Source: Thermanaeromonas toyohensis ToBE
Lineage (GTDB): Bacteria; Bacillota; DSM-521; Neomoorellales; Neomoorellaceae
Assembly: GCF_900176005.1 (NCBI RefSeq)
Contig: NZ_LT838272.1
Location: 392,501 to 456,500 of the forward strand
Reading direction: 5' to 3'
Length of the DNA: 64,000 nucleotides
Shown in pieces: positions 1 through 64,000 of the stretch. Both the position numbers and the translations under genes were made by a program. The notes under the pieces were generated by a model. That model was not told the origin of the DNA. It saw only the letters and a program-made list of their open reading frames with translations, and did no database searches. The stretch's first letter is position 1; the number at the start of each line of letters is the position of its first letter.

Positions 1-972
<972 letters not shown>

Positions 973-1092
973 TAGCACACTATGCAGTTTTGAGGGAACA
1001 AGGCCAAGGATAGGTTACAAAGTGAAGAAGAGAAGGAGAGTTAAGAAGAAGATAGAGGGTATAGAAAAGAGGATATAAGGGAAGGAAGGCTT

Positions 1093-1209
<117 letters not shown>

Positions 1210-1228
1210 GCCTGCAATAAGAAAAGGG

Positions 1229-1250
1229 GCGCGTGAAGACGCGCTTTTTT
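1229..1250 (+). terminator. Intrinsic terminator of the rRNA operon
   Basis: A 6-bp GC-rich stem (gcgcgt / acgcgc) with a GAAG tetraloop is followed directly by six T residues, 20 nt after the 5S end. Confidence 0.9.
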
Positions 1251-1264
1251 ATTTCCATGAGAGA

Positions 1265-1897
1265 TCATGCCCTGATAATATTTAGGAAGTGATGTAGTAT
1301 CCTGGCAGTTAATCCCCAGATGATGCGGCCTTCAAATTCGTAAAATAATTCGGGCCAGCGGGCCTGCCGCCAGCGGTAGTTACGTCCGCGGGGTATTTTA
1401 TGAAAGGGGAAATCGTCGGGAGGCTGGGCCCGGATAGTTATCTCATGATATTCAGGGGAAAGCTTAAGGAGGAGCTCTAGCGGGGCAGTAAAAATCTCTT
1501 CTACCTCTTCCGGATTAGGTTTTAGGTTTTGGGGCTCCTTTAACAGGCCTACGAAAGGATGGATAATTTGCATAAAAGGAGTTATAAGGATATCTAGACC
1601 ACCCCAAGGTTCGAGGGTACCAGGGGAAACCCCTAGCTCTTCACAGGTTTCCCTTAAAGCTGCCTCTTCTTCATTAGCATCCTCCGGCTGGATATGCCCG
1701 CCGGGAAAACATATTTCTCCGGGTTGCGTTTTAAGGTGGCGGGAGCGGACTTCAAAAAGCAAAGAACATTTCCCATCTTCCTGCTGGATAAGGGGTAAAA
1801 ACACAGCGGAGTGTATATACTTATGAGTATCTAGAATGCGGGTTTTGTGCTGCTGGACTTTAGCCTTGAGCCCTAAAGTATTTAGGATAGTAGACAT
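1265..1897 (-). CDS. Nudix hydrolase, CoA pyrophosphatase (NudL) type
   Basis: This 210-aa protein should hydrolyse the pyrophosphate of CoA derivatives or a related nucleoside diphosphate compound. The Nudix box spans about residues 66-90: FPGG, then the catalytic R82-E83-x2-E86-E87 core and LGV. The stretch just before it (residues 46-66, ending PGEICFPGG) matches the extended signature of the CoA-diphosphatase subfamily. The ATG start has an AAAGGTGG SD about 12 nt upstream. It converges on the rRNA operon and stands alone. The substrate is inferred from subfamily resemblance only. Confidence 0.85.
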   Translation of the reverse strand: MSTILNTLGLKAKVQQHKTRILDTHKYIHSAVFLPLIQQEDGKCSLLFEVRSRHLKTQPGEICFPGGHIQPEDANEEEAALRETCEELGVSPGTLEPWGGLDILITPFMQIIHPFVGLLKEPQNLKPNPEEVEEIFTAPLELLLKLSPEYHEITIRAQPPDDFPFHKIPRGRNYRWRQARWPELFYEFEGRIIWGLTARILHHFLNIIRA

Positions 1898-2146
1898 AAG
1901 ACTAGATAACCACCTTTGCTAGAGAACCTTAGAAGACTACCATAAATTTTTGTAGATGTTTTCCAGAAGGTAGCCACCTTCTAAGAAAGGGATTCGCTTT
2001 TGCGGTAGTTTTTCCTCCTTAAAGGGAAATAGCGAAGAAGGGGAAGAAGTATCCATAAAAAAATTAATAGAGGAGGCAATTTATCTTCCGCTTGCAAAAA
2101 TGGGCTAAAATAGAGTAGGATAGGCCAAAATAATCCATAACAGGAT

Positions 2147-2175
2147 TTGCCTGAGCGCTTTTTAGGCGCTATAAA
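2147..2175 (+). promoter_or_regulatory. Promoter of the ctsR-mcsA-mcsB-clpC operon
   Basis: A sigma-A-type promoter: -35 TTGCCT (2147-2152), 17-nt spacer, -10 TATAAA (2170-2175). The predicted start point near 2182 falls just before the CtsR boxes. It is the main content of the 333-nt gap between the Nudix gene and ctsR. Confidence 0.7.
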
Positions 2176-2186
2176 AAGAATAAGAA

Positions 2187-2221
2187 GGTCAAATAAAATC
2201 AAAAGGTAAGAGTTAGTCAAA
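2187..2221 (+). promoter_or_regulatory. CtsR operator (tandem heptad boxes)
   Basis: CtsR binds direct heptads of the form (A/G)GTCAAA separated by 3 nt. Here GGTCAAA (2187-2193), TAA, AATCAAA (2197-2203) make a near-consensus box. A second, weaker pair follows: GGTAAGA (2205-2211), 3 nt, AGTCAAA (2215-2221). They lie between the predicted transcription start and the ctsR start codon, where CtsR would block its own operon and be relieved by heat. Confidence 0.75.
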
Positions 2222-2230
2222 GGTGGTGCT

Positions 2231-2704
2231 ATGGAAGGGAAGACTTTAGCTGACCGGATTGAGGAATACTTGAAATGGCTCCTTAGTTCTAATCCAGAAG
2301 GAGTAATTGAAGTCCAGCGGCAGGAGCTAGCCAGGGTCTTTGCCTGTGTCCCTTCGCAGATAACCTACGTCCTAGGTACTAGATTTACTGTGGAACGTGG
2401 GTATCTAGTGGAAAGCCGGCGGGGTGGGGGCGGCTATGTGCGTATTATACGTTTACCTTTAAGGGATCGCCAGCGTTTTCAAGAATGGGTGGAGAGTGTA
2501 ATAGGTGAATATGTTTCCCAGGAGGCGGGCGAAGCTATTCTAGCCCGGCTTTGCCAGGAGGGGCTCCTGTCAGAGAGAGAAAAAATACTTCTTAAGTCTG
2601 TTATTCACCGCCAGGCCCTACCCCTTGAGCTTCCCGAAAGGGACCGGGTGCGCGCGGCCATCTTGAGATCAGTACTTTTAACCCTGCTGCGAGAAGACCT
2701 TTAG
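2231..2704 (+). CDS. ctsR: Transcriptional regulator CtsR
   Basis: Repressor of class III heat-shock (clp) genes in Gram-positive bacteria. The 157-aa length is typical. An N-terminal winged helix-turn-helix covers about residues 1-75 and includes the glycine-rich wing (RRGGGGYVRI, about residue 58), which in the family makes the DNA contact and senses heat. The C-terminal part is the dimerisation domain and the target of McsB phosphorylation. The ATG follows an AGGTGG SD. It is first in ctsR-mcsA-mcsB-clpC and is preceded by CtsR boxes, so autoregulation is expected. Confidence 0.96.
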   Translation: MEGKTLADRIEEYLKWLLSSNPEGVIEVQRQELARVFACVPSQITYVLGTRFTVERGYLVESRRGGGGYVRIIRLPLRDRQRFQEWVESVIGEYVSQEAGEAILARLCQEGLLSEREKILLKSVIHRQALPLELPERDRVRAAILRSVLLTLLREDL

Positions 2705-2731
2705 TAGTGAAAATAAGGAGGATAATTACCA

Positions 2732-3238
2732 ATGCTATGCGAGCGCTGCCAGCAGAACCCGGCCAGCGTCCATGTTACCCAAATTATAAATAACCAAAAG
2801 ACTGAACTCCATCTGTGTCAAGAATGCGCCCGAGAGCTTGAACCCCAGTGGCACTGGGATTTCTCTTTACCTAAGTTCTTGGCCAGCCTATTGAACTATG
2901 AGCCTAGCCTGGGGTTAAGCCTAGAACAGGGGAGCTCCCGTTGCGGAGAGTGCGGGCTTACCTTTTCCCAATTCCAGCAGACAGGGCGCCTGGGCTGTCC
3001 CGAGTGCTACCGCTATTTTGCCAAACGGCTGGATCCTTTAATTAGGCGGCTTCACGGAAGCAACCATCACCGGGGGAAAGTACCTCGGCGAGCAGGGGGA
3101 AATTTACGGGTAATGCGGGAGATAGAAAGGCTTAGACTCGAACTACAGGAGCTAGTGGCGCGGGAAGAATTCGAAAAGGCTGCTCAAATCCGTGACCGCA
3201 TCCGTGAGCTAGAGGCTAAGCTGGAAAGGCAGGGATAA
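2732..3238 (+). CDS. mcsA: McsA, zinc-finger activator of protein arginine kinase
   Basis: This 168-aa partner of McsB carries four CxxC pairs that bind zinc: C3/C6, C29/C32, then CGEC and CPEC in the middle third. A C-terminal UVR motif (about residues 130-165, EEFEKAAQIRDRIREL) resembles the ClpC/UvrB interaction segment. In the family McsA activates McsB and helps deliver arginine-phosphorylated proteins to ClpCP. SD AAGGAGG precedes the ATG, and the stop codon is 2 nt before mcsB, so coupling is likely. Confidence 0.94.
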   Translation: MLCERCQQNPASVHVTQIINNQKTELHLCQECARELEPQWHWDFSLPKFLASLLNYEPSLGLSLEQGSSRCGECGLTFSQFQQTGRLGCPECYRYFAKRLDPLIRRLHGSNHHRGKVPRRAGGNLRVMREIERLRLELQELVAREEFEKAAQIRDRIRELEAKLERQG

Positions 3239-3240
3239 GT

Positions 3241-4302
3241 ATGGGTATCCGTTTAGAGCATTTGAGCAAGTGGATGGAAGGTTCCGGACCCCATGCTGAC
3301 ATAATCATATCCAGCCGCATACGCCTGGCTCGCAATTTAAAAGGGATGCCCTTTCCCCATCTTATGGATTCCCGCCAGGAGGGCCGGGTGGTGCAGCTTG
3401 TAGGCCGCGCCATTCAAAGCCCTACAGTAGAGAAAACTTCAGGCCAGTTGTACTTGCAGCGCCTCCGGGAATTGACCCCCCTAGAGCGGCAGATACTAGT
3501 AGAAAAACATCTTATAAGCCCCCAATTGGCAGGGGATAACGGGGAAAAGGCAGTGGTCTTAAGGGAAGATGAAGCTATAAGTATTATGGTCAATGAAGAG
3601 GATCATCTACGCCTCCAGTGTCTGTTACCTGCCCTTATGCTTCATGAGGGTTGGCGTATGGCCACGAGCTTAGATGATGCCCTGGAGGAAGAGTTAGATT
3701 ATGCCTTTGATCAGGAACGGGGGTACCTTACCGCGTGCCCTACCAATGTAGGTACGGGTTTAAGGGCGTCAGTGATGGTCCATTTACCGGCCTTGGTGAT
3801 AAGCAAACAGGCTGGTCAAGTGTTATCTGCTCTAACTAAAGTGGGGTTAGCTGTGCGTGGCCTTTATGGGGAAGGCACAGAGGCGGCAGGGAACCTCTTC
3901 CAGATTTCTAATCAGATCACCTTAGGCCGGACAGAAGAAGAGCTCATTAACAACCTTTCTGCTGTAGCTGTTCAATTGGCTGATCAGGAGCGGGCAGCAA
4001 GAGAGCATCTTTATAAAAAGAGCCGCTGGCAGCTAGAAGATCGGGTGGGCAGGGCTTATGGAATACTTGCCCACGCCAGGATCTTGAATAGCCAAGAGGC
4101 CTTAAAACTCCTTTCCGATGTCAGGCTGGGGGTAGAAATGAAGATAATACGAGGGGTAGACCAACGAGTAATAAATCAACTTATGTTCATGATCCAGCCG
4201 GCTTTTCTGCAATACCTAGCTGGAAGGGAGATGCCCCCTCACGAACGCGATGTCCAGAGGGCTAATCTTATCCGGGAACGCCTGCAGGGTAGGTCATCTT
4301 AA
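3241..4302 (+). CDS. mcsB: Protein arginine kinase McsB
   Basis: Phosphagen-kinase-fold enzyme that phosphorylates arginines on CtsR and on misfolded proteins, marking them for ClpC-ClpP degradation. At 353 aa it is full length. It shows the N-terminal nucleotide-site motif SSRIRLARN (residues 24-32), the catalytic cysteine loop CPTNVGTGLRASVMVHLP (166-183) and the late GVDQRVINQL region. It starts 2 nt after mcsA. The pArg-receptor and ATP loops look intact. A 9-bp hairpin lies between it and clpC. Confidence 0.95.
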   Translation: MGIRLEHLSKWMEGSGPHADIIISSRIRLARNLKGMPFPHLMDSRQEGRVVQLVGRAIQSPTVEKTSGQLYLQRLRELTPLERQILVEKHLISPQLAGDNGEKAVVLREDEAISIMVNEEDHLRLQCLLPALMLHEGWRMATSLDDALEEELDYAFDQERGYLTACPTNVGTGLRASVMVHLPALVISKQAGQVLSALTKVGLAVRGLYGEGTEAAGNLFQISNQITLGRTEEELINNLSAVAVQLADQERAAREHLYKKSRWQLEDRVGRAYGILAHARILNSQEALKLLSDVRLGVEMKIIRGVDQRVINQLMFMIQPAFLQYLAGREMPPHERDVQRANLIRERLQGRSS

Positions 4303-4314
4303 TTCGAGGTACCT

Positions 4315-4337
4315 TGTTGGATATTCCTTATCCAGCA
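4315..4337 (+). terminator. Hairpin between mcsB and clpC (possible attenuator)
   Basis: A 9-bp stem (TGTTGGATA region pairing with TATCCAGCA, one G-U) with a 5-nt loop, followed 8 nt later by a run of T. The T-run is separated from the stem, so read-through to clpC is expected; it may only reduce transcription. Confidence 0.4.
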
Positions 4338-4437
4338 GGGCAAGTTTTTCGGTTATAAAATTTATTATAGAAAAGCCAGTTTTTACCTTAGAAATTATTT
4401 ACCTTAGAATATTGTTAGAAAGGAGGAAAATAATTTT

Positions 4438-6966
4438 ATGGGTTTACGTTTTACAGAAAGAGCGCACCGGGTTTTACGTTTAGCCCAGGAGGAAGCGCGG
4501 CATCTTAATCATCCCGCGGTGGGGACGGAACATCTTTTATTAGGCCTTTTGCGGGAAGGGGATAGTGTAGCAGCTAGGGCTTTGGCAAGCCTGGGTGTAA
4601 ATCTTAAGAGTGTACGGGAGGAGGTACGCAAAGCTGTACGACCAGGGGAGGGGGTACCTCCAGGGGAGCTGGGCCTTACCCCTAGAGCTAAGAGGGTCCT
4701 AGAGTTAGCCCAGGAAGAGGCTCGACGCCAAGGTGTAAACTATGTGGGTACGGAACATATACTTTTGGGGCTTATGGAAGAAGGAGAGGGTTTGGCCGCG
4801 CAAGTACTGGGCTCCTTAGGCCTTACTCCCGAAAAGGTGCGCGAGAGAATAATGGCCTTGTTAGGCGGTGCACAACAGCAGCCTGCAGCCCCCTTCGGTA
4901 TTCTCTTTGGTAATCTACCCTTTGGTATGGGGGGTATGGGTATCCCTGGGTTCCAGCCGGCGGGCGCTCCTATGGGAGCCAAAGCTACTCACCGTCCGGG
5001 GACCAATACCCCAGTTTTAGATCAGTTCAGCCGGGATTTAACAGCTTTGGCCCGGGAAGGCAAGCTAGACCCAGTTATTGGCCGGGAGAAAGAGATCGAA
5101 CGGGTTATCCAAATTTTAAGTCGGCGCACCAAAAATAATCCGGTACTCATCGGCGATCCAGGTGTGGGTAAGACCGCCATTGTGGAAGGTTTAGCCCAGC
5201 GCATTGAACAGAATCAGGTACCAGAGGTCTTAAGAGGTAAAAGGGTAGTAGCCCTAGATATGTCCGGTATGGTAGCCGGGACTAAATACAGGGGCGAGTT
5301 TGAAGAGCGCTTCCGGCGGGTCCTAGATGAGATCCGCGCCGCGGGCAATATAATTCTTTTTATTGATGAACTCCATACCCTCATCGGTGCTGGCGCGGCC
5401 GAAGGAGCCATAGATGCTGCTAACATCTTAAAGCCCGCCCTGGCCCGTGGCGAGCTCCAGACCATCGGGGCTACTACTATAGATGAATACCGTAAGCATA
5501 TTGAGAAGGATGCAGCCCTGGAGCGCCGCTTCCAACCCGTTATGGTTAGTGAACCTACAGTGGAAGAGACTATAGCTATTCTAAAGGGCCTGCGGGACCG
5601 TTATGAGGCCCATCACCGCGTCAAGATAACAGATGAAGCCTTAGAGGCAGCGGCTAAGTTATCTGACCGATATATTACGGATCGTTACTTGCCCGATAAA
5701 GCTATAGATCTTATTGATGAGGCTGCTTCGCGAGTCCGTCTGGCTATTTACACAGCACCTAAGGAAGTTAAAGAATTAGAGGCTCGGTTGGAAGAAGTGC
5801 AGAAAGAAAAAGAAGCAGCGGTACACGCTCAAGAGTTTGAGAAGGCAGCCCAGTTGCGGGATGAAGAGAGAAGGATTCGCGAGGAATTAGAGGCTAAGAA
5901 GAGTAAATGGGAAAAAGAAAAGGGGATGGAGAAGTCTACGGTTACAGCGGAAGATATAGCTTATATTGTCTCCAGCTGGACAGGTATTCCTGTAGCTAAG
6001 CTGGCCCAGGAAGAGACCGAACGGCTACTTCATCTGGAAGAAATTTTGCACCAGCGGGTCATAGGCCAAGATGAAGCGGTTCACGCTGTAGCGCGAGCTA
6101 TCCGCCGGGCGAGAGCTGGTCTTAAAGATCCTAAGCGACCTATAGGTTCCTTCATTTTCCTAGGGCCTACAGGGGTGGGTAAAACAGAACTAGCTCGAGC
6201 CCTAGCTGAAGCCCTTTTTGGGGACGAAGATGCCATGATCCGCCTTGATATGTCGGAGTATATGGAGAAGCATACGGTCTCCCGCTTGGTGGGTGCTCCT
6301 CCAGGTTACGTAGGATATGAAGAAGCTGGTCAGCTTACAGAAGCTGTACGCCGCAGGCCCTACAGCGTGGTTCTTTTTGATGAGATAGAGAAGGCTCATC
6401 CTGAGGTGTTTAATATTCTCCTTCAAGTTTTGGAAGATGGGCGTTTGACTGATGCTAAAGGTCGGACGGTAGACTTCCGTAACACAGTAATTATTATGAC
6501 CTCTAACGTAGGGGCTTCGACCATTAAGCGGGAAACCCTGGGCTTCAAAGCAAGCGCGGTAAAGGTAGGGGCGGAATCCTACGAAGAGATGAAGAAGCGG
6601 ATCATGGAAGAGCTACGCCGTACCTTCCGGCCGGAATTCCTTAACCGTATCGATGAACTAATCGTCTTCCATGCTTTGACTGTGGAGGATATAAAGAAGA
6701 TTGTAGACCTGATGCTTAAGCAGCTCAATGAGCGCCTTAAGGAGCATAACATTCAGGTAGAAGTCACGGAAGAAGCTAAGGATATCCTTGTGAAGGAGGG
6801 TTTTGACGAGGCTTATGGCGCCAGGCCCTTGCGACGGGCCATCCAGACTCTTATTGAAGACCAGCTTTCAGAAGATATGCTCCAAGGTAAGTTTGGGCCA
6901 GGCGATAGAGTCCAGGCCGTGGCTGAGAACGGTAAGATAGTGTTAAAGAAAGCCCCGGTAGCTTAA
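4438..6966 (+). CDS. clpC: ATP-dependent Clp protease ATP-binding subunit ClpC
   Basis: An 842-aa AAA+ unfoldase that feeds substrates, including arginine-phosphorylated ones, to ClpP. Order of domains: two Clp-N repeats (about 1-145), a Gly/Pro/Met-rich linker, AAA1 with Walker A GDPGVGKT (239-246), a UVR-containing coiled-coil M-domain (about 410-500, [13 protein letters not shown]), AAA2 with Walker A GPTGVGKT (576-583), and the C-terminal D2-small domain. The ATG follows AAGGAGG. It closes the ctsR operon; 135 nt separate it from mcsB, so an extra promoter is possible but none is clear. Confidence 0.97.
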
Positions 6967-6997
6967 ATTGGACTAGGCCTTGTTAAGATGCTTAGTT

Positions 6998-7031
6998 GGG
7001 GAAGGTCGGGATAGCTTCCCGGCCTTTCCCC
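6998..7031 (+). terminator. Hairpin after clpC
   Basis: A 14-bp GC-rich stem (6998-7011 with 7017-7031, one bulged T) and a 5-nt loop lies 32 nt after the clpC stop. It is followed only by GTTTCC, so the T-tract is poor; it is probably still the operon's 3' end. Confidence 0.6.
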
Positions 7032-7118
7032 GTTTCCACTAACTTAAAAGTTTGGGCCAACCAAACTTAATTCCTTCCACCGTCGACAGGGAGGTAGTAA
7101 AGTGTTAAAATACTAAAC

Positions 7119-7688
7119 ATGAAAGTGTTAGGGATAGCTTCTAGTCCCCGGCGTAGAGGTAACTCGGAACTCCTTTTGGACGCTGCCTTACGCGGCGCTC
7201 AAGACCAGGGAACGGAAACCCAGAAGATAATCCTGGCAGAACTTAATATATGGCCTTGTCGAGGGTGTGAGACTTGCCGACAAGGGAATTGTATCCAGCA
7301 GGATGATATGGAGAAGCTTTACCCCCTGCTAAAAGAAAGCGATGCCTTAATTTTAGCCTCTCCCATTTATTTTTACGGCCTGCCAGCCCAAGCTAAGGCT
7401 ATGATTGATCGTTGCCAAGTTTTCTGGCATCGCAAGTATGATACAGGGAATGAGGGTAAGAGGGAAGTGGTGGCTAGGCGCGGGGCTTTGATAGCTGTAG
7501 GAGCTACCCGTGGTGCTAAATTGTTTGAAGGTGCTGTGCTGACCACTAAATATTTTTTTAAAGTTTTAGGGATAAGTTATTGGGGCGAGCTTCTTGTACG
7601 GGAAGTAGAAGGCTATCAGGAGATCCTAAAAAGGCCAGATGTTTTAGAGGCTGCCTATTCTTTGGGGAAGCAATTGACCCAGGGTTAA
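7119..7688 (+). CDS. Flavodoxin-fold FMN reductase / iron-sulfur flavoprotein family
   Basis: A 189-aa protein of the NADPH-dependent FMN reductase superfamily. The N-terminal FMN phosphate loop is SSPRRRGNSELL (residues 8-19). A compact cysteine group (CRGCETCRQGNC, about 47-58) matches the [4Fe-4S] motif of archaeal and clostridial iron-sulfur flavoproteins, and ASPIYFYGLPAQAK (about 79-92) is the second flavin loop. It probably shuttles electrons between ferredoxin-like donors and small acceptors; the partner is unknown. No good SD stands at the right distance from the ATG. It is a single-gene unit between clpC and a protein of unknown function. Confidence 0.82.
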   Translation: MKVLGIASSPRRRGNSELLLDAALRGAQDQGTETQKIILAELNIWPCRGCETCRQGNCIQQDDMEKLYPLLKESDALILASPIYFYGLPAQAKAMIDRCQVFWHRKYDTGNEGKREVVARRGALIAVGATRGAKLFEGAVLTTKYFFKVLGISYWGELLVREVEGYQEILKRPDVLEAAYSLGKQLTQG

Positions 7689-7740
7689 AAGCCTAGGTTA
7701 TGGCGAATGCTTCAAGAAAGAGAGGGAGATAGGAGGTTAA

Positions 7741-8328
7741 ATGTATATGGATAAGGTTAAGACGGCTTTAGAAATAGCCCTCGAGCGGGCTAAGGCTATA
7801 GAGGTAGATGAGGAGAAAATCTTAGAACTAGAAAATTTACCGCGGGGCAGGGTTTTAGGAGCCCAATTCCTAAGCAATAAAGATTTTAATCTAGAAGAGG
7901 AGTTACAGAAATTTAATGGAAAGGCTAAGGCACATGTAGTGAAAGGCGTAGAAGAAACCTTTTTGGGTAACCTCCGGTTGCCGCGGGACGGAAATTCTAT
8001 GGAGACCAACCGCCGGTGCATGGAGGGGCTTCTCCTTATTAAAAAGAATAAAGCTGCGCTTAAGCAAGTGTTTAAAGAAATAGAAATGCTTTTCCAGTAT
8101 TATGCTCGGGCCCTAGAGCAGGCTTATGTTAACTTAAAGGAAGAGTATGCAGCGCGGCTGGCGCAAGCTGGGCGTAGCTTGGGAAAACAAGTTGTTCCTT
8201 TACGCCTTCCCAATGTGGAGACTTTACCCGAATTCCAAGAAGAGTGGTTACGCTTCCGCGAACAGCTCTCTGCCCAATATGAAACCCTTTTAGAGGAAAA
8301 AAGGCAGTACATCCGTAGTATAAGCTGA
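7741..8328 (+). CDS. Conserved protein of unknown function
   Basis: I do not recognise a family for this 195-aa protein. It has a strong SD (AGGAGG) 4 nt before the ATG and coding-type sequence throughout. The sequence is charged and largely helical: residues 1-35 and about 95-195 look amphipathic or coiled-coil, and a central loop is rich in Gly/Asn/Pro. There is no signal peptide, membrane span or cysteine cluster. Its stop is 38 nt from the stop of the convergent BON-domain gene. Function cannot be assigned. Confidence 0.7.
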   Translation: MYMDKVKTALEIALERAKAIEVDEEKILELENLPRGRVLGAQFLSNKDFNLEEELQKFNGKAKAHVVKGVEETFLGNLRLPRDGNSMETNRRCMEGLLLIKKNKAALKQVFKEIEMLFQYYARALEQAYVNLKEEYAARLAQAGRSLGKQVVPLRLPNVETLPEFQEEWLRFREQLSAQYETLLEEKRQYIRSIS

Positions 8329-8366
8329 CCTACCTTAAAATTTTGTTGACCCCAGAGGTAGCCCCA

Positions 8367-8879
8367 CTAGCTATCTTCTTTATCGTTGCGCACCTGACTA
8401 TGAAAAATTTCTTCTAAGGTCTTAAGGGGTTTTTTCACTTTTACCTGGCTTATTACCCTTTTTACACCCCGGGCTTTAGCTGCAGCGCGGCGGGCAGCTT
8501 CTATTTCGTGAGGCTTAAGAGCCTCTCCTTTAAGGAGCACTGTTCCCCGGTGGCTTTTGCCCCCTATATGCTGGAGTTCTACCCCTGGGGCTTGAGCTAG
8601 CTCTTCAGCAACTTCGAATTCCACTTCGCTATCCGTTATAGGTCCATCGGTACTTATAGATATAGCATTATCTACCTTTTCCACGCCAGGTATATCCTGG
8701 GCTAGGTTAGTGGCCCGTTCTTTTTCTATTAAAGTGTCTACTATACCCTGAAGGCGGGCTTTCCCTTCTACCACTTCTACTTTAAGGCCGTAACCTTTAA
8801 GGTCTTTATCAGCTTTAAATGCACGTTGGAGTTCTTCTTGCACCTTTTTAAAGTTGTTTTTCTTTTTTCTACTTGACAT
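8367..8879 (-). CDS. BON-domain protein
   Basis: A protein of about 170 aa with two BON-like modules (about residues 12-80 and 85-150), each with the Gly-containing turn and the VxNxI/VKRVISQV-type strand. BON domains bind phospholipid or periplasmic surfaces in some proteins, but this one has no signal peptide or membrane span, so it is probably cytoplasmic with a basic N-terminus (SSRKKKNNFKK). I chose the ATG at 8879 because AAGGTGAG lies 9 nt upstream; the TTG at 8888 abuts the SD. Role unknown. Confidence 0.75.
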   Translation of the reverse strand: MSSRKKKNNFKKVQEELQRAFKADKDLKGYGLKVEVVEGKARLQGIVDTLIEKERATNLAQDIPGVEKVDNAISISTDGPITDSEVEFEVAEELAQAPGVELQHIGGKSHRGTVLLKGEALKPHEIEAARRAAAKARGVKRVISQVKVKKPLKTLEEIFHSQVRNDKEDS

Positions 8880-9010
8880 GTGACCCAACTCACCTTAAGC
8901 TATTTGATAAGCCCTTTTTATTATTCTCCATAGGCCCTCTTTTTAGCAGGAAAATTTATAGGGATGGCGAATATAGTTATATCTAATCGTTATATAAAAA
9001 GTGTATACCA

Positions 9011-9105
9011 ATACCCCGGGGGTGCCCGGAAGGGCTGAGAAGTGCTACTTTGGCACTAACCCTTGGAACCTGATTCTGGGTAATACCAGCGGAGGGAAGT
9101 GGGGT
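9011..9105 (+). promoter_or_regulatory. TPP riboswitch (THI element)
   Basis: The conserved THI-box blocks are in order: 'ggtgcccg', 'gggctgaga', 'acccttggaacctgat', then 'taataccagcggagggaag'. The aptamer sits upstream of thiC and is followed by a terminator hairpin, so thiamine pyrophosphate should switch thiC off by premature termination. Most of the 337-nt gap between the BON gene and thiC is this leader. Confidence 0.95.
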
Positions 9106-9117
9106 TTTAAAGTTTTT

Positions 9118-9148
9118 AAAGTCACCTATTTCCCGGGGTGACTTTTTT
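9118..9148 (+). terminator. Riboswitch-controlled terminator before thiC
   Basis: The stem AAAGTCACC / GGTGACTTT (9118-9126 with 9137-9145) runs into a T-rich tract. It lies between the TPP aptamer and the thiC SD, as an expression platform should. Confidence 0.85.
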
Positions 9149-9216
9149 AATAACTTGTTAGAGGAAGGGCTTAAATTTTATTTATACTTAAGGCTTATAA
9201 AGGAGTGGTATACCAT

Positions 9217-10515
9217 ATGACACAGCTAGAAGCGGCTAAACAAGGAAAGATAACGCGGGAAATGGAAAAGGTGGCGGCTAAAGAAGGTATAGATGTAGAA
9301 ATCTTACGGCAGCGCGTGGCTGAAGGTAAAGTAGTTATACCAGCCAATAAAAACCATACCAACCTGGATCCGTGCGGTATCGGCTTGGGCTTAAGGACCA
9401 AAGTTAATGCCAATATAGGGACTTCTACAGCTTACCCGGACATAGAACAAGAACTAAAAAAATTAGAGGCAGCTTTAGAAGCAGGTGCTGACGCAGTTAT
9501 GGATCTTAGTACCGGTGGGGATATTGACGCCTGTCGCAGGGAGGTTTTGGCCCGCTCCCCGGTAGCTGTAGGAACTGTCCCTATCTATCAGGTTACGGTA
9601 GAGGCTCAAAAGCGTTATGGTAGTATGGTAGAGTTCACCGCTGATGACTTATTCCGGGTGATTGAGCTTCAGGCTGCTGATGGGGTAGATTTTATCACTG
9701 TGCATTGCGGTGTAACCTTAGAAACGGTGGAAAGGCTAAAAAGGGAAGGACGGCTTACCGATATAGTAAGCCGTGGGGGCTCTTTCCTCGTAGGATGGAT
9801 GCTCCATCATAGGGAAGAGAATCCCCTTTACGCCCAGTATGATCGCCTTTTGGAGATAGCCCGGCGGTACGATGTTACTTTAAGCTTGGGTGATGGCCTG
9901 CGGCCTGGTTGTTTGGCCGACGCCACAGATAGAGCGCAGATACAGGAATTGCTCATCTTAGGTGAATTAGTAGACAGAGCCAGGGAAGCTGGAGTGCAGG
10001 CCATGGTGGAAGGGCCCGGGCATGTGCCTCTAAACCAGATCGAGGCTAATATACTTTTACAGAAGCGCCTTTGCCACGGAGCTCCCTTCTATGTATTAGG
10101 TCCTATTGTAACGGATGTTGCTCCCGGATATGACCATATTACTGCGGCCATTGGAGGAGCAATAGCTGCTGCGGCTGGTGCTGACTTTATTTGCTATGTT
10201 ACGCCTTCCGAACATTTGGGCCTTCCTACAGCAGAAGATGTGCGGGAGGGGGTTATTGCGGCCCGCATTGCTGGACATGCGGCTGATCTGGTAAAAGGGA
10301 TCCCGGGGGCTTGGGAATGGGATAGGGCTATGGCCCAAGCTCGTAAAGCTCTAGACTGGGAAAAACAAATATCTTTGGCCTTAGATCCTGTTAAAGCTAG
10401 GCATTACAGATCCAAACGGAACGTAGAAACAGCCGAAGCCTGTTCCATGTGTGGCGATTTTTGCGCCATGCGTATTGTAGGGGAGTATTTAGGTAAAACT
10501 ATGGAACGTTGTTAA
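9217..10515 (+). CDS. thiC: Phosphomethylpyrimidine synthase ThiC
   Basis: Radical SAM enzyme that rearranges aminoimidazole ribotide to hydroxymethylpyrimidine phosphate for thiamine. The 432-aa length fits the family. The C-terminal cluster motif CSMCGDFC (CX2CX4C) binds the [4Fe-4S] cluster, and conserved blocks such as NIGTS, STGGDI, EGPGHVP and [14 protein letters not shown] are present. I chose ATG 9217: the AAAGGAG SD (9199-9205) is 11 nt upstream, while the GTG at 9205 overlaps that SD. A TPP riboswitch precedes it. No other thiamine gene is adjacent. Confidence 0.97.
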
Positions 10516-10520
10516 CTTAC

Positions 10521-10604
10521 AGTCGGCCACTGGAGCTTAGATGTTTCTTTTTTAAGCATAGTGTTACTTTGTGCCAGCATACGGGCTGGAGTATGGGGCT
10601 GACT
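10521..10604 (+). other. Structured intergenic stretch between thiC and the methyltransferase gene
   Basis: AGTCGGCC (10521-10528) can pair with GGGCTGACT (10597-10604, one G-U). An inner CAGC/GCTG stem-loop and a T6 run lie between. No match to a riboswitch class I know; no T-run follows the outer stem. It may be a processing or termination structure after thiC. Confidence 0.25.
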
Positions 10605-10702
10605 AAGCTTTTCGTTAGTAAAAACTTAAGGATAGCTTTAGGAGCAAAGCTCTGTAGTAAACTAAGAGACGGCGAGGCAAACTAAACGAACGGTGAGGTT
10701 TT

Positions 10703-11884
10703 ATGGCCAGGATAAAGTTGGCTCGAGGGCGAGAGGCAAGGCTAGAGAGTGGTCATCCTTGGGTTTACCAGACGGAAATTGAGGATATATACGGTGATTT
10801 TAGACCTGGGGATATTGTAGAAGTGGAAGACTGGCGGGGCAAGTTTTTGGGCCGGGGTTATATTAACCCGGCCTCTATGATTACTATCCGACTTTTAACT
10901 TATGACCCCCGGGAAGAGATAAATAAAAACTTTTGGCGCCAGCGCCTTCAAGCGGCCTGGGACTACCGGCAGAAGATACTTAGAGGGGCACCCACAGATT
11001 CTTTTCGGGTGGTTTTCGCTGAGGCGGATTTCCTGCCCGGACTTATTGTAGATAAATTCGCCTCTTATCTTGTGGTCCAGACTCTAGCCTTAGGGATCGA
11101 TCGTCACAAGGATGTTTTGGTAGAAATATTGGAGGACTTAATCCGGCCAGATGGTATTTATGAGCGAAACGATGTGCCTGTCCGGGCCCTTGAGGGATTA
11201 GAATTACGTAGCGGGTTTCTTAAAGGGCCTTTTGACCCACTAGTAACCATTGTAGAGAACGGACTTAAGTTTTGGGTAGATTTAGCTCGAGGCCAAAAGA
11301 CGGGGTATTTTTTAGACCAGCGTGAAAACCGGGCCGCTTTACGTCCCCTGGTAAAAGGTGCTCGCGTGTTAGACTGTTTCTGCCATACAGGTGGATTTGG
11401 TCTTCATGCTGCTTATTACGGCGCCCGTGAAGTTTTGGGTTTAGATATCTCGGAGGAAGCTATAGAGCTAGCTAGGCAAAATGCCGAACTTAATGGTTTA
11501 GAAAGTATTTGTTCCTTCCAGGTAGCCAATGTCTTCGATGCCCTTAGGGCTATGGATAAAGCCAAGGAACGCTATGATGTGGTGATACTGGATCCCCCGG
11601 CTTTTGTTAAAAATAGGAAAGCTTTAGAAGGGGCCATACGCGGATATAAAGAGATTAACCTTAGAGCCATGAAGATTTTAACACCCGGAGGTTTCCTTAT
11701 TACTTGTTCCTGCTCTTACCATATGCCTCCCGAGCTGTTCTTAAAAATTATCCAGAGCGCAGCTAAGGATGCACGCCGGAGGCTACGCCTTTTGGCCTGG
11801 CGTGGCCAACCCCCGGATCACCCTGTGCTTTTAGGGTACGAGGAATCCTGTTATTTAAAATGCTTGATCCTTCAGGTTTTGTAA
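10703..11884 (+). CDS. Class I rRNA large-subunit methyltransferase, RlmI family
   Basis: This 393-aa protein probably methylates a cytosine (C5) of 23S rRNA using SAM. An N-terminal PUA-like domain (about 1-75) precedes an RlmI-type linker and a Rossmann methyltransferase domain (about 190-393). Motif I reads VLDCFCHTGGFGLHAA, the DPPAF motif (about residue 297) binds the target base, and the family's catalytic cysteine is in SCSYHM. Two cysteines in the C5-methyltransferase positions favour m5C activity. SD 'cggtgagg' is 5 nt before the ATG. sfsA follows at 29 nt and is probably co-transcribed. Confidence 0.9.
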   Translation: MARIKLARGREARLESGHPWVYQTEIEDIYGDFRPGDIVEVEDWRGKFLGRGYINPASMITIRLLTYDPREEINKNFWRQRLQAAWDYRQKILRGAPTDSFRVVFAEADFLPGLIVDKFASYLVVQTLALGIDRHKDVLVEILEDLIRPDGIYERNDVPVRALEGLELRSGFLKGPFDPLVTIVENGLKFWVDLARGQKTGYFLDQRENRAALRPLVKGARVLDCFCHTGGFGLHAAYYGAREVLGLDISEEAIELARQNAELNGLESICSFQVANVFDALRAMDKAKERYDVVILDPPAFVKNRKALEGAIRGYKEINLRAMKILTPGGFLITCSCSYHMPPELFLKIIQSAAKDARRRLRLLAWRGQPPDHPVLLGYEESCYLKCLILQVL

Positions 11885-11913
11885 TCGGTTTAGTAACTGT
11901 TAGGAGGTTTATT

Positions 11914-12612
11914 ATGTCCTTAAGCCTCCCCTCGAACTTATATCCAGCAACTTTTATCGAACGTATCAGTCGGTTTTTAGTGCGGGCGAAAATGGGAGAG
12001 CGAGAAGTTTTAGCCTTTTTAGCTGATCCAGGAAGGCTTAAGGAGCTTTTACAGCCGGGGGCTGAAATTTACTTAACCCCTAGGGCTGGCCCGGATCGGC
12101 GGACCACCTTCGATGTGGTCCTGGTGCGCTATGATAGCGTACTGGTGTCTGTGGATAGTCGACTACCCAACCGTATCTTTGCTTTAGCCGTGGAGACCGG
12201 CGAGCTTCCGGAGTTTACTGGATACAGCATAGTAAGGCCCGAGGTAAGGGTTGGTGGAAGCAGGCTAGATTTTTTGTTAGAAGGAGAGGAGCAGCTGCCC
12301 TGCTACGTAGAAGTAAAGTCTGTAACCCTGGTGGTGGAGGGTGAAGCCCGCTTCCCGGATGCTCCAACTATACGGGGTGCCCGTCACTTAGAAGAGCTGG
12401 CTAAACTTAAAGCCCAAGGATGCCGGGCAGCGGTAGTATTTCTAATCCAACGGGAGGACGCCCTTCGTTTTGCTCCCAATGAAGATACAGATCCCTGCTT
12501 TGCTGCAAGCTTAAGGCGGGTGGTCACCCAGGGGGTAGAGATAGTGGCCTACCGGTGCCGGGTGGATTTGAAGACAGTAAGGATAATGGGCCCGGTAGAG
12601 GTAACGCTTTGA
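11914..12612 (+). CDS. sfsA: SfsA family protein (sugar fermentation stimulation A)
   Basis: A 232-aa member of the SfsA family, which combines an OB-fold-like N-terminal part with a nuclease-like core. The core motifs GGSRLDFLLE and CYVEVKSVTL (Asp, Glu and Lys of a PD-(D/E)XK-like site, about residues 108-140) are present, as is AVVFLIQRED. E. coli SfsA was first described as affecting maltose metabolism; its true biochemical role is uncertain. The ATG at 11914 has AGGAGG 7 nt upstream. It converges with the cca gene, 17 nt apart. Confidence 0.9.
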   Translation: MSLSLPSNLYPATFIERISRFLVRAKMGEREVLAFLADPGRLKELLQPGAEIYLTPRAGPDRRTTFDVVLVRYDSVLVSVDSRLPNRIFALAVETGELPEFTGYSIVRPEVRVGGSRLDFLLEGEEQLPCYVEVKSVTLVVEGEARFPDAPTIRGARHLEELAKLKAQGCRAAVVFLIQREDALRFAPNEDTDPCFAASLRRVVTQGVEIVAYRCRVDLKTVRIMGPVEVTL

Positions 12613-12629
12613 GGAGGTGTGCAGTCCGG

Positions 12630-14003
12630 TTACTTTTGCTGAAGGTGGGTAGTAGCCCATCTTTTCAGTTCACCCAGGAGGGCTTCCCGGGTGTTAAGGG
12701 AGGGGTCTTCCAGGACCTTTTCCAGTAGGTAATTTAAGGCTTTACCCACCGCTGGGCCGGGGGAGAGGTTTAAGTGTTCCATAACGTCGTAACCATTAAT
12801 GGCGAGATTTTTAAGGCTAAAGGCTAAACTTTCTTGCTGGATCTTTTTTAAGCGCTGGGAGAATTCCTCCAAGGGTGAAAGATCAGCCTGAGGATCAGTC
12901 CCTAAGATATCGGCCCGTCTCAGTTCCAGGAGATCCTCTACCGCTTCTGGGCCTACGCGGCGCAAGAAACGTCGTAGTCCGGCTGGGGTGGTGGGATAAG
13001 AAAAGAGGTGGTGGCTAATAAGGTGGAGGACTTTCTCCCTAAACTCCCGGCTAAACTTAAGACGCTCCAAAACAAGTCTTGCCAGCTCTACACTTACCTT
13101 TTCGTGCCCATAGAAATGTATATTTTTTTCTTCCTCCTTCCGGCAGGCAAACTTTCCTATATCGTGAAGCAAAGCCGTCCACCGCAAGTGGGGAGAGGGG
13201 GAAATTTCCCGGACTACCGCTAGAATATGCTCAAATACATCCAATTTATAACTTTGATTTCCCTGGATAACCCCCTGATTCCGGCTAACCTCGGGTAATA
13301 TCACTTCTAGTAAGCCTACTTGTTGCATTTTTCTTAAGCACTGGTCGGGATTGGGTCCTAGTAAAATTTTGGTGAGTTCTTCCCGTATACGCTCTGCTGA
13401 AACGCGAAGGATTTTTCCCAGGCTGGAAGATATAGCTTTTAATGTGGCTTTATCCCAGTAGATTTTGGCTCCCACGGCTCCTGCGCGACTCATAAGGTAA
13501 AAAGCGCGTAACATCCTCAAAGGGTCTTCTTCAAAGCGCTCTATAGGATTGCCTACTGCTTTTATTTCTAGAAGTTTACACTTAAGCTTAGGTATGACCT
13601 GGTAAGGATCATACCATTTTTGGGCTACCGGATCGTAGGCTAGAGCATTTACAGTAAAATCGCGGCGTTTAAAATCCTCTTCTAGGGAAACCCCAAAGTT
13701 TACTTGACCAGGTTTTCTTTTTAACGTATAGTCCTTTTCCTGGCGGAAGGTGGTAATCTCCAGGGCATGACCCTCTATCATTACAGTAACGGTTCCAAAT
13801 TTAAGACCAGTAGGAATAGCCCTTTCAAAAAGGCTCATTACTTCTTCTGGAAAGGCGTTAGTAGCGATATCCCAATCCTTGGCTTCAAGCCCCAGCCAAT
13901 AATCTCTAAGGGCCCCACCTACCACCCAGGCGGCATAACCTTTTTCTTGTAAAGTTTTAACAGCTTGATATACAAAATTAGGAAGCATTATTTTGGTAGG
14001 CAA
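12630..14003 (-). CDS. CCA tRNA nucleotidyltransferase with HD domain
   Basis: A 457-aa class II nucleotidyltransferase that adds or repairs the 3' CCA of tRNA (or acts as the poly(A)/CC-adding relative). The head domain has GGALRD (29-34) and the metal-binding pair D43/D45 in KDWDIATN, followed by the RRDFTVNALAYDP block. A central helical domain leads to an HD motif near residue 279 (LHDIGK) with a downstream HxxxS segment, so a phosphohydrolase activity is possible. The start is TTG with AAGGAG 11 nt upstream. In species with split enzymes this could be only the A- or CC-adding form; the sequence alone does not settle that. Confidence 0.9.
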   Translation of the reverse strand: MPTKIMLPNFVYQAVKTLQEKGYAAWVVGGALRDYWLGLEAKDWDIATNAFPEEVMSLFERAIPTGLKFGTVTVMIEGHALEITTFRQEKDYTLKRKPGQVNFGVSLEEDFKRRDFTVNALAYDPVAQKWYDPYQVIPKLKCKLLEIKAVGNPIERFEEDPLRMLRAFYLMSRAGAVGAKIYWDKATLKAISSSLGKILRVSAERIREELTKILLGPNPDQCLRKMQQVGLLEVILPEVSRNQGVIQGNQSYKLDVFEHILAVVREISPSPHLRWTALLHDIGKFACRKEEEKNIHFYGHEKVSVELARLVLERLKFSREFREKVLHLISHHLFSYPTTPAGLRRFLRRVGPEAVEDLLELRRADILGTDPQADLSPLEEFSQRLKKIQQESLAFSLKNLAINGYDVMEHLNLSPGPAVGKALNYLLEKVLEDPSLNTREALLGELKRWATTHLQQK

Positions 14004-14158
14004 CCTATATTCAACTCCTTAATTTATCACTTTATCTTATTATCAAGTTACATCAATTCAATTCTAGCTTACTTTGGCTTACTCCTATAACTTAAACTTT
14101 GCAGAAACACTAGGCTAAAGATAGGGCAAAAATATGATAAAATTAAGGAGGAGCAATT

Positions 14159-14656
14159 TTGTTAACGCCCCAATTAAATAAAAAGCAAAAATGGGGGAGT
14201 AAAGTGCCGAGACCACCTAAATGTCGGCGTGTGGCTTTCATTCCGGGTATTACCTATTTTCAACCAGCTGGTATCCCTCTAGAACAGGTAGAAGAAGTTG
14301 TCCTGGCGTTAGAAGAATTGGAAGCTATCCGCTTAAAAGATCTAGAAGGATTAGAACAAGAAGACTGCGCTGCTAGGATGCATGTTTCCCGCCCCACCTT
14401 TGCCCGGATTTTAAATGCAGCCCGGGCCAAGGTTGCGGAAGCTTTAGTTAGCGGGAAGGCTATTAAGGTAGAGGGGGGTTGCTACCAGCTGGTGGGAAGA
14501 ATATGCTGTCCCCAATGTGGCAGGAGATGGGAGCCAGAAGAGGATAGCTTAGAGTTTTGTCCCCACTGTGGAAATAGGGGCTCAATAAGGGGGGCAGGAG
14601 CTCCGCGAAGGTGCCGTAGGCGGCATGGATGGCAGGAAGGGGAGGATACTTCATAA
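14159..14656 (+). CDS. DUF134 family DNA-binding protein with zinc ribbon
   Basis: This 165-aa protein carries a DUF134-type region: the [10 protein letters not shown]-terminus, then [18 protein letters not shown] and a helix-turn-helix (about residues 75-105, [15 protein letters not shown]). A C-terminal zinc ribbon follows (CPQCG near 118 and CPHCG near 139), then a basic tail. It is probably a transcription regulator or sigma-like DNA-binding protein with an unknown regulon. The start is TTG with GGAGG 7 nt upstream. It lies immediately before a cobalamin riboswitch but in a different transcript. Confidence 0.8.
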
Positions 14657-14715
14657 ACCTTGCCAGGCCCTAAGGTAGGAATTAAAGTAGGAATCAAGAA
14701 AAGAAGTAGCGAAGT

Positions 14716-14918
14716 ACGGGTGCCCTTAACCTTTAAAGGGTAAAGGGTTAAAAGGGAAGCCGGTGAGAATCCGGCGCGGTCCCGCCACTGTGAAGGGGAG
14801 GGCCTTACATTTAGGTCACTGGGGTTTTAAGCCCTGGGAAGACGTAAGGTTCCGGTGAACCTGAGCCAGGAAACCTGCCCGTTGACTTTTAGCTTGCCCA
14901 CCTACGCGGATAGGGAGG
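14716..14918 (+). promoter_or_regulatory. Cobalamin riboswitch 1 (B12 element)
   Basis: The B12-element landmarks are present in order: 'gaagccggtgagaatccggc', 'gcggtcccgccactgtgaa', 'gtcactgg', 'ggaagac', and the B12 box 'agccaggaaacctgcc'. It is followed by a strong terminator and then cobN, so adenosylcobalamin should shut off the chelatase transcript. It is almost identical to the element at 20085-20287. It fills most of the 339-nt gap here. Confidence 0.96.
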
Positions 14919-14933
14919 GGAGCGGGGAAAGAC

Positions 14934-14965
14934 ATCCTCCACCAAGGTAGGTGGAGGATTTTTTT
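14934..14965 (+). terminator. Terminator of cobalamin riboswitch 1
   Basis: A perfect 10-bp stem ATCCTCCACC / GGTGGAGGAT (14934-14943 with 14950-14959), 6-nt loop, followed by seven T. It lies between the B12 aptamer and cobN. Confidence 0.93.
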
Positions 14966-14995
14966 CTGCGCTTTTAAATTAGAGGGGGAGGCTTA

Positions 14996-17900
14996 ATGGG
15001 GTTTAAAATATGCTTTTATACAGCCATTGAAGGGGAATTAGGTGTTTTAAGCCGGGCTGTCCTAAAGGTACAGCAGGATTATGGCCAGATAGTAGAAGTT
15101 AGGGCTTTTTCTCACCGGGGAGAAGGTGGAGAGTCGACCAGGCAAATTTGTCAATTAGCCTGTGGTGTTGATCTCATTATTGTGCACCTCATGGGGGGGC
15201 CAGATTCCCTGCCCGGGCTTCAAGATCTGGTACAACTAGCCAGGGGGAATAACCTTCCCTTGGCTGTAGTACCTTCCGTGGGAGACGACAGCCAACTTCT
15301 TCTTTCTTTAAGCAATATGGAACCTGAGGATTACCGCCAGGTGCGACTTTATATCGCTTATGGTGGGGAAGAAAACCTTAAAAACCTTCTTCTTTGGGCG
15401 GCTAGCCGTTATGGTGGCGTAGAAGTGGTGGCAGCCGAACCCCGTCCCCTACCGTGGGAGGGTTTTTACCATCCGGACTACCCGGATCCAGAGAGGGCGG
15501 CCGCTTACCTAAAGGAGAAACTTAAAGAAAATAGGCCAGTAATAGGGATTCTTTTCTACCAGAGTTCTTGGGTAGCGGGTAATACAGCCTTTATCGATGA
15601 ACTCGTTCGGCAAATAGAAAAACGGAATGGAGTGGCTCTTCCAGTCTTCCTTTACGCCACCAGAAATGATGAATTAGGTAGCCACGGCTTGGCCTGGGTA
15701 CTAGAAAATTATTTCATGCAGGACGGCCTTCCAGTAGTAGATGTAGTGGTCAATACCCTCATGTTTTCCCAGACCATGGCTACACCTACTTTTAGCCGGG
15801 TAGGAGAAAAAGGGTTATACGAGCGGCTGGGCGTGCCCCTGATTAAAGCTATCGTTTCCTTAACACCTTATGAGGAGTGGGAAAAAAGCCAGCAGGGCCT
15901 GGGTCCCCTAGACGTAGTTATTAGCGTGGCTTTACCTGAGTTTGACGGGAACCTAATCAGCGTGCCTATAGCTACCCGGGAAGAGAGCGGGGAGGATCCT
16001 TTAACTGGGGCTGTCCTTACTAGGTATGTACCCATCCCCCAGCGGATAAATAAAGTGGCCTCCCTGGCCTTGCGCTGGGCCTGGCTCCGGCGCAAACCCA
16101 ACCGGGATAAAAGGGTGGCTATTATCCTCCATAATTACCCACCGCGCAACGACCGGATAGGTTGCGCCTTTGGTCTAGATACTCCAGCCAGCGTGCACCG
16201 TCTGCTGGTAGCCATGCGGGCGGCCGGTTACCGGGTGGAGGACTTACCGCCGGATGGAGCAGCCCTTATGGAGAGGATTTTGTCCGGGTTGACCAATGAG
16301 CGGGGCTGGCTGGACCCGCGAGAACTGGACCAGCGAGCAGAGGCCCGGGTGGAAGCGGAAACCTACCAGGAGTGGTTTAATAGTTTCCCGGATCCTGCCC
16401 GAAAGCGTTTAAGCCGGGATTGGGGAGAGCCGCCAGGTGAGGTTTTTACCTATCAAGGCCACCTCCTTATCCCAGGCATTCTCTTAGGAAATGTTTTTAT
16501 AGGCATCCAGCCACCCCGGGGGTTTTTGGAGGACCCAGCTACCATTTATCACAGCCCGGATCTGGCTCCCCCTCACCATTACCTGGCCTATTATCGCTGG
16601 CTGCGGGACGTATTTCAGGCGGATATGGTTTTTCATATTGGGAAACACGGTTCTCTGGAATGGTTGCCAGGGAAAGGGATAGGTTTGTCTGAAGCTTGCT
16701 TCCCCGACCTAGCCATAGGCGACCTGCCCCATGTCTATCCCTATATTATCAACAACCCTGGTGAAGGTACCCAGGCTAAAAGGCGGACCCATGCTTGTAT
16801 CATTGACCATCTTCCGCCTATCATGACGCGGGCTGAAACCTATGATGAATTGGCTGAAATAGAAATACTGGTAAAGGAATACCACACGGCCAAAACCTTA
16901 GATTATAGCAAGCTTCCTACCCTCCGAAACTTGATCTGGCAAAAGGTAGAAGCTGCTAAACTGGAGTATGACTTAGGCCTTAAGAGGGAAGAGGCAGAAG
17001 CTAACTGGGAAAGCTTTCTGGAACGCCTTCACTCCTACCTTTATGAGGTTAAAGATAGCCTTATCAGGGATGGTCTCCATATTCTAGGACAACCACCTCA
17101 AGGTAAGGCTCTGGTGGAAATGCTTCTTTCTTTAACGCGCTTTCCCAACGGTGAACTTCCTTCCTTACGGGAGCGACTAGCTTCTTTAAAGGGGTACGAT
17201 TTTAGAAAACTTCTTGAACAGCCCGGATACTTTGACCCTCAAAAGGGACGTACTTATGCAGAGGTCCTAGACGAAATAGAGGAGCTGAGTCGGAAGTTTA
17301 TTGAAGGCTTATCAGATTCCGGTTTTAATAAGGAAGCCCTCTCCCGGATTACAGAAGAGTTATTGGGTTGCCAGGATGAAGAGATAGAACGTTTAGGCAT
17401 TTATATTTGTTCTAGCCTGGTGCCAGCCCTAAAAGCCACGGAGCAAGAAATCGGTAATTGTATAAGGGCTCTGGAAGGAGGCTTTATCCCTCCCGGCCCT
17501 TCCGGCGCTCCTACCCGCGGTATGGCGGATATTCTTCCTACAGGGCGCAACTTCTATTCCCTAGACCCCCAGGCCATACCCACACGTGCGGCTTGGGAAG
17601 TGGGGAAGAAGTTGGCGGAGGCCTTGCTTGAACGTTATCTAAAGGAGATGGGGGCTTACCCCCAGAGTGTAGGTATGGTCATCTGGGCCACCAGCACCAT
17701 GCGTACTGGCGGTGAGGATATAGCGCAGGCCCTATATTTATTGGGGGTACGGCCGGTATGGGAGGAAAAAAGCGGGCGGATAAAGGGCCTGGCTGTTATA
17801 CCCTTGGAAGAACTGGGGCGTCCGAGGGTGGATGTAGTTATACGAGCTTCTGGCCTCTTCCGGGATGCTTTCTTAAACGTTATTCATCTGCTGGACCGGG

Positions 17901-18811
17901 CGGTGGAGATGGTAGCCGGGCTCAATGAGCCGGAGGATATGAATTTCGTTGCCGCCCATGTACAGGCTGAAGTGGCGGCCCAAATAGCAGCTGGAGTAGA
18001 AGAAGAACGAGCGTGGGAACAGGCTCTATGGCGCATTTTTAGCGATGCTCCTGGTACCTATGGAGCGGGCGTGAGCACATTGATTGCAGCCAAAAATTGG
18101 AAAGATGTTCGAGACTTAGGGGAAGTTTATATTACCTGGGGTGGATATGCTTACAGCCGCCGTGCATATGGCCAGGAAGCTAAAGAAACTTTCCGCCGTC
18201 GCCTCATAACGGTAGAAGCCACAATAAAAAATGAGGATACGCGGGAGATCGACATGTTTGACAGCGATGACTTCTATTCTTACCATGGCGGCATGGTGGC
18301 TGCAGTCAAAGCCGTAAAAGGAGTGGCTCCTATATCCTTTAGCGGTGACAGCAGTGACCCCAGGCGGGTACGGGTGCGCACTCTAGAGGAGGAAACAAGG
18401 CATATCTTCCGTTCTCGGGTACTAAATCCCAAATGGATAGAAAGCATGAAGCGTCACGGGTACAAGGGTGCTGCGGATTTCGCTTCTTTGGTAGAAGTTT
18501 CCTTTGGTTGGGATGCTACAGCGGAAGTCTTAGATGACTGGCTTTATGAAGCCTTAGCTCAAAAGTATGCCCTGGACCCAGATATGCAAGAATGGTTTAA
18601 AAAAGTTAACCCTTGGGCGCTCCAGACCATCACGGCCCAGCTTTTGGAAGCTATCGAACGCGGAATGTGGCAGGCTCGATCTGATATGGTGACGGCCTTA
18701 AAAGAACTGTACCTGGAGATAGAAGGAGAACTAGAGGCTAAAACAGAAGGACAATCTACATTAGAGATATCCAGTTTGCCAGTAGGTACCAGTAGAGAAG
18801 GAAAATGGTAA
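14996..18811 (+). CDS. cobN: Cobaltochelatase-type large subunit (CobN), canonical form
   Basis: A 1271-aa member of the CobN/BchH family, the large substrate-binding subunit of ATP-dependent tetrapyrrole chelatases. Typical CobN blocks are present: NYPPRNDRIGCAFGLDTP (about 380), GIQPPRGF, H547-x3-H551 in HIGKHGSLEWLPGKG, NNPGEGTQAKRR, PTGRNFYSLDP and the C-terminal YSYHGGM with NPKWIE and RHGYKGA. It should insert cobalt into a corrin or precorrin with the I/D AAA partners encoded 6 kb downstream. The B12 riboswitch supports a cobalamin role. SD GAGGGGGAGG precedes the ATG. Anaerobes often use CbiK/CbiX instead, so its exact substrate is not certain. Confidence 0.92.
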   Translation: MGFKICFYTAIEGELGVLSRAVLKVQQDYGQIVEVRAFSHRGEGGESTRQICQLACGVDLIIVHLMGGPDSLPGLQDLVQLARGNNLPLAVVPSVGDDSQLLLSLSNMEPEDYRQVRLYIAYGGEENLKNLLLWAASRYGGVEVVAAEPRPLPWEGFYHPDYPDPERAAAYLKEKLKENRPVIGILFYQSSWVAGNTAFIDELVRQIEKRNGVALPVFLYATRNDELGSHGLAWVLENYFMQDGLPVVDVVVNTLMFSQTMATPTFSRVGEKGLYERLGVPLIKAIVSLTPYEEWEKSQQGLGPLDVVISVALPEFDGNLISVPIATREESGEDPLTGAVLTRYVPIPQRINKVASLALRWAWLRRKPNRDKRVAIILHNYPPRNDRIGCAFGLDTPASVHRLLVAMRAAGYRVEDLPPDGAALMERILSGLTNERGWLDPRELDQRAEARVEAETYQEWFNSFPDPARKRLSRDWGEPPGEVFTYQGHLLIPGILLGNVFIGIQPPRGFLEDPATIYHSPDLAPPHHYLAYYRWLRDVFQADMVFHIGKHGSLEWLPGKGIGLSEACFPDLAIGDLPHVYPYIINNPGEGTQAKRRTHACIIDHLPPIMTRAETYDELAEIEILVKEYHTAKTLDYSKLPTLRNLIWQKVEAAKLEYDLGLKREEAEANWESFLERLHSYLYEVKDSLIRDGLHILGQPPQGKALVEMLLSLTRFPNGELPSLRERLASLKGYDFRKLLEQPGYFDPQKGRTYAEVLDEIEELSRKFIEGLSDSGFNKEALSRITEELLGCQDEEIERLGIYICSSLVPALKATEQEIGNCIRALEGGFIPPGPSGAPTRGMADILPTGRNFYSLDPQAIPTRAAWEVGKKLAEALLERYLKEMGAYPQSVGMVIWATSTMRTGGEDIAQALYLLGVRPVWEEKSGRIKGLAVIPLEELGRPRVDVVIRASGLFRDAFLNVIHLLDRAVEMVAGLNEPEDMNFVAAHVQAEVAAQIAAGVEEERAWEQALWRIFSDAPGTYGAGVSTLIAAKNWKDVRDLGEVYITWGGYAYSRRAYGQEAKETFRRRLITVEATIKNEDTREIDMFDSDDFYSYHGGMVAAVKAVKGVAPISFSGDSSDPRRVRVRTLEEETRHIFRSRVLNPKWIESMKRHGYKGAADFASLVEVSFGWDATAEVLDDWLYEALAQKYALDPDMQEWFKKVNPWALQTITAQLLEAIERGMWQARSDMVTALKELYLEIEGELEAKTEGQSTLEISSLPVGTSREGKW

Positions 18812-18854
18812 AGAGACAAATTATTAAAGAAAAAGTTGGGGAAATGGGTATTCC

Positions 18855-19922
18855 ATGGAAGAGATCAAATTGTTGATCTTGCGCGTTACCGATGCCTGCA
18901 ATTTATACTGTAGTTACTGTTATGCCCGGGGAGGAGAAAGCAAGAAAAATATGTCCTGGGAAGTGGCTAAACAGGCCGTAGATTATGTGGCTGCTAGGGC
19001 TTCCTCATTTAAGATCCAATTTTCGGGTGGTGAACCCTTGCTCAATTTTTCCCTTATTAAAAAAATAATCTCTTATGTTAGGGAGCAAGGCCTAAAAGCT
19101 ACTTTCCAGCTTCAGACCAATGGAACTTTACTTACCCCAGGCCTTGTTCGGGAGTTAAAAAGGTTGGGCCTCTCCTTAGGTGTAAGTCTTGACGGTATGC
19201 CAGAAGTAAATGATTCTTTGCGACCCTTTGTAGGAGGCCGGGGTTCTACCTTGGCTACTATTCAGGGTTTAAGAAATTTGGCTGCCGAAGGGATTAAAGT
19301 AGGCCTCACCGTTGTTTTAACCAGAAGGAGTACAGAAGAGCTTCCTAGGCTAGTGGAATTATGTGCTTATCTGGGGAATATTTATGGTTTATCCTTGGAT
19401 TTAGTACGGCCGTTGGGGAGAGCCCAAGATAATGAAATTCTACCTCCCGATGAAGAACTTCTTCGTCAGAAGCTTAGGGCTACTTTAAGACGGGCGCAGG
19501 AAATAAGCTCTTTAGGTGGGCCAGTTATACGGTTCCGGGAAGTTGAACGTATAAAGTACTTGTTAACCCATGGCTATAGACGCCTATATTACTGTTATGG
19601 TACTACAGGCCAGTCCTTGGCTATACTACCTGATGGTAGTGTTTATCCTTGTGCCTCTTTGAGCGAGTTACCGGATTTTTACTTGGGTAACATTATGGAC
19701 CCCCATTTTTCCCTGCTACAGGCAGTCAAGGGGAAGCCGTGGTGGCAGCGGAAGGTCGAAAATATGGAAGGCTGCCGGGACTGCCCGGATAAACTCCTTT
19801 GTGGTGGAGGGTGTCTAGCCCGCGCTTATGCTTATACTGGACGGGTGGATAGGCCTTACCGGGGAGATTGTGTATTAAGGAAGGTCTTTATAGAATGGGC
19901 CTTACTCAGTGCTCAACGGTAA
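18855..19922 (+). CDS. Radical SAM/SPASM domain protein
   Basis: A 355-aa radical SAM enzyme: C15-x3-C19-x2-C22 binds the SAM cluster, FSGGEPLL is the GGE motif, and a C-terminal SPASM-like region carries auxiliary-cluster cysteines (YYCYG, YPCAS, CRDCPDKLLCGGGCLA, and a final C near residue 341). Relatives with this layout include peptide/protein-modifying enzymes and the haem-pathway enzymes NirJ, AhbC and AhbD. It lies 43 nt after cobN with no terminator between, so it shares the B12-controlled transcript. No precursor-peptide gene is visible next to it. Substrate unknown; a tetrapyrrole is a reasonable guess from context only. Confidence 0.85.
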   Translation: MEEIKLLILRVTDACNLYCSYCYARGGESKKNMSWEVAKQAVDYVAARASSFKIQFSGGEPLLNFSLIKKIISYVREQGLKATFQLQTNGTLLTPGLVRELKRLGLSLGVSLDGMPEVNDSLRPFVGGRGSTLATIQGLRNLAAEGIKVGLTVVLTRRSTEELPRLVELCAYLGNIYGLSLDLVRPLGRAQDNEILPPDEELLRQKLRATLRRAQEISSLGGPVIRFREVERIKYLLTHGYRRLYYCYGTTGQSLAILPDGSVYPCASLSELPDFYLGNIMDPHFSLLQAVKGKPWWQRKVENMEGCRDCPDKLLCGGGCLARAYAYTGRVDRPYRGDCVLRKVFIEWALLSAQR

Positions 19923-19965
19923 TGAGCCTTCTTAAGTCGTTTCGCTGGTTACCTCGAATATCTTT

Positions 19966-20023
19966 CTCTACTATAGATATGGACAACTTATAAACTCTAC
20001 TATAGATATGGACAACTTATAAA
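19966..20023. repeat. Perfect tandem duplication of a 29-bp unit
   Basis: Two back-to-back identical 29-bp copies (19966-19994 and 19995-20023). Each contains TATAGATATGGACAACTTAT. They lie 62 nt before cobalamin riboswitch 2, in the region where its promoter must be. The 508-nt gap between the radical SAM gene and the binding-protein gene holds this repeat, the riboswitch and its terminator. Confidence 0.9.
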
Positions 20024-20084
20024 TACCCATGCTAAACTATACTCGAATAGTTGGATATTAAAATTAAATAGCCTGTAGGAGGTA

Positions 20085-20287
20085 ACGGGTGCCCTTAACC
20101 TTTAAAGGGTAGGGGTTAAAAGGGAAGCCGGTGAGAATCCGGCGCGGTCCCGCCACTGTGAAGGGGAGGGGCCTTACATTTAGGTCACTGGGGTTTTAAG
20201 CCCTGGGAAGACGTAAGGTTCCGGTGAACCTGAGCCAGGAAACCTGCCCGTTGACCTTTAACTTACCAACCTACGCGGATAGGGAGG
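20085..20287 (+). promoter_or_regulatory. Cobalamin riboswitch 2 (B12 element)
   Basis: Same landmarks as riboswitch 1, including 'gaagccggtgagaatccggc', 'cccgccactgtgaa' and the B12 box 'agccaggaaacctgcc'. It leads the binding protein-permease-ATPase-cbiZ operon. The two aptamers differ at only a handful of positions over about 203 nt. Confidence 0.96.
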
Positions 20288-20309
20288 TGGTTATTTTATG
20301 CCCGATTCC

Positions 20310-20339
20310 AGTCCCCCACTCCGGGTAGGGGGACTTTTT
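20310..20339 (+). terminator. Terminator of cobalamin riboswitch 2
   Basis: An 8-bp stem AGTCCCCC / GGGGGACT (20310-20317 with 20328-20335) followed by five T. Its sequence is unrelated to the terminator of riboswitch 1, although the aptamers are nearly identical. Confidence 0.9.
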
Positions 20340-20430
20340 AGTTTGGCCAATGCAAACCTGGCTTTTCTTGATGTTTAAAGGATGGGTGGCTCTAGATTTA
20401 AATCACTATTGATTAGGAGGGTTCATAGTT

Positions 20431-21624
20431 ATGATTAATCCCTGCGGATTTAATGATAAATTTATCCGGAAGCCTAAGCCCCAATTTCCCCATAGATTAA
20501 ATTTGTTTCTCCTCTCTTTCTATATTTTACTTATTACATTTTTCGCCTTAAGTTTTTTAAACGGTTGTGGAACAAAGAAAGAAGCTTCTGCTCCGGTGGA
20601 AGCGTTAAATCTTAAGTATGCCACCGGATTCAAAATAGAAAAGCTACCTGGGGGATATCAAAAGATTACTGATGGCGAAAGCCGGACTTTACTTCTAGTG
20701 CCTCAAGGGAAGAAGCCGCCGGCCGAGTATAAGGATTTGCCGGCGATATATACGCCGGTTAAGCGGGTAGCGGTGTTTTCCACTACAGATGCCGCCTTGC
20801 TTAAGGCGCTGGGGGAACTGGATAGTATTGTAGGAGTAACCAGTAAAAAGGAAGAGTGGTACATCGATAAAGTTAAAGAGGGCCTCGAACGAGGTACTAT
20901 CACTTATCTTGGAAGCTCTATGGCTCCAGATTATGAAAAAATAAAGGCCTTAAAGCCGGAGGTTGTTTTTATCTACACGGGAGCTATGGGAGGTTCGGAA
21001 ATTGTAAAAAAACTGGATGAGCTAGGTATACCTTATGCCGTAAACAATAGCTGGTTAGAGAAGGAGCCCCTAGGGAGGCTAGAATGGATTAAATTTATGG
21101 CTGCATTTTACAACAAGGGCCAAGAAGCCGAAAGTTATTTTGAAGATGCAGTTAAAAAGGTAGAAAGCCTAAAAGGAAAGGTTGGTTCTGGACAGCGGCC
21201 GAAGGTGGTGTGGGGAAGCATCTTCAAGGGTAAGGTATATGTACCCGCGGGTGGTTCCTATGTAGCCAGGATGATCGATTTAGCAGGGGGCGATTATGTC
21301 TTTAAAGATCTAGAAGCTGATAAGGGAGGTAGTGTCACCATTAGCCTGGAAGAATTTTATGCCCGGAGTAAGGAGGCCGATATCTTTATTTATGCTAGTA
21401 GCCCCAATTACGGAATTTCTTCCCTGGAAAAACTTGTACAGCAGGGTCCGGTGCTAGCGGATATAAAACCTGTGAAAGAAAATAAAGTTTGGGCTTTCCA
21501 GCCTTGGTACTATCAGTCCTTGGATAAAACCGCTGAGCAGATAGAGGATCTAGCCGCCATCTTACATCCTGCAAGTTTTGCTGGCTACCAGATCAAGCAC
21601 TTCTTGCTGCTACCACCTAAATGA
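20431..21624 (+). CDS. ABC transporter substrate-binding lipoprotein (BtuF/FecB type)
   Basis: A 397-aa lipoprotein that should capture corrinoid or another metal chelate outside the membrane. An unusually long cationic N-region (residues 1-22) leads to a hydrophobic span and the lipobox LNGC with C46. The rest is a two-lobe periplasmic-binding fold typical of the vitamin B12/siderophore class, with KRVAVFSTTDAALLKALG as the first-lobe start. SD 'aggagg' is 9 nt before the ATG. It is first of a four-gene operon under a cobalamin riboswitch, which favours a corrinoid ligand. Confidence 0.88.
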   Translation: MINPCGFNDKFIRKPKPQFPHRLNLFLLSFYILLITFFALSFLNGCGTKKEASAPVEALNLKYATGFKIEKLPGGYQKITDGESRTLLLVPQGKKPPAEYKDLPAIYTPVKRVAVFSTTDAALLKALGELDSIVGVTSKKEEWYIDKVKEGLERGTITYLGSSMAPDYEKIKALKPEVVFIYTGAMGGSEIVKKLDELGIPYAVNNSWLEKEPLGRLEWIKFMAAFYNKGQEAESYFEDAVKKVESLKGKVGSGQRPKVVWGSIFKGKVYVPAGGSYVARMIDLAGGDYVFKDLEADKGGSVTISLEEFYARSKEADIFIYASSPNYGISSLEKLVQQGPVLADIKPVKENKVWAFQPWYYQSLDKTAEQIEDLAAILHPASFAGYQIKHFLLLPPK

Positions 21625-21685
21625 ACTTAAACAAATAAATGGTAGGACTTAAGCTCATAAGCCTTTTCTTAAGGCGGGATGGCGA

Positions 21686-22714
21686 TTGCGAAGCTTTATT
21701 AACCCATGGCTTAAATACTGGTTTATTTTTCTAGCCTTTGTGGGCCTCTTGTGCCTTATCTTTTTTTTAAATATCGCGCTGGGTTCAGTTTCTATATCCT
21801 TGGGAGAAGTGGTCCGCATCCTTGGAGAGGGGCCAACGGGAAAGGGGGTAAATACAGCCGTAATCTGGGAAATCAGGTTTCCCCGGACGCTAGGTGTTAT
21901 CATTGGGGGAGCCTCCTTGGCTACCAGCGGCCTACTCCTCCAGGTATTTTTCCGCAATCCTATAGTGGAGCCCTATGTCCTAGGGGTTTCGTCTGGTGCC
22001 ACCCTGATGGTAGCCTTAACTATGCTTACTAGCCTTTCCCTAGGGATGACTAGGTTTTCCCCTTTGTTTTTAAGCGGAGCAGCTTTGACGGGTGCTTTGG
22101 GGGTCATGGTGCTAGTTATGATCCTGGCTGCGCGGGTTCAAAACATAATAACCCTTTTAGTTACTGGTCTTATGATGGGCTACCTGTGTAGTGCAATAAC
22201 TACCATCCTAGTTGCCCTGGCCGAAAAAGAAAGGCTACATGGTTTCGTGTTATGGACTTTGGGGAGTTTTTCGGGTTTTACTTGGCAACAGGTCTACCTT
22301 CTGGTGATGGTTGCCGTCCCTTTGTTAGCCTTTTCATTTTTTCTAGGTAAACCCTTAAATGCCTTTTTATTAGGAGAAAACTACGCCCGCAGTATGGGAG
22401 TAAGTATCAAGGCTTTACGGGTAACCATAGTAGTCTTAGCTAGCTCCCTCACAGGTGCTGTTACTGCCTTTGCTGGGCCGGTGGCCTTTATCGGCCTGGC
22501 TGTTCCCCATCTGGCCAGGCTTCTCTTAGGCAGCTCCGATAACAGAATCCTTCTCCCTGCTGTAGTTTTACTTGGCGCAGTAGTTACTAGCCTCTGTGAT
22601 TTGCTGGCCAGATCAATACTTAGCCCTGTAGAATTACCCGTAAGCGCCCTGACTTCTTTTTTCGGCGCACCTCTAATAGTAAGCCTTTTGCTTAAAAGGA
22701 GGACGGCTTTATGA
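21686..22714 (+). CDS. ABC transporter permease (BtuC/FecCD family)
   Basis: A 342-aa polytopic membrane protein with the FecCD-family signatures: RFPRTLGVIIGGASLATSG (first cytoplasmic/TM junction), VEPYVLGVSSGA and, near the end, GPVAFIGLAVPHLAR with LLPAVVLLGAVV. About nine to ten hydrophobic segments are visible. It forms the channel for the binding protein encoded upstream. The start is TTG behind a weak GGCGGG-type SD. Its stop overlaps the next start by 4 nt (ATGA), so translation is coupled. Confidence 0.9.
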   Translation: MRSFINPWLKYWFIFLAFVGLLCLIFFLNIALGSVSISLGEVVRILGEGPTGKGVNTAVIWEIRFPRTLGVIIGGASLATSGLLLQVFFRNPIVEPYVLGVSSGATLMVALTMLTSLSLGMTRFSPLFLSGAALTGALGVMVLVMILAARVQNIITLLVTGLMMGYLCSAITTILVALAEKERLHGFVLWTLGSFSGFTWQQVYLLVMVAVPLLAFSFFLGKPLNAFLLGENYARSMGVSIKALRVTIVVLASSLTGAVTAFAGPVAFIGLAVPHLARLLLGSSDNRILLPAVVLLGAVVTSLCDLLARSILSPVELPVSALTSFFGAPLIVSLLLKRRTAL

Positions 22715-24024
22715 AGGTGCTGGAGGCTAAGGAGCTGGCTATTGGCTACAGGGATCGTAAGGTAGTGGAGGGGGTAAATTTTAAAGCCTTTAAGGGTCAG
22801 TTTATCTGCCTTTTAGGACCTAACGGGTCGGGGAAATCTACCCTCCTCCGCTGCCTGGCCGGGTTACTGGCTCCCCAGAAAGGGGCGGTCTATCTTAAAG
22901 GCCAAAGCTTATACCACTTCCTAGCTAAGGATCTGGCTAAACATATGGCCGTAGTTCTGACAGAGCGCGTATCAGTAGAATTATTGAGAGTCTTTGATCT
23001 GGTAGCCATGGGGCGCTATCCCTATACCGGAATCTGGGGCCGGCTTAAGGAAGAAGATAATAAAAAGGTATGGGAAGCCTTAAACTTAGTCCATGCCCAG
23101 GACCTAGCCTTTCGATATTTTGGTGAGTTAAGCGATGGGGAAAAACAGAAAGTATTGTTAGCCCGGGCCCTGGCCCAGGATCCTGAACTGATTATCTTAG
23201 ATGAACCGACCACCCATTTAGATGTACGTCACCGTCTGGAAGTCACTTCTATTTTACGTCACCTGTCCGGGGAAAAGGGTATTACCATAATCGCTTCTTT
23301 GCATGATCTAGATCTCGCCCTTAAAACCTGTGAGTTAGCCATACTAGTTAAAAATGGAAAAATTTTGGCTTGGGGGCCCCCGGAAGAAATTTTAACAGAG
23401 AACATAATAGCCGAGCTATATGATATTAAGGATGCTTGTTTTAATGAATACCTGGGAAGCCTGGAGTTAAAAGCAAGGGGCCATCCCGAAATATACGTAT
23501 TCGGTGGAGGAGGAAGGGCGGCTACGTTGTATCGCATTCTGGCCAAGAGGGGGTTTGGTATCCTTACGGGGGTAATTCACGAAAATGATATTGATTACTA
23601 TATCGCCCGAGCTATAGGGGCTACCATTATAAGTGAGAGGCCCTTCGAGGAAATAAGTTTAGAGGCCTTTAAAAAGGCGAGCAAGCTTTTGGAGCGGGTA
23701 AGTTGGGTGGTGGATGCTGGGTACCCCGTGGGGTTATTAAATAGGCGAAATTTAGAACTCCTTCGCCAGGCTGTGGCCAGGGGCAAAGAAGTTTATACTT
23801 TACGATCTCAGAAGGAGGCCTTTAATCTTTATGGAAACCTAGCTCAAGGATTTATTTACTGTTCTAACTGGAAAAACCTAATAGATTATTTCTGTAAGCC
23901 CCAGGAGAGGCCTAGGCAGGAGGCCTGGGCAGAGGTTAACCAGGCTTCGCCTTGTGCAAGTGTAGGAAGGGGCAGAGTTATACCTAAAGCAGATAGGGAG
24001 GAAGCAGGCCATGCTCCCGTATAA
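22711..24024 (+). CDS. ABC transporter ATPase (BtuD/FecE type) with C-terminal extra domain
   Basis: A 437-aa protein; the transporter ATPase occupies about residues 1-250, with Walker A GPNGSGKST, signature LSDGEKQKV, Walker B ELIILDEPTTHLD and a switch histidine in ASLHDLDLA. The remaining 180 residues form a separate domain opening with a Rossmann-like YVFGGGGRAA and containing HENDIDYYIARAIGA. Ordinary BtuD is about 250 aa, so this is a fusion. Similar tails occur on archaeal cobalamin-type ATPases, to my memory. It overlaps the permease by 4 nt and cbiZ by 14 nt. The tail's role is unknown. Confidence 0.88.
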   Translation: MKVLEAKELAIGYRDRKVVEGVNFKAFKGQFICLLGPNGSGKSTLLRCLAGLLAPQKGAVYLKGQSLYHFLAKDLAKHMAVVLTERVSVELLRVFDLVAMGRYPYTGIWGRLKEEDNKKVWEALNLVHAQDLAFRYFGELSDGEKQKVLLARALAQDPELIILDEPTTHLDVRHRLEVTSILRHLSGEKGITIIASLHDLDLALKTCELAILVKNGKILAWGPPEEILTENIIAELYDIKDACFNEYLGSLELKARGHPEIYVFGGGGRAATLYRILAKRGFGILTGVIHENDIDYYIARAIGATIISERPFEEISLEAFKKASKLLERVSWVVDAGYPVGLLNRRNLELLRQAVARGKEVYTLRSQKEAFNLYGNLAQGFIYCSNWKNLIDYFCKPQERPRQEAWAEVNQASPCASVGRGRVIPKADREEAGHAPV

Positions 24025-25063
24025 GATTGAGAAGGACACCCTTATTGTCCATTTCCCTGGCCCCCGCCGGGTAGTAAGCACAGCGAGATTTAACGGTGGA
24101 TACCGTGAGGATTTAAAAGCTATATTCAACCATCACATTCCCGCAGATAGACATGATCCTTCCACCTTACCAGGGGGGAGCCTCCAGGGCTATTTTGATT
24201 ATCTGGTAGATACATTAGGGCTTTCCCGGGAACATACAGCGGGGTTGTTTACAGCAGCTCATATGGAAAATGCTGCTGTCAAAACTATAAGCTTTCGAGA
24301 GTTAGAAGTTAGCGCCATAGTTACTGCCGGGGTAGATGTGAACGGAGGCCGGGCTGGAGATCCAGCGCGGTATTATGAAATCGATGGCCAGTGGATTTTT
24401 ACCCCCGGGACCATTAACATCATTCTACTTATCGAAGGAAACCTTCCTCCCCCTACCCTGGTACGTACGCTAATTACAGCTACGGAAGCCAAGGCTGCCG
24501 CCCTTCAGGAGCTTATGGCCCCCAGCCGTTATTCCCGGGGCATTGCTACCGGATCAGGGACTGATCAAATAATTGCGGTAGCTAATCCTCAATCCCCTTA
24601 TATGTTTTCTGATGCTGGTAAGCATTCCAAATTGGGAGAACTGATAGGTGTAGCGGTAAAGGAGGCCGTCAAGGAAGCGCTGGAGAAGGAAACTGGGCTA
24701 AATCCAGAGCGCCAGTGCAGCTTCTTGGTAAGACTTGAGCGGTATGGGTGGCGAGCGGAAGATTTCTGGCGCCAGGCTGTCCGGGAAGGGTTTAATCTTA
24801 ACCGGGACCAGTACCTAAAATGTTTGGTTCAGATAGAAAAAGATCCGGCCTTGGTAGCTTTGGCGGCAGGCTTAATTCATTTGTGTGACGAATACGAATG
24901 GGGGCTTTTACCGGCTGAAACTGTGCTGGAGGCAGGCTATAAGTTTATCCAGGGCTACCTGGGAGGACCAGGAGACCTTCTCCTTTCTAGAGAAAAGGAT
25001 CCGGTAACTTGTTTAGGAAAGTGGTTTATAAGCTTGGTGAATAAAGTAATAGGCGATGGATAG
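24011..25063 (+). CDS. cbiZ: Adenosylcobinamide amidohydrolase CbiZ
   Basis: This 350-aa corrinoid-salvage enzyme removes the aminopropanol or nucleotide-loop side chain from cobinamides or cobamides, giving cobyric acid for remodelling. Family blocks are clear: TAAHMENAAVKT (about residues 77-88), VTAGVDVNGGRAGDP, the TATEAKAAALQEL helix and ATGSGTDQIIAVA. The last 100 residues are an extra helical region. The start codon lies inside the end of the ATPase gene (14-nt overlap), with SD 'aggaagc' before it. Linkage to a B12-type importer under a B12 riboswitch is the usual CbiZ context. Confidence 0.9.
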   Translation: MLPYKIEKDTLIVHFPGPRRVVSTARFNGGYREDLKAIFNHHIPADRHDPSTLPGGSLQGYFDYLVDTLGLSREHTAGLFTAAHMENAAVKTISFRELEVSAIVTAGVDVNGGRAGDPARYYEIDGQWIFTPGTINIILLIEGNLPPPTLVRTLITATEAKAAALQELMAPSRYSRGIATGSGTDQIIAVANPQSPYMFSDAGKHSKLGELIGVAVKEAVKEALEKETGLNPERQCSFLVRLERYGWRAEDFWRQAVREGFNLNRDQYLKCLVQIEKDPALVALAAGLIHLCDEYEWGLLPAETVLEAGYKFIQGYLGGPGDLLLSREKDPVTCLGKWFISLVNKVIGDG

Positions 25064-25088
25064 AGTATATGAAGCTACAAAAGCCTGA

Positions 25089-25129
25089 ACCCTTAACAAG
25101 GGAACTGAACTAAGTGTTCCATTAAGGGT
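25089..25129 (+). other. Hairpin downstream of cbiZ
   Basis: ACCCTTAA (25089-25096) pairs perfectly with TTAAGGGT (25122-25129), enclosing a smaller GGAAC/GTTCC stem. No T-run follows, so it is either a weak 3' end of the cbiZ operon or part of the leader of the chelatase gene at 25317. Confidence 0.4.
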
Positions 25130-25208
25130 CAGCAGAACGCTGTTAAGGATTACCCTAAAAGAAGGAGGAAATAGGCGTAGTATGGAGAATTAAAAGAATA
25201 CATATTAC

Positions 25209-25268
25209 AGGCCACGGAGGCCTCGGGGTCCCCTGGGAGGGGGAGGGGTCAGAGTGGCCTTAATTTTT
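25209..25268 (+). promoter_or_regulatory. Candidate attenuator A upstream of the I-D chelatase gene
   Basis: AGGCCAC (25209-25215) can pair with GTGGCCT (25254-25260), followed by TAATTTTT, a terminator-like shape. The same 5' arm can instead pair with the adjacent GGCCT (25219-25223) around the loop ACGGA. The 14-nt motif GGCCACGGAGGCCT recurs at 28637-28650 before the second cobN. This is a possible switch between two folds; no known class is recognised. Confidence 0.5.
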
Positions 25269-25316
25269 CCCTAGGAGATCTAAATCCTTTGGCTAACGGA
25301 GGAAATAAGAGGTATT

Positions 25317-27350
25317 ATGCCGGCCTACCGACGTTATGTTTATCCCTTTACTGCCCTTATAGGCCAGGACAAGATGAAGTTAGCCCTTATCCTTAATGTT
25401 ATCAACCCCCGGATAGGCGGGGTACTAGTGCGGGGTGAAAAAGGGACGGGCAAGTCCACGGCGGTGAGGGCCTTAGCTAATCTCTTGCCGGAAATTGAGG
25501 TGGTGGCCGGGTGCCCCTGCAACTGTGATCCCCGGGATACCTGCAGACTTTGCCCCTTTTGCCAGGAACGCCGGGCAGCAGGGGAGACTTTGGCCTCTAT
25601 TACCCGCCCGGTTCCCGTAGTGGATCTTCCCGTTTCAGCCACCGAGGACCGGGTGGTAGGCTCCCTTGACATGGAATATGCCCTCCGCCAGGGCCGGCGA
25701 CGCTTTGAACCGGGGATTTTAGCCCAGGCTAACCGGGGTTTCCTTTATGTAGATGAAGTTAACCTCCTGGATGATCATCTGGTAGACATATTGCTCGATG
25801 TAGCTGCTTCAGGGGTCAATGTGGTAGAGCGTGAGGGTATAGCCTTTGTCCACCCTGCTCGGTTTGTCTTGGTAGGCACCATGAACCCTGAGGAAGGGGA
25901 ACTACGGCCCCAATTTTTGGATCGCTTCGGCCTCTGTGTACCGGTGGAGGGAATAACTGACCTTAAGGATAGAGTGGCCATCCTCCAAAGAAGGGAAGCC
26001 TTTGATAACGATCCCTTAGGTTTTCTAGCTTCTTTCGCCGAGCAAGAACAAGAGATGCGGGAAAGAATCAAAAAAGCTTGTGCCCTCTTACCGCAGGTTA
26101 CCTTGCCCCCACCGGTACTAGCCCTTATTGCGGAACTTGTGGAAGAAGCTAAAGCGGCCGGGCAGCGGGCGGAGATCACTATGGCGGAAGCTGCCCGGGC
26201 TCTAGCCGCCTGGGAGGGGCGCGGGGTAGTAGAAGCTAAAGATGTAGAAAGGGTGGCTGATCTCGTTTTATACCACCGGCGGCGTAAAATAATGCCACCG
26301 CAGGAAAGGGAAGAACTCCAGAACCCCTCGCCTCCCTCTACAGATGATGGGGGAGAGCCCAAGGAAAATGAAACGGGGCCATCCTCAAGCCAGGAGAACT
26401 CTAGCTGGGAGGTCTCAAGCACTAAAAGGACGGAAGAATCTTTAACTACAGAAGAAACTCAGGAGGAAGGAAAGATAGAGAAGCTTCCTTCACCCGGCCG
26501 GGAAACAGTTTTTAGCATGGGTGAACCCTTCCCGGTAAAGCGGATCGAATACCAGCGGGACCGCAAATTACGCCGAGGCTCTGGTCGGCGCTCGCGGACC
26601 AGGACTCCCACCAAGCTTGGCCGTTATGTTCGGGCTACCCTATGGCGCGGTGGACAGGATCTAGCCTTTGATGCCACCTTACGGGCTGCTGCACCTTACC
26701 AAAACGTAAGGCCAAGGAATGGGCTAGCTCTGGCGATTGAAAGTTCTGACCTACGGGAAAAAGTGCGGGAGAGGCGCATCGGGAATTTCCTGTTGTTTGT
26801 AGTGGATGCTTCGGGATCTATGGGTGCTGAGCAGCGCATGGTGGCAGCCAAGGGGGCTATACTTTCTCTACTTATAGATGCCTACCAGAAGCGGGACCGG
26901 GTAGGCATGGTAGCCTTTAAGGGGGAAAAGGCTGAAGTTTTATTGCCTCCCACCAACAGCGTAGAGCTGGCCGAAAAGCGCCTGGCCGAGCTTCCTACCG
27001 GGGGACGTACTCCCCTGGCTGCTGGGTTATGGAAAGCCTATGAAGTATTACGCGCTCACTTGCTTAAAGATCCTTACCTGGCACCCATGATGATAATTGT
27101 CTCTGACGGCAGGGCTAATGTGAGCCTGACAGGAGGCAAGCCCTGGGAAGATGTCCAGCGGGTAGCCGGGGTTATCCGGGAGGAAAGAAGGATAAAAACC
27201 TTGGTAATAGATGTAGAAAAAGAGGGATACCTTTCCTTTGGCCTAGCCCGAAAGTTAGCGGAAGGGCTTGAAGCGCAGTATTACAAAATCGAAGATTTGA
27301 AGGCTGATATCCTAGTTAAAGCCATCCGGTCCTTTAAAGGTAGTTCATAA
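25317..27350 (+). CDS. Fused chelatase I-D subunit (AAA+ plus VWA), ChlI-ChlD type
   Basis: A 677-aa motor/adaptor for a CobN-type chelatase. The AAA+ part (about 1-340) has Walker A GEKGTGKST (40-48), a Cys-rich insert (CPCNCDPRDTCRLCPFC, about 64-80) in place of the usual loop, and Walker [12 protein letters not shown] (about 143-153). An acidic, Ser/Glu-rich linker (about 340-410) precedes a basic stretch and a VWA domain (about 490-677) with the MIDAS signature DASGS near residue 496. It supplies ATP-driven metal insertion with either CobN encoded nearby. It is first gene after candidate attenuator A. Annotation as Mg-chelatase would mislead; no bacteriochlorophyll genes are present. Confidence 0.9.
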   Translation: MPAYRRYVYPFTALIGQDKMKLALILNVINPRIGGVLVRGEKGTGKSTAVRALANLLPEIEVVAGCPCNCDPRDTCRLCPFCQERRAAGETLASITRPVPVVDLPVSATEDRVVGSLDMEYALRQGRRRFEPGILAQANRGFLYVDEVNLLDDHLVDILLDVAASGVNVVEREGIAFVHPARFVLVGTMNPEEGELRPQFLDRFGLCVPVEGITDLKDRVAILQRREAFDNDPLGFLASFAEQEQEMRERIKKACALLPQVTLPPPVLALIAELVEEAKAAGQRAEITMAEAARALAAWEGRGVVEAKDVERVADLVLYHRRRKIMPPQEREELQNPSPPSTDDGGEPKENETGPSSSQENSSWEVSSTKRTEESLTTEETQEEGKIEKLPSPGRETVFSMGEPFPVKRIEYQRDRKLRRGSGRRSRTRTPTKLGRYVRATLWRGGQDLAFDATLRAAAPYQNVRPRNGLALAIESSDLREKVRERRIGNFLLFVVDASGSMGAEQRMVAAKGAILSLLIDAYQKRDRVGMVAFKGEKAEVLLPPTNSVELAEKRLAELPTGGRTPLAAGLWKAYEVLRAHLLKDPYLAPMMIIVSDGRANVSLTGGKPWEDVQRVAGVIREERRIKTLVIDVEKEGYLSFGLARKLAEGLEAQYYKIEDLKADILVKAIRSFKGSS

Positions 27351-27470
27351 AGCTAGGATTGGTGTCTTCCAACACCCAGTACCGCGAAGAAAACCTCCTT
27401 AAAGTGGTTTGGTACGACCAAGGTTAGCGCTAATTTTGGTCTTTCTAAGAGATGGGGAGGAAGGCAATTT

Positions 27471-28496
27471 ATGGAGAGATACGTTTATCCCTTTACTGCC
27501 ATAGTGGGGCAAGATTTAATGAAAAAGGCCCTGCTTTTAAATGCTATTAATCCCAAGCTTTCTGGGGTGCTTATCCGGGGGGAGAAGGGTACTGCCAAAT
27601 CTACGGCGGTCAGGGCCTTAGCCCAGCTCCTACCTGAAATAGAGGTGGTGGCTGATTGTCCCTTCAGTTGTGATCCCGAGGACCCCACTGCCATGTGCGA
27701 GGGCTGCCGACAGCGTCTAGATAATGGGGAGAAGCTTCCCCGTTTAAGAAGAAAGATGCGGGTGGTGGATTTGCCAGTTTCCGCTACTGAGGACCGGGTA
27801 GTGGGAACTCTGGACGTGGAGCACGCTATAAAAAGGGGTGAAAAGCGTTTTGAACCAGGGATTTTAGCTTTGGCTAACCGGGGTATCCTTTACGTAGACG
27901 AAGTTAACCTTCTGGACGATCACCTGGTAGACGTTTTGCTGGATGCGGCGGCCATGGGAGTTAACATTGTCGAGCGCGAAGGGGTATCCTTCATTCATCC
28001 GGCCCAGTTTATTTTAATCGGTACTATGAACCCGGAAGAAGGGGAACTTAGGCCACAGCTCCTGGACCGCTTTGGCTTATGTGTAAACATTACAGGGGTT
28101 ACAGATCCGGCTTTAAGGGTAGAAATTGTAAAGCGCCGGGCGGCCTTTGAAGATGACCCGGCTGGTTTCCTTTTAGCTTGGGAAGAGGAGCAGCGGAAAT
28201 TACAAGAAAAGATTGTGCAAGCCCGCCTGCTTTTACCCCAAGTCTATATTCCTGAGGAAATGCTTCTTTTAATAGCCCGGACAGCTATTGAGATGGGAGT
28301 AGATGGGCATCGGGCGGACCTCGTTATGATGAAGGCGGCTAAGACCCATGCTGCCCTAGAGGGGCGTACACAAGTGACTGAAGAGGACATCCGGGAAACT
28401 GCCGAACTGGCCCTGATCCACCGCATGCGGCGCCAGCCTTTCCAGGACTTAAGGTTAGATTATGAGAAGCTAGCGGGGATTTTAGGGAGTAGATAG
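27471..28496 (+). CDS. Chelatase I subunit (AAA+ ATPase), ChlI type
   Basis: A 341-aa AAA+ protein, closely related to the N-terminal half of the preceding gene. Walker A is GEKGTAKST (37-45), with Ala where the fusion has Gly; the Cys-bearing loop is [17 protein letters not shown]; Walker B is [11 protein letters not shown]. There is no VWA domain, so it needs a D partner, most likely the fused protein 120 nt upstream. SD 'ggggagg' precedes the ATG. It was probably copied from, or the source of, the I part of the fusion. Confidence 0.92.
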
Positions 28497-28634
28497 ACCA
28501 TGGGGTCATAGGAGGAAGTAAAAAAAACAGGGCGAATAATATTTTATTAAAATAAAGGTGGCCGGAGCCACCGGGGTGAGTATAGAGAGCTATCTTTGGT
28601 AGCTTAAGTATGTGTGTGGCTTGAATCTTAAAGG

Positions 28635-28702
28635 AAGGCCACGGAGGCCTTAACTCCTGCCAAGGAGGACAGGTTTTTTCGTGGCCTTTACTTTTTCTTT
28701 TT
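28635..28702 (+). promoter_or_regulatory. Candidate attenuator B upstream of the second cobN
   Basis: AAGGCCAC (28635-28642) pairs perfectly with GTGGCCTT (28681-28688), followed by a T-rich tract to 28702. Alternatively AAGGCC pairs with GGCCTT (28646-28651) around loop ACGGA. An inner CTCCT/AGGAG stem lies in the long loop. It shares the motif GGCCACGGAGGCCT with attenuator A. A separate stable hairpin, GGTGGC-CGGA-GCCACC, lies about 80 nt upstream in the same leader. Confidence 0.5.
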
Positions 28703-28720
28703 AGCGGGGTGGAAAAAGCC

Positions 28721-31700
28721 ATGCGGAAAATCACCGCCATTGTATGGCACAGTTACGCTACCACCATGCGCAGGGCAGCGGCCAAGGTACAGGATCGCCT
28801 TAAAGTAAAGGTATATTCTGCCCGCAACTTGCAAGAAGGAAAAGAAGATCTAAAGATGGCCCAGGCGGACTTGGCCGCTTCTGATCTCGTCTTCCTTTAC
28901 CGTTCTACAGGGGAAACCATTTGGGAAGAACTGGAGGGTTTCCTCCGGGAGCTCAACCGGCCGGTGGTCTCTTTAGCCCATGACCCCTCCTTATGGTCCC
29001 TTTCTACAGTGCCTGCAGAAACTGTAGCCAAGGGGTATGAGTACATTGTACAAAATGGGGAAGAAAATTTCGCTCGCCTCTTTATTTACCTCGCCGCCAC
29101 GGTTCTAGGTGCCCCCTTTAAGGTGGAGGAACCGTTGATTTACCCCTGGGACGGAATTTATCACCCTGAGGCCCCTTTCTATTTTTCTTCCATAGAAGAT
29201 TATCTGGCCTGGTATAAGCGCGAATCTCCCTTAGTGGGCATTCTCTTCGCCCGCAACCACTGGGTGAATAGAAACCTAGAGGTAGAGGATGCCCTTATTC
29301 GAGCGTTAGAGGCCCGGGGCTTAGGCGTTGTTCCAGTTTTCTGTTACCCCCTCAAAGATGAAAGCCTGGGCACCAAGGGTGCGGGGGAGATAGTTAGGGA
29401 GTTTTTCTTAGAATCTCCCGGCCGGAGCCGTATAAGGGCTCTCCTTAAGCTTATTTCCTTTTTCTTAACAGCCCGGGCCCGCACAGATGAGGTAATTAAG
29501 GAAGGGGTCGCGGCCTCTGGTGTTAATATCCTAAAGGAACTAGGGGTTCCCGTTTTCCAGCCTGTTATTTCCTTTTATAAGACCATTGAGGAATGGTTGG
29601 CCGATCCCCAGGGATTAAACCAGGACATCTCCTGGAGCATAGCTTTACCTGAATTTGAAGGGGTTATCGAGCCTATATTTTTGGGTGGGGCCCAGAGGGA
29701 AGGAGAGCTGGAAGTAAGACAGCCGGTGCTGGAACGGGTGGAGCGCCTAGCTGATCGTGTGGCCAAATGGATAAATTTACAAGAGAAACCAGTGGAGAAA
29801 AGGCGTGTGGCTTTTATCCTACATAACAACCCTTGCGCTTCTGTAGAGGCCACGGTAGGCGGGGGTGCTAATCTGGATACTTTAGAGAGCGTGGCCAGGA
29901 TTTTAAAGCGGATGCAAGAAGAGGGTTACCGGGTGGAAGCACCAGCGAGCGGCAAGGAATTAATCGATACCATAATGGAACGTAAAGCTATTTCTGAGTT
30001 CCGCTGGACTACTGTGGAAGAGATCGTTTCTAAAGGCGGAGCATTAAAGCTTATGACTGTGGAAGAGTACCGAGAGTGGTTCGATAAGCTCTCCCCCCGG
30101 GTGAAGGAACGGGTTATCCAGGCCTGGGGTACCCCGCCGGGAGAACCTAAGAATGGTGTACCTGCGGCCATGGTCTACCAGGGTAAGATTGTTATAACTG
30201 GAGTTAGGTATGGCAACGCCGTGGTGTGTGTACAGCCCAAGCGGGGATGCGCCGGTGCCCGCTGTGATGGACAGGTCTGCAAGATTCTCCATGACCCAGA
30301 CCTCCCGCCTCCCCATCAATACTTGGCTACTTACCGTTTTCTAGAGCGGGACTTTGGGGCGGATGTAATTGTACATGTAGGTACCCACGGTAACCTAGAG
30401 TTTTTACCCGGCAAGGGAGTGGGCCTTTCCAGGGAATGTTATCCTGATCTGGCCATCGGCACTCTCCCCCACCTTTACATTTATAATGCGGATAACCCGC
30501 CGGAGGGAACCATCGCCAAAAGGAGAAGCTACGCCACCCTAGTAGACCACATGCAGACGGTGATGACTGGGGGCGGACTTTACGACGAGTTGGCCGAGCT
30601 GGAGCGGTATCTGGAGGAGTACGAAAAGGCCAAGGTAGCCGATCCGGCCCGGGCCCATACCCTAGAACATTTAATTATTAAAGAGATCCAAAAGACCAAC
30701 CTGGATAAACAAATCCCTGTGGAAGACGGCCATGGGAACTTCGCCGCCATAGCTGAAAAGGCCCATGCTGTGCTCTCAGTTGTCCGCAACACGCAAATCC
30801 AGGACGGCCAGCACATCTTTGGTGAGCTACCGCAAGGAGAGCGGCGCATAGAGTTCATTAACTCTATCTTGCGCTTTGACGTGGGGGAAAAGGTTTCTTT
30901 GCGCCGGGCCGTGGCCAAGCTTATGGATCTGGATCTGGCCGAGCTTTTGGCTGACCAGGGGAGGTTTTCCTTACGCTTTGGCAAATCCTACGGCGCTCTT
31001 CTGGAAGAAGTTGAGACGGCGGCTAAGGCCTTTATTGGCCGTTTCCTAAAAGGCCAGGAAGTGGACCCCGCCTTTGCCCAGGAGGTCTTAGGGGATAAGT
31101 TCCTCTGCCCTGAGGCTTTGGCGGAAGTAAACGCCCTTTTGCCTCGGGTGTTGGATTTGAACCAGCGCATTGAAGCCTCCGAGGAGATAGAATCCCTTTT
31201 GGCCGGCTTTGATGGCAAGTATATTCCTGCTGGCCCCTCGGGGCTTATCACCAGGGGGCGGGATGATGTTCTACCCACGGGAAGGAATTTTTATTCCCTC
31301 GACCCCTACCGGGTGCCTACCCGCGCGGCCTGGGAAGTAGGCAAGCGCCTAGCGGAGAAGATCCTGGAAAAACACCTGGCCGAAGAGGGCCGTTACCCAG
31401 AGAACATTGCCCTTTACTGGATGGCTAACGACATTATGTGGGCAGATGGTGAAGGCTTAGGGCAAATGTTCTACCTTTTGGGTGTGCGGCCCAAGTGGCT
31501 GCCCAACGGCCGGGTGGCGGGTATCGAGGTTATTCCGCTAGAAGAGCTGGGGCGTCCGCGCATTGACCTGACCGTACGGGTTTCTGGTATCACCCGGGAT
31601 AACTTCCCCAATTGTATAGAGCTTTTGGATGAGGCTATCCAGCTTGTGGCAGCTCTAGAGGAGCCCCTAGAACAGAATTACGTGCGCAAGCACACGTTAG

Positions 31701-32575
31701 AGCAACTGAACGGCCAGAAGGACCCGCAGGCCTTTAGAGAGGCCACCTTCCGCATCTTTGCTTCCAAGCCAGGTACTTACCAGGCGGGGGTAAACCTGGC
31801 CGTTTACGCTTCGGCCTGGAAGGATGAAAAAGACCTGGCGGACATCTTCCTTTACTGGAACGGCTATGCTTACGGCAAGGGCGTCTTTGGGAAAGAGGCC
31901 TTCCGCCAGCTTAAGGCTAGCCTTAAGACTGTAGACATTACCTACAATAAGGTGGTCACCGACGAATACGACCTGTTTGGCTGCTGTTGCTATTTCGGTA
32001 CCCACGGCGGTATGACTGCTGCTGCCCGGGTGGCTTCTGGTAAAGAGGTGAAGACCTACTACGGCGACACTAGGGAGCCCGAGCACGTGGAAGTGCGGAC
32101 CTTGGCAGAGGAAATTCGGCGGGTGGTACGTACCAAATTACTCAATCCTAAGTGGATCGAAGGCCAGAAGAGGCACGGCTACAAGGGCGCCGGAGACATT
32201 TCCAAGAGAATCGGACGGGTCTTCGGTTGGGAAGCTACTACCCAGGAAGTGGATGACTGGATCTTTGATGATATTACCCGGACCTTTGTGTTAAATGAGG
32301 AAAACCGTCGCTTCTTTGAAGAGCACAATCCTTGGGCTTTGGAGGAAATCGCTCGCAGGCTATTGGAGGCCCACCAGCGGGGCCTGTGGAACGCCGACCC
32401 CGAGGTGCTGGAGGGCTTAAAAGAATATTACCTGGAGATTGAAGGATGGCTAGAGGAGAAGATGGGCGAAGTTAAAGGCGACTTCCAGGGAGGCGCTATT
32501 GACATCCTCACCGCTGAAGAGGTAGCCGATTGGGGAGCTAAAATGCGGGAGATTAAAGAAAAATTAGGGAGGTAG
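28721..32575 (+). CDS. CobN-family chelatase large subunit, cysteine-rich variant
   Basis: A 1284-aa CobN/BchH-family protein, clearly divergent from the canonical copy at 14996. Shared blocks: HVGTHGNLEFLPGKG (H552/H556), NPPEGTIAKRR, PTGRNFYSLDP, THGGM, NPKWIE, RHGYKGA. Differences: where CobN1 reads GIQPPRGF, this protein has CVQPKRGC followed by two more Cys (C503, C510, C515, C520); where CobN1 has an Asp-rich turn before YHGGM, it has three consecutive Cys (1088-1090). The N-domain reads NNPCASVEATVGGGANLD. I chose ATG 28721 (GGGGTGG 8 nt upstream) over GTG 28709. Metal inserted or removed is unknown; the clusters suggest an Fe-S or thiolate site. Confidence 0.88.
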   Translation: MRKITAIVWHSYATTMRRAAAKVQDRLKVKVYSARNLQEGKEDLKMAQADLAASDLVFLYRSTGETIWEELEGFLRELNRPVVSLAHDPSLWSLSTVPAETVAKGYEYIVQNGEENFARLFIYLAATVLGAPFKVEEPLIYPWDGIYHPEAPFYFSSIEDYLAWYKRESPLVGILFARNHWVNRNLEVEDALIRALEARGLGVVPVFCYPLKDESLGTKGAGEIVREFFLESPGRSRIRALLKLISFFLTARARTDEVIKEGVAASGVNILKELGVPVFQPVISFYKTIEEWLADPQGLNQDISWSIALPEFEGVIEPIFLGGAQREGELEVRQPVLERVERLADRVAKWINLQEKPVEKRRVAFILHNNPCASVEATVGGGANLDTLESVARILKRMQEEGYRVEAPASGKELIDTIMERKAISEFRWTTVEEIVSKGGALKLMTVEEYREWFDKLSPRVKERVIQAWGTPPGEPKNGVPAAMVYQGKIVITGVRYGNAVVCVQPKRGCAGARCDGQVCKILHDPDLPPPHQYLATYRFLERDFGADVIVHVGTHGNLEFLPGKGVGLSRECYPDLAIGTLPHLYIYNADNPPEGTIAKRRSYATLVDHMQTVMTGGGLYDELAELERYLEEYEKAKVADPARAHTLEHLIIKEIQKTNLDKQIPVEDGHGNFAAIAEKAHAVLSVVRNTQIQDGQHIFGELPQGERRIEFINSILRFDVGEKVSLRRAVAKLMDLDLAELLADQGRFSLRFGKSYGALLEEVETAAKAFIGRFLKGQEVDPAFAQEVLGDKFLCPEALAEVNALLPRVLDLNQRIEASEEIESLLAGFDGKYIPAGPSGLITRGRDDVLPTGRNFYSLDPYRVPTRAAWEVGKRLAEKILEKHLAEEGRYPENIALYWMANDIMWADGEGLGQMFYLLGVRPKWLPNGRVAGIEVIPLEELGRPRIDLTVRVSGITRDNFPNCIELLDEAIQLVAALEEPLEQNYVRKHTLEQLNGQKDPQAFREATFRIFASKPGTYQAGVNLAVYASAWKDEKDLADIFLYWNGYAYGKGVFGKEAFRQLKASLKTVDITYNKVVTDEYDLFGCCCYFGTHGGMTAAARVASGKEVKTYYGDTREPEHVEVRTLAEEIRRVVRTKLLNPKWIEGQKRHGYKGAGDISKRIGRVFGWEATTQEVDDWIFDDITRTFVLNEENRRFFEEHNPWALEEIARRLLEAHQRGLWNADPEVLEGLKEYYLEIEGWLEEKMGEVKGDFQGGAIDILTAEEVADWGAKMREIKEKLGR

Positions 32576-32727
32576 AGGAAAGTGACTAGAAGCTACCGAC
32601 TTCACCCAAGCGGCAGCTCTTCAAAAGAAGGCCTTGCAGAATCAGGTTCTAGGGCAGACAGTAACAAGCTTTTGAGCAGCCACAAGAGTTGTGCGGCAGC
32701 AAATTTAAATTTTGAGGGGGTTGGGTG

Positions 32728-33789
32728 ATGCAGTTAAAAAAGAGTGCTTTTGCAAGTTTTATCATTGTTGCTATTATGCTTGTTGTTTGGCTGACTGGAT
32801 GCGGACAGCAAAAAGAAAAACCAGAAACCGCTGGGATTGTGATTACCGACGCTGCAGGGAAAACTATTAGCCTATCCCGACCGTTGCAGCGGGTAGTGAT
32901 ATTGACCCCTTCCATTGCTGAAGCCATGCGCCTTTTAAAAGTGCCGGATGAAGCAATAGTGGGCGTAAGCGATAACGTGCAGAATATGCCATTCTTGGGC
33001 CTAAAGAACAAGCCCCTGGTAGGTAAATGGACTCAGCCAAATGTGGAAAAAATAGCGGAGCTTAAGCCAGAGGCGGTGCTTACCTATGGCAAATATCCGT
33101 CTAAAGAAGTAAGGGATAAGATTGAGGCCCTAGGGATTAAGGTAATTGGCGTAGATTTCTACTATCTGGATAAATACGATGAGGATTTTCTCCGGGTGGC
33201 CAAAGTCTTTGGTAAAGAAGCAAGAGCACAGCAGTTTCTACAGTGGAAAAACCAACATCTAGCAACTATTGAGAAGCGTCTGGCCGGGAGCAAAAATAAA
33301 CCGGGGATACTATGCCTTTGGACAACTTACTTTACTAAAGGAACTTGGAAAACTTTTGCCCCGGGTTCTTCCTACGACCAAGCAATAAATTTAGCCGGAG
33401 GGATCAACCTGGCCAGCGAACTCCCTGCTTCGCCGGAAACACCGGAAGTAAGTGGGGAGTGGGTACTCAGTAAAAATCCTGAAGCTCTGGTGATGGTTTA
33501 TACTAGCGATGGTCTGGGCTACAACATACAAGATCTAAATAAGGTTAAAGAGCTGGAGAAAGAGGTAAAGAAGAATCCCGTGCTAAGCAAAACCAAAGCG
33601 GTAGAAAATAAAAAAGTTTACTTTTTAAATATCTCAGGTCTGGGTAGGTTTGTGGAGGTTATTTACCTGGCCAAGTGGCTTCATCCTGAACATTTCCAGG
33701 ATGTTAATCCCGAACAAATTTTAAAGGAATACTTCGAGAAGTGGCTTGAGGTGCCTTTTAAAGGCAAATGGGCTTATCCCGAGCCCTAA
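32728..33789 (+). CDS. ABC transporter substrate-binding lipoprotein (BtuF/FecB type)
   Basis: A 353-aa binding protein with a signal peptide and lipobox LTGC (C25). The mature part begins TDAAGKTISLSRPLQRVVIL, typical of the iron-chelate/B12 binding class. ATG 32728 is preferred because GAGGGGG ends 7 nt before it; a GTG at 32725 is also in frame. It is first of a four-gene importer set (two binding proteins, permease, ATPase) directly after the cysteine-rich cobN. The ligand is probably a metallo-tetrapyrrole or metal chelate; no B12 riboswitch precedes this gene. Confidence 0.87.
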   Translation: MQLKKSAFASFIIVAIMLVVWLTGCGQQKEKPETAGIVITDAAGKTISLSRPLQRVVILTPSIAEAMRLLKVPDEAIVGVSDNVQNMPFLGLKNKPLVGKWTQPNVEKIAELKPEAVLTYGKYPSKEVRDKIEALGIKVIGVDFYYLDKYDEDFLRVAKVFGKEARAQQFLQWKNQHLATIEKRLAGSKNKPGILCLWTTYFTKGTWKTFAPGSSYDQAINLAGGINLASELPASPETPEVSGEWVLSKNPEALVMVYTSDGLGYNIQDLNKVKELEKEVKKNPVLSKTKAVENKKVYFLNISGLGRFVEVIYLAKWLHPEHFQDVNPEQILKEYFEKWLEVPFKGKWAYPEP

Positions 33790-33818
33790 AGTTTTGAGGA
33801 AGGGAGTGTTTTTAAAAA

Positions 33819-34865
33819 GTGAAAACCCGGAGGATTTTAGGATTAGCAATTGGTTTAGTGCTTATTTTATCGACCTTAACAGGTTGCGTTCAAAAACAGA
33901 CGGCACAGCCAGCCAAGGGAAAAATTACCATCACCGACTCTTTAGGCCGGCAGGTAGAAGTTCCCTGCCCACCCCAGCGCATAGTCTCCGTCAACAGCGA
34001 TGTCTCGGAGGTGATCTGTGCCCTGGGAGCTCAAGATAAAATTGTAGGGGTAGCTGATACTGCTGACTTCCCACCACTTATTAAAGACAAGGCCAAAGTG
34101 GGACAGGCTTTTACCCCTAGCGTGGAAAAGATTTTAGAACTTAAGCCGGATATTGTTTTTGGCTACGGAAAGTTCCTCAAATCCGAATTGGCTCAAAAGA
34201 TCGAGGCTGCCGGCATACCTTTAGTTTACCTGGACTGTTACAAAGTAAAAACCATGGCTCAGGACATAAAAACCCTGGGCCAGATCCTGGGTAGGGAAAA
34301 AGAAGCCGCGGAATATGTAGCCCTGTTTGAAAACTCCTTAAAGCAGGTTACGGAACGTGTAAAAGACCTTAAGCCCGAGGAGAAGGTACCTGTTTACCTG
34401 GAGGGCTATACTGATTATAGTGCCAACGGACCCGGTTCCGGCGGGGCGGAGATGCTGGAATTGGTTGGTGGGAAAAATATTGCAGCGCATGAGTCTGTCC
34501 CTTACCCTACGGTTAGCCCGGAGTGGGTAGTGAGCAAAAACCCGCAGGTTATTATTAAAGCTGCTAGCAGCCGTGTTAAACATGGCTATGGGGCTCCTGA
34601 GGAAGGGATGAAGAAAATGCGGGAGCAGATTATTTCCCGTCCCGGCTGGCAGCAGATCCGGGCCGTAAAAGAGGGCCGGGTTTACGTCATCTCTAGTGAA
34701 ATTTACACTGGCCCACGAGCGTCGGTGGGTATAGCTTACTTTGCCAAGTGGCTTTATCCAAAGCTTTTTGCCGACCTTGATCCTGAGGCTATCCATAAAG
34801 AATTTTTAAGCCGGTTTCACGGGTTAGAATTAAAAGGAACCTGGGTTTATCCGCAAGCTCGTTAA
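33819..34865 (+). CDS. Second ABC transporter substrate-binding lipoprotein (BtuF/FecB type)
   Basis: A 348-aa lipoprotein (lipobox LTGC, C23) of the same class as its upstream neighbour but clearly diverged; its mature start is ITDSLGRQVEVPCPPQRIVSV. The C-terminal endings of the pair are alike (AKWLYPKLF and AKWLHPEHF, then GTWVYP and GKWAYP), which points to an old tandem duplication. The start is GTG with 'gaagggag' about 13 nt upstream. Two binding proteins for one permease suggest two ligands or affinities. Confidence 0.88.
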   Translation: MKTRRILGLAIGLVLILSTLTGCVQKQTAQPAKGKITITDSLGRQVEVPCPPQRIVSVNSDVSEVICALGAQDKIVGVADTADFPPLIKDKAKVGQAFTPSVEKILELKPDIVFGYGKFLKSELAQKIEAAGIPLVYLDCYKVKTMAQDIKTLGQILGREKEAAEYVALFENSLKQVTERVKDLKPEEKVPVYLEGYTDYSANGPGSGGAEMLELVGGKNIAAHESVPYPTVSPEWVVSKNPQVIIKAASSRVKHGYGAPEEGMKKMREQIISRPGWQQIRAVKEGRVYVISSEIYTGPRASVGIAYFAKWLYPKLFADLDPEAIHKEFLSRFHGLELKGTWVYPQAR

Positions 34866-34918
34866 TTTGGATAAATTCCTCTTGGGGTAGTTTTAACCAG
34901 AGAGGAGCTCAACGGGTT

Positions 34919-36031
34919 ATGGACCTACTGGGCCAAGTACATGGCCTTGCGGAAGAGAATTTACTAGCTATTAGAAAGGCTTATTCCCGTCATACTGGTC
35001 GCAAGGTGTTTTTTCTCATTATTTTGCTGGGCGTGCTTGTGGGAAGTATACTTTTTTCCACGGCTTTAGGAGCTGCCGGGATAAGTGTAAGGGATGTGGG
35101 GAGGGCTATCCTCTCCCATTGGGGCCTAAAGACTTTCCCAGAAAATGAGCTGGCGGAAACAGTGGTCTGGCAGCTCCGCCTTCCCCGCGCTTTTCTGGCT
35201 GTCCTTACGGGGATGAGCTTAGCCGGTGCCGGGGCAGTAATGCAGGGGGTTTTACGCAACCCCCTGGTCTCTCCTTATACGTTAGGTCTTTCTAGCGGAG
35301 CAGCCTTTGGAGCGGCCATGGCCATTGTACTGGGGACAGGTTTACTGGGCGGGAGCTATTTGACTCTTTCCAAGTGGCTGATCGTTACCAACGCCTTTAT
35401 TTTCGGGGCTTTGACCATGGTTTTGGCCTTTTGTTTAGCTGCCCTTAAGGGGTTAGCCCCAGAGGTGTTGGTGCTGGGAGGGGTAGCTGTTGGCTATCTC
35501 TTTCAGGCTGGCGTCTCCCTTTTAAAGTACATTTCCAACCATGAGGCCTTAAGGGAACTGGTAGTGTGGTTGATGGGAGGGTTTTGGGGAGCGAACTGGC
35601 AGACTGTAGGGGTGCTAGCGCCCATAGTTTTGGGTTCTATTTTGGGGCTCCTCTACTTTGCCTGGGACTTAAACGTGCTGGGGGCTGGGGAAGAAGTGGC
35701 AGCAAACCTAGGGGTAAATGTAAAGCGGGTACGCTTTTTCACACTAGGGCTTTCTACCCTGGTCGCCTCGGCAGCAGTTGCCTTTACGGGGATTATTGGC
35801 TTTATAGGCTTGGTTTCGCCCCATATCTGCCGCCTGCTCATTGGCAGCGACAACCGGTTTCTTATACCATCTTCCTGCTTGATGGGGGCAGTGCTGTTGC
35901 TTCTTTCCGATACCCTGGCCCGGACTATTATAGCGCCTACTGAGTTACCAGTGGGAATCATTACTGCTTTTATTGGCGCGCCGTTTTTTATCTACTTGCT
36001 GGTTAAGAAGAAGAGACAGTGGTGGGGGTAG
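34919..36031 (+). CDS. ABC transporter permease (BtuC/FecCD family)
   Basis: A 370-aa integral membrane protein. It has a hydrophilic N-terminal lead of about 28 residues, then about nine to ten membrane segments. FecCD signatures: RLPRAFLAVLTGMSLAGAG, NPLVSPYTLGLSSGA, GIIGFIGLVSPHICR and LIPSSCLMGAVLL. SD 'gaggag' is 11 nt before the ATG. It works with the two upstream lipoproteins and the ATPase gene that follows at 16 nt. Confidence 0.9.
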   Translation: MDLLGQVHGLAEENLLAIRKAYSRHTGRKVFFLIILLGVLVGSILFSTALGAAGISVRDVGRAILSHWGLKTFPENELAETVVWQLRLPRAFLAVLTGMSLAGAGAVMQGVLRNPLVSPYTLGLSSGAAFGAAMAIVLGTGLLGGSYLTLSKWLIVTNAFIFGALTMVLAFCLAALKGLAPEVLVLGGVAVGYLFQAGVSLLKYISNHEALRELVVWLMGGFWGANWQTVGVLAPIVLGSILGLLYFAWDLNVLGAGEEVAANLGVNVKRVRFFTLGLSTLVASAAVAFTGIIGFIGLVSPHICRLLIGSDNRFLIPSSCLMGAVLLLLSDTLARTIIAPTELPVGIITAFIGAPFFIYLLVKKKRQWWG

Positions 36032-36047
36032 TAGGAGGGACTTGGGG

Positions 36048-36830
36048 GTGCGCCTTCAAGTAAAAGGGGTTTGTTTTTCCTACGGGAGTGTAGCGGTTTT
36101 GGAAGACGTGACTTTTAAAGTGGAACCTGGAGAGGTCTTAGGAATTGTAGGCCCCAACGGTTCCGGGAAGAGTACTCTTTTGCGGCTCTTGGCCAGGGTC
36201 TTACGGCCTCGCCTGGGAACCATATTTCTGGATGGGAAAAGCCTGGCTAACTTGCGTGGCCGGGAGGTAGGGCGTTATCTAGGCTATGTGCCTCCACCGG
36301 GTAACGGGCAGGCCTTTTCCTGTACAGTTTTAGAGGCAGTTCTCCAGGGACGCAGGCCCCACCTTACCTGGGGAGTGAGCCAGCGGGATCTGGCTGTGGT
36401 TTCCCAGGCTCTAGCCTACTTAGGGTTAACTGGCATGGAGGATCGGCAGCTCCATGAGCTTTCCAGCGGTCAGAGACAGAAGGTGTTTATTGCCCGTGCC
36501 CTGGCCCAGGAACCGGAGGTTTTTCTCCTGGATGAGCCAACGGCTACGCTGGATGTGCGCTATCAGCTGGAAGTCCTGGCGCTTATGCGGGAACTAGCCA
36601 AAAGCTATGGCCGGGTAGTAATAGTTGTTCTACATGATTTAAATCTAGCTGGCCGCTATACTGATCGTTTACTTCTTTTATACCAGGGATGTATTTTTGC
36701 GGCTGGGGTACCTAAGGCCGTATTAACACCAGAAAATATCAAAATGGTCTATGGTATAGAAGCAGCAGTAAATGAATCGCCTTGGGGTTTGCAAGTGATA
36801 CCGGTTGCACCAGTTAACTACTTAAAATAG
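36048..36830 (+). CDS. ABC transporter ATPase (BtuD/FecE family)
   Basis: A 260-aa ATPase of the standard importer length, unlike the extended one at 22711. Walker A GPNGSGKST, signature LSSGQRQKV, Walker B VFLLDEPTATLD and the H-loop VLHDLNLAG are intact. I chose GTG 36048: AGGAGGG lies 8 nt upstream and the protein begins at the usual point before VKGVCFSYG; an upstream start at 35973 would overlap the permease by 59 nt. It is the last gene of the importer cluster. Confidence 0.9.
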   Translation: MRLQVKGVCFSYGSVAVLEDVTFKVEPGEVLGIVGPNGSGKSTLLRLLARVLRPRLGTIFLDGKSLANLRGREVGRYLGYVPPPGNGQAFSCTVLEAVLQGRRPHLTWGVSQRDLAVVSQALAYLGLTGMEDRQLHELSSGQRQKVFIARALAQEPEVFLLDEPTATLDVRYQLEVLALMRELAKSYGRVVIVVLHDLNLAGRYTDRLLLLYQGCIFAAGVPKAVLTPENIKMVYGIEAAVNESPWGLQVIPVAPVNYLK

Positions 36831-36908
36831 TGGCCGATAACCATCTAAAGCAGGGGCCTTTAAAAGAAGGGATTTAGAGTTTTTAAGTAGAATACCCAGT
36901 TAAAAACT

Positions 36909-37805
36909 ATGGTTCCACATCCTTTGGTCTCCAAGTCATTAGAAAGGGTGAAAACTGAGCAGTTGATTAAAATCCTGGGCCTCACTAAATGCTATGGCCA
37001 GATCCGGGCAGTAGATAATCTGTACTTAAAGATACATGAAGGCGAAATTTTTGGACTCCTGGGGCCTAATGGTGCGGGGAAAACCACTACTGTTCGCATG
37101 TTGACTATGCTCACGCGCCCTACCTCGGGCGAAGCCTACATTGCGGGCTATGAAATACGCCGGGATCTCGCCAAAGTGCGCCAGGTCATCGGTGTAGTAC
37201 CGCAGCACTTTAACCTTGATAACGAACTTACTGCTTGGGAAAACTTAGAGCTCCATGGACGGCTTTACCATATACCTGCTCCAGAGCGGAACCGGCGGAT
37301 AGAAGAACTCCTAGATTTCGTGGAACTTAAAGCGCGGGCTGACGATCTGGTGGGCACTTTCTCCGGGGGAATGAAACGGCGCCTTATGATTATAAGAGCC
37401 CTCCTACATAAGCCCCGGGTTCTTTTTATGGATGAGCCTACCGTGGGTCTAGATCCCCAGGCCAGGCGCAAGATCTGGGACTTTATCCGGCGGCTAAATA
37501 ATGAAGGGGTGACTGTTCTTCTTACCACCCACTATATTGAAGAGGCCGAAGCCCTTTGCCACCGGGTAGGCATTATGGATAAGGGGAAACTTATCGCCTT
37601 GGGGAGCCCGGCTGAGCTAAAGCAAAAAGTAGGGCGGATAGTAGTGGAAACTTTTAAGGATAAGGAAACAGAATACCGCTTCTTTTCTTCCCGAGAGGAG
37701 GCTCTAGGCTATGCGCGCGAACTCTCCGGCAATATAGTTATAAGGGAGTCCAACTTAGAAGATGTTTTTGTAGAATTGACCGGCCGCAAGGTCGAGGCAG
37801 ATTAA
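36909..37805 (+). CDS. ABC-2 type exporter ATPase
   Basis: A 298-aa ATPase of the DrrA/CcmA-like export class: Walker A GPNGAGKTT, signature FSGGMKRRL, Walker B VLFMDEPTVGLD, H-loop TTHYIEEAE, and a C-terminal regulatory tail ending EDVFVELTGR. It pairs with the ABC-2 permease 22 nt downstream. The start is uncertain: the ATG at 36909 lacks a clear SD and an in-frame GTG at 36948 behind GAAAGG is possible. Exported substrate unknown. Confidence 0.88.
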   Translation: MVPHPLVSKSLERVKTEQLIKILGLTKCYGQIRAVDNLYLKIHEGEIFGLLGPNGAGKTTTVRMLTMLTRPTSGEAYIAGYEIRRDLAKVRQVIGVVPQHFNLDNELTAWENLELHGRLYHIPAPERNRRIEELLDFVELKARADDLVGTFSGGMKRRLMIIRALLHKPRVLFMDEPTVGLDPQARRKIWDFIRRLNNEGVTVLLTTHYIEEAEALCHRVGIMDKGKLIALGSPAELKQKVGRIVVETFKDKETEYRFFSSREEALGYARELSGNIVIRESNLEDVFVELTGRKVEAD

Positions 37806-37827
37806 CTAAGATACGCCTTAAGTTAAG

Positions 37828-38571
37828 GTGGTGATAAAAATCGAGTTTTATACTGTTTTCTGGCGCGAGATGCTGGCCTTCAGGCGCACCTTTTACAAGT
37901 TTTTGGCCTCAAGACTCATAAGTCCCCTTCTTTATCTTGTAGCCTTCGGTTGGGGTTTAGGTAGGGGGATAAGGCTTAATGGCTATAATTATCTGGACTT
38001 TGTAGTACCCGGTATTATTGCCCTTTCGGCCATGAGCACGAGCTTCAATGCTGTCGGTTTCTCCCTTAACATGAGCCGCTTGTATTATAAAACCCTAGAA
38101 GAATATCTCCTGGCTCCCATAAGCAGCATAAGTTTAGTATTAGGTATTACCTTGGGTGGCACTGTGCGGGGGTTAGTGGCCTCCCTTATTATCCTGGTAC
38201 TGGCTTTTCTTTTTGGTTCTTCTATGTTCCTTAATCCATGGTTTTTTGTAATAATTATCTTGACTAGCTTTCTCTTTTCTGCTCTGGGAGTGGTGGCGGC
38301 CATGACCATCAACTCCCACGAGGATATGTCTAACTTTTCTACCTTTGTTATTTTACCCATGTCCTTCTTAAGTGGGACCTTTTTCTCACCGGAACATTTG
38401 CCCCGCCTTGTGACCTATATCATCAATGTCCTGCCCCTTACACATGCTAGTTATGCCTTACGGGCCCTAGCCCAGAGGGGGGAACTCTTACCTTTTTCTT
38501 TAGTAGTGTTGCTGGCCTACGCCTCAGCCCTTTTTGCTGCCGCTGTGGTAATTGTTGGAAAAGCGAGGTAA
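37828..38571 (+). CDS. ABC-2 type transporter permease
   Basis: A 247-aa membrane protein with about six hydrophobic segments and the ABC-2 features YLDFVVPGIIALSAM and FLSGTFFSPEHLP. It forms an exporter with the ATPase before it. The start is odd: AAGGTGGTGAT spans both in-frame GTG codons (37828, 37831), so the SD would overlap them. A non-standard start at ATA/ATC (37834-37842) or re-use of GTG is possible. Substrate unknown. Confidence 0.82.
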   Translation: MVIKIEFYTVFWREMLAFRRTFYKFLASRLISPLLYLVAFGWGLGRGIRLNGYNYLDFVVPGIIALSAMSTSFNAVGFSLNMSRLYYKTLEEYLLAPISSISLVLGITLGGTVRGLVASLIILVLAFLFGSSMFLNPWFFVIIILTSFLFSALGVVAAMTINSHEDMSNFSTFVILPMSFLSGTFFSPEHLPRLVTYIINVLPLTHASYALRALAQRGELLPFSLVVLLAYASALFAAAVVIVGKAR

Positions 38572-38673
38572 ATGGGGCCAAACGACTAAACGCGGAAGGA
38601 ATTTCCCTTTTTATGTCGAAACGCCACTTTGATACGAAAGCAGGTTTAACCCAGGATAAGGGGGAAGCCAAAG

Positions 38674-40767
38674 GTGTTACCCAAGAAAATAATCAAACGA
38701 GATGGCCGGGTAGTTGATTTTGACCAAGAAAGGATAATCAATGCCATCTTTAAAGCAGCTAAAGCTGTAGGGGGCCAGGATCGGAGGCTGGCTTGCGAAC
38801 TGGCCAACCAGGTTACAGCACTAATTGCCCAGAAATTTACAGATCGTTTACCTACAGTGGAAGATGTGCAGGATTTAGTAGAAAAGGTTTTGATAGAGAA
38901 TGGGCATGCCCGGACGGCTAAAGCCTACATCCTTTATCGCCAGCAGCACGCGGAGTGGAGGGATTTCCGGAATCTTTTAGTTAATGTAGAGAAAATGGTA
39001 CAGGACTACCTGGACGGACGCGACTGGCGTATTAACGAAAACAGCAACATGAACTATTCCCTCCAGGGCTTAAACAACCATATTATCTCGGCAGTAACCT
39101 CTAAATATTGGCTGGAGAAAGTGTATCCTCCAGAAATACGCCGGGCCCATGAGGAAGGTTTCATACATATTCATGATTTGAGTTTACTTGCGCCCTACTG
39201 CTGTGGCTGGGACCTAGCGGATCTTTTGGAAACCGGCTTTGCTGGAGTAGGCCAGAAGGTAGAGAGCGCCCCGCCCAAACATTTCCGCACAGCATTGGGC
39301 CAGATTGCCAACTTCTTTTATACCCTCCAGGGCGAGGCGGCTGGTGCCCAAGCCTTCTCTAACTTCGATACGTATCTCGCGCCCTTTATTCGTTATGACG
39401 GCTTAGACTATCGCGAAGTAAAGCAAGCCATGCAAGAATTTATCTTTAACCTTAACGTGCCCACCCGGGTAGGGTTCCAAACCCCCTTTGTTAATATTAC
39501 CCTGGATGTAGTAGTACCCCAGATACTAGCTAACGAGCCGGTGATAATCGGGGGCAAACGGCAGAAAGCTTGCTATGGTGAATTTCAGAAGGAAGTGGAT
39601 TGGCTAAATCAAGCTTTCTGCGAAGTAATGATGGAAGGGGATGCCCGGGGGCGCATTTTTACCTTCCCCATCCCTACCTATAACATCACCGATGAATTCC
39701 CTTGGGAGAGCCCGGTGGCTGAGCGTATCCTGGCTATGACTGCTAAGTACGGCATCCCTTATTTTGCTAACTTTATTAACTCTGATCTAAAGCCCGAAGA
39801 TGTCCGGAGCATGTGCTGCCGCTTGAGGCTGGATAACCGGGAACTTAAGAAAAGAGGGGGCGGTCTCTTCGGTGCTAACCCCCTTACAGGATCCATCGGA
39901 GTAGTCACTATAAATCTGCCCCGGCTAGGATACTTAAGCTCTACAGAAGAAGAATTTTTCCTTAAACTGAAGCAGTATATGGACCTGGCCAAAGAAAGCT
40001 TGCTCATAAAGAGGGGTGTGCTGGAGAAATTAACGGAACAAGGCCTTTACCCTTACTCCCGTTTCTATCTACGGCATGTTAAGGAACGTTTTGGCAGGTA
40101 TTGGGAGAACCATTTTAATACCATTGGCATCGTAGGGATGCATGAGGCTTTACTTAATTTCCTGGGGCAGGGTATAGAGACGGCGGAAGGTAGACAATTT
40201 GCCTTAAAAGTCCTGGATTTCATGCGGGAAGTCTTGACTTCTTACCAAGAAGAGACAGGACAGCTTTTCAATTTAGAAGCCACTCCGGCTGAAGGAACCT
40301 CTTACCGCCTGGCGAGGCTAGATAAGTCCCTGTATCCAGATATTATAACTTCGGGAAGGCAAGAACCCTATTATACCAACTCCACCCACTTACCAGTAGA
40401 CGCTACCTGCGATGTTTTCGAGGCCCTGGAGCACCAGGATGAGCTACAGATCAGGTACACGGGCGGTACTGTCTTTCATGCTTACCTAGGCGAGAGGGTA
40501 ACGGACCTTACGGCTTGCCGCAAATTTTTGCAAAGGGTTTTTACTAACTTCCGCCTACCTTACCTAACCATCACCCCCACCTTTAGTGTTTGCCCAGAAC
40601 ATGGATACCTTGCAGGGGAGCAATGGACATGCCCTTCTTGCGGCCAGGAAACTGAAGTGTGGAGCAGAATAGTGGGCTACTACCGGCCGGTCAAAAATTG
40701 GAATAAGGGTAAACAGGCTGAATTTAACATGCGCCGGACCTTCCTACTGGAGGGAGCAGCAGGATGA
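38674..40767 (+). CDS. nrdD: Anaerobic ribonucleoside-triphosphate reductase NrdD
   Basis: A 697-aa class III ribonucleotide reductase that makes dNTPs without oxygen. The N-terminal ATP-cone (about 1-95, KKIIKRDGRVVDFD) gives allosteric control. The catalytic barrel has the cysteine-bearing region around MCCRLRLDN. Near the C-terminus is the zinc site (CPEHGY and CPSCG) and the glycyl-radical loop RIVGYYRP with G668, the residue activated by NrdG. The start is GTG. It overlaps nrdG by 4 nt. Confidence 0.96.
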   Translation: MLPKKIIKRDGRVVDFDQERIINAIFKAAKAVGGQDRRLACELANQVTALIAQKFTDRLPTVEDVQDLVEKVLIENGHARTAKAYILYRQQHAEWRDFRNLLVNVEKMVQDYLDGRDWRINENSNMNYSLQGLNNHIISAVTSKYWLEKVYPPEIRRAHEEGFIHIHDLSLLAPYCCGWDLADLLETGFAGVGQKVESAPPKHFRTALGQIANFFYTLQGEAAGAQAFSNFDTYLAPFIRYDGLDYREVKQAMQEFIFNLNVPTRVGFQTPFVNITLDVVVPQILANEPVIIGGKRQKACYGEFQKEVDWLNQAFCEVMMEGDARGRIFTFPIPTYNITDEFPWESPVAERILAMTAKYGIPYFANFINSDLKPEDVRSMCCRLRLDNRELKKRGGGLFGANPLTGSIGVVTINLPRLGYLSSTEEEFFLKLKQYMDLAKESLLIKRGVLEKLTEQGLYPYSRFYLRHVKERFGRYWENHFNTIGIVGMHEALLNFLGQGIETAEGRQFALKVLDFMREVLTSYQEETGQLFNLEATPAEGTSYRLARLDKSLYPDIITSGRQEPYYTNSTHLPVDATCDVFEALEHQDELQIRYTGGTVFHAYLGERVTDLTACRKFLQRVFTNFRLPYLTITPTFSVCPEHGYLAGEQWTCPSCGQETEVWSRIVGYYRPVKNWNKGKQAEFNMRRTFLLEGAAG

Positions 40768-41513
40768 AAGGAAAAAATATAAAGATGAATGATAGCCTTT
40801 CTCCCACCTATGAGGAGCTGTATTTTAGGGGGGTACACAAGACTAGCCTGGTGGATTTTCCGGGTGAGGTCTGTACCACCCTTTTTTGTGGCGGTTGCAA
40901 TTTTCGCTGTCCTTGGTGTCACAATGCGGATCTGGTTTTACGTCCCCAGGTTTTACCTATTTTCCCAGCTAAGGAAGTTATAAAGCTTTTAGAGCGACGG
41001 CGCCATCTAGTAGAGGCGGTTTGTGTAACCGGAGGGGAACCCACCTTAAGTAAAGGTTTGGAAGATTTCCTGGTTCAACTAAAGAATAAGGGATTTAAAG
41101 TAAAGTTAGATACCAATGGAACCCAGCCGGGTGTGCTAGCTAGACTTCTAGAAAAGAACCTGCTAGATTATGTGGCCATGGACATTAAAGCGCCTCCTGA
41201 AAAGTACGACCTACTTGCCGGAACTAAGGTAGAGATGACAGCTCTCTTAGAAAGCATAAAAATTCTTAAAAATAGCCCTATAGCTTATGAGTTCCGCACT
41301 ACAGTAGTTCCTACTCTTATTACCCTGGAGGATCTTAAAGCTATAGGAAAATGGCTTTTAGGAGCTAGATGCTTTGTTTTGCAACCCTTTAAGGCTTCAA
41401 GTTCCCTTATTGATATGACCCTTGCCCAACTTCCCCCTTGCCCGGAAGAACTGTTAACTAAAGCCGCCTCCTACCTGCGGTACTACTTTATGAAGGTAGA
41501 AGTTAGAAACTAA
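40764..41513 (+). CDS. nrdG: NrdG, anaerobic ribonucleotide reductase activating radical SAM protein
   Basis: A 249-aa radical SAM activase that installs the glycyl radical on NrdD. The cluster motif is C45-x3-C49-x2-C52 (CNFRCPWC), followed by TGGEPT and the LDTNGT strand. Length and sequence resemble the longer NrdG/PflA-like form found in clostridia and archaea. The ATG overlaps the nrdD stop and has GGAGGGAG 7 nt upstream; a second in-frame ATG at 40785 is less likely. Confidence 0.93.
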   Translation: MKGKNIKMNDSLSPTYEELYFRGVHKTSLVDFPGEVCTTLFCGGCNFRCPWCHNADLVLRPQVLPIFPAKEVIKLLERRRHLVEAVCVTGGEPTLSKGLEDFLVQLKNKGFKVKLDTNGTQPGVLARLLEKNLLDYVAMDIKAPPEKYDLLAGTKVEMTALLESIKILKNSPIAYEFRTTVVPTLITLEDLKAIGKWLLGARCFVLQPFKASSSLIDMTLAQLPPCPEELLTKAASYLRYYFMKVEVRN

Positions 41514-41708
41514 AGTTCCCGCTGGCCGCTTATGCTTAAATAATGCAAGTCCTGCACGCTACAAGGTATTTGCCAACAAAAGCCAAGTAGCCTGTCCTAG
41601 GTGCAAAACAGGAGATAACTTAGGCAAATTAAGTATTGAGTTTCCTTTTTTCATACCTTAAAATAAAACTACATAAAGATTGTCGATTGTGTAGGAGGTT
41701 TTTGTTCA

Positions 41709-41963
41709 ATGTCTGAGGATATCATTATTGAAACCCTAAAACTTGGAGCCAGGTGCCAAATGGTTTTGCCCTATAAAATCCGGAAAAGCCTTGGCTTGTC
41801 TGAAGGGGATGAAATTTTAGTCCAAAAAACAGGAAACACAATAGTAATAATCCCTAAACCGAAGAGTTATGCCGAACGTCTTTTAGGTCTCCACCGCGAG
41901 ATATGGAACGGGGTAGATCCTGACAGCTATGTCAATAAGGAGCGGGATTCATGGGGGAATTAG
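41709..41963 (+). CDS. AbrB/MazE-family antitoxin
   Basis: An 84-aa protein with a SpoVT-AbrB swapped-hairpin domain (about residues 10-55: QMVLPYKIRKSLGLSEGDEILV). It should bind its own promoter and neutralise the PIN-domain toxin encoded next, whose start it overlaps by 13 nt. SD 'aggagg' precedes the ATG. The 195 nt upstream show no gene. Confidence 0.87.
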   Translation: MSEDIIIETLKLGARCQMVLPYKIRKSLGLSEGDEILVQKTGNTIVIIPKPKSYAERLLGLHREIWNGVDPDSYVNKERDSWGN

Positions 41964-42400
41964 CCAAAGTTATTCGTGGTCATAAAAAAGTTGCCCTTGA
42001 TACCAACTGCTTTATTTACTACTTGGAGGCGGCTCCTAGGGCAACAATACTTAAGGAAGACGTTTTTAGCCCTTTAGAACAAGGGAGATTTCAAGCGGTT
42101 ACTTCTACTCTAACATTGGCAGAAATACTGGTAAAGCCTAAATCGCTTGGTAGGGAAGACATCTGTATGGAATATGTAATATTACTTTCTTCCTATCCCA
42201 ATCTGACCATCATTCCTTTTACCCTGCCGATAGCTGTCCGCTGTGCAGAAATCCGAGCCGAATACCATATCCGTACACCCGATGCCATACAATTAGCTAC
42301 AGCAATCGAAAGCCAAGCTACCATATTCCTTACTAACGATTTGAATTTACCCAAACAAATAGGCCAACTTACCATACTGTTTCTCAAAGATTATTTATAG
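41951..42400 (+). CDS. PIN-domain toxin (VapC-like ribonuclease)
   Basis: A 149-aa PIN protein. Acidic residues for Mg2+ are visible: ALDTNCF (D17 region), TLAEIL and the late RTPDAIQLATA with ITNDLN-like FLTNDLN. VapC toxins cleave tRNA or rRNA; the target here is unknown. It forms a toxin-antitoxin pair with the overlapping AbrB-type gene. Confidence 0.87.
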   Translation: MGELAKVIRGHKKVALDTNCFIYYLEAAPRATILKEDVFSPLEQGRFQAVTSTLTLAEILVKPKSLGREDICMEYVILLSSYPNLTIIPFTLPIAVRCAEIRAEYHIRTPDAIQLATAIESQATIFLTNDLNLPKQIGQLTILFLKDYL

Positions 42401-42402
42401 CC

Positions 42403-44487
42403 TTGAAATCGAGGCGTGCTGAAAAAATGGTGTTGGGAAAGGAATACCAGGTTTACCGCAATGTATGCCCACGGAATTGTTTTTGTACTTGTAGCATGCT
42501 TTCTTACGTCCGGCACGGGCGCTTAGAGAAAGTTGCCGGGGATCCCTTGCATGGCTTTACCCGGGGACGCCTCTGCGCTAAGGGGTATGCTTATGTTCAG
42601 CGCGTGTATGCTCCCGAACGTGTTGTATTCCCTTTACGTCAGGAACCCCGGGGTTCCGGGAACTGGAGGCGGATCTCCTGGACAGAAGCCTTGGATATTA
42701 TAGCGCGTAAGATATTGGAAATTAAAGGTCGTTATGGCTCCCTTTGGCCCATAGCCCTTTATGTGCATTATGGGCACCTCGGTCTTTTGCACTTGGCCGT
42801 AGAGGGTTTTTTTGATGCCCTCGGGTTTATAACCAAAATTCAAGGAAACTTGTGCTGGTCAGCCGGTTTAGAGGCCAATCTCTTGGACATGGGCCGCAAT
42901 CTACAACCGGATCCCGAAACTATGGCGAACGCCCGGTCAATTATAATCTGGGGGGCCAACCCTGCCTGGACAGCCCTCCATCAGATGCATTTTATAGATG
43001 CTGCTCGTCGCCTGGGGGCTCTAGTGGTGGTAATCGATCCTTTAATAACAGCTACTGCTGCTCAGGCTGACCTTCATATCCAGGTAAACCCGGGCGGCGA
43101 TGGCGCTTTGGCCTTGGGGGTAGCTAAGTACCTGGTAGAAAAGGGATGGTACGAAAAAGATTTTGCTAAAAAATATCTCTTAGGTTGGGAGGAGTTCAAA
43201 TCTTATCTCCAAAACAAAATAAAATATACCGATATATATCGGGTCGCCGGAGTGGACCAAGCTAGCATAGAAGAGCTGGCGAAAATCCTTGTAGAGCATC
43301 GGCCGGTAGCTTTATGGAAGGGCATGGGGCTCCAGAGGTATACCAACGGCGGACAGAACATCCGGGCTATAAACGCCCTGGCTGCTCTGGCTGGTTGCCT
43401 TGGTTCTTCTGGTGGTGGGCTTTACTACGCCAGCCTACAGACGTGGGATCTATTCAACTTTCATGCTAGGAACTGGTCGCCACCACCGGGGGTCAAGGGC
43501 GAACATCGGTACTTGCCCATCACCAGGGCGGGAGAAGGGTTACTTGCGGCCCAGGAACCCCCAGTCAAATTCTTATGGATTGCCCGGGCCAACCCCTTAT
43601 CCCAGGCCCCGGATCCGGCAGCCTTGCAGCAAGCCATGTCCAATATGGAATTGGTGGTTCTGGTGGACCAGTTTTTGACTTCCACATCTCAGTATGCTGA
43701 TCTATTTTTACCTTGTACAACTCAGTTTGAAGAATGGGAAATAATTCCTAGCTATTGGCACTGGTGGGTAGCCATCAATCAGCAGGCTATCTCCCCAGTA
43801 GGAGAATCCAAGTCAGATCTGGAGATTGCCTGGAATCTTTCTGCGCGCCTTAATGAACTCTCGCCTGGAAGTTGTAATTTCCCTACTGGTGGGGATGAAG
43901 AGGAGTGGGTAGCGGCCGAATTCAATCCTTATGTTTACCAGCTACTAGGTATCAAGGATTACCGCGAGCTCTTGCAGGGCCCGCGCAAGCTTAAAATGCC
44001 CGAAAGAGGAGGGGAGCCTAGCTTTGCCACCCCTTCGCGCAAGTATGAACTTTATTCTGCAAAGGCTAGGCAAGCGGGATTACCGGCCATTCCCGTCCTG
44101 ACAAGCCCCCTTTCACCTCCTCCACCTTATCCCTTCCGATTGCTGACTCCTCACTTCCAGGGAGGTAACAATTCCCAATTTTTAAATCTACCATGGTTGA
44201 TATCTGGTAGCCGGGAACCTGTGCTCCGGTTGCATCCTGCTATAGCGGATAAGTTAAACCTAAAAAGCGGGGACTTGGTCCGGGTTTACAACGACCAGGG
44301 AGAACTGGTTTTACCAGTCTTGGTGACCCAAAGGGTTCCTCCCCAGGTGGTCGTCTGTTACCAGGGGGGAACAGGTGGAAAGATAAATAGGTTATTGGGT
44401 GGCGTGGAAACCGACCTGGGTAAAGAGGGAGCGGGGGCCCCGGCTCCCGCTTACTTTGAAACTTTTGTAAATATAGCGCGAGTATAA
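42403..44487 (+). CDS. Molybdopterin oxidoreductase, cytoplasmic, Cys-ligand type
   Basis: A 694-aa catalytic subunit of the DMSO-reductase superfamily. The N-terminal [4Fe-4S] site is C22-x3-C26-x3-C30 with a fourth Cys in RLCAKG. The likely Mo/W ligand is C151 in NLCWSAG. A C-terminal dinucleotide-binding barrel begins near LTPHFQGG. No Tat signal is seen, so it stays in the cytoplasm. Partner: the ferredoxin subunit at 44562. The Cys ligand groups it with formate dehydrogenase, polysulfide reductase or acetylene-hydratase-like enzymes; the substrate is unknown. The start TTG lacks an SD; ATG 42427 is an alternative. Confidence 0.88.
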   Translation: MKSRRAEKMVLGKEYQVYRNVCPRNCFCTCSMLSYVRHGRLEKVAGDPLHGFTRGRLCAKGYAYVQRVYAPERVVFPLRQEPRGSGNWRRISWTEALDIIARKILEIKGRYGSLWPIALYVHYGHLGLLHLAVEGFFDALGFITKIQGNLCWSAGLEANLLDMGRNLQPDPETMANARSIIIWGANPAWTALHQMHFIDAARRLGALVVVIDPLITATAAQADLHIQVNPGGDGALALGVAKYLVEKGWYEKDFAKKYLLGWEEFKSYLQNKIKYTDIYRVAGVDQASIEELAKILVEHRPVALWKGMGLQRYTNGGQNIRAINALAALAGCLGSSGGGLYYASLQTWDLFNFHARNWSPPPGVKGEHRYLPITRAGEGLLAAQEPPVKFLWIARANPLSQAPDPAALQQAMSNMELVVLVDQFLTSTSQYADLFLPCTTQFEEWEIIPSYWHWWVAINQQAISPVGESKSDLEIAWNLSARLNELSPGSCNFPTGGDEEEWVAAEFNPYVYQLLGIKDYRELLQGPRKLKMPERGGEPSFATPSRKYELYSAKARQAGLPAIPVLTSPLSPPPPYPFRLLTPHFQGGNNSQFLNLPWLISGSREPVLRLHPAIADKLNLKSGDLVRVYNDQGELVLPVLVTQRVPPQVVVCYQGGTGGKINRLLGGVETDLGKEGAGAPAPAYFETFVNIARV

Positions 44488-44561
44488 AATAACTATTTTA
44501 CCCTCATGCCGTACAGGCGGCATCATATTTTCAGAGCAGGCTACTAGTTTAAGGAGGTCTT

Positions 44562-45140
44562 ATGGGATACAGAGTATTTTTGCTGGATATAACGCGCTGT
44601 ATCGGTTGTCGTAGCTGCGAACTGGCTTGCAAGAGTGAATATCATTTGGCAGAGGGCCAGTCTTTCCGGCGGATATATGAGGTAGAGTGGCTCACCCCGG
44701 AAGGGTTAGTAGTCTTATATCTTTCCCTAGCCTGCAACCACTGCGAGCATCCAGAATGTTTCCGGGTGTGTCCTCACCGCACCTACCGGAAAAGGAGAGA
44801 CGGGGTGGTGATTCACGAGGCAGGTCGTTGCGATGGCTGTGGCCGATGTGTCCAAGCGTGTCCCTATAAAGCCCCCCAATTTGACCAGGAGAGGGGTAAG
44901 GTAGATAAATGCCATTTTTGTTATGCCAGGCTGGATGCTGGTCTACTACCGGTATGTGTGGAAGCCTGCCCTACAGGGGCTTTAAACCTCGAGGAGGGAG
45001 AAAGAGGCCTGGCAGATACGGTAGATAAAATTCCTGGTCTTCCAGATCCTATACTTACAGGACCTTCCCTTCGTTTCCGTTTATCAGGGAGGTTAAAACC
45101 CTTGTTAAACAGGCCAAATATTCTAAGTTCTTTTTTGTAA
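44562..45140 (+). CDS. Ferredoxin-type electron-transfer subunit (DmsB/PsrB-like)
   Basis: A 192-aa protein with four cysteine groups for four [4Fe-4S] clusters: CIGCRSCELAC (residues 13-23), CNHCEHPECFRVC, CDGCGRCVQAC and CHFCYARLDAG with a distal CVEAC. It passes electrons to or from the molybdoenzyme encoded 75 nt upstream. SD AAGGAGG precedes the ATG. No membrane anchor gene is adjacent, so the pair is probably soluble. Confidence 0.9.
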   Translation: MGYRVFLLDITRCIGCRSCELACKSEYHLAEGQSFRRIYEVEWLTPEGLVVLYLSLACNHCEHPECFRVCPHRTYRKRRDGVVIHEAGRCDGCGRCVQACPYKAPQFDQERGKVDKCHFCYARLDAGLLPVCVEACPTGALNLEEGERGLADTVDKIPGLPDPILTGPSLRFRLSGRLKPLLNRPNILSSFL

Positions 45141-45173
45141 CTTTAGGCAACTAAGTGAAGGACTTAAACAAAG

Positions 45174-45225
45174 GATGTTTCCCCAAGCGCCAGTGCCCCG
45201 GTCTGGGAAATGTTTCGGAAACATC
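45174..45225 (+). promoter_or_regulatory. Inverted-repeat operator/leader before the PucR-type gene
   Basis: GATGTTTCC (45174-45182) has its exact reverse complement GGAAACATC at 45217-45225. The second arm is part of a perfect 15-bp palindrome, ATGTTTCGGAAACAT (45210-45224). It ends 25 nt before the chosen start of the regulator gene. It could bind the regulator itself or fold as an RNA hairpin. Confidence 0.55.
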
Positions 45226-45249
45226 TAAGCAAGGATGAGGGTGGGAGGG

Positions 45250-46497
45250 ATGAAACCTAAACCTGTAACCCGCCTGCTTTTAAGTATGGCGAGGGAAGAG
45301 GGCTTGACAGGCCTGGCTAAGATAGTCGCCGAGGAATTCCGGAATCCAGTAATCATCACTGACGCCACCTACCGGATCTTGACAGGCCAACCTTTCCTAG
45401 GGGTTCAATATCCTTGGCCTGAGCATCTGCCTCTACCAGTACCCCTTCCTTCATCTTGGCCAGAACTGAAAGGACGCTTGCTTAAAGGCACTCTGTGGAA
45501 CGACGAAGGGTCTCCAGTGAATTACACGGCTGTACCTTTAGGAGAGGAGCGGTTGGAAGGCTTTCTTTTTGTCCTGGAGATGGTTGGCCCTGTAAATAAG
45601 GATTTGGGCGATCTTCTTACTGAGGTATCCCTTCCCGTACTAATAGAACTTAAGAAAGAGAAAGCCCTTTTAAACCAGGAGAAAAAGTATAAGAGAGAAT
45701 TTCTTTTAGAGATCCTTTACAATAACTTCGAAGACTTTGAGAGCTTGGTAGATAGAGGTAAGACATGGGGGTGGAATTTAAACCTGCCTTATGCTTTGCT
45801 CGTCCTTCAACTAGACGAAGAACAAGGACTTCCAACGACAAGCGAAATCACACTTAAGGAAATTAACGAGAAGTTTAACGAAATAGTAGTGGCTTATGCC
45901 GAAAAGAGAGGGGCGATAGCTTTAGATATCAAGGGCCAGGTGGTCATCCTTCTACCTTACACTTTAAAGGAGGATAAGCCCCAAAGGAAAAAAGCCATAG
46001 AAGACTGGGTAAGGGAGCTGCGGAGATATATTCTAAAGCGATCCCCCAGTTTTTCCTTCTCCGCCGGGGTGGGTGAGTTTTATACCGGAGTGACGGAACT
46101 TTACAAGGCTTATCAAGAGGCCAAGACAGCTCTTAAATTGGGGGTGCTGTTTAAAGGTAGAGGAACCCTCACTTATTTTAGCGAGCTGGGGATAATCCGC
46201 CTGCTTTATAAATTAGGCGAGCTGGAGCTGCGGGACTTCTGGCAAGGGATCCTTGGACCACTGCTAGATTACGACCGGGAACAAGGCTACGAACTTCTTA
46301 ATACTTTGAAAGTATATTTCCAGTGTAATGGTGATCAACAGGAGACGGCAAGAAAGCTATTCATCCACCCCAATACTCTAAAGTATAGACTAAAGAAAAT
46401 TGAGGAGATCACAGCCCTGAAACTGGATAATATTGAGGCCTTGGTGAACCTGTATTTGGCGCTACAAGTTATGCACCTCCAAAGGGAAAACAAATAA
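45250..46497 (+). CDS. PucR/CdaR-family transcriptional regulator
   Basis: A 415-aa regulator with an N-terminal sensory region (about 1-150, GAF-like), a GGDEF-like central part (KDKPQRKKAIEDW... SFSAGVGEFYTGVTELYKAYQEA) and a C-terminal PucR helix-turn-helix (DQQETARKLFIHPNTLKYR). Such proteins control use of purines, sugar acids or other substrates in response to a ligand. ATG 45250 has GAGGGTGG 9 nt upstream; ATG 45235 does not. Sitting between two molybdoenzyme operons, it probably regulates one or both. Confidence 0.87.
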   Translation: MKPKPVTRLLLSMAREEGLTGLAKIVAEEFRNPVIITDATYRILTGQPFLGVQYPWPEHLPLPVPLPSSWPELKGRLLKGTLWNDEGSPVNYTAVPLGEERLEGFLFVLEMVGPVNKDLGDLLTEVSLPVLIELKKEKALLNQEKKYKREFLLEILYNNFEDFESLVDRGKTWGWNLNLPYALLVLQLDEEQGLPTTSEITLKEINEKFNEIVVAYAEKRGAIALDIKGQVVILLPYTLKEDKPQRKKAIEDWVRELRRYILKRSPSFSFSAGVGEFYTGVTELYKAYQEAKTALKLGVLFKGRGTLTYFSELGIIRLLYKLGELELRDFWQGILGPLLDYDREQGYELLNTLKVYFQCNGDQQETARKLFIHPNTLKYRLKKIEEITALKLDNIEALVNLYLALQVMHLQRENK

Positions 46498-46517
46498 GCT
46501 TAGGCTTTATTAAATTT

Positions 46518-46545
46518 GTCCCTCTATACAAAGGGGGCTTTTTTT
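46518..46545 (+). terminator. Terminator after the PucR-type gene
   Basis: A 6-bp stem (GTCCCT with GGGGGC, two G-U pairs) followed by seven T, 20 nt after the stop codon. Confidence 0.65.
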
Positions 46546-46635
46546 ATTTTAGCGGAGGGGACAAAGGAAGAGTACCTGGCCATCTAGAAAAAGTGAAAGC
46601 AATCTCAATATTTGTCTGGAGAGGAGGAGAAAGGA

Positions 46636-48969
46636 TTGTCGGGCAGGATATCCCGCCGAACCTTTCTAAAAGGAGCGGCAGTTCTGGCCGCGACATCTGG
46701 GGTAAGCTGGTCAGCTACCAAGGCTTACCGGTGGCTGTCTCCTGCGGAAGCTGCTCCTTTAGCCCGGGAGGAAAAGGTGGTAAGAACCGTCTGTTCTCCT
46801 AATTGCTGGCAAACATGCAATCACCTGGTCACGGTCCGGGAAGGGAAGGTAGTTAAGATAGCTCCTGCCCCCATGCCGGATCCGGAATATAACCGCATAT
46901 GTCTCCGGGGCCTTACCCATATCCAGCGCCTTTACCATCCTGATAGATTAAAATACCCTATGCGCCGCATAGGCGAGCGGGGAGAAGGTAAATGGGAGAG
47001 GATAAGCTGGGATGAGGCGCTAGATTTTATTGCCGGCAAATTCAAAGAGTTACGTGATAAGTACGGTCCCCAGGCTATAGCTGTAGTACATCAGTCTGGC
47101 AATTACGGGCTCTTGAACGGGGGATATGGTGGCGCTTACCGCTTCGCCGGGGTTTTAGAGAGCGTGTTGGCCTCGGGTAGCGTCGATCAGGCCGTATCCA
47201 TCGGGTTTTCCTCTGCTCTGGGTACAGGTATTTTCGATGCTTATAGCAATGAATGCGCTGACTGGGTGAACGCCAGGACTATTATCTTGTGGGGCAGCGC
47301 CTGCGCTGAAAGCCAGATCAATGAATGGCATTTTATCTGGGAAGCGGTGGAAAAGGGTGCCCATCTAGTGGTTATCGATCCTATTTATACCACTACGGCC
47401 CAGAAGGCCCATACCTGGGTCAACTTAAGGCCAGGTACTGATATAGCCTTTGCCTTAGGCTTGCTTCATGTCATCATCACCAGAGGCCTCGTAGATAAGG
47501 AATTCACCTTAAATAAAACATGTGCTCCTTTCCTGGTAAGAGAAGATAACAGGTTGTTCTTGCGGCAGGGAGAAAAGCCGCTGGTGTGGGATACCCGTTC
47601 TGGGCGGGCAGTTCCCTATGATACTCCCAGTATTGTTCCTGCCTTAGAAGGCCTGTTCGAAGTAAACGGGGTTAAATGCGCTACTGTCTTTAGCCTACTT
47701 AAAACGGTCGTCCAGGATTATAGCCCGGCTAAGGTGGCTGAGATAACGGGTGTAAGCCCGGAAGTAGTGGTTAAGGTGGCCACTTTACTGGCTACCAACC
47801 GGCCGGGAGGTATCAAACATGGCTATGGTGCGGACCGCTACCACCATGCGGATCTCCTCGGCCAGGCCATGATAACCCTTTTAGGTCTTACTGGCAATAT
47901 CGGAAAATCGGGCAATATTCTAGGGATTTTCTTTGCGGGCTTCGATCCTATGGTTTATAACGTTAATTGGCTATTCCCCCGAGGAACCTTTCCTAAGATG
48001 CTGCCCTTGGTCCAACTCCAAGATACAGTCATCAAACAAAATCCCTATCCTATAAAGGCCTTTTATATCACTTGTTCCAACCTGTTGGTTCAGACTGCTG
48101 ACCGGAACAGATGGCTGCGCGAGGTATGGCCCAAGCTGGAATTGGTGGTGGCCGTGGACCAGTTCTTCAATAACACGTTGAATTATGCAGATATCGTCCT
48201 CCCCGCTGCCCATTATTACGAAACCGAAGAGATAGTGCTTTCCGGGGATGTTCCCTATGTCCTGTACCGGCAGAAGGTTATAGAGCCCTTATGGGAAGCC
48301 AGGCCTGACTGGGAGATATACCGCGGGATAGCTTCCAGGCTTGGTTTAGGCCAGTATTTCGGTTCTATAGAAGAAGAATGTGCCAAGTGGTTAGATATGC
48401 CTTTGATGCGCCAGCAGGGCATCGACTACCAGCGTCTTAAAAAAGAGCAGGCCATCCGGTTCCTGCCCAAACCCTATATCCCCTGGCAAGATGGCAAGTT
48501 TAAAACTCCCACCGGTCGCTTAGAGTTTTATTTAGAGAAGAAAGTGCCCCAGGGAGAAGAGCTGCCAGTGTTCAAGTGGCCCTTGGAAGCAGGCCCTGAT
48601 AGCCCCCAGGCGGCTAAGTATCCTTTGATCCTTATTACTCGCCACGAGAAGTTCCGTATCCATTCCCAATACGAAAACCAACCTTGGTTGCGGGAAATTA
48701 ATCCGGAACCCTTTGTGGACTTAAACCCCCAGGAAGCCCGTAAGCGAGGGATCGGCGACGGCGATCTGGTAGAGGTCTTCAATGATCGCGGCCATGTTAC
48801 TTTACGCTGCCGCTATAACGAAGCTATCCCGCCGGGAGTAGCCCACATCCAGCAGGGTTGGTGGTTTTACCGTGACGGCCATCACCAGGAACTCACCCAT
48901 GCCCGGTACAAAGAAAACACCCTTAACTATTCTTTCTTTGATGTGCGGGTAGAAGTAAAAAAAGCCTAA
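46636..48969 (+). CDS. Tat-exported molybdopterin oxidoreductase, Ser-ligand type (DmsA/PhsA-like)
   Basis: A 777-aa catalytic subunit. The twin-arginine signal SRRTFLKGAA (R7-R8) plus a hydrophobic stretch sends it across the membrane. [4Fe-4S] cysteines are C53, C57, C61 and one in RICLRG. The Mo-ligand region reads SIGFSSALG (S192/S193) and aligns with the serine segment of DMSO reductases, so a serine ligand is likely. Its partners are the ferredoxin and NrfD-type subunits that follow. The TTG at 46636 lies 8 nt after AGGAGG and puts the Tat motif at the N-terminus; TTG 46612 overlaps no SD. Acceptor (sulfur oxyanion, DMSO/TMAO or other) unresolved. Confidence 0.9.
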   Translation: MSGRISRRTFLKGAAVLAATSGVSWSATKAYRWLSPAEAAPLAREEKVVRTVCSPNCWQTCNHLVTVREGKVVKIAPAPMPDPEYNRICLRGLTHIQRLYHPDRLKYPMRRIGERGEGKWERISWDEALDFIAGKFKELRDKYGPQAIAVVHQSGNYGLLNGGYGGAYRFAGVLESVLASGSVDQAVSIGFSSALGTGIFDAYSNECADWVNARTIILWGSACAESQINEWHFIWEAVEKGAHLVVIDPIYTTTAQKAHTWVNLRPGTDIAFALGLLHVIITRGLVDKEFTLNKTCAPFLVREDNRLFLRQGEKPLVWDTRSGRAVPYDTPSIVPALEGLFEVNGVKCATVFSLLKTVVQDYSPAKVAEITGVSPEVVVKVATLLATNRPGGIKHGYGADRYHHADLLGQAMITLLGLTGNIGKSGNILGIFFAGFDPMVYNVNWLFPRGTFPKMLPLVQLQDTVIKQNPYPIKAFYITCSNLLVQTADRNRWLREVWPKLELVVAVDQFFNNTLNYADIVLPAAHYYETEEIVLSGDVPYVLYRQKVIEPLWEARPDWEIYRGIASRLGLGQYFGSIEEECAKWLDMPLMRQQGIDYQRLKKEQAIRFLPKPYIPWQDGKFKTPTGRLEFYLEKKVPQGEELPVFKWPLEAGPDSPQAAKYPLILITRHEKFRIHSQYENQPWLREINPEPFVDLNPQEARKRGIGDGDLVEVFNDRGHVTLRCRYNEAIPPGVAHIQQGWWFYRDGHHQELTHARYKENTLNYSFFDVRVEVKKA

Positions 48970-48990
48970 AGGAGAGGGGAGGTGCTCTTG

Positions 48991-49611
48991 GTGGCTAAAA
49001 AGTATGGTATGGTTATCGATCTTAGACGCTGCATCGGGTGCCATACTTGTGCTATAGCGTGTAAGCTAGAGAACAACGTACCTATGGGCTTGTTTTGGAA
49101 TCGCGTTCTTACCAGAGGCGGTCCTGGCCTGGATATTCCTGAGGGGAGTTATCCTTATTTAAAACGGGAATATCTACCCGTAGCTTGCCAACACTGTGAA
49201 AATGCCCCTTGCGTTAAGGTGTGCCCCGTAGGGGCTACTTATAAAGATCCCGACGGACGGGTGCTCATTAAATATGATCGGTGCATAGGATGCCGCTACT
49301 GTATGACGGCCTGCCCCTATAATGCCCGGGTCTTCAACTGGCAGGAACCCCTTAGGATTCCGGGACACTCTTACGGGAGCCAAGGGGTGCCTGATCGTAA
49401 GCGAGGAGTAGTAGAGAAGTGCTCCTTTTGCCAGCAGCTGGTAGATGCTGGGGGCGAGCCCTTCTGCGTTACCTGCTGTCCGGCTAGGGCGCGGAAGTTT
49501 GGGGATTTAAACGATCCGGAAAGCGAGGTTTCCCGTCTCCTCCGGGAACGTCCTGCAGAACGGCTACTAGAGGACCGGGGTACTAGGCCCCAGGTTTATT
49601 ATCTGCGTTAG
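48991..49611 (+). CDS. Ferredoxin-type subunit of exported molybdoenzyme (DmsB/PsrB-like)
   Basis: A 206-aa protein with four [4Fe-4S] cysteine groups: CIGCHTCAIAC near the N-terminus, CQHCENAPCVKVC, CIGCRYCMTAC and CSFCQQL with a late CVTCC. It has no signal peptide and presumably crosses the membrane bound to the Tat-carrying subunit. I chose GTG 48991 because GGGGAGGTG lies 6 nt upstream. It sits between the catalytic and membrane subunit genes. Confidence 0.9.
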   Translation: MAKKYGMVIDLRRCIGCHTCAIACKLENNVPMGLFWNRVLTRGGPGLDIPEGSYPYLKREYLPVACQHCENAPCVKVCPVGATYKDPDGRVLIKYDRCIGCRYCMTACPYNARVFNWQEPLRIPGHSYGSQGVPDRKRGVVEKCSFCQQLVDAGGEPFCVTCCPARARKFGDLNDPESEVSRLLRERPAERLLEDRGTRPQVYYLR

Positions 49612-49622
49612 GGGGGTTAAGG

Positions 49623-50840
49623 ATGAAGGATAAAGGATATTATCTATGGCTGGGGATTTTATCGGTCCTATCAATCTTAGGCTTGGGGGCCTGGATTTAT
49701 CAGGTGACCCATGGCCTGGTAGTTACAGGGATGCGCAACATCGTAACTTGGGGGCTTTATATTACCGCTTTCATGTTTTTGGTGGGGTTGTCGGCGGGGG
49801 GTATCATCGTATCTTCTTCGGCTACGGTTTTTAACCTACCTCAGTTTAAACCTGCAGCCCGGCCCGCCGTCCTCCTTTCGGTAGTTTCTATACTTATGGC
49901 TACTCTCTTCATCTTTGTTGATCTCGGTCGGCCAGATAGGGTACTGAATCTATTAACTTCGCCTAAGCTTAATTCTCCCTTGGTCTGGGATGTGATCATC
50001 ATAACTTTATACTTGACCCTTTCCTTGTACTACCTCTATCTAATGGGCCAGCCAGAAACGGGTGAAGACAGGTTACGGGTGGTCTCGGCTTTAGCCCTTC
50101 CTACAGCTATACTGGTACACTCGGTTACCGCCTGGATATTTGGTCTCCAGATCGCCCGCCCCACCTGGCATAGCGCGTTGCTCGCCCCTTTGTTTGTGGT
50201 CTCAGCTTTGGATTCTGGGCTTGCCCTTCTGCTTTTGGCCTTGCTGGTTCTAGATCGTTCTGGCTGGTACAGGGTGGATAAATCTCTTTTTTCTACTCTA
50301 GGAGGAGTACTGGCAGTTTTAATTGCCGTAGATGTGTTCTTCGTATTTTCTGAGGTCCTTACCGCCCTCTACCCTGCTGAAGAACGGCTTATGAGGTATG
50401 TAAATCTTCTGCTAAAGGGGAGCCTGGCTCCCTATTTTTGGGGAGAGATTCTCCTGGCTGTTATTCCTTTCTTGCTCCTTGTGTTTCGTTCCAACCGAGA
50501 GAAACCTGGGCTGGTGGGCCTAGCCGCAAGCTTAGTAGTAATAGGTGTGTTTCTAAAAAGGATATGGTTACTTTTCTCTGCCTTACTTCTACCCTTGCTT
50601 CCCTACGCACCAGGGGTACCCTTGGGAAGCTATCTCTTTCCCCCTTTTGAATTCACCCGTTATTATCCTGTGGCTTGGGGGATAACTGGTAAGTATACCC
50701 CTACTTGGGTAGAAATAGGGATATTTATAGGCATTTTTGCCTTCGGCGCCCTTCTGTTTATTATACTTGCCAGGGCCATTTTAGTGCCAAGTACCCTTAA
50801 AGGAACCCGAGGGCTTTATTCTCGTGGCCTGACCAGCTAA
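49623..50840 (+). CDS. NrfD/PsrC-family membrane subunit
   Basis: A 405-aa quinol-linked membrane anchor with about nine or ten hydrophobic helices, starting with a span at residues 7-27. Family features include GLSAGGIIVSS, FIFVDLGRPDR and the HSVTAWIFGLQ helix. It links the menaquinone pool to the outward-facing molybdoenzyme. SD GGGGGGTTAAGG is just before the ATG; the gene is 11 nt after the ferredoxin subunit. It completes a three-subunit respiratory complex. Confidence 0.9.
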   Translation: MKDKGYYLWLGILSVLSILGLGAWIYQVTHGLVVTGMRNIVTWGLYITAFMFLVGLSAGGIIVSSSATVFNLPQFKPAARPAVLLSVVSILMATLFIFVDLGRPDRVLNLLTSPKLNSPLVWDVIIITLYLTLSLYYLYLMGQPETGEDRLRVVSALALPTAILVHSVTAWIFGLQIARPTWHSALLAPLFVVSALDSGLALLLLALLVLDRSGWYRVDKSLFSTLGGVLAVLIAVDVFFVFSEVLTALYPAEERLMRYVNLLLKGSLAPYFWGEILLAVIPFLLLVFRSNREKPGLVGLAASLVVIGVFLKRIWLLFSALLLPLLPYAPGVPLGSYLFPPFEFTRYYPVAWGITGKYTPTWVEIGIFIGIFAFGALLFIILARAILVPSTLKGTRGLYSRGLTS

Positions 50841-50897
50841 AGAGACTAACTCCTAAAAGACTGAGCGTTTTATTTCCTTATAGTGGGATTGGAATGA

Positions 50898-50936
50898 GAC
50901 CAGTATGGGCTTTAAGCCCCCGCTGGTCCTTTTTTT
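50898..50936 (+). terminator. Terminator of the three-subunit oxidoreductase operon
   Basis: An outer 6-bp stem GACCAG / CTGGTC (50898-50903 with 50923-50928) encloses GGGCTT / AAGCCC; seven T follow. Confidence 0.88.
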
Positions 50937-51113
50937 GCTAATATGTTCATTAAGCGGAGTAGAAGCGGAGAGAAAGTGGCCAATATAGGACCTCAAGGGA
51001 TTTGTCCGCCTTTACTCCAGAAGAACTTATGGTCGGTTTGGTTTCCTAACCCCGGCAGTGTAACAATCCCGAAGAGATGATAACGCCCGGCCCTTTCACT
51101 AAGGCTGGGTTTT
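50937..51113 (+). ncRNA. Gene-free stretch ending in a second terminator; possible leader or small RNA
   Basis: Between the operon terminator and the next gene (424 nt gap) no ORF is credible, yet a second terminator-like hairpin appears: CCCGGCC / GGCTGGG (51086-51092 with 51103-51109), then TTTT. A G/C-structured segment around 51030-51090 precedes it. This could be an attenuated leader for the dehydratase-like gene at 51265 or a short independent RNA. I could not match it to a riboswitch class. Confidence 0.3.
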
Positions 51114-51264
51114 CTTGTTGCCCTTTTACATTTTGTACTTGTATAACTAAATGGAATACCATTTATGAAGGAACTTTTTTGATCATGCCGAACTATAACC
51201 TGTATCAATTACCTCTTTAATAACGCAGGTCACAATTAACAAAAAGATAAAAGGGGTGGTGGGG

Positions 51265-52542
51265 ATGACGAACGAAGCTTACCGCCAAATGTGGCAGGAG
51301 CTAGGGATGGACTTAAGACAACATGATCTTTTTCTAGCCGCTTTACCAGAGGCCTTTAATACGGTTTTCCTATCCCAATCTAACCGGCCCCAGGGGATGG
51401 CTTATTTTGACAATCTTCTTATGGAGGCCCATGGAGGGCGTATCCGGGAGATTCTGGACCGAAAAAAAGAAGGGAAGCCGGTAGTGGGTACCTTTTGCGT
51501 TTTTGTACCGGAGGAATTAATCTTTGCCATAGATGGCGTTAGTGTAGGGTTATGTGGGGGTGCTCAGTTTACTGTACCTGCTGGAGAAAGGGTCCTTCCC
51601 CGTAATTTATGCCCTTTAATAAAGTCGCTGATGGGATTTAAATTGGAAAGAATCTGCCCCTACTTTCAGGCTGTGGACTTTTTGATTGGAGAAACAACCT
51701 GTGATGGAAAAAAGAAGACCTGGGAGATACTCAATGAGTACGTGCCCACTTATGTTATGGAGCTACCCCAACGCAAGGAAGAGCCCGATCTGGCTCTGTG
51801 GGAAAGGGAGATCTGGCGCCTTAAGAAAGAGGTGGAGCGGCGCTCTGGCCAGATAATCGATGAAGAGAAACTGGCCCGGGGGATAAGGCGAGCCAATGCT
51901 CGCCGGGAGGCCCTGCGGAGGCTATATAAAGCCCGGCAGGCAGACCCGGTGCCTATAAGCGGTAAAGATGTCCTGCTTATATCCCAGCTGGCCTTCTTTG
52001 ATGAACCTGAGCGATTTGCGGCTCGGGTAAACGAGCTCTGCGAGGAATTAGAAGGCCGCATGGCCCGAGGAGAAGGGGTAGCTCCTAAAGGGGCTATACG
52101 TATCGTGGTCGCGGGTACACCTATGCCCATACCTTACTGGAAGCTCCACCATATAGTAGAATCCGCGGGGGCGGTTATAGTGGCCGAGGAGACTTGCACC
52201 GGTACCCGCTATTTTGCCGGTCAGGTAGAAGAAGGGGGGGAGACGCTAGAGCAGCAACTTAAAGCCCTGGCTCGGCGCTTCCTGGACATTAACTGCGCCT
52301 GCTTTACTCCTAACTCTGGCCGGGTGGAGGATATTCTAAACTTGGCCCGGGAATGGCGGGCTCATGGGGTTATTTATTATACCTTGCAGTTCTGCCAGAC
52401 CTATGCTTTAGAAGCTAGGCGGGTGGAAAAGGCCTTGAAGGAAAGAGGTATACCGGTGCTCACTTTAGAGAGCGATTACAGCGAAGAGGATGTGGGGCAA
52501 CTTAAGACCCGTATAGAAGCTTTCCTGGAGATGTTGAACTAA
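51265..52542 (+). CDS. 2-hydroxyacyl-CoA dehydratase D-family / double-cubane cluster type protein
   Basis: A 425-aa protein of the HgdB/FldB superfamily. Two tandem domains each carry the family's conserved cysteines (FCVFVPEEL, GLCGGAQF, NLCPLIKS, then EETCTGTRYF, NCACFTPN and LQFCQTYA). Family members use ATP-driven electron injection by an HgdC-type activator for difficult reductions; one subgroup carries a double-cubane [8Fe-9S] cluster and reduces small molecules. No second subunit and no activator gene lie beside it, which fits the single-gene double-cubane type better than a true dehydratase. ATG 51265 has AAGGGG 8 nt upstream. Confidence 0.8.
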   Translation: MTNEAYRQMWQELGMDLRQHDLFLAALPEAFNTVFLSQSNRPQGMAYFDNLLMEAHGGRIREILDRKKEGKPVVGTFCVFVPEELIFAIDGVSVGLCGGAQFTVPAGERVLPRNLCPLIKSLMGFKLERICPYFQAVDFLIGETTCDGKKKTWEILNEYVPTYVMELPQRKEEPDLALWEREIWRLKKEVERRSGQIIDEEKLARGIRRANARREALRRLYKARQADPVPISGKDVLLISQLAFFDEPERFAARVNELCEELEGRMARGEGVAPKGAIRIVVAGTPMPIPYWKLHHIVESAGAVIVAEETCTGTRYFAGQVEEGGETLEQQLKALARRFLDINCACFTPNSGRVEDILNLAREWRAHGVIYYTLQFCQTYALEARRVEKALKERGIPVLTLESDYSEEDVGQLKTRIEAFLEMLN

Positions 52543-52585
52543 GCTTACTTGGTAATTACTGCAAAGGGGATAAAGTCGTACACAG

Positions 52586-52636
52586 AGCCCTGGAGCAGTT
52601 GAGCTTTCCACCGAGCGGCTGCTCCAGGGCTTGTTT
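52586..52636 (+). terminator. Terminator after the dehydratase-family gene
   Basis: A perfect 13-bp stem AGCCCTGGAGCAG / CTGCTCCAGGGCT (52586-52598 with 52619-52631), 20-nt loop, followed by TGTTTT. Confidence 0.82.
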
Positions 52637-52721
52637 TGTAGCAAAAAGCCCGATGTTTGCAGTTTGTATATCAATTGTGCTACAATGAATATATCACTTT
52701 AAGAAAGGTTGGGTGTTTTAC

Positions 52722-53009
52722 ATGCGTTTTATCAGCGTTCGAGACTTAAAATTAAGAACAAGCCAGATTTGGCATCAACTTAAAGAGGAAGGCGAAGTGG
52801 TCATTACTTCCAACGGCAAGCCTATTGGAATACTTTCTAGGATAGAAGAAGATAACCTGGAAGATTACCTTAAAGCACTTCGGCGTGCTCGTGCAATAGC
52901 TGCTTTAAACAAAATACAGGAACGTTCCCGGCAAAAAGGTTTAGATAAATTAACAGAAGAAGAAATAGAAGAGGAAATAAAGGCCACTAGGCGGGAGCGC
53001 TACCAATGA
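52722..53009 (+). CDS. Phd/YefM-family antitoxin
   Basis: A 95-aa antitoxin: the N-terminal Phd/YefM DNA-binding fold (FISVRDLKLRTSQIWHQL, then VITSNGKPIGIL) and a charged helical tail (KGLDKLTEEEIEEEI) that would embrace the toxin. It overlaps the PIN gene by 4 nt. An alternative GTG at 52713 adds three residues. Upstream, TTGTATATCAATTGTGCTACAATG-like AT-rich sequence near 52660-52690 may hold its promoter. Confidence 0.87.
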   Translation: MRFISVRDLKLRTSQIWHQLKEEGEVVITSNGKPIGILSRIEEDNLEDYLKALRRARAIAALNKIQERSRQKGLDKLTEEEIEEEIKATRRERYQ

Positions 53010-53434
53010 GGATTGTATTGGATACTAACGTATTAGTTTCAGGTCTGCTTAAACCTTATAGTAATGCTGGGATGCTCCTCCGTATGATTGTTGGAGGTTT
53101 AGTGCAAGTAGTATACGATGCCCGAATTATTTCGGAGTATAGAGAAGTTTTACGCCGTCCTAAATTTGGACTTAGCATGGCCGAAGTAGAAGCAATTCTG
53201 TCACAGATTGTAGCCGAAGGCATCTCAGTAATAGCCGAACCTTTAAAAGAGAGGTTACCGTATATAGATAATGAGCCTTTTTTAGAAGTAGCTAAGGCTT
53301 ATCCGGGAAGTATTCTTGTTACAGGTAATAAAAGGCATTTTCCCCAAGAAGTTTGCGGAAATATAATTGTTCTAGATCCTTTAGAGTTTCTTGAGCTTTG
53401 GCGAAATAGCCCTATGGAGAGACCAGGAAATTGA
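53006..53434 (+). CDS. PIN-domain toxin
   Basis: A 142-aa PIN-domain protein of the long-standing 'putative toxin' class: RIVLDTNVLVSGL (D6 metal site), AEVEAILSQI, and LVTGNKRHFP near the end, where the family has a conserved Asp/Asn. Coupled by an ATGA overlap to the Phd-type antitoxin, forming the second toxin-antitoxin pair of this island. Confidence 0.87.
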   Translation: MRIVLDTNVLVSGLLKPYSNAGMLLRMIVGGLVQVVYDARIISEYREVLRRPKFGLSMAEVEAILSQIVAEGISVIAEPLKERLPYIDNEPFLEVAKAYPGSILVTGNKRHFPQEVCGNIIVLDPLEFLELWRNSPMERPGN

Positions 53435-53461
53435 GGTGAACTACCAGGCTATGCTTAAAAG

Positions 53462-55273
53462 CTACTCAAGTAAAAAAGGCCCTGAAAGATAATATACTCT
53501 AGCCCTAGCTTGGGTTCCAGGCGGGCCGTAATAAAAATATACAAGGGTAGGCTGTTTTTCTAGGGGCTTTTCCGGATGGCAGGGGAAGAGCTCCAGATAT
53601 CCGTGACGGCGTAAGGTAGTCGGGTCTAAACTTAAAAGTTCTGGGAGGTGCTTACGCCGGAAGGCCTGGTCACTTAATCGGTCCATCCAAAGGGACCTTT
53701 CTTTTTCTGTCAAGGGTGAAGGCGGAGCCCAAGAAGGCCAGCGCCGGCTACGATCGTATAACAAGAGATCAAATTTGAGCAGGTGATAAAAGAGGTTTAA
53801 ATCTATCTTGGCCCGGAAAGTAGCTGCAAACCGGGCTAGATTATTATATAGGTCTTGCCGGCTAGGGGCGCGGCGGTGAAAGCCCTTTTCTTCCCACCAG
53901 GAGGCCAAGGCCTCAAAAAGGTTAAAGGGGGTGGGAAAGGCTTGTTCGAGAAAACAAAGGGCGTGGTCAGCTATATGGGAGTTCCAGTATCTTTCCAGGA
54001 GCTCAGCTATACGGTGTAGGCGCAGAAGCTCAGCATAGGACATATCGCGGCTAGCTAGGACCTCGTAGGGAGGATCCTCCAGGAACACGTAGCCATATCT
54101 AGAAGCCTCCTGACGTAAAGGAGTCCCTTTCAGGAGCTTAAGAAACCCTAGCTGGATTTCATGGGGTCGCAAGCTGTAAACAGCATTGAAGCTTTGGGCG
54201 AAGGAGGAGTAAGTTTCTCCTGGAAGCCCAGCGATGAGATCCAGGTGCAAGCGGATGTTACCAATAGAATGGAGCTTTTTTATGTTCCTGGCCAACTTTT
54301 CCCAGTTCTGGCGGCGCTGGCAGCGCAGGTTGACCTCCTCATTGATGGTCTGGACTCCGATCTCAAATTGGAAAAGGTCTGGAGGGACACCCTTAAGGAA
54401 GTTTAGCATTTCTTCATCTAGTAAGTCCCCTACTATTTCAAAGTAAAACTTGGGTTTAGGGTTTAACGATATCAGGGGTTCGGTGATTAGAAATTTCCAG
54501 ATAGATAGAGCTCTTTCCTTATGGGCATTGAAGGTACGGTCCACGAATTTGATCTCCCGTACCCCGGCTTTAAGGAGGCGACGGATATCCTCTTTTACCC
54601 GTTCTAGGGAGAAATAACGTACCCCAGAGGTGGTAGAAGATAGGCAAAAGCCGCACCCAAAGGGACAACCTCGCGAGGTTTCGTAGTACACAGTGCGCTC
54701 TTTGAGGCTTGCTAAAGTGTTTTCAGGGTAGGGGTTGGGGAGAGAGTCCAGATCTTCCACTACCGGTGCCCACCCGTTAGAAAATATATCCGCTCCTTTC
54801 CGGTAAACGAGACCAGGTAGGGAAGTTAAAAGGGAAGAGGAGATCCGCTGAGTTAGGTCTGTGACAGGGTACCGAGGGGGCGCTTCTTCCAGTAGAGCAG
54901 AAAGAAACCGGGCCCAGGCGAGCTCCCCTTCCCCACGGATAATGAGATCTACCTGGGGATTAGCTTTAAGGAAAGCTTCACTTTCAAAGGATACCTCCGG
55001 CCCTCCAAATATAATAAGTAGATCGGGCCGTACTTTTTTTAGTATAGCAGCTACTTCTAGGCTAGGTTTAATATTCCATATATAACAAGAGAAAGCCACT
55101 ATCTCTGGATGGCGGCGATATATTTCTGCGGCTATGCTGGTTGGGAGATCATTGATAGTGAATTCCAAGACCTCTTGCTCTACAGGAAAGAAACACCCTA
55201 CAGCCCAGAGGTAACGCAAGGCCAGGGAAGAATGAATATATTTGGCGTTGAGGGTGGTAAGGATGATGCGCAT
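53462..55273 (-). CDS. B12-binding domain radical SAM protein (DUF4080 type)
   Basis: A 603-aa enzyme. An N-terminal B12-binding-like Rossmann domain (about 1-140, IIFGGPEVSFE; the usual DxHxxG histidine is not obvious) is followed by a radical SAM core with CPFGCGFC (near residue 200) and a long C-terminal DUF4080-like region. The family includes methylthiotransferase and methyltransferase relatives; the substrate of this branch is unknown. It is a single gene convergent with the second toxin-antitoxin pair. Confidence 0.87.
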   Translation of the reverse strand: MRIILTTLNAKYIHSSLALRYLWAVGCFFPVEQEVLEFTINDLPTSIAAEIYRRHPEIVAFSCYIWNIKPSLEVAAILKKVRPDLLIIFGGPEVSFESEAFLKANPQVDLIIRGEGELAWARFLSALLEEAPPRYPVTDLTQRISSSLLTSLPGLVYRKGADIFSNGWAPVVEDLDSLPNPYPENTLASLKERTVYYETSRGCPFGCGFCLSSTTSGVRYFSLERVKEDIRRLLKAGVREIKFVDRTFNAHKERALSIWKFLITEPLISLNPKPKFYFEIVGDLLDEEMLNFLKGVPPDLFQFEIGVQTINEEVNLRCQRRQNWEKLARNIKKLHSIGNIRLHLDLIAGLPGETYSSFAQSFNAVYSLRPHEIQLGFLKLLKGTPLRQEASRYGYVFLEDPPYEVLASRDMSYAELLRLHRIAELLERYWNSHIADHALCFLEQAFPTPFNLFEALASWWEEKGFHRRAPSRQDLYNNLARFAATFRAKIDLNLFYHLLKFDLLLYDRSRRWPSWAPPSPLTEKERSLWMDRLSDQAFRRKHLPELLSLDPTTLRRHGYLELFPCHPEKPLEKQPTLVYFYYGPPGTQARARVYYLSGPFLLE

Positions 55274-55380
55274 AAGAAGAAACCTCTTTTCGGTTTTCCC
55301 TAGAGACGCCTATCTTTAAGTTTAAAAGGTTTCTAAAGGGTTTTTATACAATTTGGCAGTTCGGTTTCTGATAATGTTCT

Positions 55381-56535
55381 TTAAGGGGTGATTTCCATTA
55401 CCTCCAGGTTGTCCAAACATTCCTTTATAAGGCCTTCCACATTAAGCTTTTCTTCAGCCTTTTCCACCTTAGCCAGGCGAGGTTTGGTGGCCGGATGCCG
55501 GGGGATGAAGAGGGTGCAGCAATCTTCATAAGGCTTAATGGAAATATCATAAGTCCCGATTTTGCGAGCAAGATTCATGATCTCGGTTTTGTCCCAGGAG
55601 ATAAGGGGGCGGAGCACAGGGAGATCTACGACCTTGTTGATCACTGCTATACTTTCTAGGGTTTGACTAGCCACCTGGCCCAGGCTTTCCCCGGTAAGGA
55701 GGGCTAAAGCCCCTTCTTGCTCGGCCACTTTCTTTGCTATACGGAACATCATCCGGCGCATGATGGTTATATATAGTTCTTCGGGGCAATTCGTGCGGAT
55801 GGCCTTTTGAATAGCTGTAAAAGGAGCTATAAGTAACCGTAAGTCTCCCCCGTAGCGGGCCAGAACCCGGCATAGGTCGATGACTTTTTCTTTAGAACGT
55901 TCGCTGGTGAAGGGAAAACTATAAAAATGAAGGCCCGAAATTTTAAGGCCCCTCTTTAAACCTAGCCACCCAGCCACCGGGCTATCTAAGCCTCCCGAGA
56001 TAAGGAGGATACCCCGGCCAGTGATGCCCACAGGGAGCCCCCCCGGACCCGGGATAACCTGGGAGTATAGGTAAGCTGCTTCTTCCCGGATCTCTATATG
56101 GATCACCCGATCAGGATTATGGACATCTACCGGATGTCCCGTGCAAGCCAGGAGGTAACCGCCCACCAAGCGGTTTACCTCTGGGGACTGATAAGGGAAG
56201 CGTTTATTAGACCGCTTGGTTTCCACTTTGAAAGTCTGGCCAGGGGTATTCTTAAGGAGATAAAGGGCTTTTTCTCGGAAGGCTTCGATGTTGAGAGATG
56301 TTTCTATCACGGGGCTTAAAGAAACTATCCCGAAAACACGTTTAAGCCTCTCTATCACCTCTTTAGCATCCCCGTTGACTTTTACAAAGATGCGTCCAAA
56401 GGTATGCTCGATCTTCCGGGAGGGAAGATCGGATAAGGCTTCCCGGATGTTATTAAGGAGGCACTTTTCAAAGTCCCCGCGATTCTTGCCTTTAAGGCTT
56501 ATCTCGCCGTAGCGGACCAGCACCGCGGTATACAC
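55381..56535 (-). CDS. thiI: tRNA 4-thiouridine synthase ThiI
   Basis: A 384-aa ThiI of the short form. Domains: N-terminal ferredoxin-like part, THUMP (about 60-165) and the PP-loop adenylation domain with SGGLDSP near residue 180. The C-terminal rhodanese domain of E. coli ThiI is absent, as in most Firmicutes, so sulfur must come from the dedicated cysteine desulfurase, whose gene lies 52 nt upstream. It makes s4U8 in tRNA. Confidence 0.95.
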   Translation of the reverse strand: MYTAVLVRYGEISLKGKNRGDFEKCLLNNIREALSDLPSRKIEHTFGRIFVKVNGDAKEVIERLKRVFGIVSLSPVIETSLNIEAFREKALYLLKNTPGQTFKVETKRSNKRFPYQSPEVNRLVGGYLLACTGHPVDVHNPDRVIHIEIREEAAYLYSQVIPGPGGLPVGITGRGILLISGGLDSPVAGWLGLKRGLKISGLHFYSFPFTSERSKEKVIDLCRVLARYGGDLRLLIAPFTAIQKAIRTNCPEELYITIMRRMMFRIAKKVAEQEGALALLTGESLGQVASQTLESIAVINKVVDLPVLRPLISWDKTEIMNLARKIGTYDISIKPYEDCCTLFIPRHPATKPRLAKVEKAEEKLNVEGLIKECLDNLEVMEITP

Positions 56536-56587
56536 CCTTGGCGTACCCCTTTCTAGTTAATTCGAACCACCCTTGTAACAACGTATT

Positions 56588-57739
56588 CTACAGTCTACGC
56601 AGCTCCTCTACACATTCTTTGATGGAGCGAACGGCTTCATCTATCTCTTCCTCAGTATTAAGCTGGGACAAACTTATACGTATGGCTCCTTCCATGTACT
56701 TTAAGGGAATCCCTAAGGCCTTAAGGACATGGCTTACTTCCTGCCTGCGGGAGTGGCAGGCCGAACCCGTGGACACATAGATGCCCCTTTCCTCCAGCAT
56801 ATGGACCAGGACTTCTGCTTTAACTTCAGGGAAGGAGATATTAAGGATGTGGGGGGCACCAGTTTGGGGTTCCGGCCCGTTTAGATGTGCTCCGGGGATA
56901 CCTTCCAGTAACCCTTCCGCTAGCCGGATTTTTAGCCGATGCATTTTCTCTGTGCTACCTGGCAGGGCTTTTCTGGCCAGGGCCGCGGCCACGCCGAAAC
57001 CAGCTATACCCGGCACGTTCTCGGTTCCTGCCCTTAAGCCCCTTTCCTGATCTCCGCCCACAAGGAGGGGTTCGATACGTATGCCCTGGCGTAAGTATAA
57101 GGCTCCCACTCCTTTAGGCCCGTGTATTTTGTGGGCGCTTAAAGAAACAGCGGCTAGGTTTAACTTTTTAATGGGGAGGGGGATCTTCCCGTATCCTTGG
57201 ATGTGGTCTACATGGAACAGGGCAGGGCTGCGGGCAGCTATTAGGCTGGCTATTTCCTCCAAGGGCTGAAGGCTCCCTAGCTCATTGTTTACGCTCATTA
57301 CACTAACTAAAATGGTGTCTTCCCGCAGGGCTTGTTCTAAGGCTTCCAGGCGGACTATTCCCTGGCTGTCTACAGGTAGGTAGGTGACGCTAAAACCTTC
57401 CCTTTCTAGCAACCGGCAGGCCTCAAGCACAGAGGCGTGCTCTATAGCCGTGGTAATGATATGCCGTCCCCGTCGCTTTAAAGCATGGGCTAGCCCTCTT
57501 AAAGCCCAATTGTTAGCTTCTGTACCGCCGGAAGTAAAGTAAATTTCCCCCGGCTGGGCTCCTAGAAGATCTGCCACCTCTTCCCGAGCCCGACGTAAGA
57601 TCCGTTCCGCAGCTACCCCCATACCATGGAGGGAAGAGGGGTTACCGTAGGTTACCGTCATAGTTTCTCTTACAGCTTCAGCCACTTCCGGAAGCACCAT
57701 GGTGGTGGCGCTATTATCGAGATAAATTACTTTACCCAT
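56588..57739 (-). CDS. Cysteine desulfurase (IscS/NifS family)
   Basis: A 383-aa PLP enzyme that takes sulfur from cysteine. Motifs: YLDNSATT N-terminus, SGGTEANNWAL (PLP-phosphate contacts), HVDHIQGYGK, the PLP-lysine in SAHKIHGPKG near residue 203, and the catalytic cysteine loop STGSACHSR near residue 324. It precedes thiI on the same strand, so it is probably the sulfur donor for tRNA thiolation; a role in Fe-S assembly is possible. Confidence 0.93.
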   Translation of the reverse strand: MGKVIYLDNSATTMVLPEVAEAVRETMTVTYGNPSSLHGMGVAAERILRRAREEVADLLGAQPGEIYFTSGGTEANNWALRGLAHALKRRGRHIITTAIEHASVLEACRLLEREGFSVTYLPVDSQGIVRLEALEQALREDTILVSVMSVNNELGSLQPLEEIASLIAARSPALFHVDHIQGYGKIPLPIKKLNLAAVSLSAHKIHGPKGVGALYLRQGIRIEPLLVGGDQERGLRAGTENVPGIAGFGVAAALARKALPGSTEKMHRLKIRLAEGLLEGIPGAHLNGPEPQTGAPHILNISFPEVKAEVLVHMLEERGIYVSTGSACHSRRQEVSHVLKALGIPLKYMEGAIRISLSQLNTEEEIDEAVRSIKECVEELRRL

Positions 57740-57929
57740 ATACTTCCTACCCCTGTTGGCTAACCTTGTACTTACTCCGATTCTTCATTTAGTATACTAT
57801 TTTTTTCTTCCTGTAGCTACTTATAGCCGTTCCCTGGAGTTTATCGGTTTAAATTCAGTGAGTAGCCAACCGGACGGGGGGCGCATATCCATAAAGTAAA
57901 ATTTACTTGGCTTGTGGGAGTGTTTAGGT

Positions 57930-58931
57930 ATGTACCAGGTAGAGAAAGCCTTTAACCGCTATCGCCAGGAATTGATGGAGCTACCAGGGGTGGTTGGAGT
58001 AGGTATAGGAAATAAATTGGTAAGGGGAGAGGATACCCGCCGTCCGGCCCTAGTAGTGTTGGTCAAAAAAAAGACCCCTCTTTCTTCCCTTAAAAGGGAG
58101 GAGAGGATACCTAAATTGTTGGGAAAGGCGGAGACTGATGTATTAGAAGTAGGGGAACTTCGCCTCCTAGGGAGGACTGATTACCAGCGGCCAGCCCAGC
58201 CGGGCTTAAGTATTGGGCACTACAAAATTACCGCTGGAACCTTTGGAGCAGTGGTAAAAGATCGGCGTACTAAGGAGCCTCTAATCTTGTCCAACAACCA
58301 TATTCTAGCCAATATTACCAATGGCCATGATGGCCGGGCAGCTATAGGGGACCCCATACTCCAACCGGGTCCCTATGATGGAGGAACTAAAGATCAGGTG
58401 ATAGGGTATCTTGAACGCTTTATTCCCCTTTATCCGGAGGTGGAGGAGGTAACCTGCAGCAAAGCTTTGCGGCTGGAACGGATGTTGAACGCTTTTCTTC
58501 AGTTATGGAAGACAGATTACCGCCTAAGCCTTCAGAAATTAACGGATGCGCCCAATAAGGTGGATGCGGCTGTGGCTCGCCCCGTAAGCCAGAAGGCCAT
58601 TACTCCTGAAATCTTGGAATTAGGTTATGTTCAGGGAGTGAGGGAGCCCCAGGTGGGGATGGAAGTGGTAAAGAGCGGCCGTTCTAGTGGGGTCACCCGG
58701 TCGCGGGTCCAGGTAGTCCAGGCTACTGTCAGAGTGCTCTTGGAAGAAGGATTAAAGGGTATTTTCGAGGACCAGTTCATCACCGGTCCCCTGGCCAAGC
58801 CTGGGGATAGCGGTTCCCTGGTCCTAGATAAAGAAAACTATGCGGTGGGCCTGCTCTTCGCTGGCTCTGATAAGACTTCGGTGAGCAACCGTATAAGCAA
58901 TGTATTGGAGGCCCTCCAGGTAGAATTTTGA
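57930..58931 (+). CDS. Trypsin-fold serine protease-like protein
   Basis: A 333-aa protein with a chymotrypsin-like triad in the expected order: H124 in LSNNHIL, D212 in NKVDAAVA and S294 in KPGDSGSLV. A long insert of about 80 residues lies between His and Asp. No signal peptide is seen, so it acts in the cytoplasm or during sporulation. The N-terminus has a GVVGVGIGNK motif seen in NAL1-like bacterial proteins. ATG 57930 has GGGAG 9 nt upstream; a TTG 18 nt earlier lacks one. Substrate unknown. Confidence 0.8.
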   Translation: MYQVEKAFNRYRQELMELPGVVGVGIGNKLVRGEDTRRPALVVLVKKKTPLSSLKREERIPKLLGKAETDVLEVGELRLLGRTDYQRPAQPGLSIGHYKITAGTFGAVVKDRRTKEPLILSNNHILANITNGHDGRAAIGDPILQPGPYDGGTKDQVIGYLERFIPLYPEVEEVTCSKALRLERMLNAFLQLWKTDYRLSLQKLTDAPNKVDAAVARPVSQKAITPEILELGYVQGVREPQVGMEVVKSGRSSGVTRSRVQVVQATVRVLLEEGLKGIFEDQFITGPLAKPGDSGSLVLDKENYAVGLLFAGSDKTSVSNRISNVLEALQVEF

Positions 58932-58951
58932 CATCTATATACGTTTGACCC

Positions 58952-60337
58952 TTACATGGTGAGCTGGCCTCCAGGCAGATCAATTATCTTCATTATCTTT
59001 TCTTCTTCACCAGTTAAGGCGTTAAAGTATAGTAAATAGCGCTCTGTATCGAGCTTGGTGGACACTTCATAGGTTAGGACCTCCCGCCCACCACCGGTGG
59101 GAATAAGGGCTAAGCGGATCCCTTCCACTTTAAGGTGGGGCTTGAGTTTGGCCGTAATCTCCTTGGCGCTTACCTGGGGTGTCGGCAGGTCCCGCTTATG
59201 ATGAGCCATAAAGAAGGGAGTGGCATCGAACCCGACTATCTCCCCGTTGTCCAAAGCTACTTTAACCTTAATCTGATCTGGATAAAGGAGAATATCTCTT
59301 TCCCTGGCTACAAAGGTAAAGAGCTGGGCATGGCCTTGGCTAAGGGTATAAGTGGGTACCATATCGGGGAAGCCCTGGGCTTTGAGGAAAGCGGCGGCAC
59401 GCTCCTGGGCAGCCTTAACGTCTATGGTGGGTGCCTCCACAGCACGGGGGTTTAAGAAAGAGATTATATGCCCGCCTTGCCTGCTTACATCGATGCGGGC
59501 CTGCCTGCCTGGCCTTTTTTCATCGGTCAGGGACATTCCAAAGCAGGGGATACGGCCATTAACTGGGTTTACGCTAGCTACCCGGTAAGTTGTGCCGCTG
59601 GCATCATTGGCGAACTTTAAAGCATTTTTTTCTGCTGCGGGCTGGTCGACGGACTGGGCTGCTAAACCTAAGGGTCGAGCTTTTTCCAGGTGATCCGAGA
59701 AGGGTCCGTCGTAATTTAAACTGGGCAAGGTTTGCAGGTGCCGGTCAGTGTTAACAAATCCTTCTAAAGGATGGGGCGTAGCTTGGACTGGCCGCGCTTT
59801 AAGCCAGGCCATAGTGCGCGGAAGGGAAGGCATGTGGAGGGAATAAAAGCTGCTCCAGCGTATGGCATGAGTAGCTACTTGGCCCTCAATATTGTGGAGG
59901 TCTGCCGCTAGCCTACCCATTTCCTGGCGCAACCGGATTAAGTTTTGTATTTCTTCGTTAGAAGGTGGCTGCCCGTGGGCTACCCTTTGGGCCAGGTACT
60001 GACAATAATCAGCTGTTTGAGCCAGGAATTTACGGGTACCGATGAGGTTGATACCCGGGGTAGGTAACTGGCTTAAAGAGGTTTGGGCCCCGGCAGCTTG
60101 GTTTGAGGCTTGCGTAAGCAGGGCTGCCTGCTGGGCCTTGGAAGTGGAAACTAAGGCTTTCCCTAAACTTACCTCGGTCTGTTCGACTTGGGTTAAAAGG
60201 TTATAAAAATCGCGCTGACCAGAACCCTCTACGGCATGAGCTAGGGCCAGACGGTTGGCCCGTTCCCAGAATCCCCAGCTTATAGCTGCTAAAAGTAACA
60301 AAGACAGAACCCAGACTGTCCACCTTTTACGCTCCAT
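58952..60337 (-). CDS. ypeB: Germination protein YpeB
   Basis: A 461-aa spore protein. An N-terminal membrane anchor (about residues 7-23) is followed by a helical region and three PepSY-like modules in the C-terminal half. In Bacillus YpeB is needed for SleB to reach and remain stable in the spore. The gene is 22 nt after sleB on the same strand, the conserved arrangement. It indicates an endospore former. Confidence 0.92.
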   Translation of the reverse strand: MERKRWTVWVLSLLLLAAISWGFWERANRLALAHAVEGSGQRDFYNLLTQVEQTEVSLGKALVSTSKAQQAALLTQASNQAAGAQTSLSQLPTPGINLIGTRKFLAQTADYCQYLAQRVAHGQPPSNEEIQNLIRLRQEMGRLAADLHNIEGQVATHAIRWSSFYSLHMPSLPRTMAWLKARPVQATPHPLEGFVNTDRHLQTLPSLNYDGPFSDHLEKARPLGLAAQSVDQPAAEKNALKFANDASGTTYRVASVNPVNGRIPCFGMSLTDEKRPGRQARIDVSRQGGHIISFLNPRAVEAPTIDVKAAQERAAAFLKAQGFPDMVPTYTLSQGHAQLFTFVARERDILLYPDQIKVKVALDNGEIVGFDATPFFMAHHKRDLPTPQVSAKEITAKLKPHLKVEGIRLALIPTGGGREVLTYEVSTKLDTERYLLYFNALTGEEEKIMKIIDLPGGQLTM

Positions 60338-60359
60338 AGGTTAGAAACCCCTCCTTAAT

Positions 60360-60845
60360 CTATCGGGCAAAGACATGGCTACCGATCTGAGTGATAATGG
60401 TCCGGGTCCATACCCAGGGGTTTACCGCCTTGGCGGGATTCCAGAAGAACAGGGCGCCGTAGGTGGGGTCCCAACCGTTTAAGGCATCGATGGCAGCGTT
60501 GGTAGCTGTGGTAAGGTCGGTAACTTGCCAGATTAGCCCATTATGGACGCTCTCAAAGGCCCAGGGTTCGTAAATTACCCCGCTTATAGTATGGGGGAAA
60601 AGGGGGGAACGCACCCGGTTTAAAACTACAGCGCCAACCGCCACCTGTCCTTCGTAAGGTTCGCCCATAGCTTCAGCGGCGATCAGTCGGGCCATTAAAT
60701 TTATTTCATCGCTAGTGGCCACGGGAACTCCCGCCTGGGTGGGCTGGATCCGCCTGCCTGATATTTGACCTCCGGCCCATAAAGCGCCAATGACCAGCAG
60801 GATGGCTAAACTAACCGGTAAAATATATTTCCACCACTTAGCCAT
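60360..60845 (-). CDS. sleB: Spore cortex-lytic enzyme SleB (catalytic form)
   Basis: A 161-aa hydrolase_2-family enzyme with a signal-anchor segment (about 8-27) and the catalytic domain: LMARLIAAEAMGEPYEGQVAVGAV carries the catalytic glutamate (E55 region), then NRVRSPLFP and FFWNPAKA. The N-terminal peptidoglycan-binding domain of B. subtilis SleB is missing, giving a short form. A lytic transglycosylase acting on cortex during germination is expected, with YpeB encoded next. Confidence 0.92.
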   Translation of the reverse strand: MAKWWKYILPVSLAILLVIGALWAGGQISGRRIQPTQAGVPVATSDEINLMARLIAAEAMGEPYEGQVAVGAVVLNRVRSPLFPHTISGVIYEPWAFESVHNGLIWQVTDLTTATNAAIDALNGWDPTYGALFFWNPAKAVNPWVWTRTIITQIGSHVFAR

Positions 60846-60925
60846 TGACTGTTTAGCCCTCCCTAAAACCCCTAATCTCTGTTACTTTTATAGTTTGGCT
60901 GGAAGGGCTAACTTCTATCCCTAAA

Positions 60926-60967
60926 TTAAAAATAAAAGGCCGGGCGCTTTAACGTCCGCGCCCGGCC
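60926..60967 (-). terminator. Terminator after the small protein gene (minus strand)
   Basis: A perfect 10-bp stem GGCCGGGCGC / GCGCCCGGCC (60938-60947 with 60958-60967). On the minus strand it is followed by TTTTATTTTT. It includes the stop codon region of the gene at 60949. Confidence 0.88.
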
Positions 60968-61332
60968 ACCCGGTGAGGTTCTTCGTCTGGTTTACCCTCT
61001 GGTGTTTCCTTTTCCTTAGGCTTAATCTCCTTGGAGCTTAAAAGGAGATTTAAGAGGGTGTTGAACAGGGCAGAATTTTTTCCCAGGGTCCCGGCTAGTT
61101 CAGCTGGGTTAAAACTCGTTTCCTTTCCTTCCGAACCCTGTAGCACTGCCTTGAGGGCCTGCTGGAGGATCTGATTTCCCTTACTTTGAGCAGCGCTTCC
61201 CCCTTGCAGGAGAATAAGTATCCCTAAAAGATCTATCAGCCCCAGCAGCCCGGCTAGCTCCTGTACGCTTAAGTTTTGTAGCTCTTTGGGGTTAATTAAC
61301 TGGAGCAACCCGGCGAGATCTGTGTTTTCCAG
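60949..61332 (-). CDS. Small protein of unknown function
   Basis: About 119-127 aa, unrecognised. The N-terminal half is Leu/Gly-rich and hydrophobic (LAGLLGLIDLLGILILL); the C-terminal tail is charged and Pro/Lys/Glu-rich. I extend it to a CTG codon at 61332 because AAGGGAGGGGG lies just upstream of it and the added residues (NTDLAGLLQLI) resemble a repeat of ELAGLLGLI. The first conventional start is TTG 61308, which has no SD. The terminator at its end supports a real gene. Confidence 0.6.
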   Translation of the reverse strand: MENTDLAGLLQLINPKELQNLSVQELAGLLGLIDLLGILILLQGGSAAQSKGNQILQQALKAVLQGSEGKETSFNPAELAGTLGKNSALFNTLLNLLLSSKEIKPKEKETPEGKPDEEPHRVAGRGR

Positions 61333-61472
61333 GGCCTCCCCCTCCCTTTAAAAGCTACCCTCATTTCCTTTTAATACACAATATATGCGGAAGAGGGGAA
61401 TTTTCTGCACCAACCCTCCCCTTATTACATATTTTGAAAGCAGAGGAAGGCTTTAGAATAGGGGGTGGAAAG

Positions 61473-61772
61473 ATGCCCGGCGAGCTGGTACACCCTAGTT
61501 TTTTAAATTTTATCCGGAGCTTAAAACCATATATGGGACGCACGGCTTTACAATATACGGAACTAGTAGAAAACTTGCTAGAACTTTTAGGTACGGAACA
61601 GGCCAAGAGAATCCAAGATGGTTTTGCCTCTCTAAGGGAGAAAAAGACCGCGCGTGTCTCTATTCTGGAACCCTCACCAGACAGGGATGTGGAAAGGGAT
61701 CCTCCCCAAGGCCGGGACCCCTTTATCTTGTTTCTAATTCTTATCCTGCTTATACTGTCTTTCGATAAATAA
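61473..61772 (+). CDS. Small protein with C-terminal membrane anchor, unknown function
   Basis: A 99-aa protein not recognised. It begins MPGELVHPSFLNFIRSL, has a helical middle and ends with a hydrophobic segment (FILFLILILLILSF) that would tail-anchor it in a membrane. ATG 61473 has GGGGGTGG 5 nt upstream; the TTG at 61434 is less likely. It sits among sporulation-linked genes and may be a spore or envelope protein; that is a guess from context. Confidence 0.6.
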   Translation: MPGELVHPSFLNFIRSLKPYMGRTALQYTELVENLLELLGTEQAKRIQDGFASLREKKTARVSILEPSPDRDVERDPPQGRDPFILFLILILLILSFDK

Positions 61773-61782
61773 ATAGAATTAA

Positions 61783-61821
61783 AAAGGCGACGCCTTAACT
61801 GGCTGCCTTGGCGTCGCCTTT
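61783..61821. terminator. Bidirectional terminator between convergent small genes
   Basis: A perfect 12-bp stem AAAGGCGACGCC / GGCGTCGCCTTT (61783-61794 with 61810-61821). T-runs follow it on the minus strand (TTTTTAATT) and, weakly, on the plus strand (TGTTTTC). The fmdB stop lies inside the hairpin. Confidence 0.85.
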
Positions 61822-62037
61822 GTTTTCGCTTTCGGACTTGGCCTTTTCCTTATATTCTTTACTCCGATAATCGGTGGTATGGAATCCAGAGCCCTTGTAA
61901 ATCACGCTTATCTTACCACTTATTAAGCGCTTAACCGGACCACCGCAGGTAGGGCAAGTTGCCAGAGGTGGCTCGGTGATACGCTGTTCTGTTTCAAAGG
62001 TTCCGCACTTGCCACATTTATACTCATAAATAGGCAC
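61795..62037 (-). CDS. FmdB-family zinc-ribbon protein
   Basis: An 80-aa protein beginning [12 protein letters not shown] with a second CPTCG pair, the FmdB zinc ribbon (named after a regulator near formylmethanofuran dehydrogenase). The tail is Lys/Glu-rich. The C-terminal part [16 protein letters not shown] is typical. Role unknown; the SD AGGTGAGGGG precedes the ATG. Confidence 0.9.
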
Positions 62038-62182
62038 CGCCCCTCACCTCCGTATCAGTGATCACTAAAATGATTTATATTCTTAACTTAAGGTCTTGTC
62101 AAGACTTATAAAAAACCCGTTGACGGCACACCGGACCCAGCCTATAATCAAGTGGGAAACCACACGCGAGGGGAACGCCAAC

Positions 62183-64000
62183 GTGAAAAAAAGTATCAAG
62201 CTTTTGCTTTTTTTGTTCCTAGCCCTTGGTGTAGCCGCTAGTTTAAAGATAGCGGTAGAAAGGGTAAGGGTGGAAAGGGCTAACCGGTCGGTCACCCTGG
62301 CGGTGGACTATCAGGAGGTAAGTAGACTTGCCTGGTGGACAGGCCTAAAGGAAGAGGAAGTTTTAGATCGCTTTAAGGCCCGAGGTATAAACGCGGTGCT
62401 TTTTAAGGAGCAGACTCTAGCTGAGCTTGTACCCCAGTACTTGCGGGTGTACAGTGCCGAGGAAGCAGCACGCCTTTTCCCCGAAATGAAAGGTTACTTC
62501 CACCCTGGCCGTCTGTATTTGGTGGGAGATAGGGTTGTCCTAAAGAGGGTAAAAATCCACCTAGAAAATAAATTACCCTCGCCGCTGGAAGTTATACCGG
62601 ATGTCTCTTCTGGCGACCTTTTAGCTTTAAGTATTCCTTCCTTTAATCCGGCGGAGCTAGAGAACTTGGGGGTAGGATTTCCAGAAGATAAGCTTGACAT
62701 GGTTATAAGGAAGGGGCTTTATCTTCTGCCCCAGATCAGGACCTGGCCTGGAGCCCGCGCTGCTTCCGTGGCGTCTACTTTAAGGTCTATAGAGGGTTAT
62801 GGTCCATATATTGCTGCTTTGCTCTTTAATGACAATGTACTGCCCGGCTATCCTGGGGCGCTACCTGTTATGGCTGAAGAGATAAAAAGGCTGGGGGTGC
62901 CCGTAGGGCTTATAGAGTTTTTCCCCCAGCAAGGTTTAAAACAGCTTGCTCTTTTGCTGGACAAACGGGCGGTGCGGGTCCATTCTATACCCCTTAAAGA
63001 TATGGCGAGCCTTTCTTGGGAAGAAGGAGTAGAAAGGCTTAGTCTGGCGGCCAGCGAGAGGAATATCCGGATCCTTATCTTGCATCTTTTCTTCCGCGGG
63101 GATACCTCGGAGTGGTTAAATACTAATTTAAAATACGTGGACACTGTAAGAGCATCCCTAGCTAAGGAAGGGTTAGAAAGGGGCCTGGCGCAGCCTTTTT
63201 CTGGACTCCCCTCTTCTAGGATTTGGTGGTCTCTTATGGCTTTAGGCATCCTAGGTGGAGGAATCCTCCTCCTAAAGGAACTGGGTCTTTCCCGGTTGTC
63301 CTGGATTTTGGGGGGCTTGGGCTTGCTGGGCTGGCTTTTTGCTTTGGGGTTGGGTTACGTAACCTTAGCCCGCAAGATTATGGCCCTAGGATCGGCGGTT
63401 ATTTTTCCTACCCTAGCCTTATGGCTAGCCTTTAAGGACGGGCATAGGCCCCTTGGGCTAGCAGCTTCCTTTAAGCTAGTTTTACGGAGCACCTTAATTT
63501 CCCTGGTGGGGGGCTTAATCCTAGCTGGACTTTTGACGGATACCACCTTCCTCCTTAAGCTGGATGAGTTTATGGGTGTGAAAGCCTCTTTTCTATTACC
63601 TTTGGTCCTCTTTATAGTAGCTGCTGTCTACTGGGAAGAGAAGGAGCGGTTCTGGGCAGTCTGGCGGAGGTGGCTTAACCAGAATTTAACTGTGCTTTTC
63701 CTATTGCTTGCTAGTTTAGGGGCTATAGTCATCTTCCTTTACCTTAACCGGACCGGTAATGAGAGCGTGGGTCTCCTTCCCCTGGAAGGACAGCTTCGCT
63801 CTTTACTGGAGCGGGTACTTCTGGTAAGGCCGCGGACTAAGGAATTCCTTCTGGGTTACCCCTTTTTCTTACTGGCCTTAGGTTGGGGGTATAGACATCG
63901 CTACCTGCCGTTCTGGCTTTTGGCCTTGGCAGGACAGATTTCTATAGTTAATACCCTGGCTCACCTTCATACCCCTCTTCTCATCTCCCTCCTGCGTATC
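62183..64000 (+). CDS. Large membrane protein, DUF5693-like (partial, runs off the window)
   Basis: A reading frame of 606 codons with no stop runs to the last base of the window, so the C-terminus is missing. The GTG start has GAGGGG about 9 nt upstream. It begins with a signal/anchor segment (LLLFLFLALGVAAS), then an extracytoplasmic region of about 330 residues (EVSRLAWWTGLKEEEVL, then LPQIRTWPGARAAS, VHSIPLKDMASLSW, TNLKYVDTVRASLAKEG), then several membrane spans from about residue 352. The pattern fits a family often next to csaB-type polysaccharide pyruvyltransferase; that gene would lie beyond the window. Confidence 0.75.
   Translation, partial: MKKSIKLLLFLFLALGVAASLKIAVERVRVERANRSVTLAVDYQEVSRLAWWTGLKEEEVLDRFKARGINAVLFKEQTLAELVPQYLRVYSAEEAARLFPEMKGYFHPGRLYLVGDRVVLKRVKIHLENKLPSPLEVIPDVSSGDLLALSIPSFNPAELENLGVGFPEDKLDMVIRKGLYLLPQIRTWPGARAASVASTLRSIEGYGPYIAALLFNDNVLPGYPGALPVMAEEIKRLGVPVGLIEFFPQQGLKQLALLLDKRAVRVHSIPLKDMASLSWEEGVERLSLAASERNIRILILHLFFRGDTSEWLNTNLKYVDTVRASLAKEGLERGLAQPFSGLPSSRIWWSLMALGILGGGILLLKELGLSRLSWILGGLGLLGWLFALGLGYVTLARKIMALGSAVIFPTLALWLAFKDGHRPLGLAASFKLVLRSTLISLVGGLILAGLLTDTTFLLKLDEFMGVKASFLLPLVLFIVAAVYWEEKERFWAVWRRWLNQNLTVLFLLLASLGAIVIFLYLNRTGNESVGLLPLEGQLRSLLERVLLVRPRTKEFLLGYPFFLLALGWGYRHRYLPFWLLALAGQISIVNTLAHLHTPLLISLLRI

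Follow-up and report, generated by a model that had tools for sequence, protein, structure and literature searches.

In the aerobic route, cobalt insertion by CobNST is a late step; CbiX and CbiD belong to a route with early cobalt insertion. The CobN of CobNST (M. tuberculosis, PDB 7c6o; 9uk9) is the closest match, in both sequence and structure, to the protein described here, which we call CobN2. The fold is common also to ChlH/BchH of magnesium chelatase and to HmuS, a heme dechelatase of Bacteroidota (PDB 9d26 and 9p4s; PMC12583661). In HmuS, a single cation is bound by H538 and H1209 from the two sides of the cleft, whose gate is Loop I, and β1 of the domain III sheet lies beside β5, which lies beside β6 (PMC12583661). 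Demetallation by HmuS is reductant-dependent, and its electron route is unknown (PMC12583661). A [4Fe-4S] cluster with the motif CX2CX3CX14C has been reported for R. capsulatus BchH, according to a citation in PMC6069883. The HmuS paper also mentions a 'CobN' cluster of Methanobacteriota and thermophilic or methanogenic bacteria that is unlinked to other cob genes and whose function is unclear (PMC12583661); the paper contains no discussion of cysteine or Fe-S ligands.

The window analysed here is a stretch of 64,000 nucleotides of the genome of Thermanaeromonas toyohensis ToBE (NZ_LT838272.1, positions 392,501 to 456,500) that encodes CobN1 and CobN2 (Table 1). A previous sequence-only reading had proposed that CobN2 differs from CobN1 by seven added thiols in or near the active cleft, which could bind an Fe-S cluster or a thiophilic metal. 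We found that CobN2 belongs to a distinct clade of single origin, set by five invariant cysteines (the five-Cys clade), and is probably not just a duplicate of the cobalt enzyme. The archaeal and thermophile 'CobN' cluster mentioned in PMC12583661 is likely to be the same clade. NCBIfam names the clade CobN (NF004646), and the genome of Methanosarcina acetivorans has a match that passes this model. A search of the open-access literature, with subscription papers outside its coverage, found no paper on its cysteines.

Table 1. Features of the CobN2 locus and of the comparison copy CobN1 (positions in the window)
Feature	Position	Strand	Evidence or remark
Riboswitch directly upstream of CobN1	14701-14896		Rfam cobalamin riboswitch
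CobN1, non-Cys CobN, comparison copy	14996..18811	+	TIGR02257 1120.6 bits; PF02514 protein
Cobalamin riboswitch, head of same-strand run 20431-38571	20070..20265	+	RF00174 127 bits, E 1.6e-31
BtuF/BtuC/BtuD-type importer and CbiZ	20431..25063	+	Profile matches; set accompanies non-Cys CobN in other Clostridia
ChlI-ChlD fusion (AAA+ plus VWA)	25317..27350	+	TIGR02442 808.8 bits, above cut-off
ChlI-type AAA+ motor subunit	27471..28496	+	TIGR02442 531.8 and TIGR02030 464.4 bits, both under cut-off
CobN2, five-cysteine class I chelatase large subunit, 1284 aa	28721..32575	+	PF02514 1338.7 bits; NCBIfam NF004646 1985 bits
C372 codon (HNNPC)	29834..29836	+	Cys in 78/78 of clade, 0/53 outside
Loop I: C503 variable; C510, C515, C520 invariant CX4CX4C, insertion relative to CobN/ChlH	30227..30280	+	Alignment; Loop I placed from HmuS
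H556 codon, equivalent of HmuS active-site H538	30386..30388	+	Kept in 130/131 family proteins
C1088 invariant, C1089 75/78, C1090 67/78; domain V strand/helix loop	31982..31990	+	Alignment to HmuS D1208/H1209 (C1089/C1090)
Substrate-binding lipoprotein (Peripla_BP_2)	32725..33789	+	Adjoins five-Cys CobN in many genomes
Substrate-binding lipoprotein (Peripla_BP_2; IsdE-like, under cut-off)	33819..34865	+	
FecCD/BtuC-type importer permease	34919..36031	+	PF01032 319 bits
Importer ATPase (BtuD/HmuV/FecE type)	35973..36830	+	
ABC-2 exporter ATPase (DrrA type)	36909..37805	+	TIGR01188 338.9 bits, above cut-off; near 29/53 five-Cys loci
ABC-2 exporter permease (DrrB/NodJ type)	37828..38571	+	near 22/53 five-Cys loci

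Family assignment and fold of CobN2

The PF02514 match covers residues 106-1229 of CobN2, identifying it as a class I chelatase large subunit of the CobN/ChlH superfamily. Residues are numbered from the ATG at 28721; the longest open reading frame opens at an in-frame GTG at 28709. CobN2 passes the curated CobN models TIGR02257 (855 bits, cut-off 822) and NF004646 (cut-off 1468), but the BchH model TIGR02025 is also passed (854.5 bits, cut-off 829), and therefore these models do not discriminate between CobN and BchH. NF004646 is its top NCBIfam model, and CobN1 falls below the cut-off of this model. An AF2 model of CobN2, for which the input alignment did not include proteins from plasmid records, has a pLDDT of 88.7 and a pTM of 0.89, with Loop I among its lowest-confidence parts (pLDDT ~60). 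Foldseek searches with this model retrieved CobN 7c6o (TM 0.80, E 7e-82), HmuS 9d26 (TM 0.80) and ChlH 4zhj (TM 0.77).

Five invariant cysteines define a clade

Cysteines occur in CobN2 at residues 208, 372, 503, 510, 515, 520, 573, 796, 965, 1088, 1089 and 1090, and all of those named in the sequence-only reading are in place (the codon of C503 starts at 30227, and that of C1090 occupies 31988-31990). As this reading had noted, CobN1 has no cysteines in the block that corresponds to C503-C520, where it reads IGIQPPRGFLEDPATIYHSP, and it reads DMFDSDDFYSYHGGM where CobN2 has three consecutive cysteines before HGGM.

Relatives were drawn from GTDB genomes, 299 genomes of the host phylum, 197 genomes of the methanogen phylum, selected loci and plasmids, and 131 proteins were aligned. 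All five of C372, C510, C515, C520 and C1088 are present in 78 of these proteins, whereas 50 contain none of them, three contain one and none contains two to four. This all-or-none distribution is well beyond chance. The sampling followed NF004646 matches, and the 78 five-Cys proteins do not represent a census; intermediates that were fetched deliberately, with scores down to 1246 bits, were likewise all-or-none. When the cysteine columns were removed, the 78 proteins still formed one side of a single branch in the FastTree analysis (support 99), and the five-Cys branch received an SH-aLRT value of 99 in an IQ-TREE analysis of 41 diverse rows. Thus, the two cysteine groups co-occur and define one clade, whose members come from Firmicutes, Thermodesulfobacteria, Fibrobacter MAGs and methanogens/ANME.

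The proposal of seven added thiols needs revision in number: five cysteines are invariant, to which C1089 may be added. C372, which had been overlooked, belongs to the invariant set, whereas C503 (62 of the 78 proteins) and C1090 are dropped as less constant. The proposed location in the cleft is upheld by alignment (see below). C573 is a superfamily-wide cysteine, present also in 40 of the 53 non-Cys proteins, and the histidine of HGGM is kept in 60 of the 78 five-Cys proteins. None of the five invariant cysteines was found in canonical CobN or ChlH in our alignments, which removes the objection that cobalt-inserting CobN might carry the same residues. In-frame stops in several matches were also considered as signs of selenocysteine or read-through; they proved to be terminal stops in the copies fetched.

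Cysteine positions relative to the cleft

The residues H552, H556, E560 and E595, conserved across the superfamily, are kept in 129-131 of the 131 proteins, including CobN2. The H538/E577 dyad of HmuS, with its HFG(T/A)HG motif, is retained in CobN2 as H556/E595 with HVGTHG, and the spacing between the two residues is 39 in both proteins. E560 and E595, kept in 131/131, are the equivalents of ChlH E625 and E660, which were located from solved variants in alignments.

The opposite wall is different. HmuS has an LSLDHxxEFMGG motif containing Asp1208/His1209, whereas CobN2 reads LFGCCCYFGTHGG there; counted back from GG, Asp1208 and His1209 align with C1089 and C1090. Similarly, H506 and Phe502, which stand 32 and 36 residues before H538 in HmuS, align with H524 and C520. 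By alignment, C510, C515 and C520 would belong to Loop I, which forms the lid over the cleft, C1089/C1090 would replace the Asp1208/His1209 dyad, C1088 would be on a domain V loop facing the lid, and C372 would follow β1 of domain III. If the strand before C372 is taken as β1, the sheet order of HmuS would make C372 adjoin Loop I, which follows β5. A Loop I equivalent is shared with HmuS, whereas the CobN of CobNST has a shorter Loop I without lid cysteines. ChlH/BchH also has no CobN2-type cysteines, although it has motor subunits in common with CobN2, in addition to the fold and the glutamate equivalents.

The CX2CX3CX14C-like motif of Roseobacter/Roseinatronobacter BchH aligns near residues 326-336 of CobN2, between neck and body, where CobN2 has no cysteine. 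Homology of the CobN2 cysteines to this motif was rejected, because the motif maps elsewhere than Loop I. Therefore, the BchH cluster is a precedent but not the same site.

We think it somewhat probable that the cysteines ligate an Fe-S cluster, for which the lid cysteines together with C372 and/or C1088 would serve as ligands; the most likely type would be [4Fe-4S]. To our knowledge, standard ferredoxin motifs do not take the form CX4CX4C, which argues against this reading. A less probable explanation, to which we give limited credence, is that, with no Fe-S cluster present, the cysteines make up a mononuclear thiolate site for capture or delivery of the metal itself (Co, Ni, Zn or Cu), in which C1088/C1089 would be soft axial ligands across from H556 and the ion would be passed on by the lid cysteines. 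The exact coincidence of C1089/C1090 with the HmuS dyad is consistent with such a site, as is the number of near-invariant cysteines (five to six), which exceeds the needs of a four-ligand cluster. However, three close lid cysteines plus remote ones would rather resemble a cluster loop.

Gene neighbourhood and host cobalt route

In the window, CobN2 is part of a run in the order of riboswitch, importer, CbiZ, ChlID, ChlI, CobN2, two substrate-binding proteins (SBPs), FecCD permease, ATPase and ABC-2 exporter pair. Gaps of 120-250 bases within the run leave space for internal promoters; promoter and terminator scans over 19.9-38.7 kb yielded no excess over shuffles. An importer neighbourhood is another feature in common with HmuS. 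For HmuS, however, PMC12583661 describes an MRI insert as well as a membrane anchor but mentions no ATPase, whereas ChlI/ChlID genes adjoin CobN2. At 53 five-Cys loci, many of which are incomplete, importer genes were found near 36, ChlI/ChlID near 36 and the exporter ATPase near 29; the combination of motor and exporter also occurs near non-Cys CobN, a point against the scheme proposed below. A TonB receptor is encoded upstream in several Gram-negative members, and the receptors and SBPs of Gram-negative five-Cys loci score best mostly against heme families, under the cut-off.

Riboswitches were called with Rfam, because known ones escaped a custom regular expression for the B12 box, which was discarded. 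Of the eight scanned non-Cys CobN loci, seven are preceded in their run by a cobalamin riboswitch, the eighth locus being incomplete, whereas most scanned five-Cys loci have none; among the latter, one is present in the window, in Moorella (behind a non-Cys CobN) and at one further operon (L026). By these patterns, the substrate of CobN2 may be either a corrinoid or another metallo-tetrapyrrole. Iron control by Fur was considered and rejected, because Fur-like boxes were no more frequent than in shuffled sequences, apart from one locus with scattered matches (L184). No Rfam family matched a structured leader ahead of the TonB gene at another locus (L030).

The host genome encodes CbiX (109.6 bits) and CbiD (322 bits), at most 7 kb from each other. 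By what is established on these pathways, neither CobN is therefore required for de novo cobalt insertion, and a need for CobN through lack of an early route does not exist in this host. The view of CobN1 as 'the cobalt enzyme', taken in the sequence-only reading, becomes doubtful, although a cobalamin riboswitch leads CobN1. For CobN2, the presence of importer plus exporter, the precedent of HmuS and the early timing of cobalt insertion moderately favour metal removal over insertion.

An alternative that we regard as unlikely is a late cobaltochelatase for salvage, which, when B12 is short, would supply cobalt to imported corrinoids that are damaged or lack the metal; the cysteines would contribute to stability or redox tuning. 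The riboswitches at the head of the window run and the L026 operon, the CbiZ and BtuFCD-type genes upstream of CobN2, and the retention of E560/E595, which match residues studied in ChlH, are consistent with this explanation. Furthermore, acetyl-CoA synthase is enriched in genomes of the clade (9/13 versus 81/286 others, Fisher p 0.003, uncorrected for relatedness). Acetyl-CoA synthase marks a corrinoid-dependent pathway; the link is not strict, as several five-Cys genomes lack the enzyme. Against salvage stand the rarity of riboswitches at five-Cys loci compared with non-Cys CobN loci and the heme-family best scores of the Gram-negative receptors and SBPs.

Possible function of the five-Cys CobN

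We tentatively favour, at slightly less than even confidence, a function of CobN2 as a ChlI/ChlID-driven chelatase with an imported tetrapyrrole as substrate; its reaction would more likely be metal removal, and the cysteines would hold an Fe-S cluster or a thiolate-metal site. In this scheme, the tetrapyrrole would be taken up by the dedicated SBP/FecCD/ABC importer, with the TonB receptor participating in Gram-negative members, and would sit in the central cleft, flanked by H556/E595 and, opposite them, by the cysteine pair. The putative cluster may give an electron and/or a soft ligand that loosens the central metal. HmuS needs a reductant, and a local Fe-S cluster would supply such an electron. 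The ChlI/ChlID motor would be the energy source, the metal would be released, and the freed ring may exit via the ABC-2 exporter.

A divergent paralogue (L126) has lost both H552 and H556 and retains all five cysteines, suggesting that the cysteines may have a role apart from metal-site chemistry. This paralogue is compatible with a purely structural role, in which a zinc or a disulfide would fasten the lid loop without taking part in catalysis, but we consider such a site highly improbable, because the clade is not limited to thermophiles (Methanosarcina and Fibrobacter MAGs are included) and the same genome encodes a non-Cys paralogue that does without one. The broadest form of the dechelatase reading is more speculative than the scheme for CobN2: in acetogens, sulfate reducers and methanogens/ANME, the clade would represent a further functional class among ATP-driven class I chelatases, namely a redox-active dechelatase in which an Fe-S cluster on the lid loop and active-site wall closes over and reduces a metallo-tetrapyrrole, freeing metal and ring. 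We regard this generalization as rather doubtful.

Implications

In anaerobes rich in corrinoids, a large, deep 'CobN' branch carries the annotation cobaltochelatase, yet its metal site differs in a fixed and diagnostic way. If the cysteines do ligate a cluster, an Fe-S site would lie beside the metal in the cleft of a chelatase, elsewhere than the BchH cluster, and could explain the electron supply of class I dechelatases, which HmuS needs. With the five-Cys clade, the role of CobN in hosts that insert cobalt early also becomes directly testable.

Variant forms of the five-Cys large subunit

In Thermodesulfovibrio, Thermodesulfobacterium and their relatives, the large subunit is made up of two genes (~803 + 500 aa); other species of these two genera have been listed as being without any large subunit (PMC9227772). 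Copies of CobN2, the five-Cys chelatase large subunit of the window, contain an in-frame stop directly 3' of the CCC motif (C1088–C1090) in Moorella mulderi (L025, position 12265) and also in L112. Apart from this stop, which represents either a pseudogene or a sequence error, the two copies are 79–91% identical to CobN2. Some genomes contain two five-Cys-type paralogues, namely G178 (L184 and L197), G443 and G505. The five-Cys paralogue of L126 (complement 1351–4308) retains all five cysteines, and both superfamily histidines (H552 and H556 in CobN2) are gone, with SLGAES at the HxGxHG position.

Neighbouring genes and regulatory elements

A homologue of the radical SAM protein located next to CobN1, the non-Cys copy, is present near 12 of the 30 non-Cys CobN loci. 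In one relative (L196, 6487–7287), a tandem pair of cobalamin riboswitches is followed by ChlID, ChlI and a non-Cys CobN. Each of the two AAA+ motor proteins beside CobN2 (window 25317–28496) carries a cysteine-rich motif of its own.

Features in the window and in related loci
Feature	Location	Context
Cobalamin riboswitch	window 14701–14896	directly upstream of CobN1
PapB-like radical SAM/SPASM protein	window 18855–19922	downstream of CobN1
Cobalamin riboswitch, second of two in window	window 20070–20265	
Split large-subunit genes	L030, L031, L034, L035, L015	adjoining ChlI/ChlID
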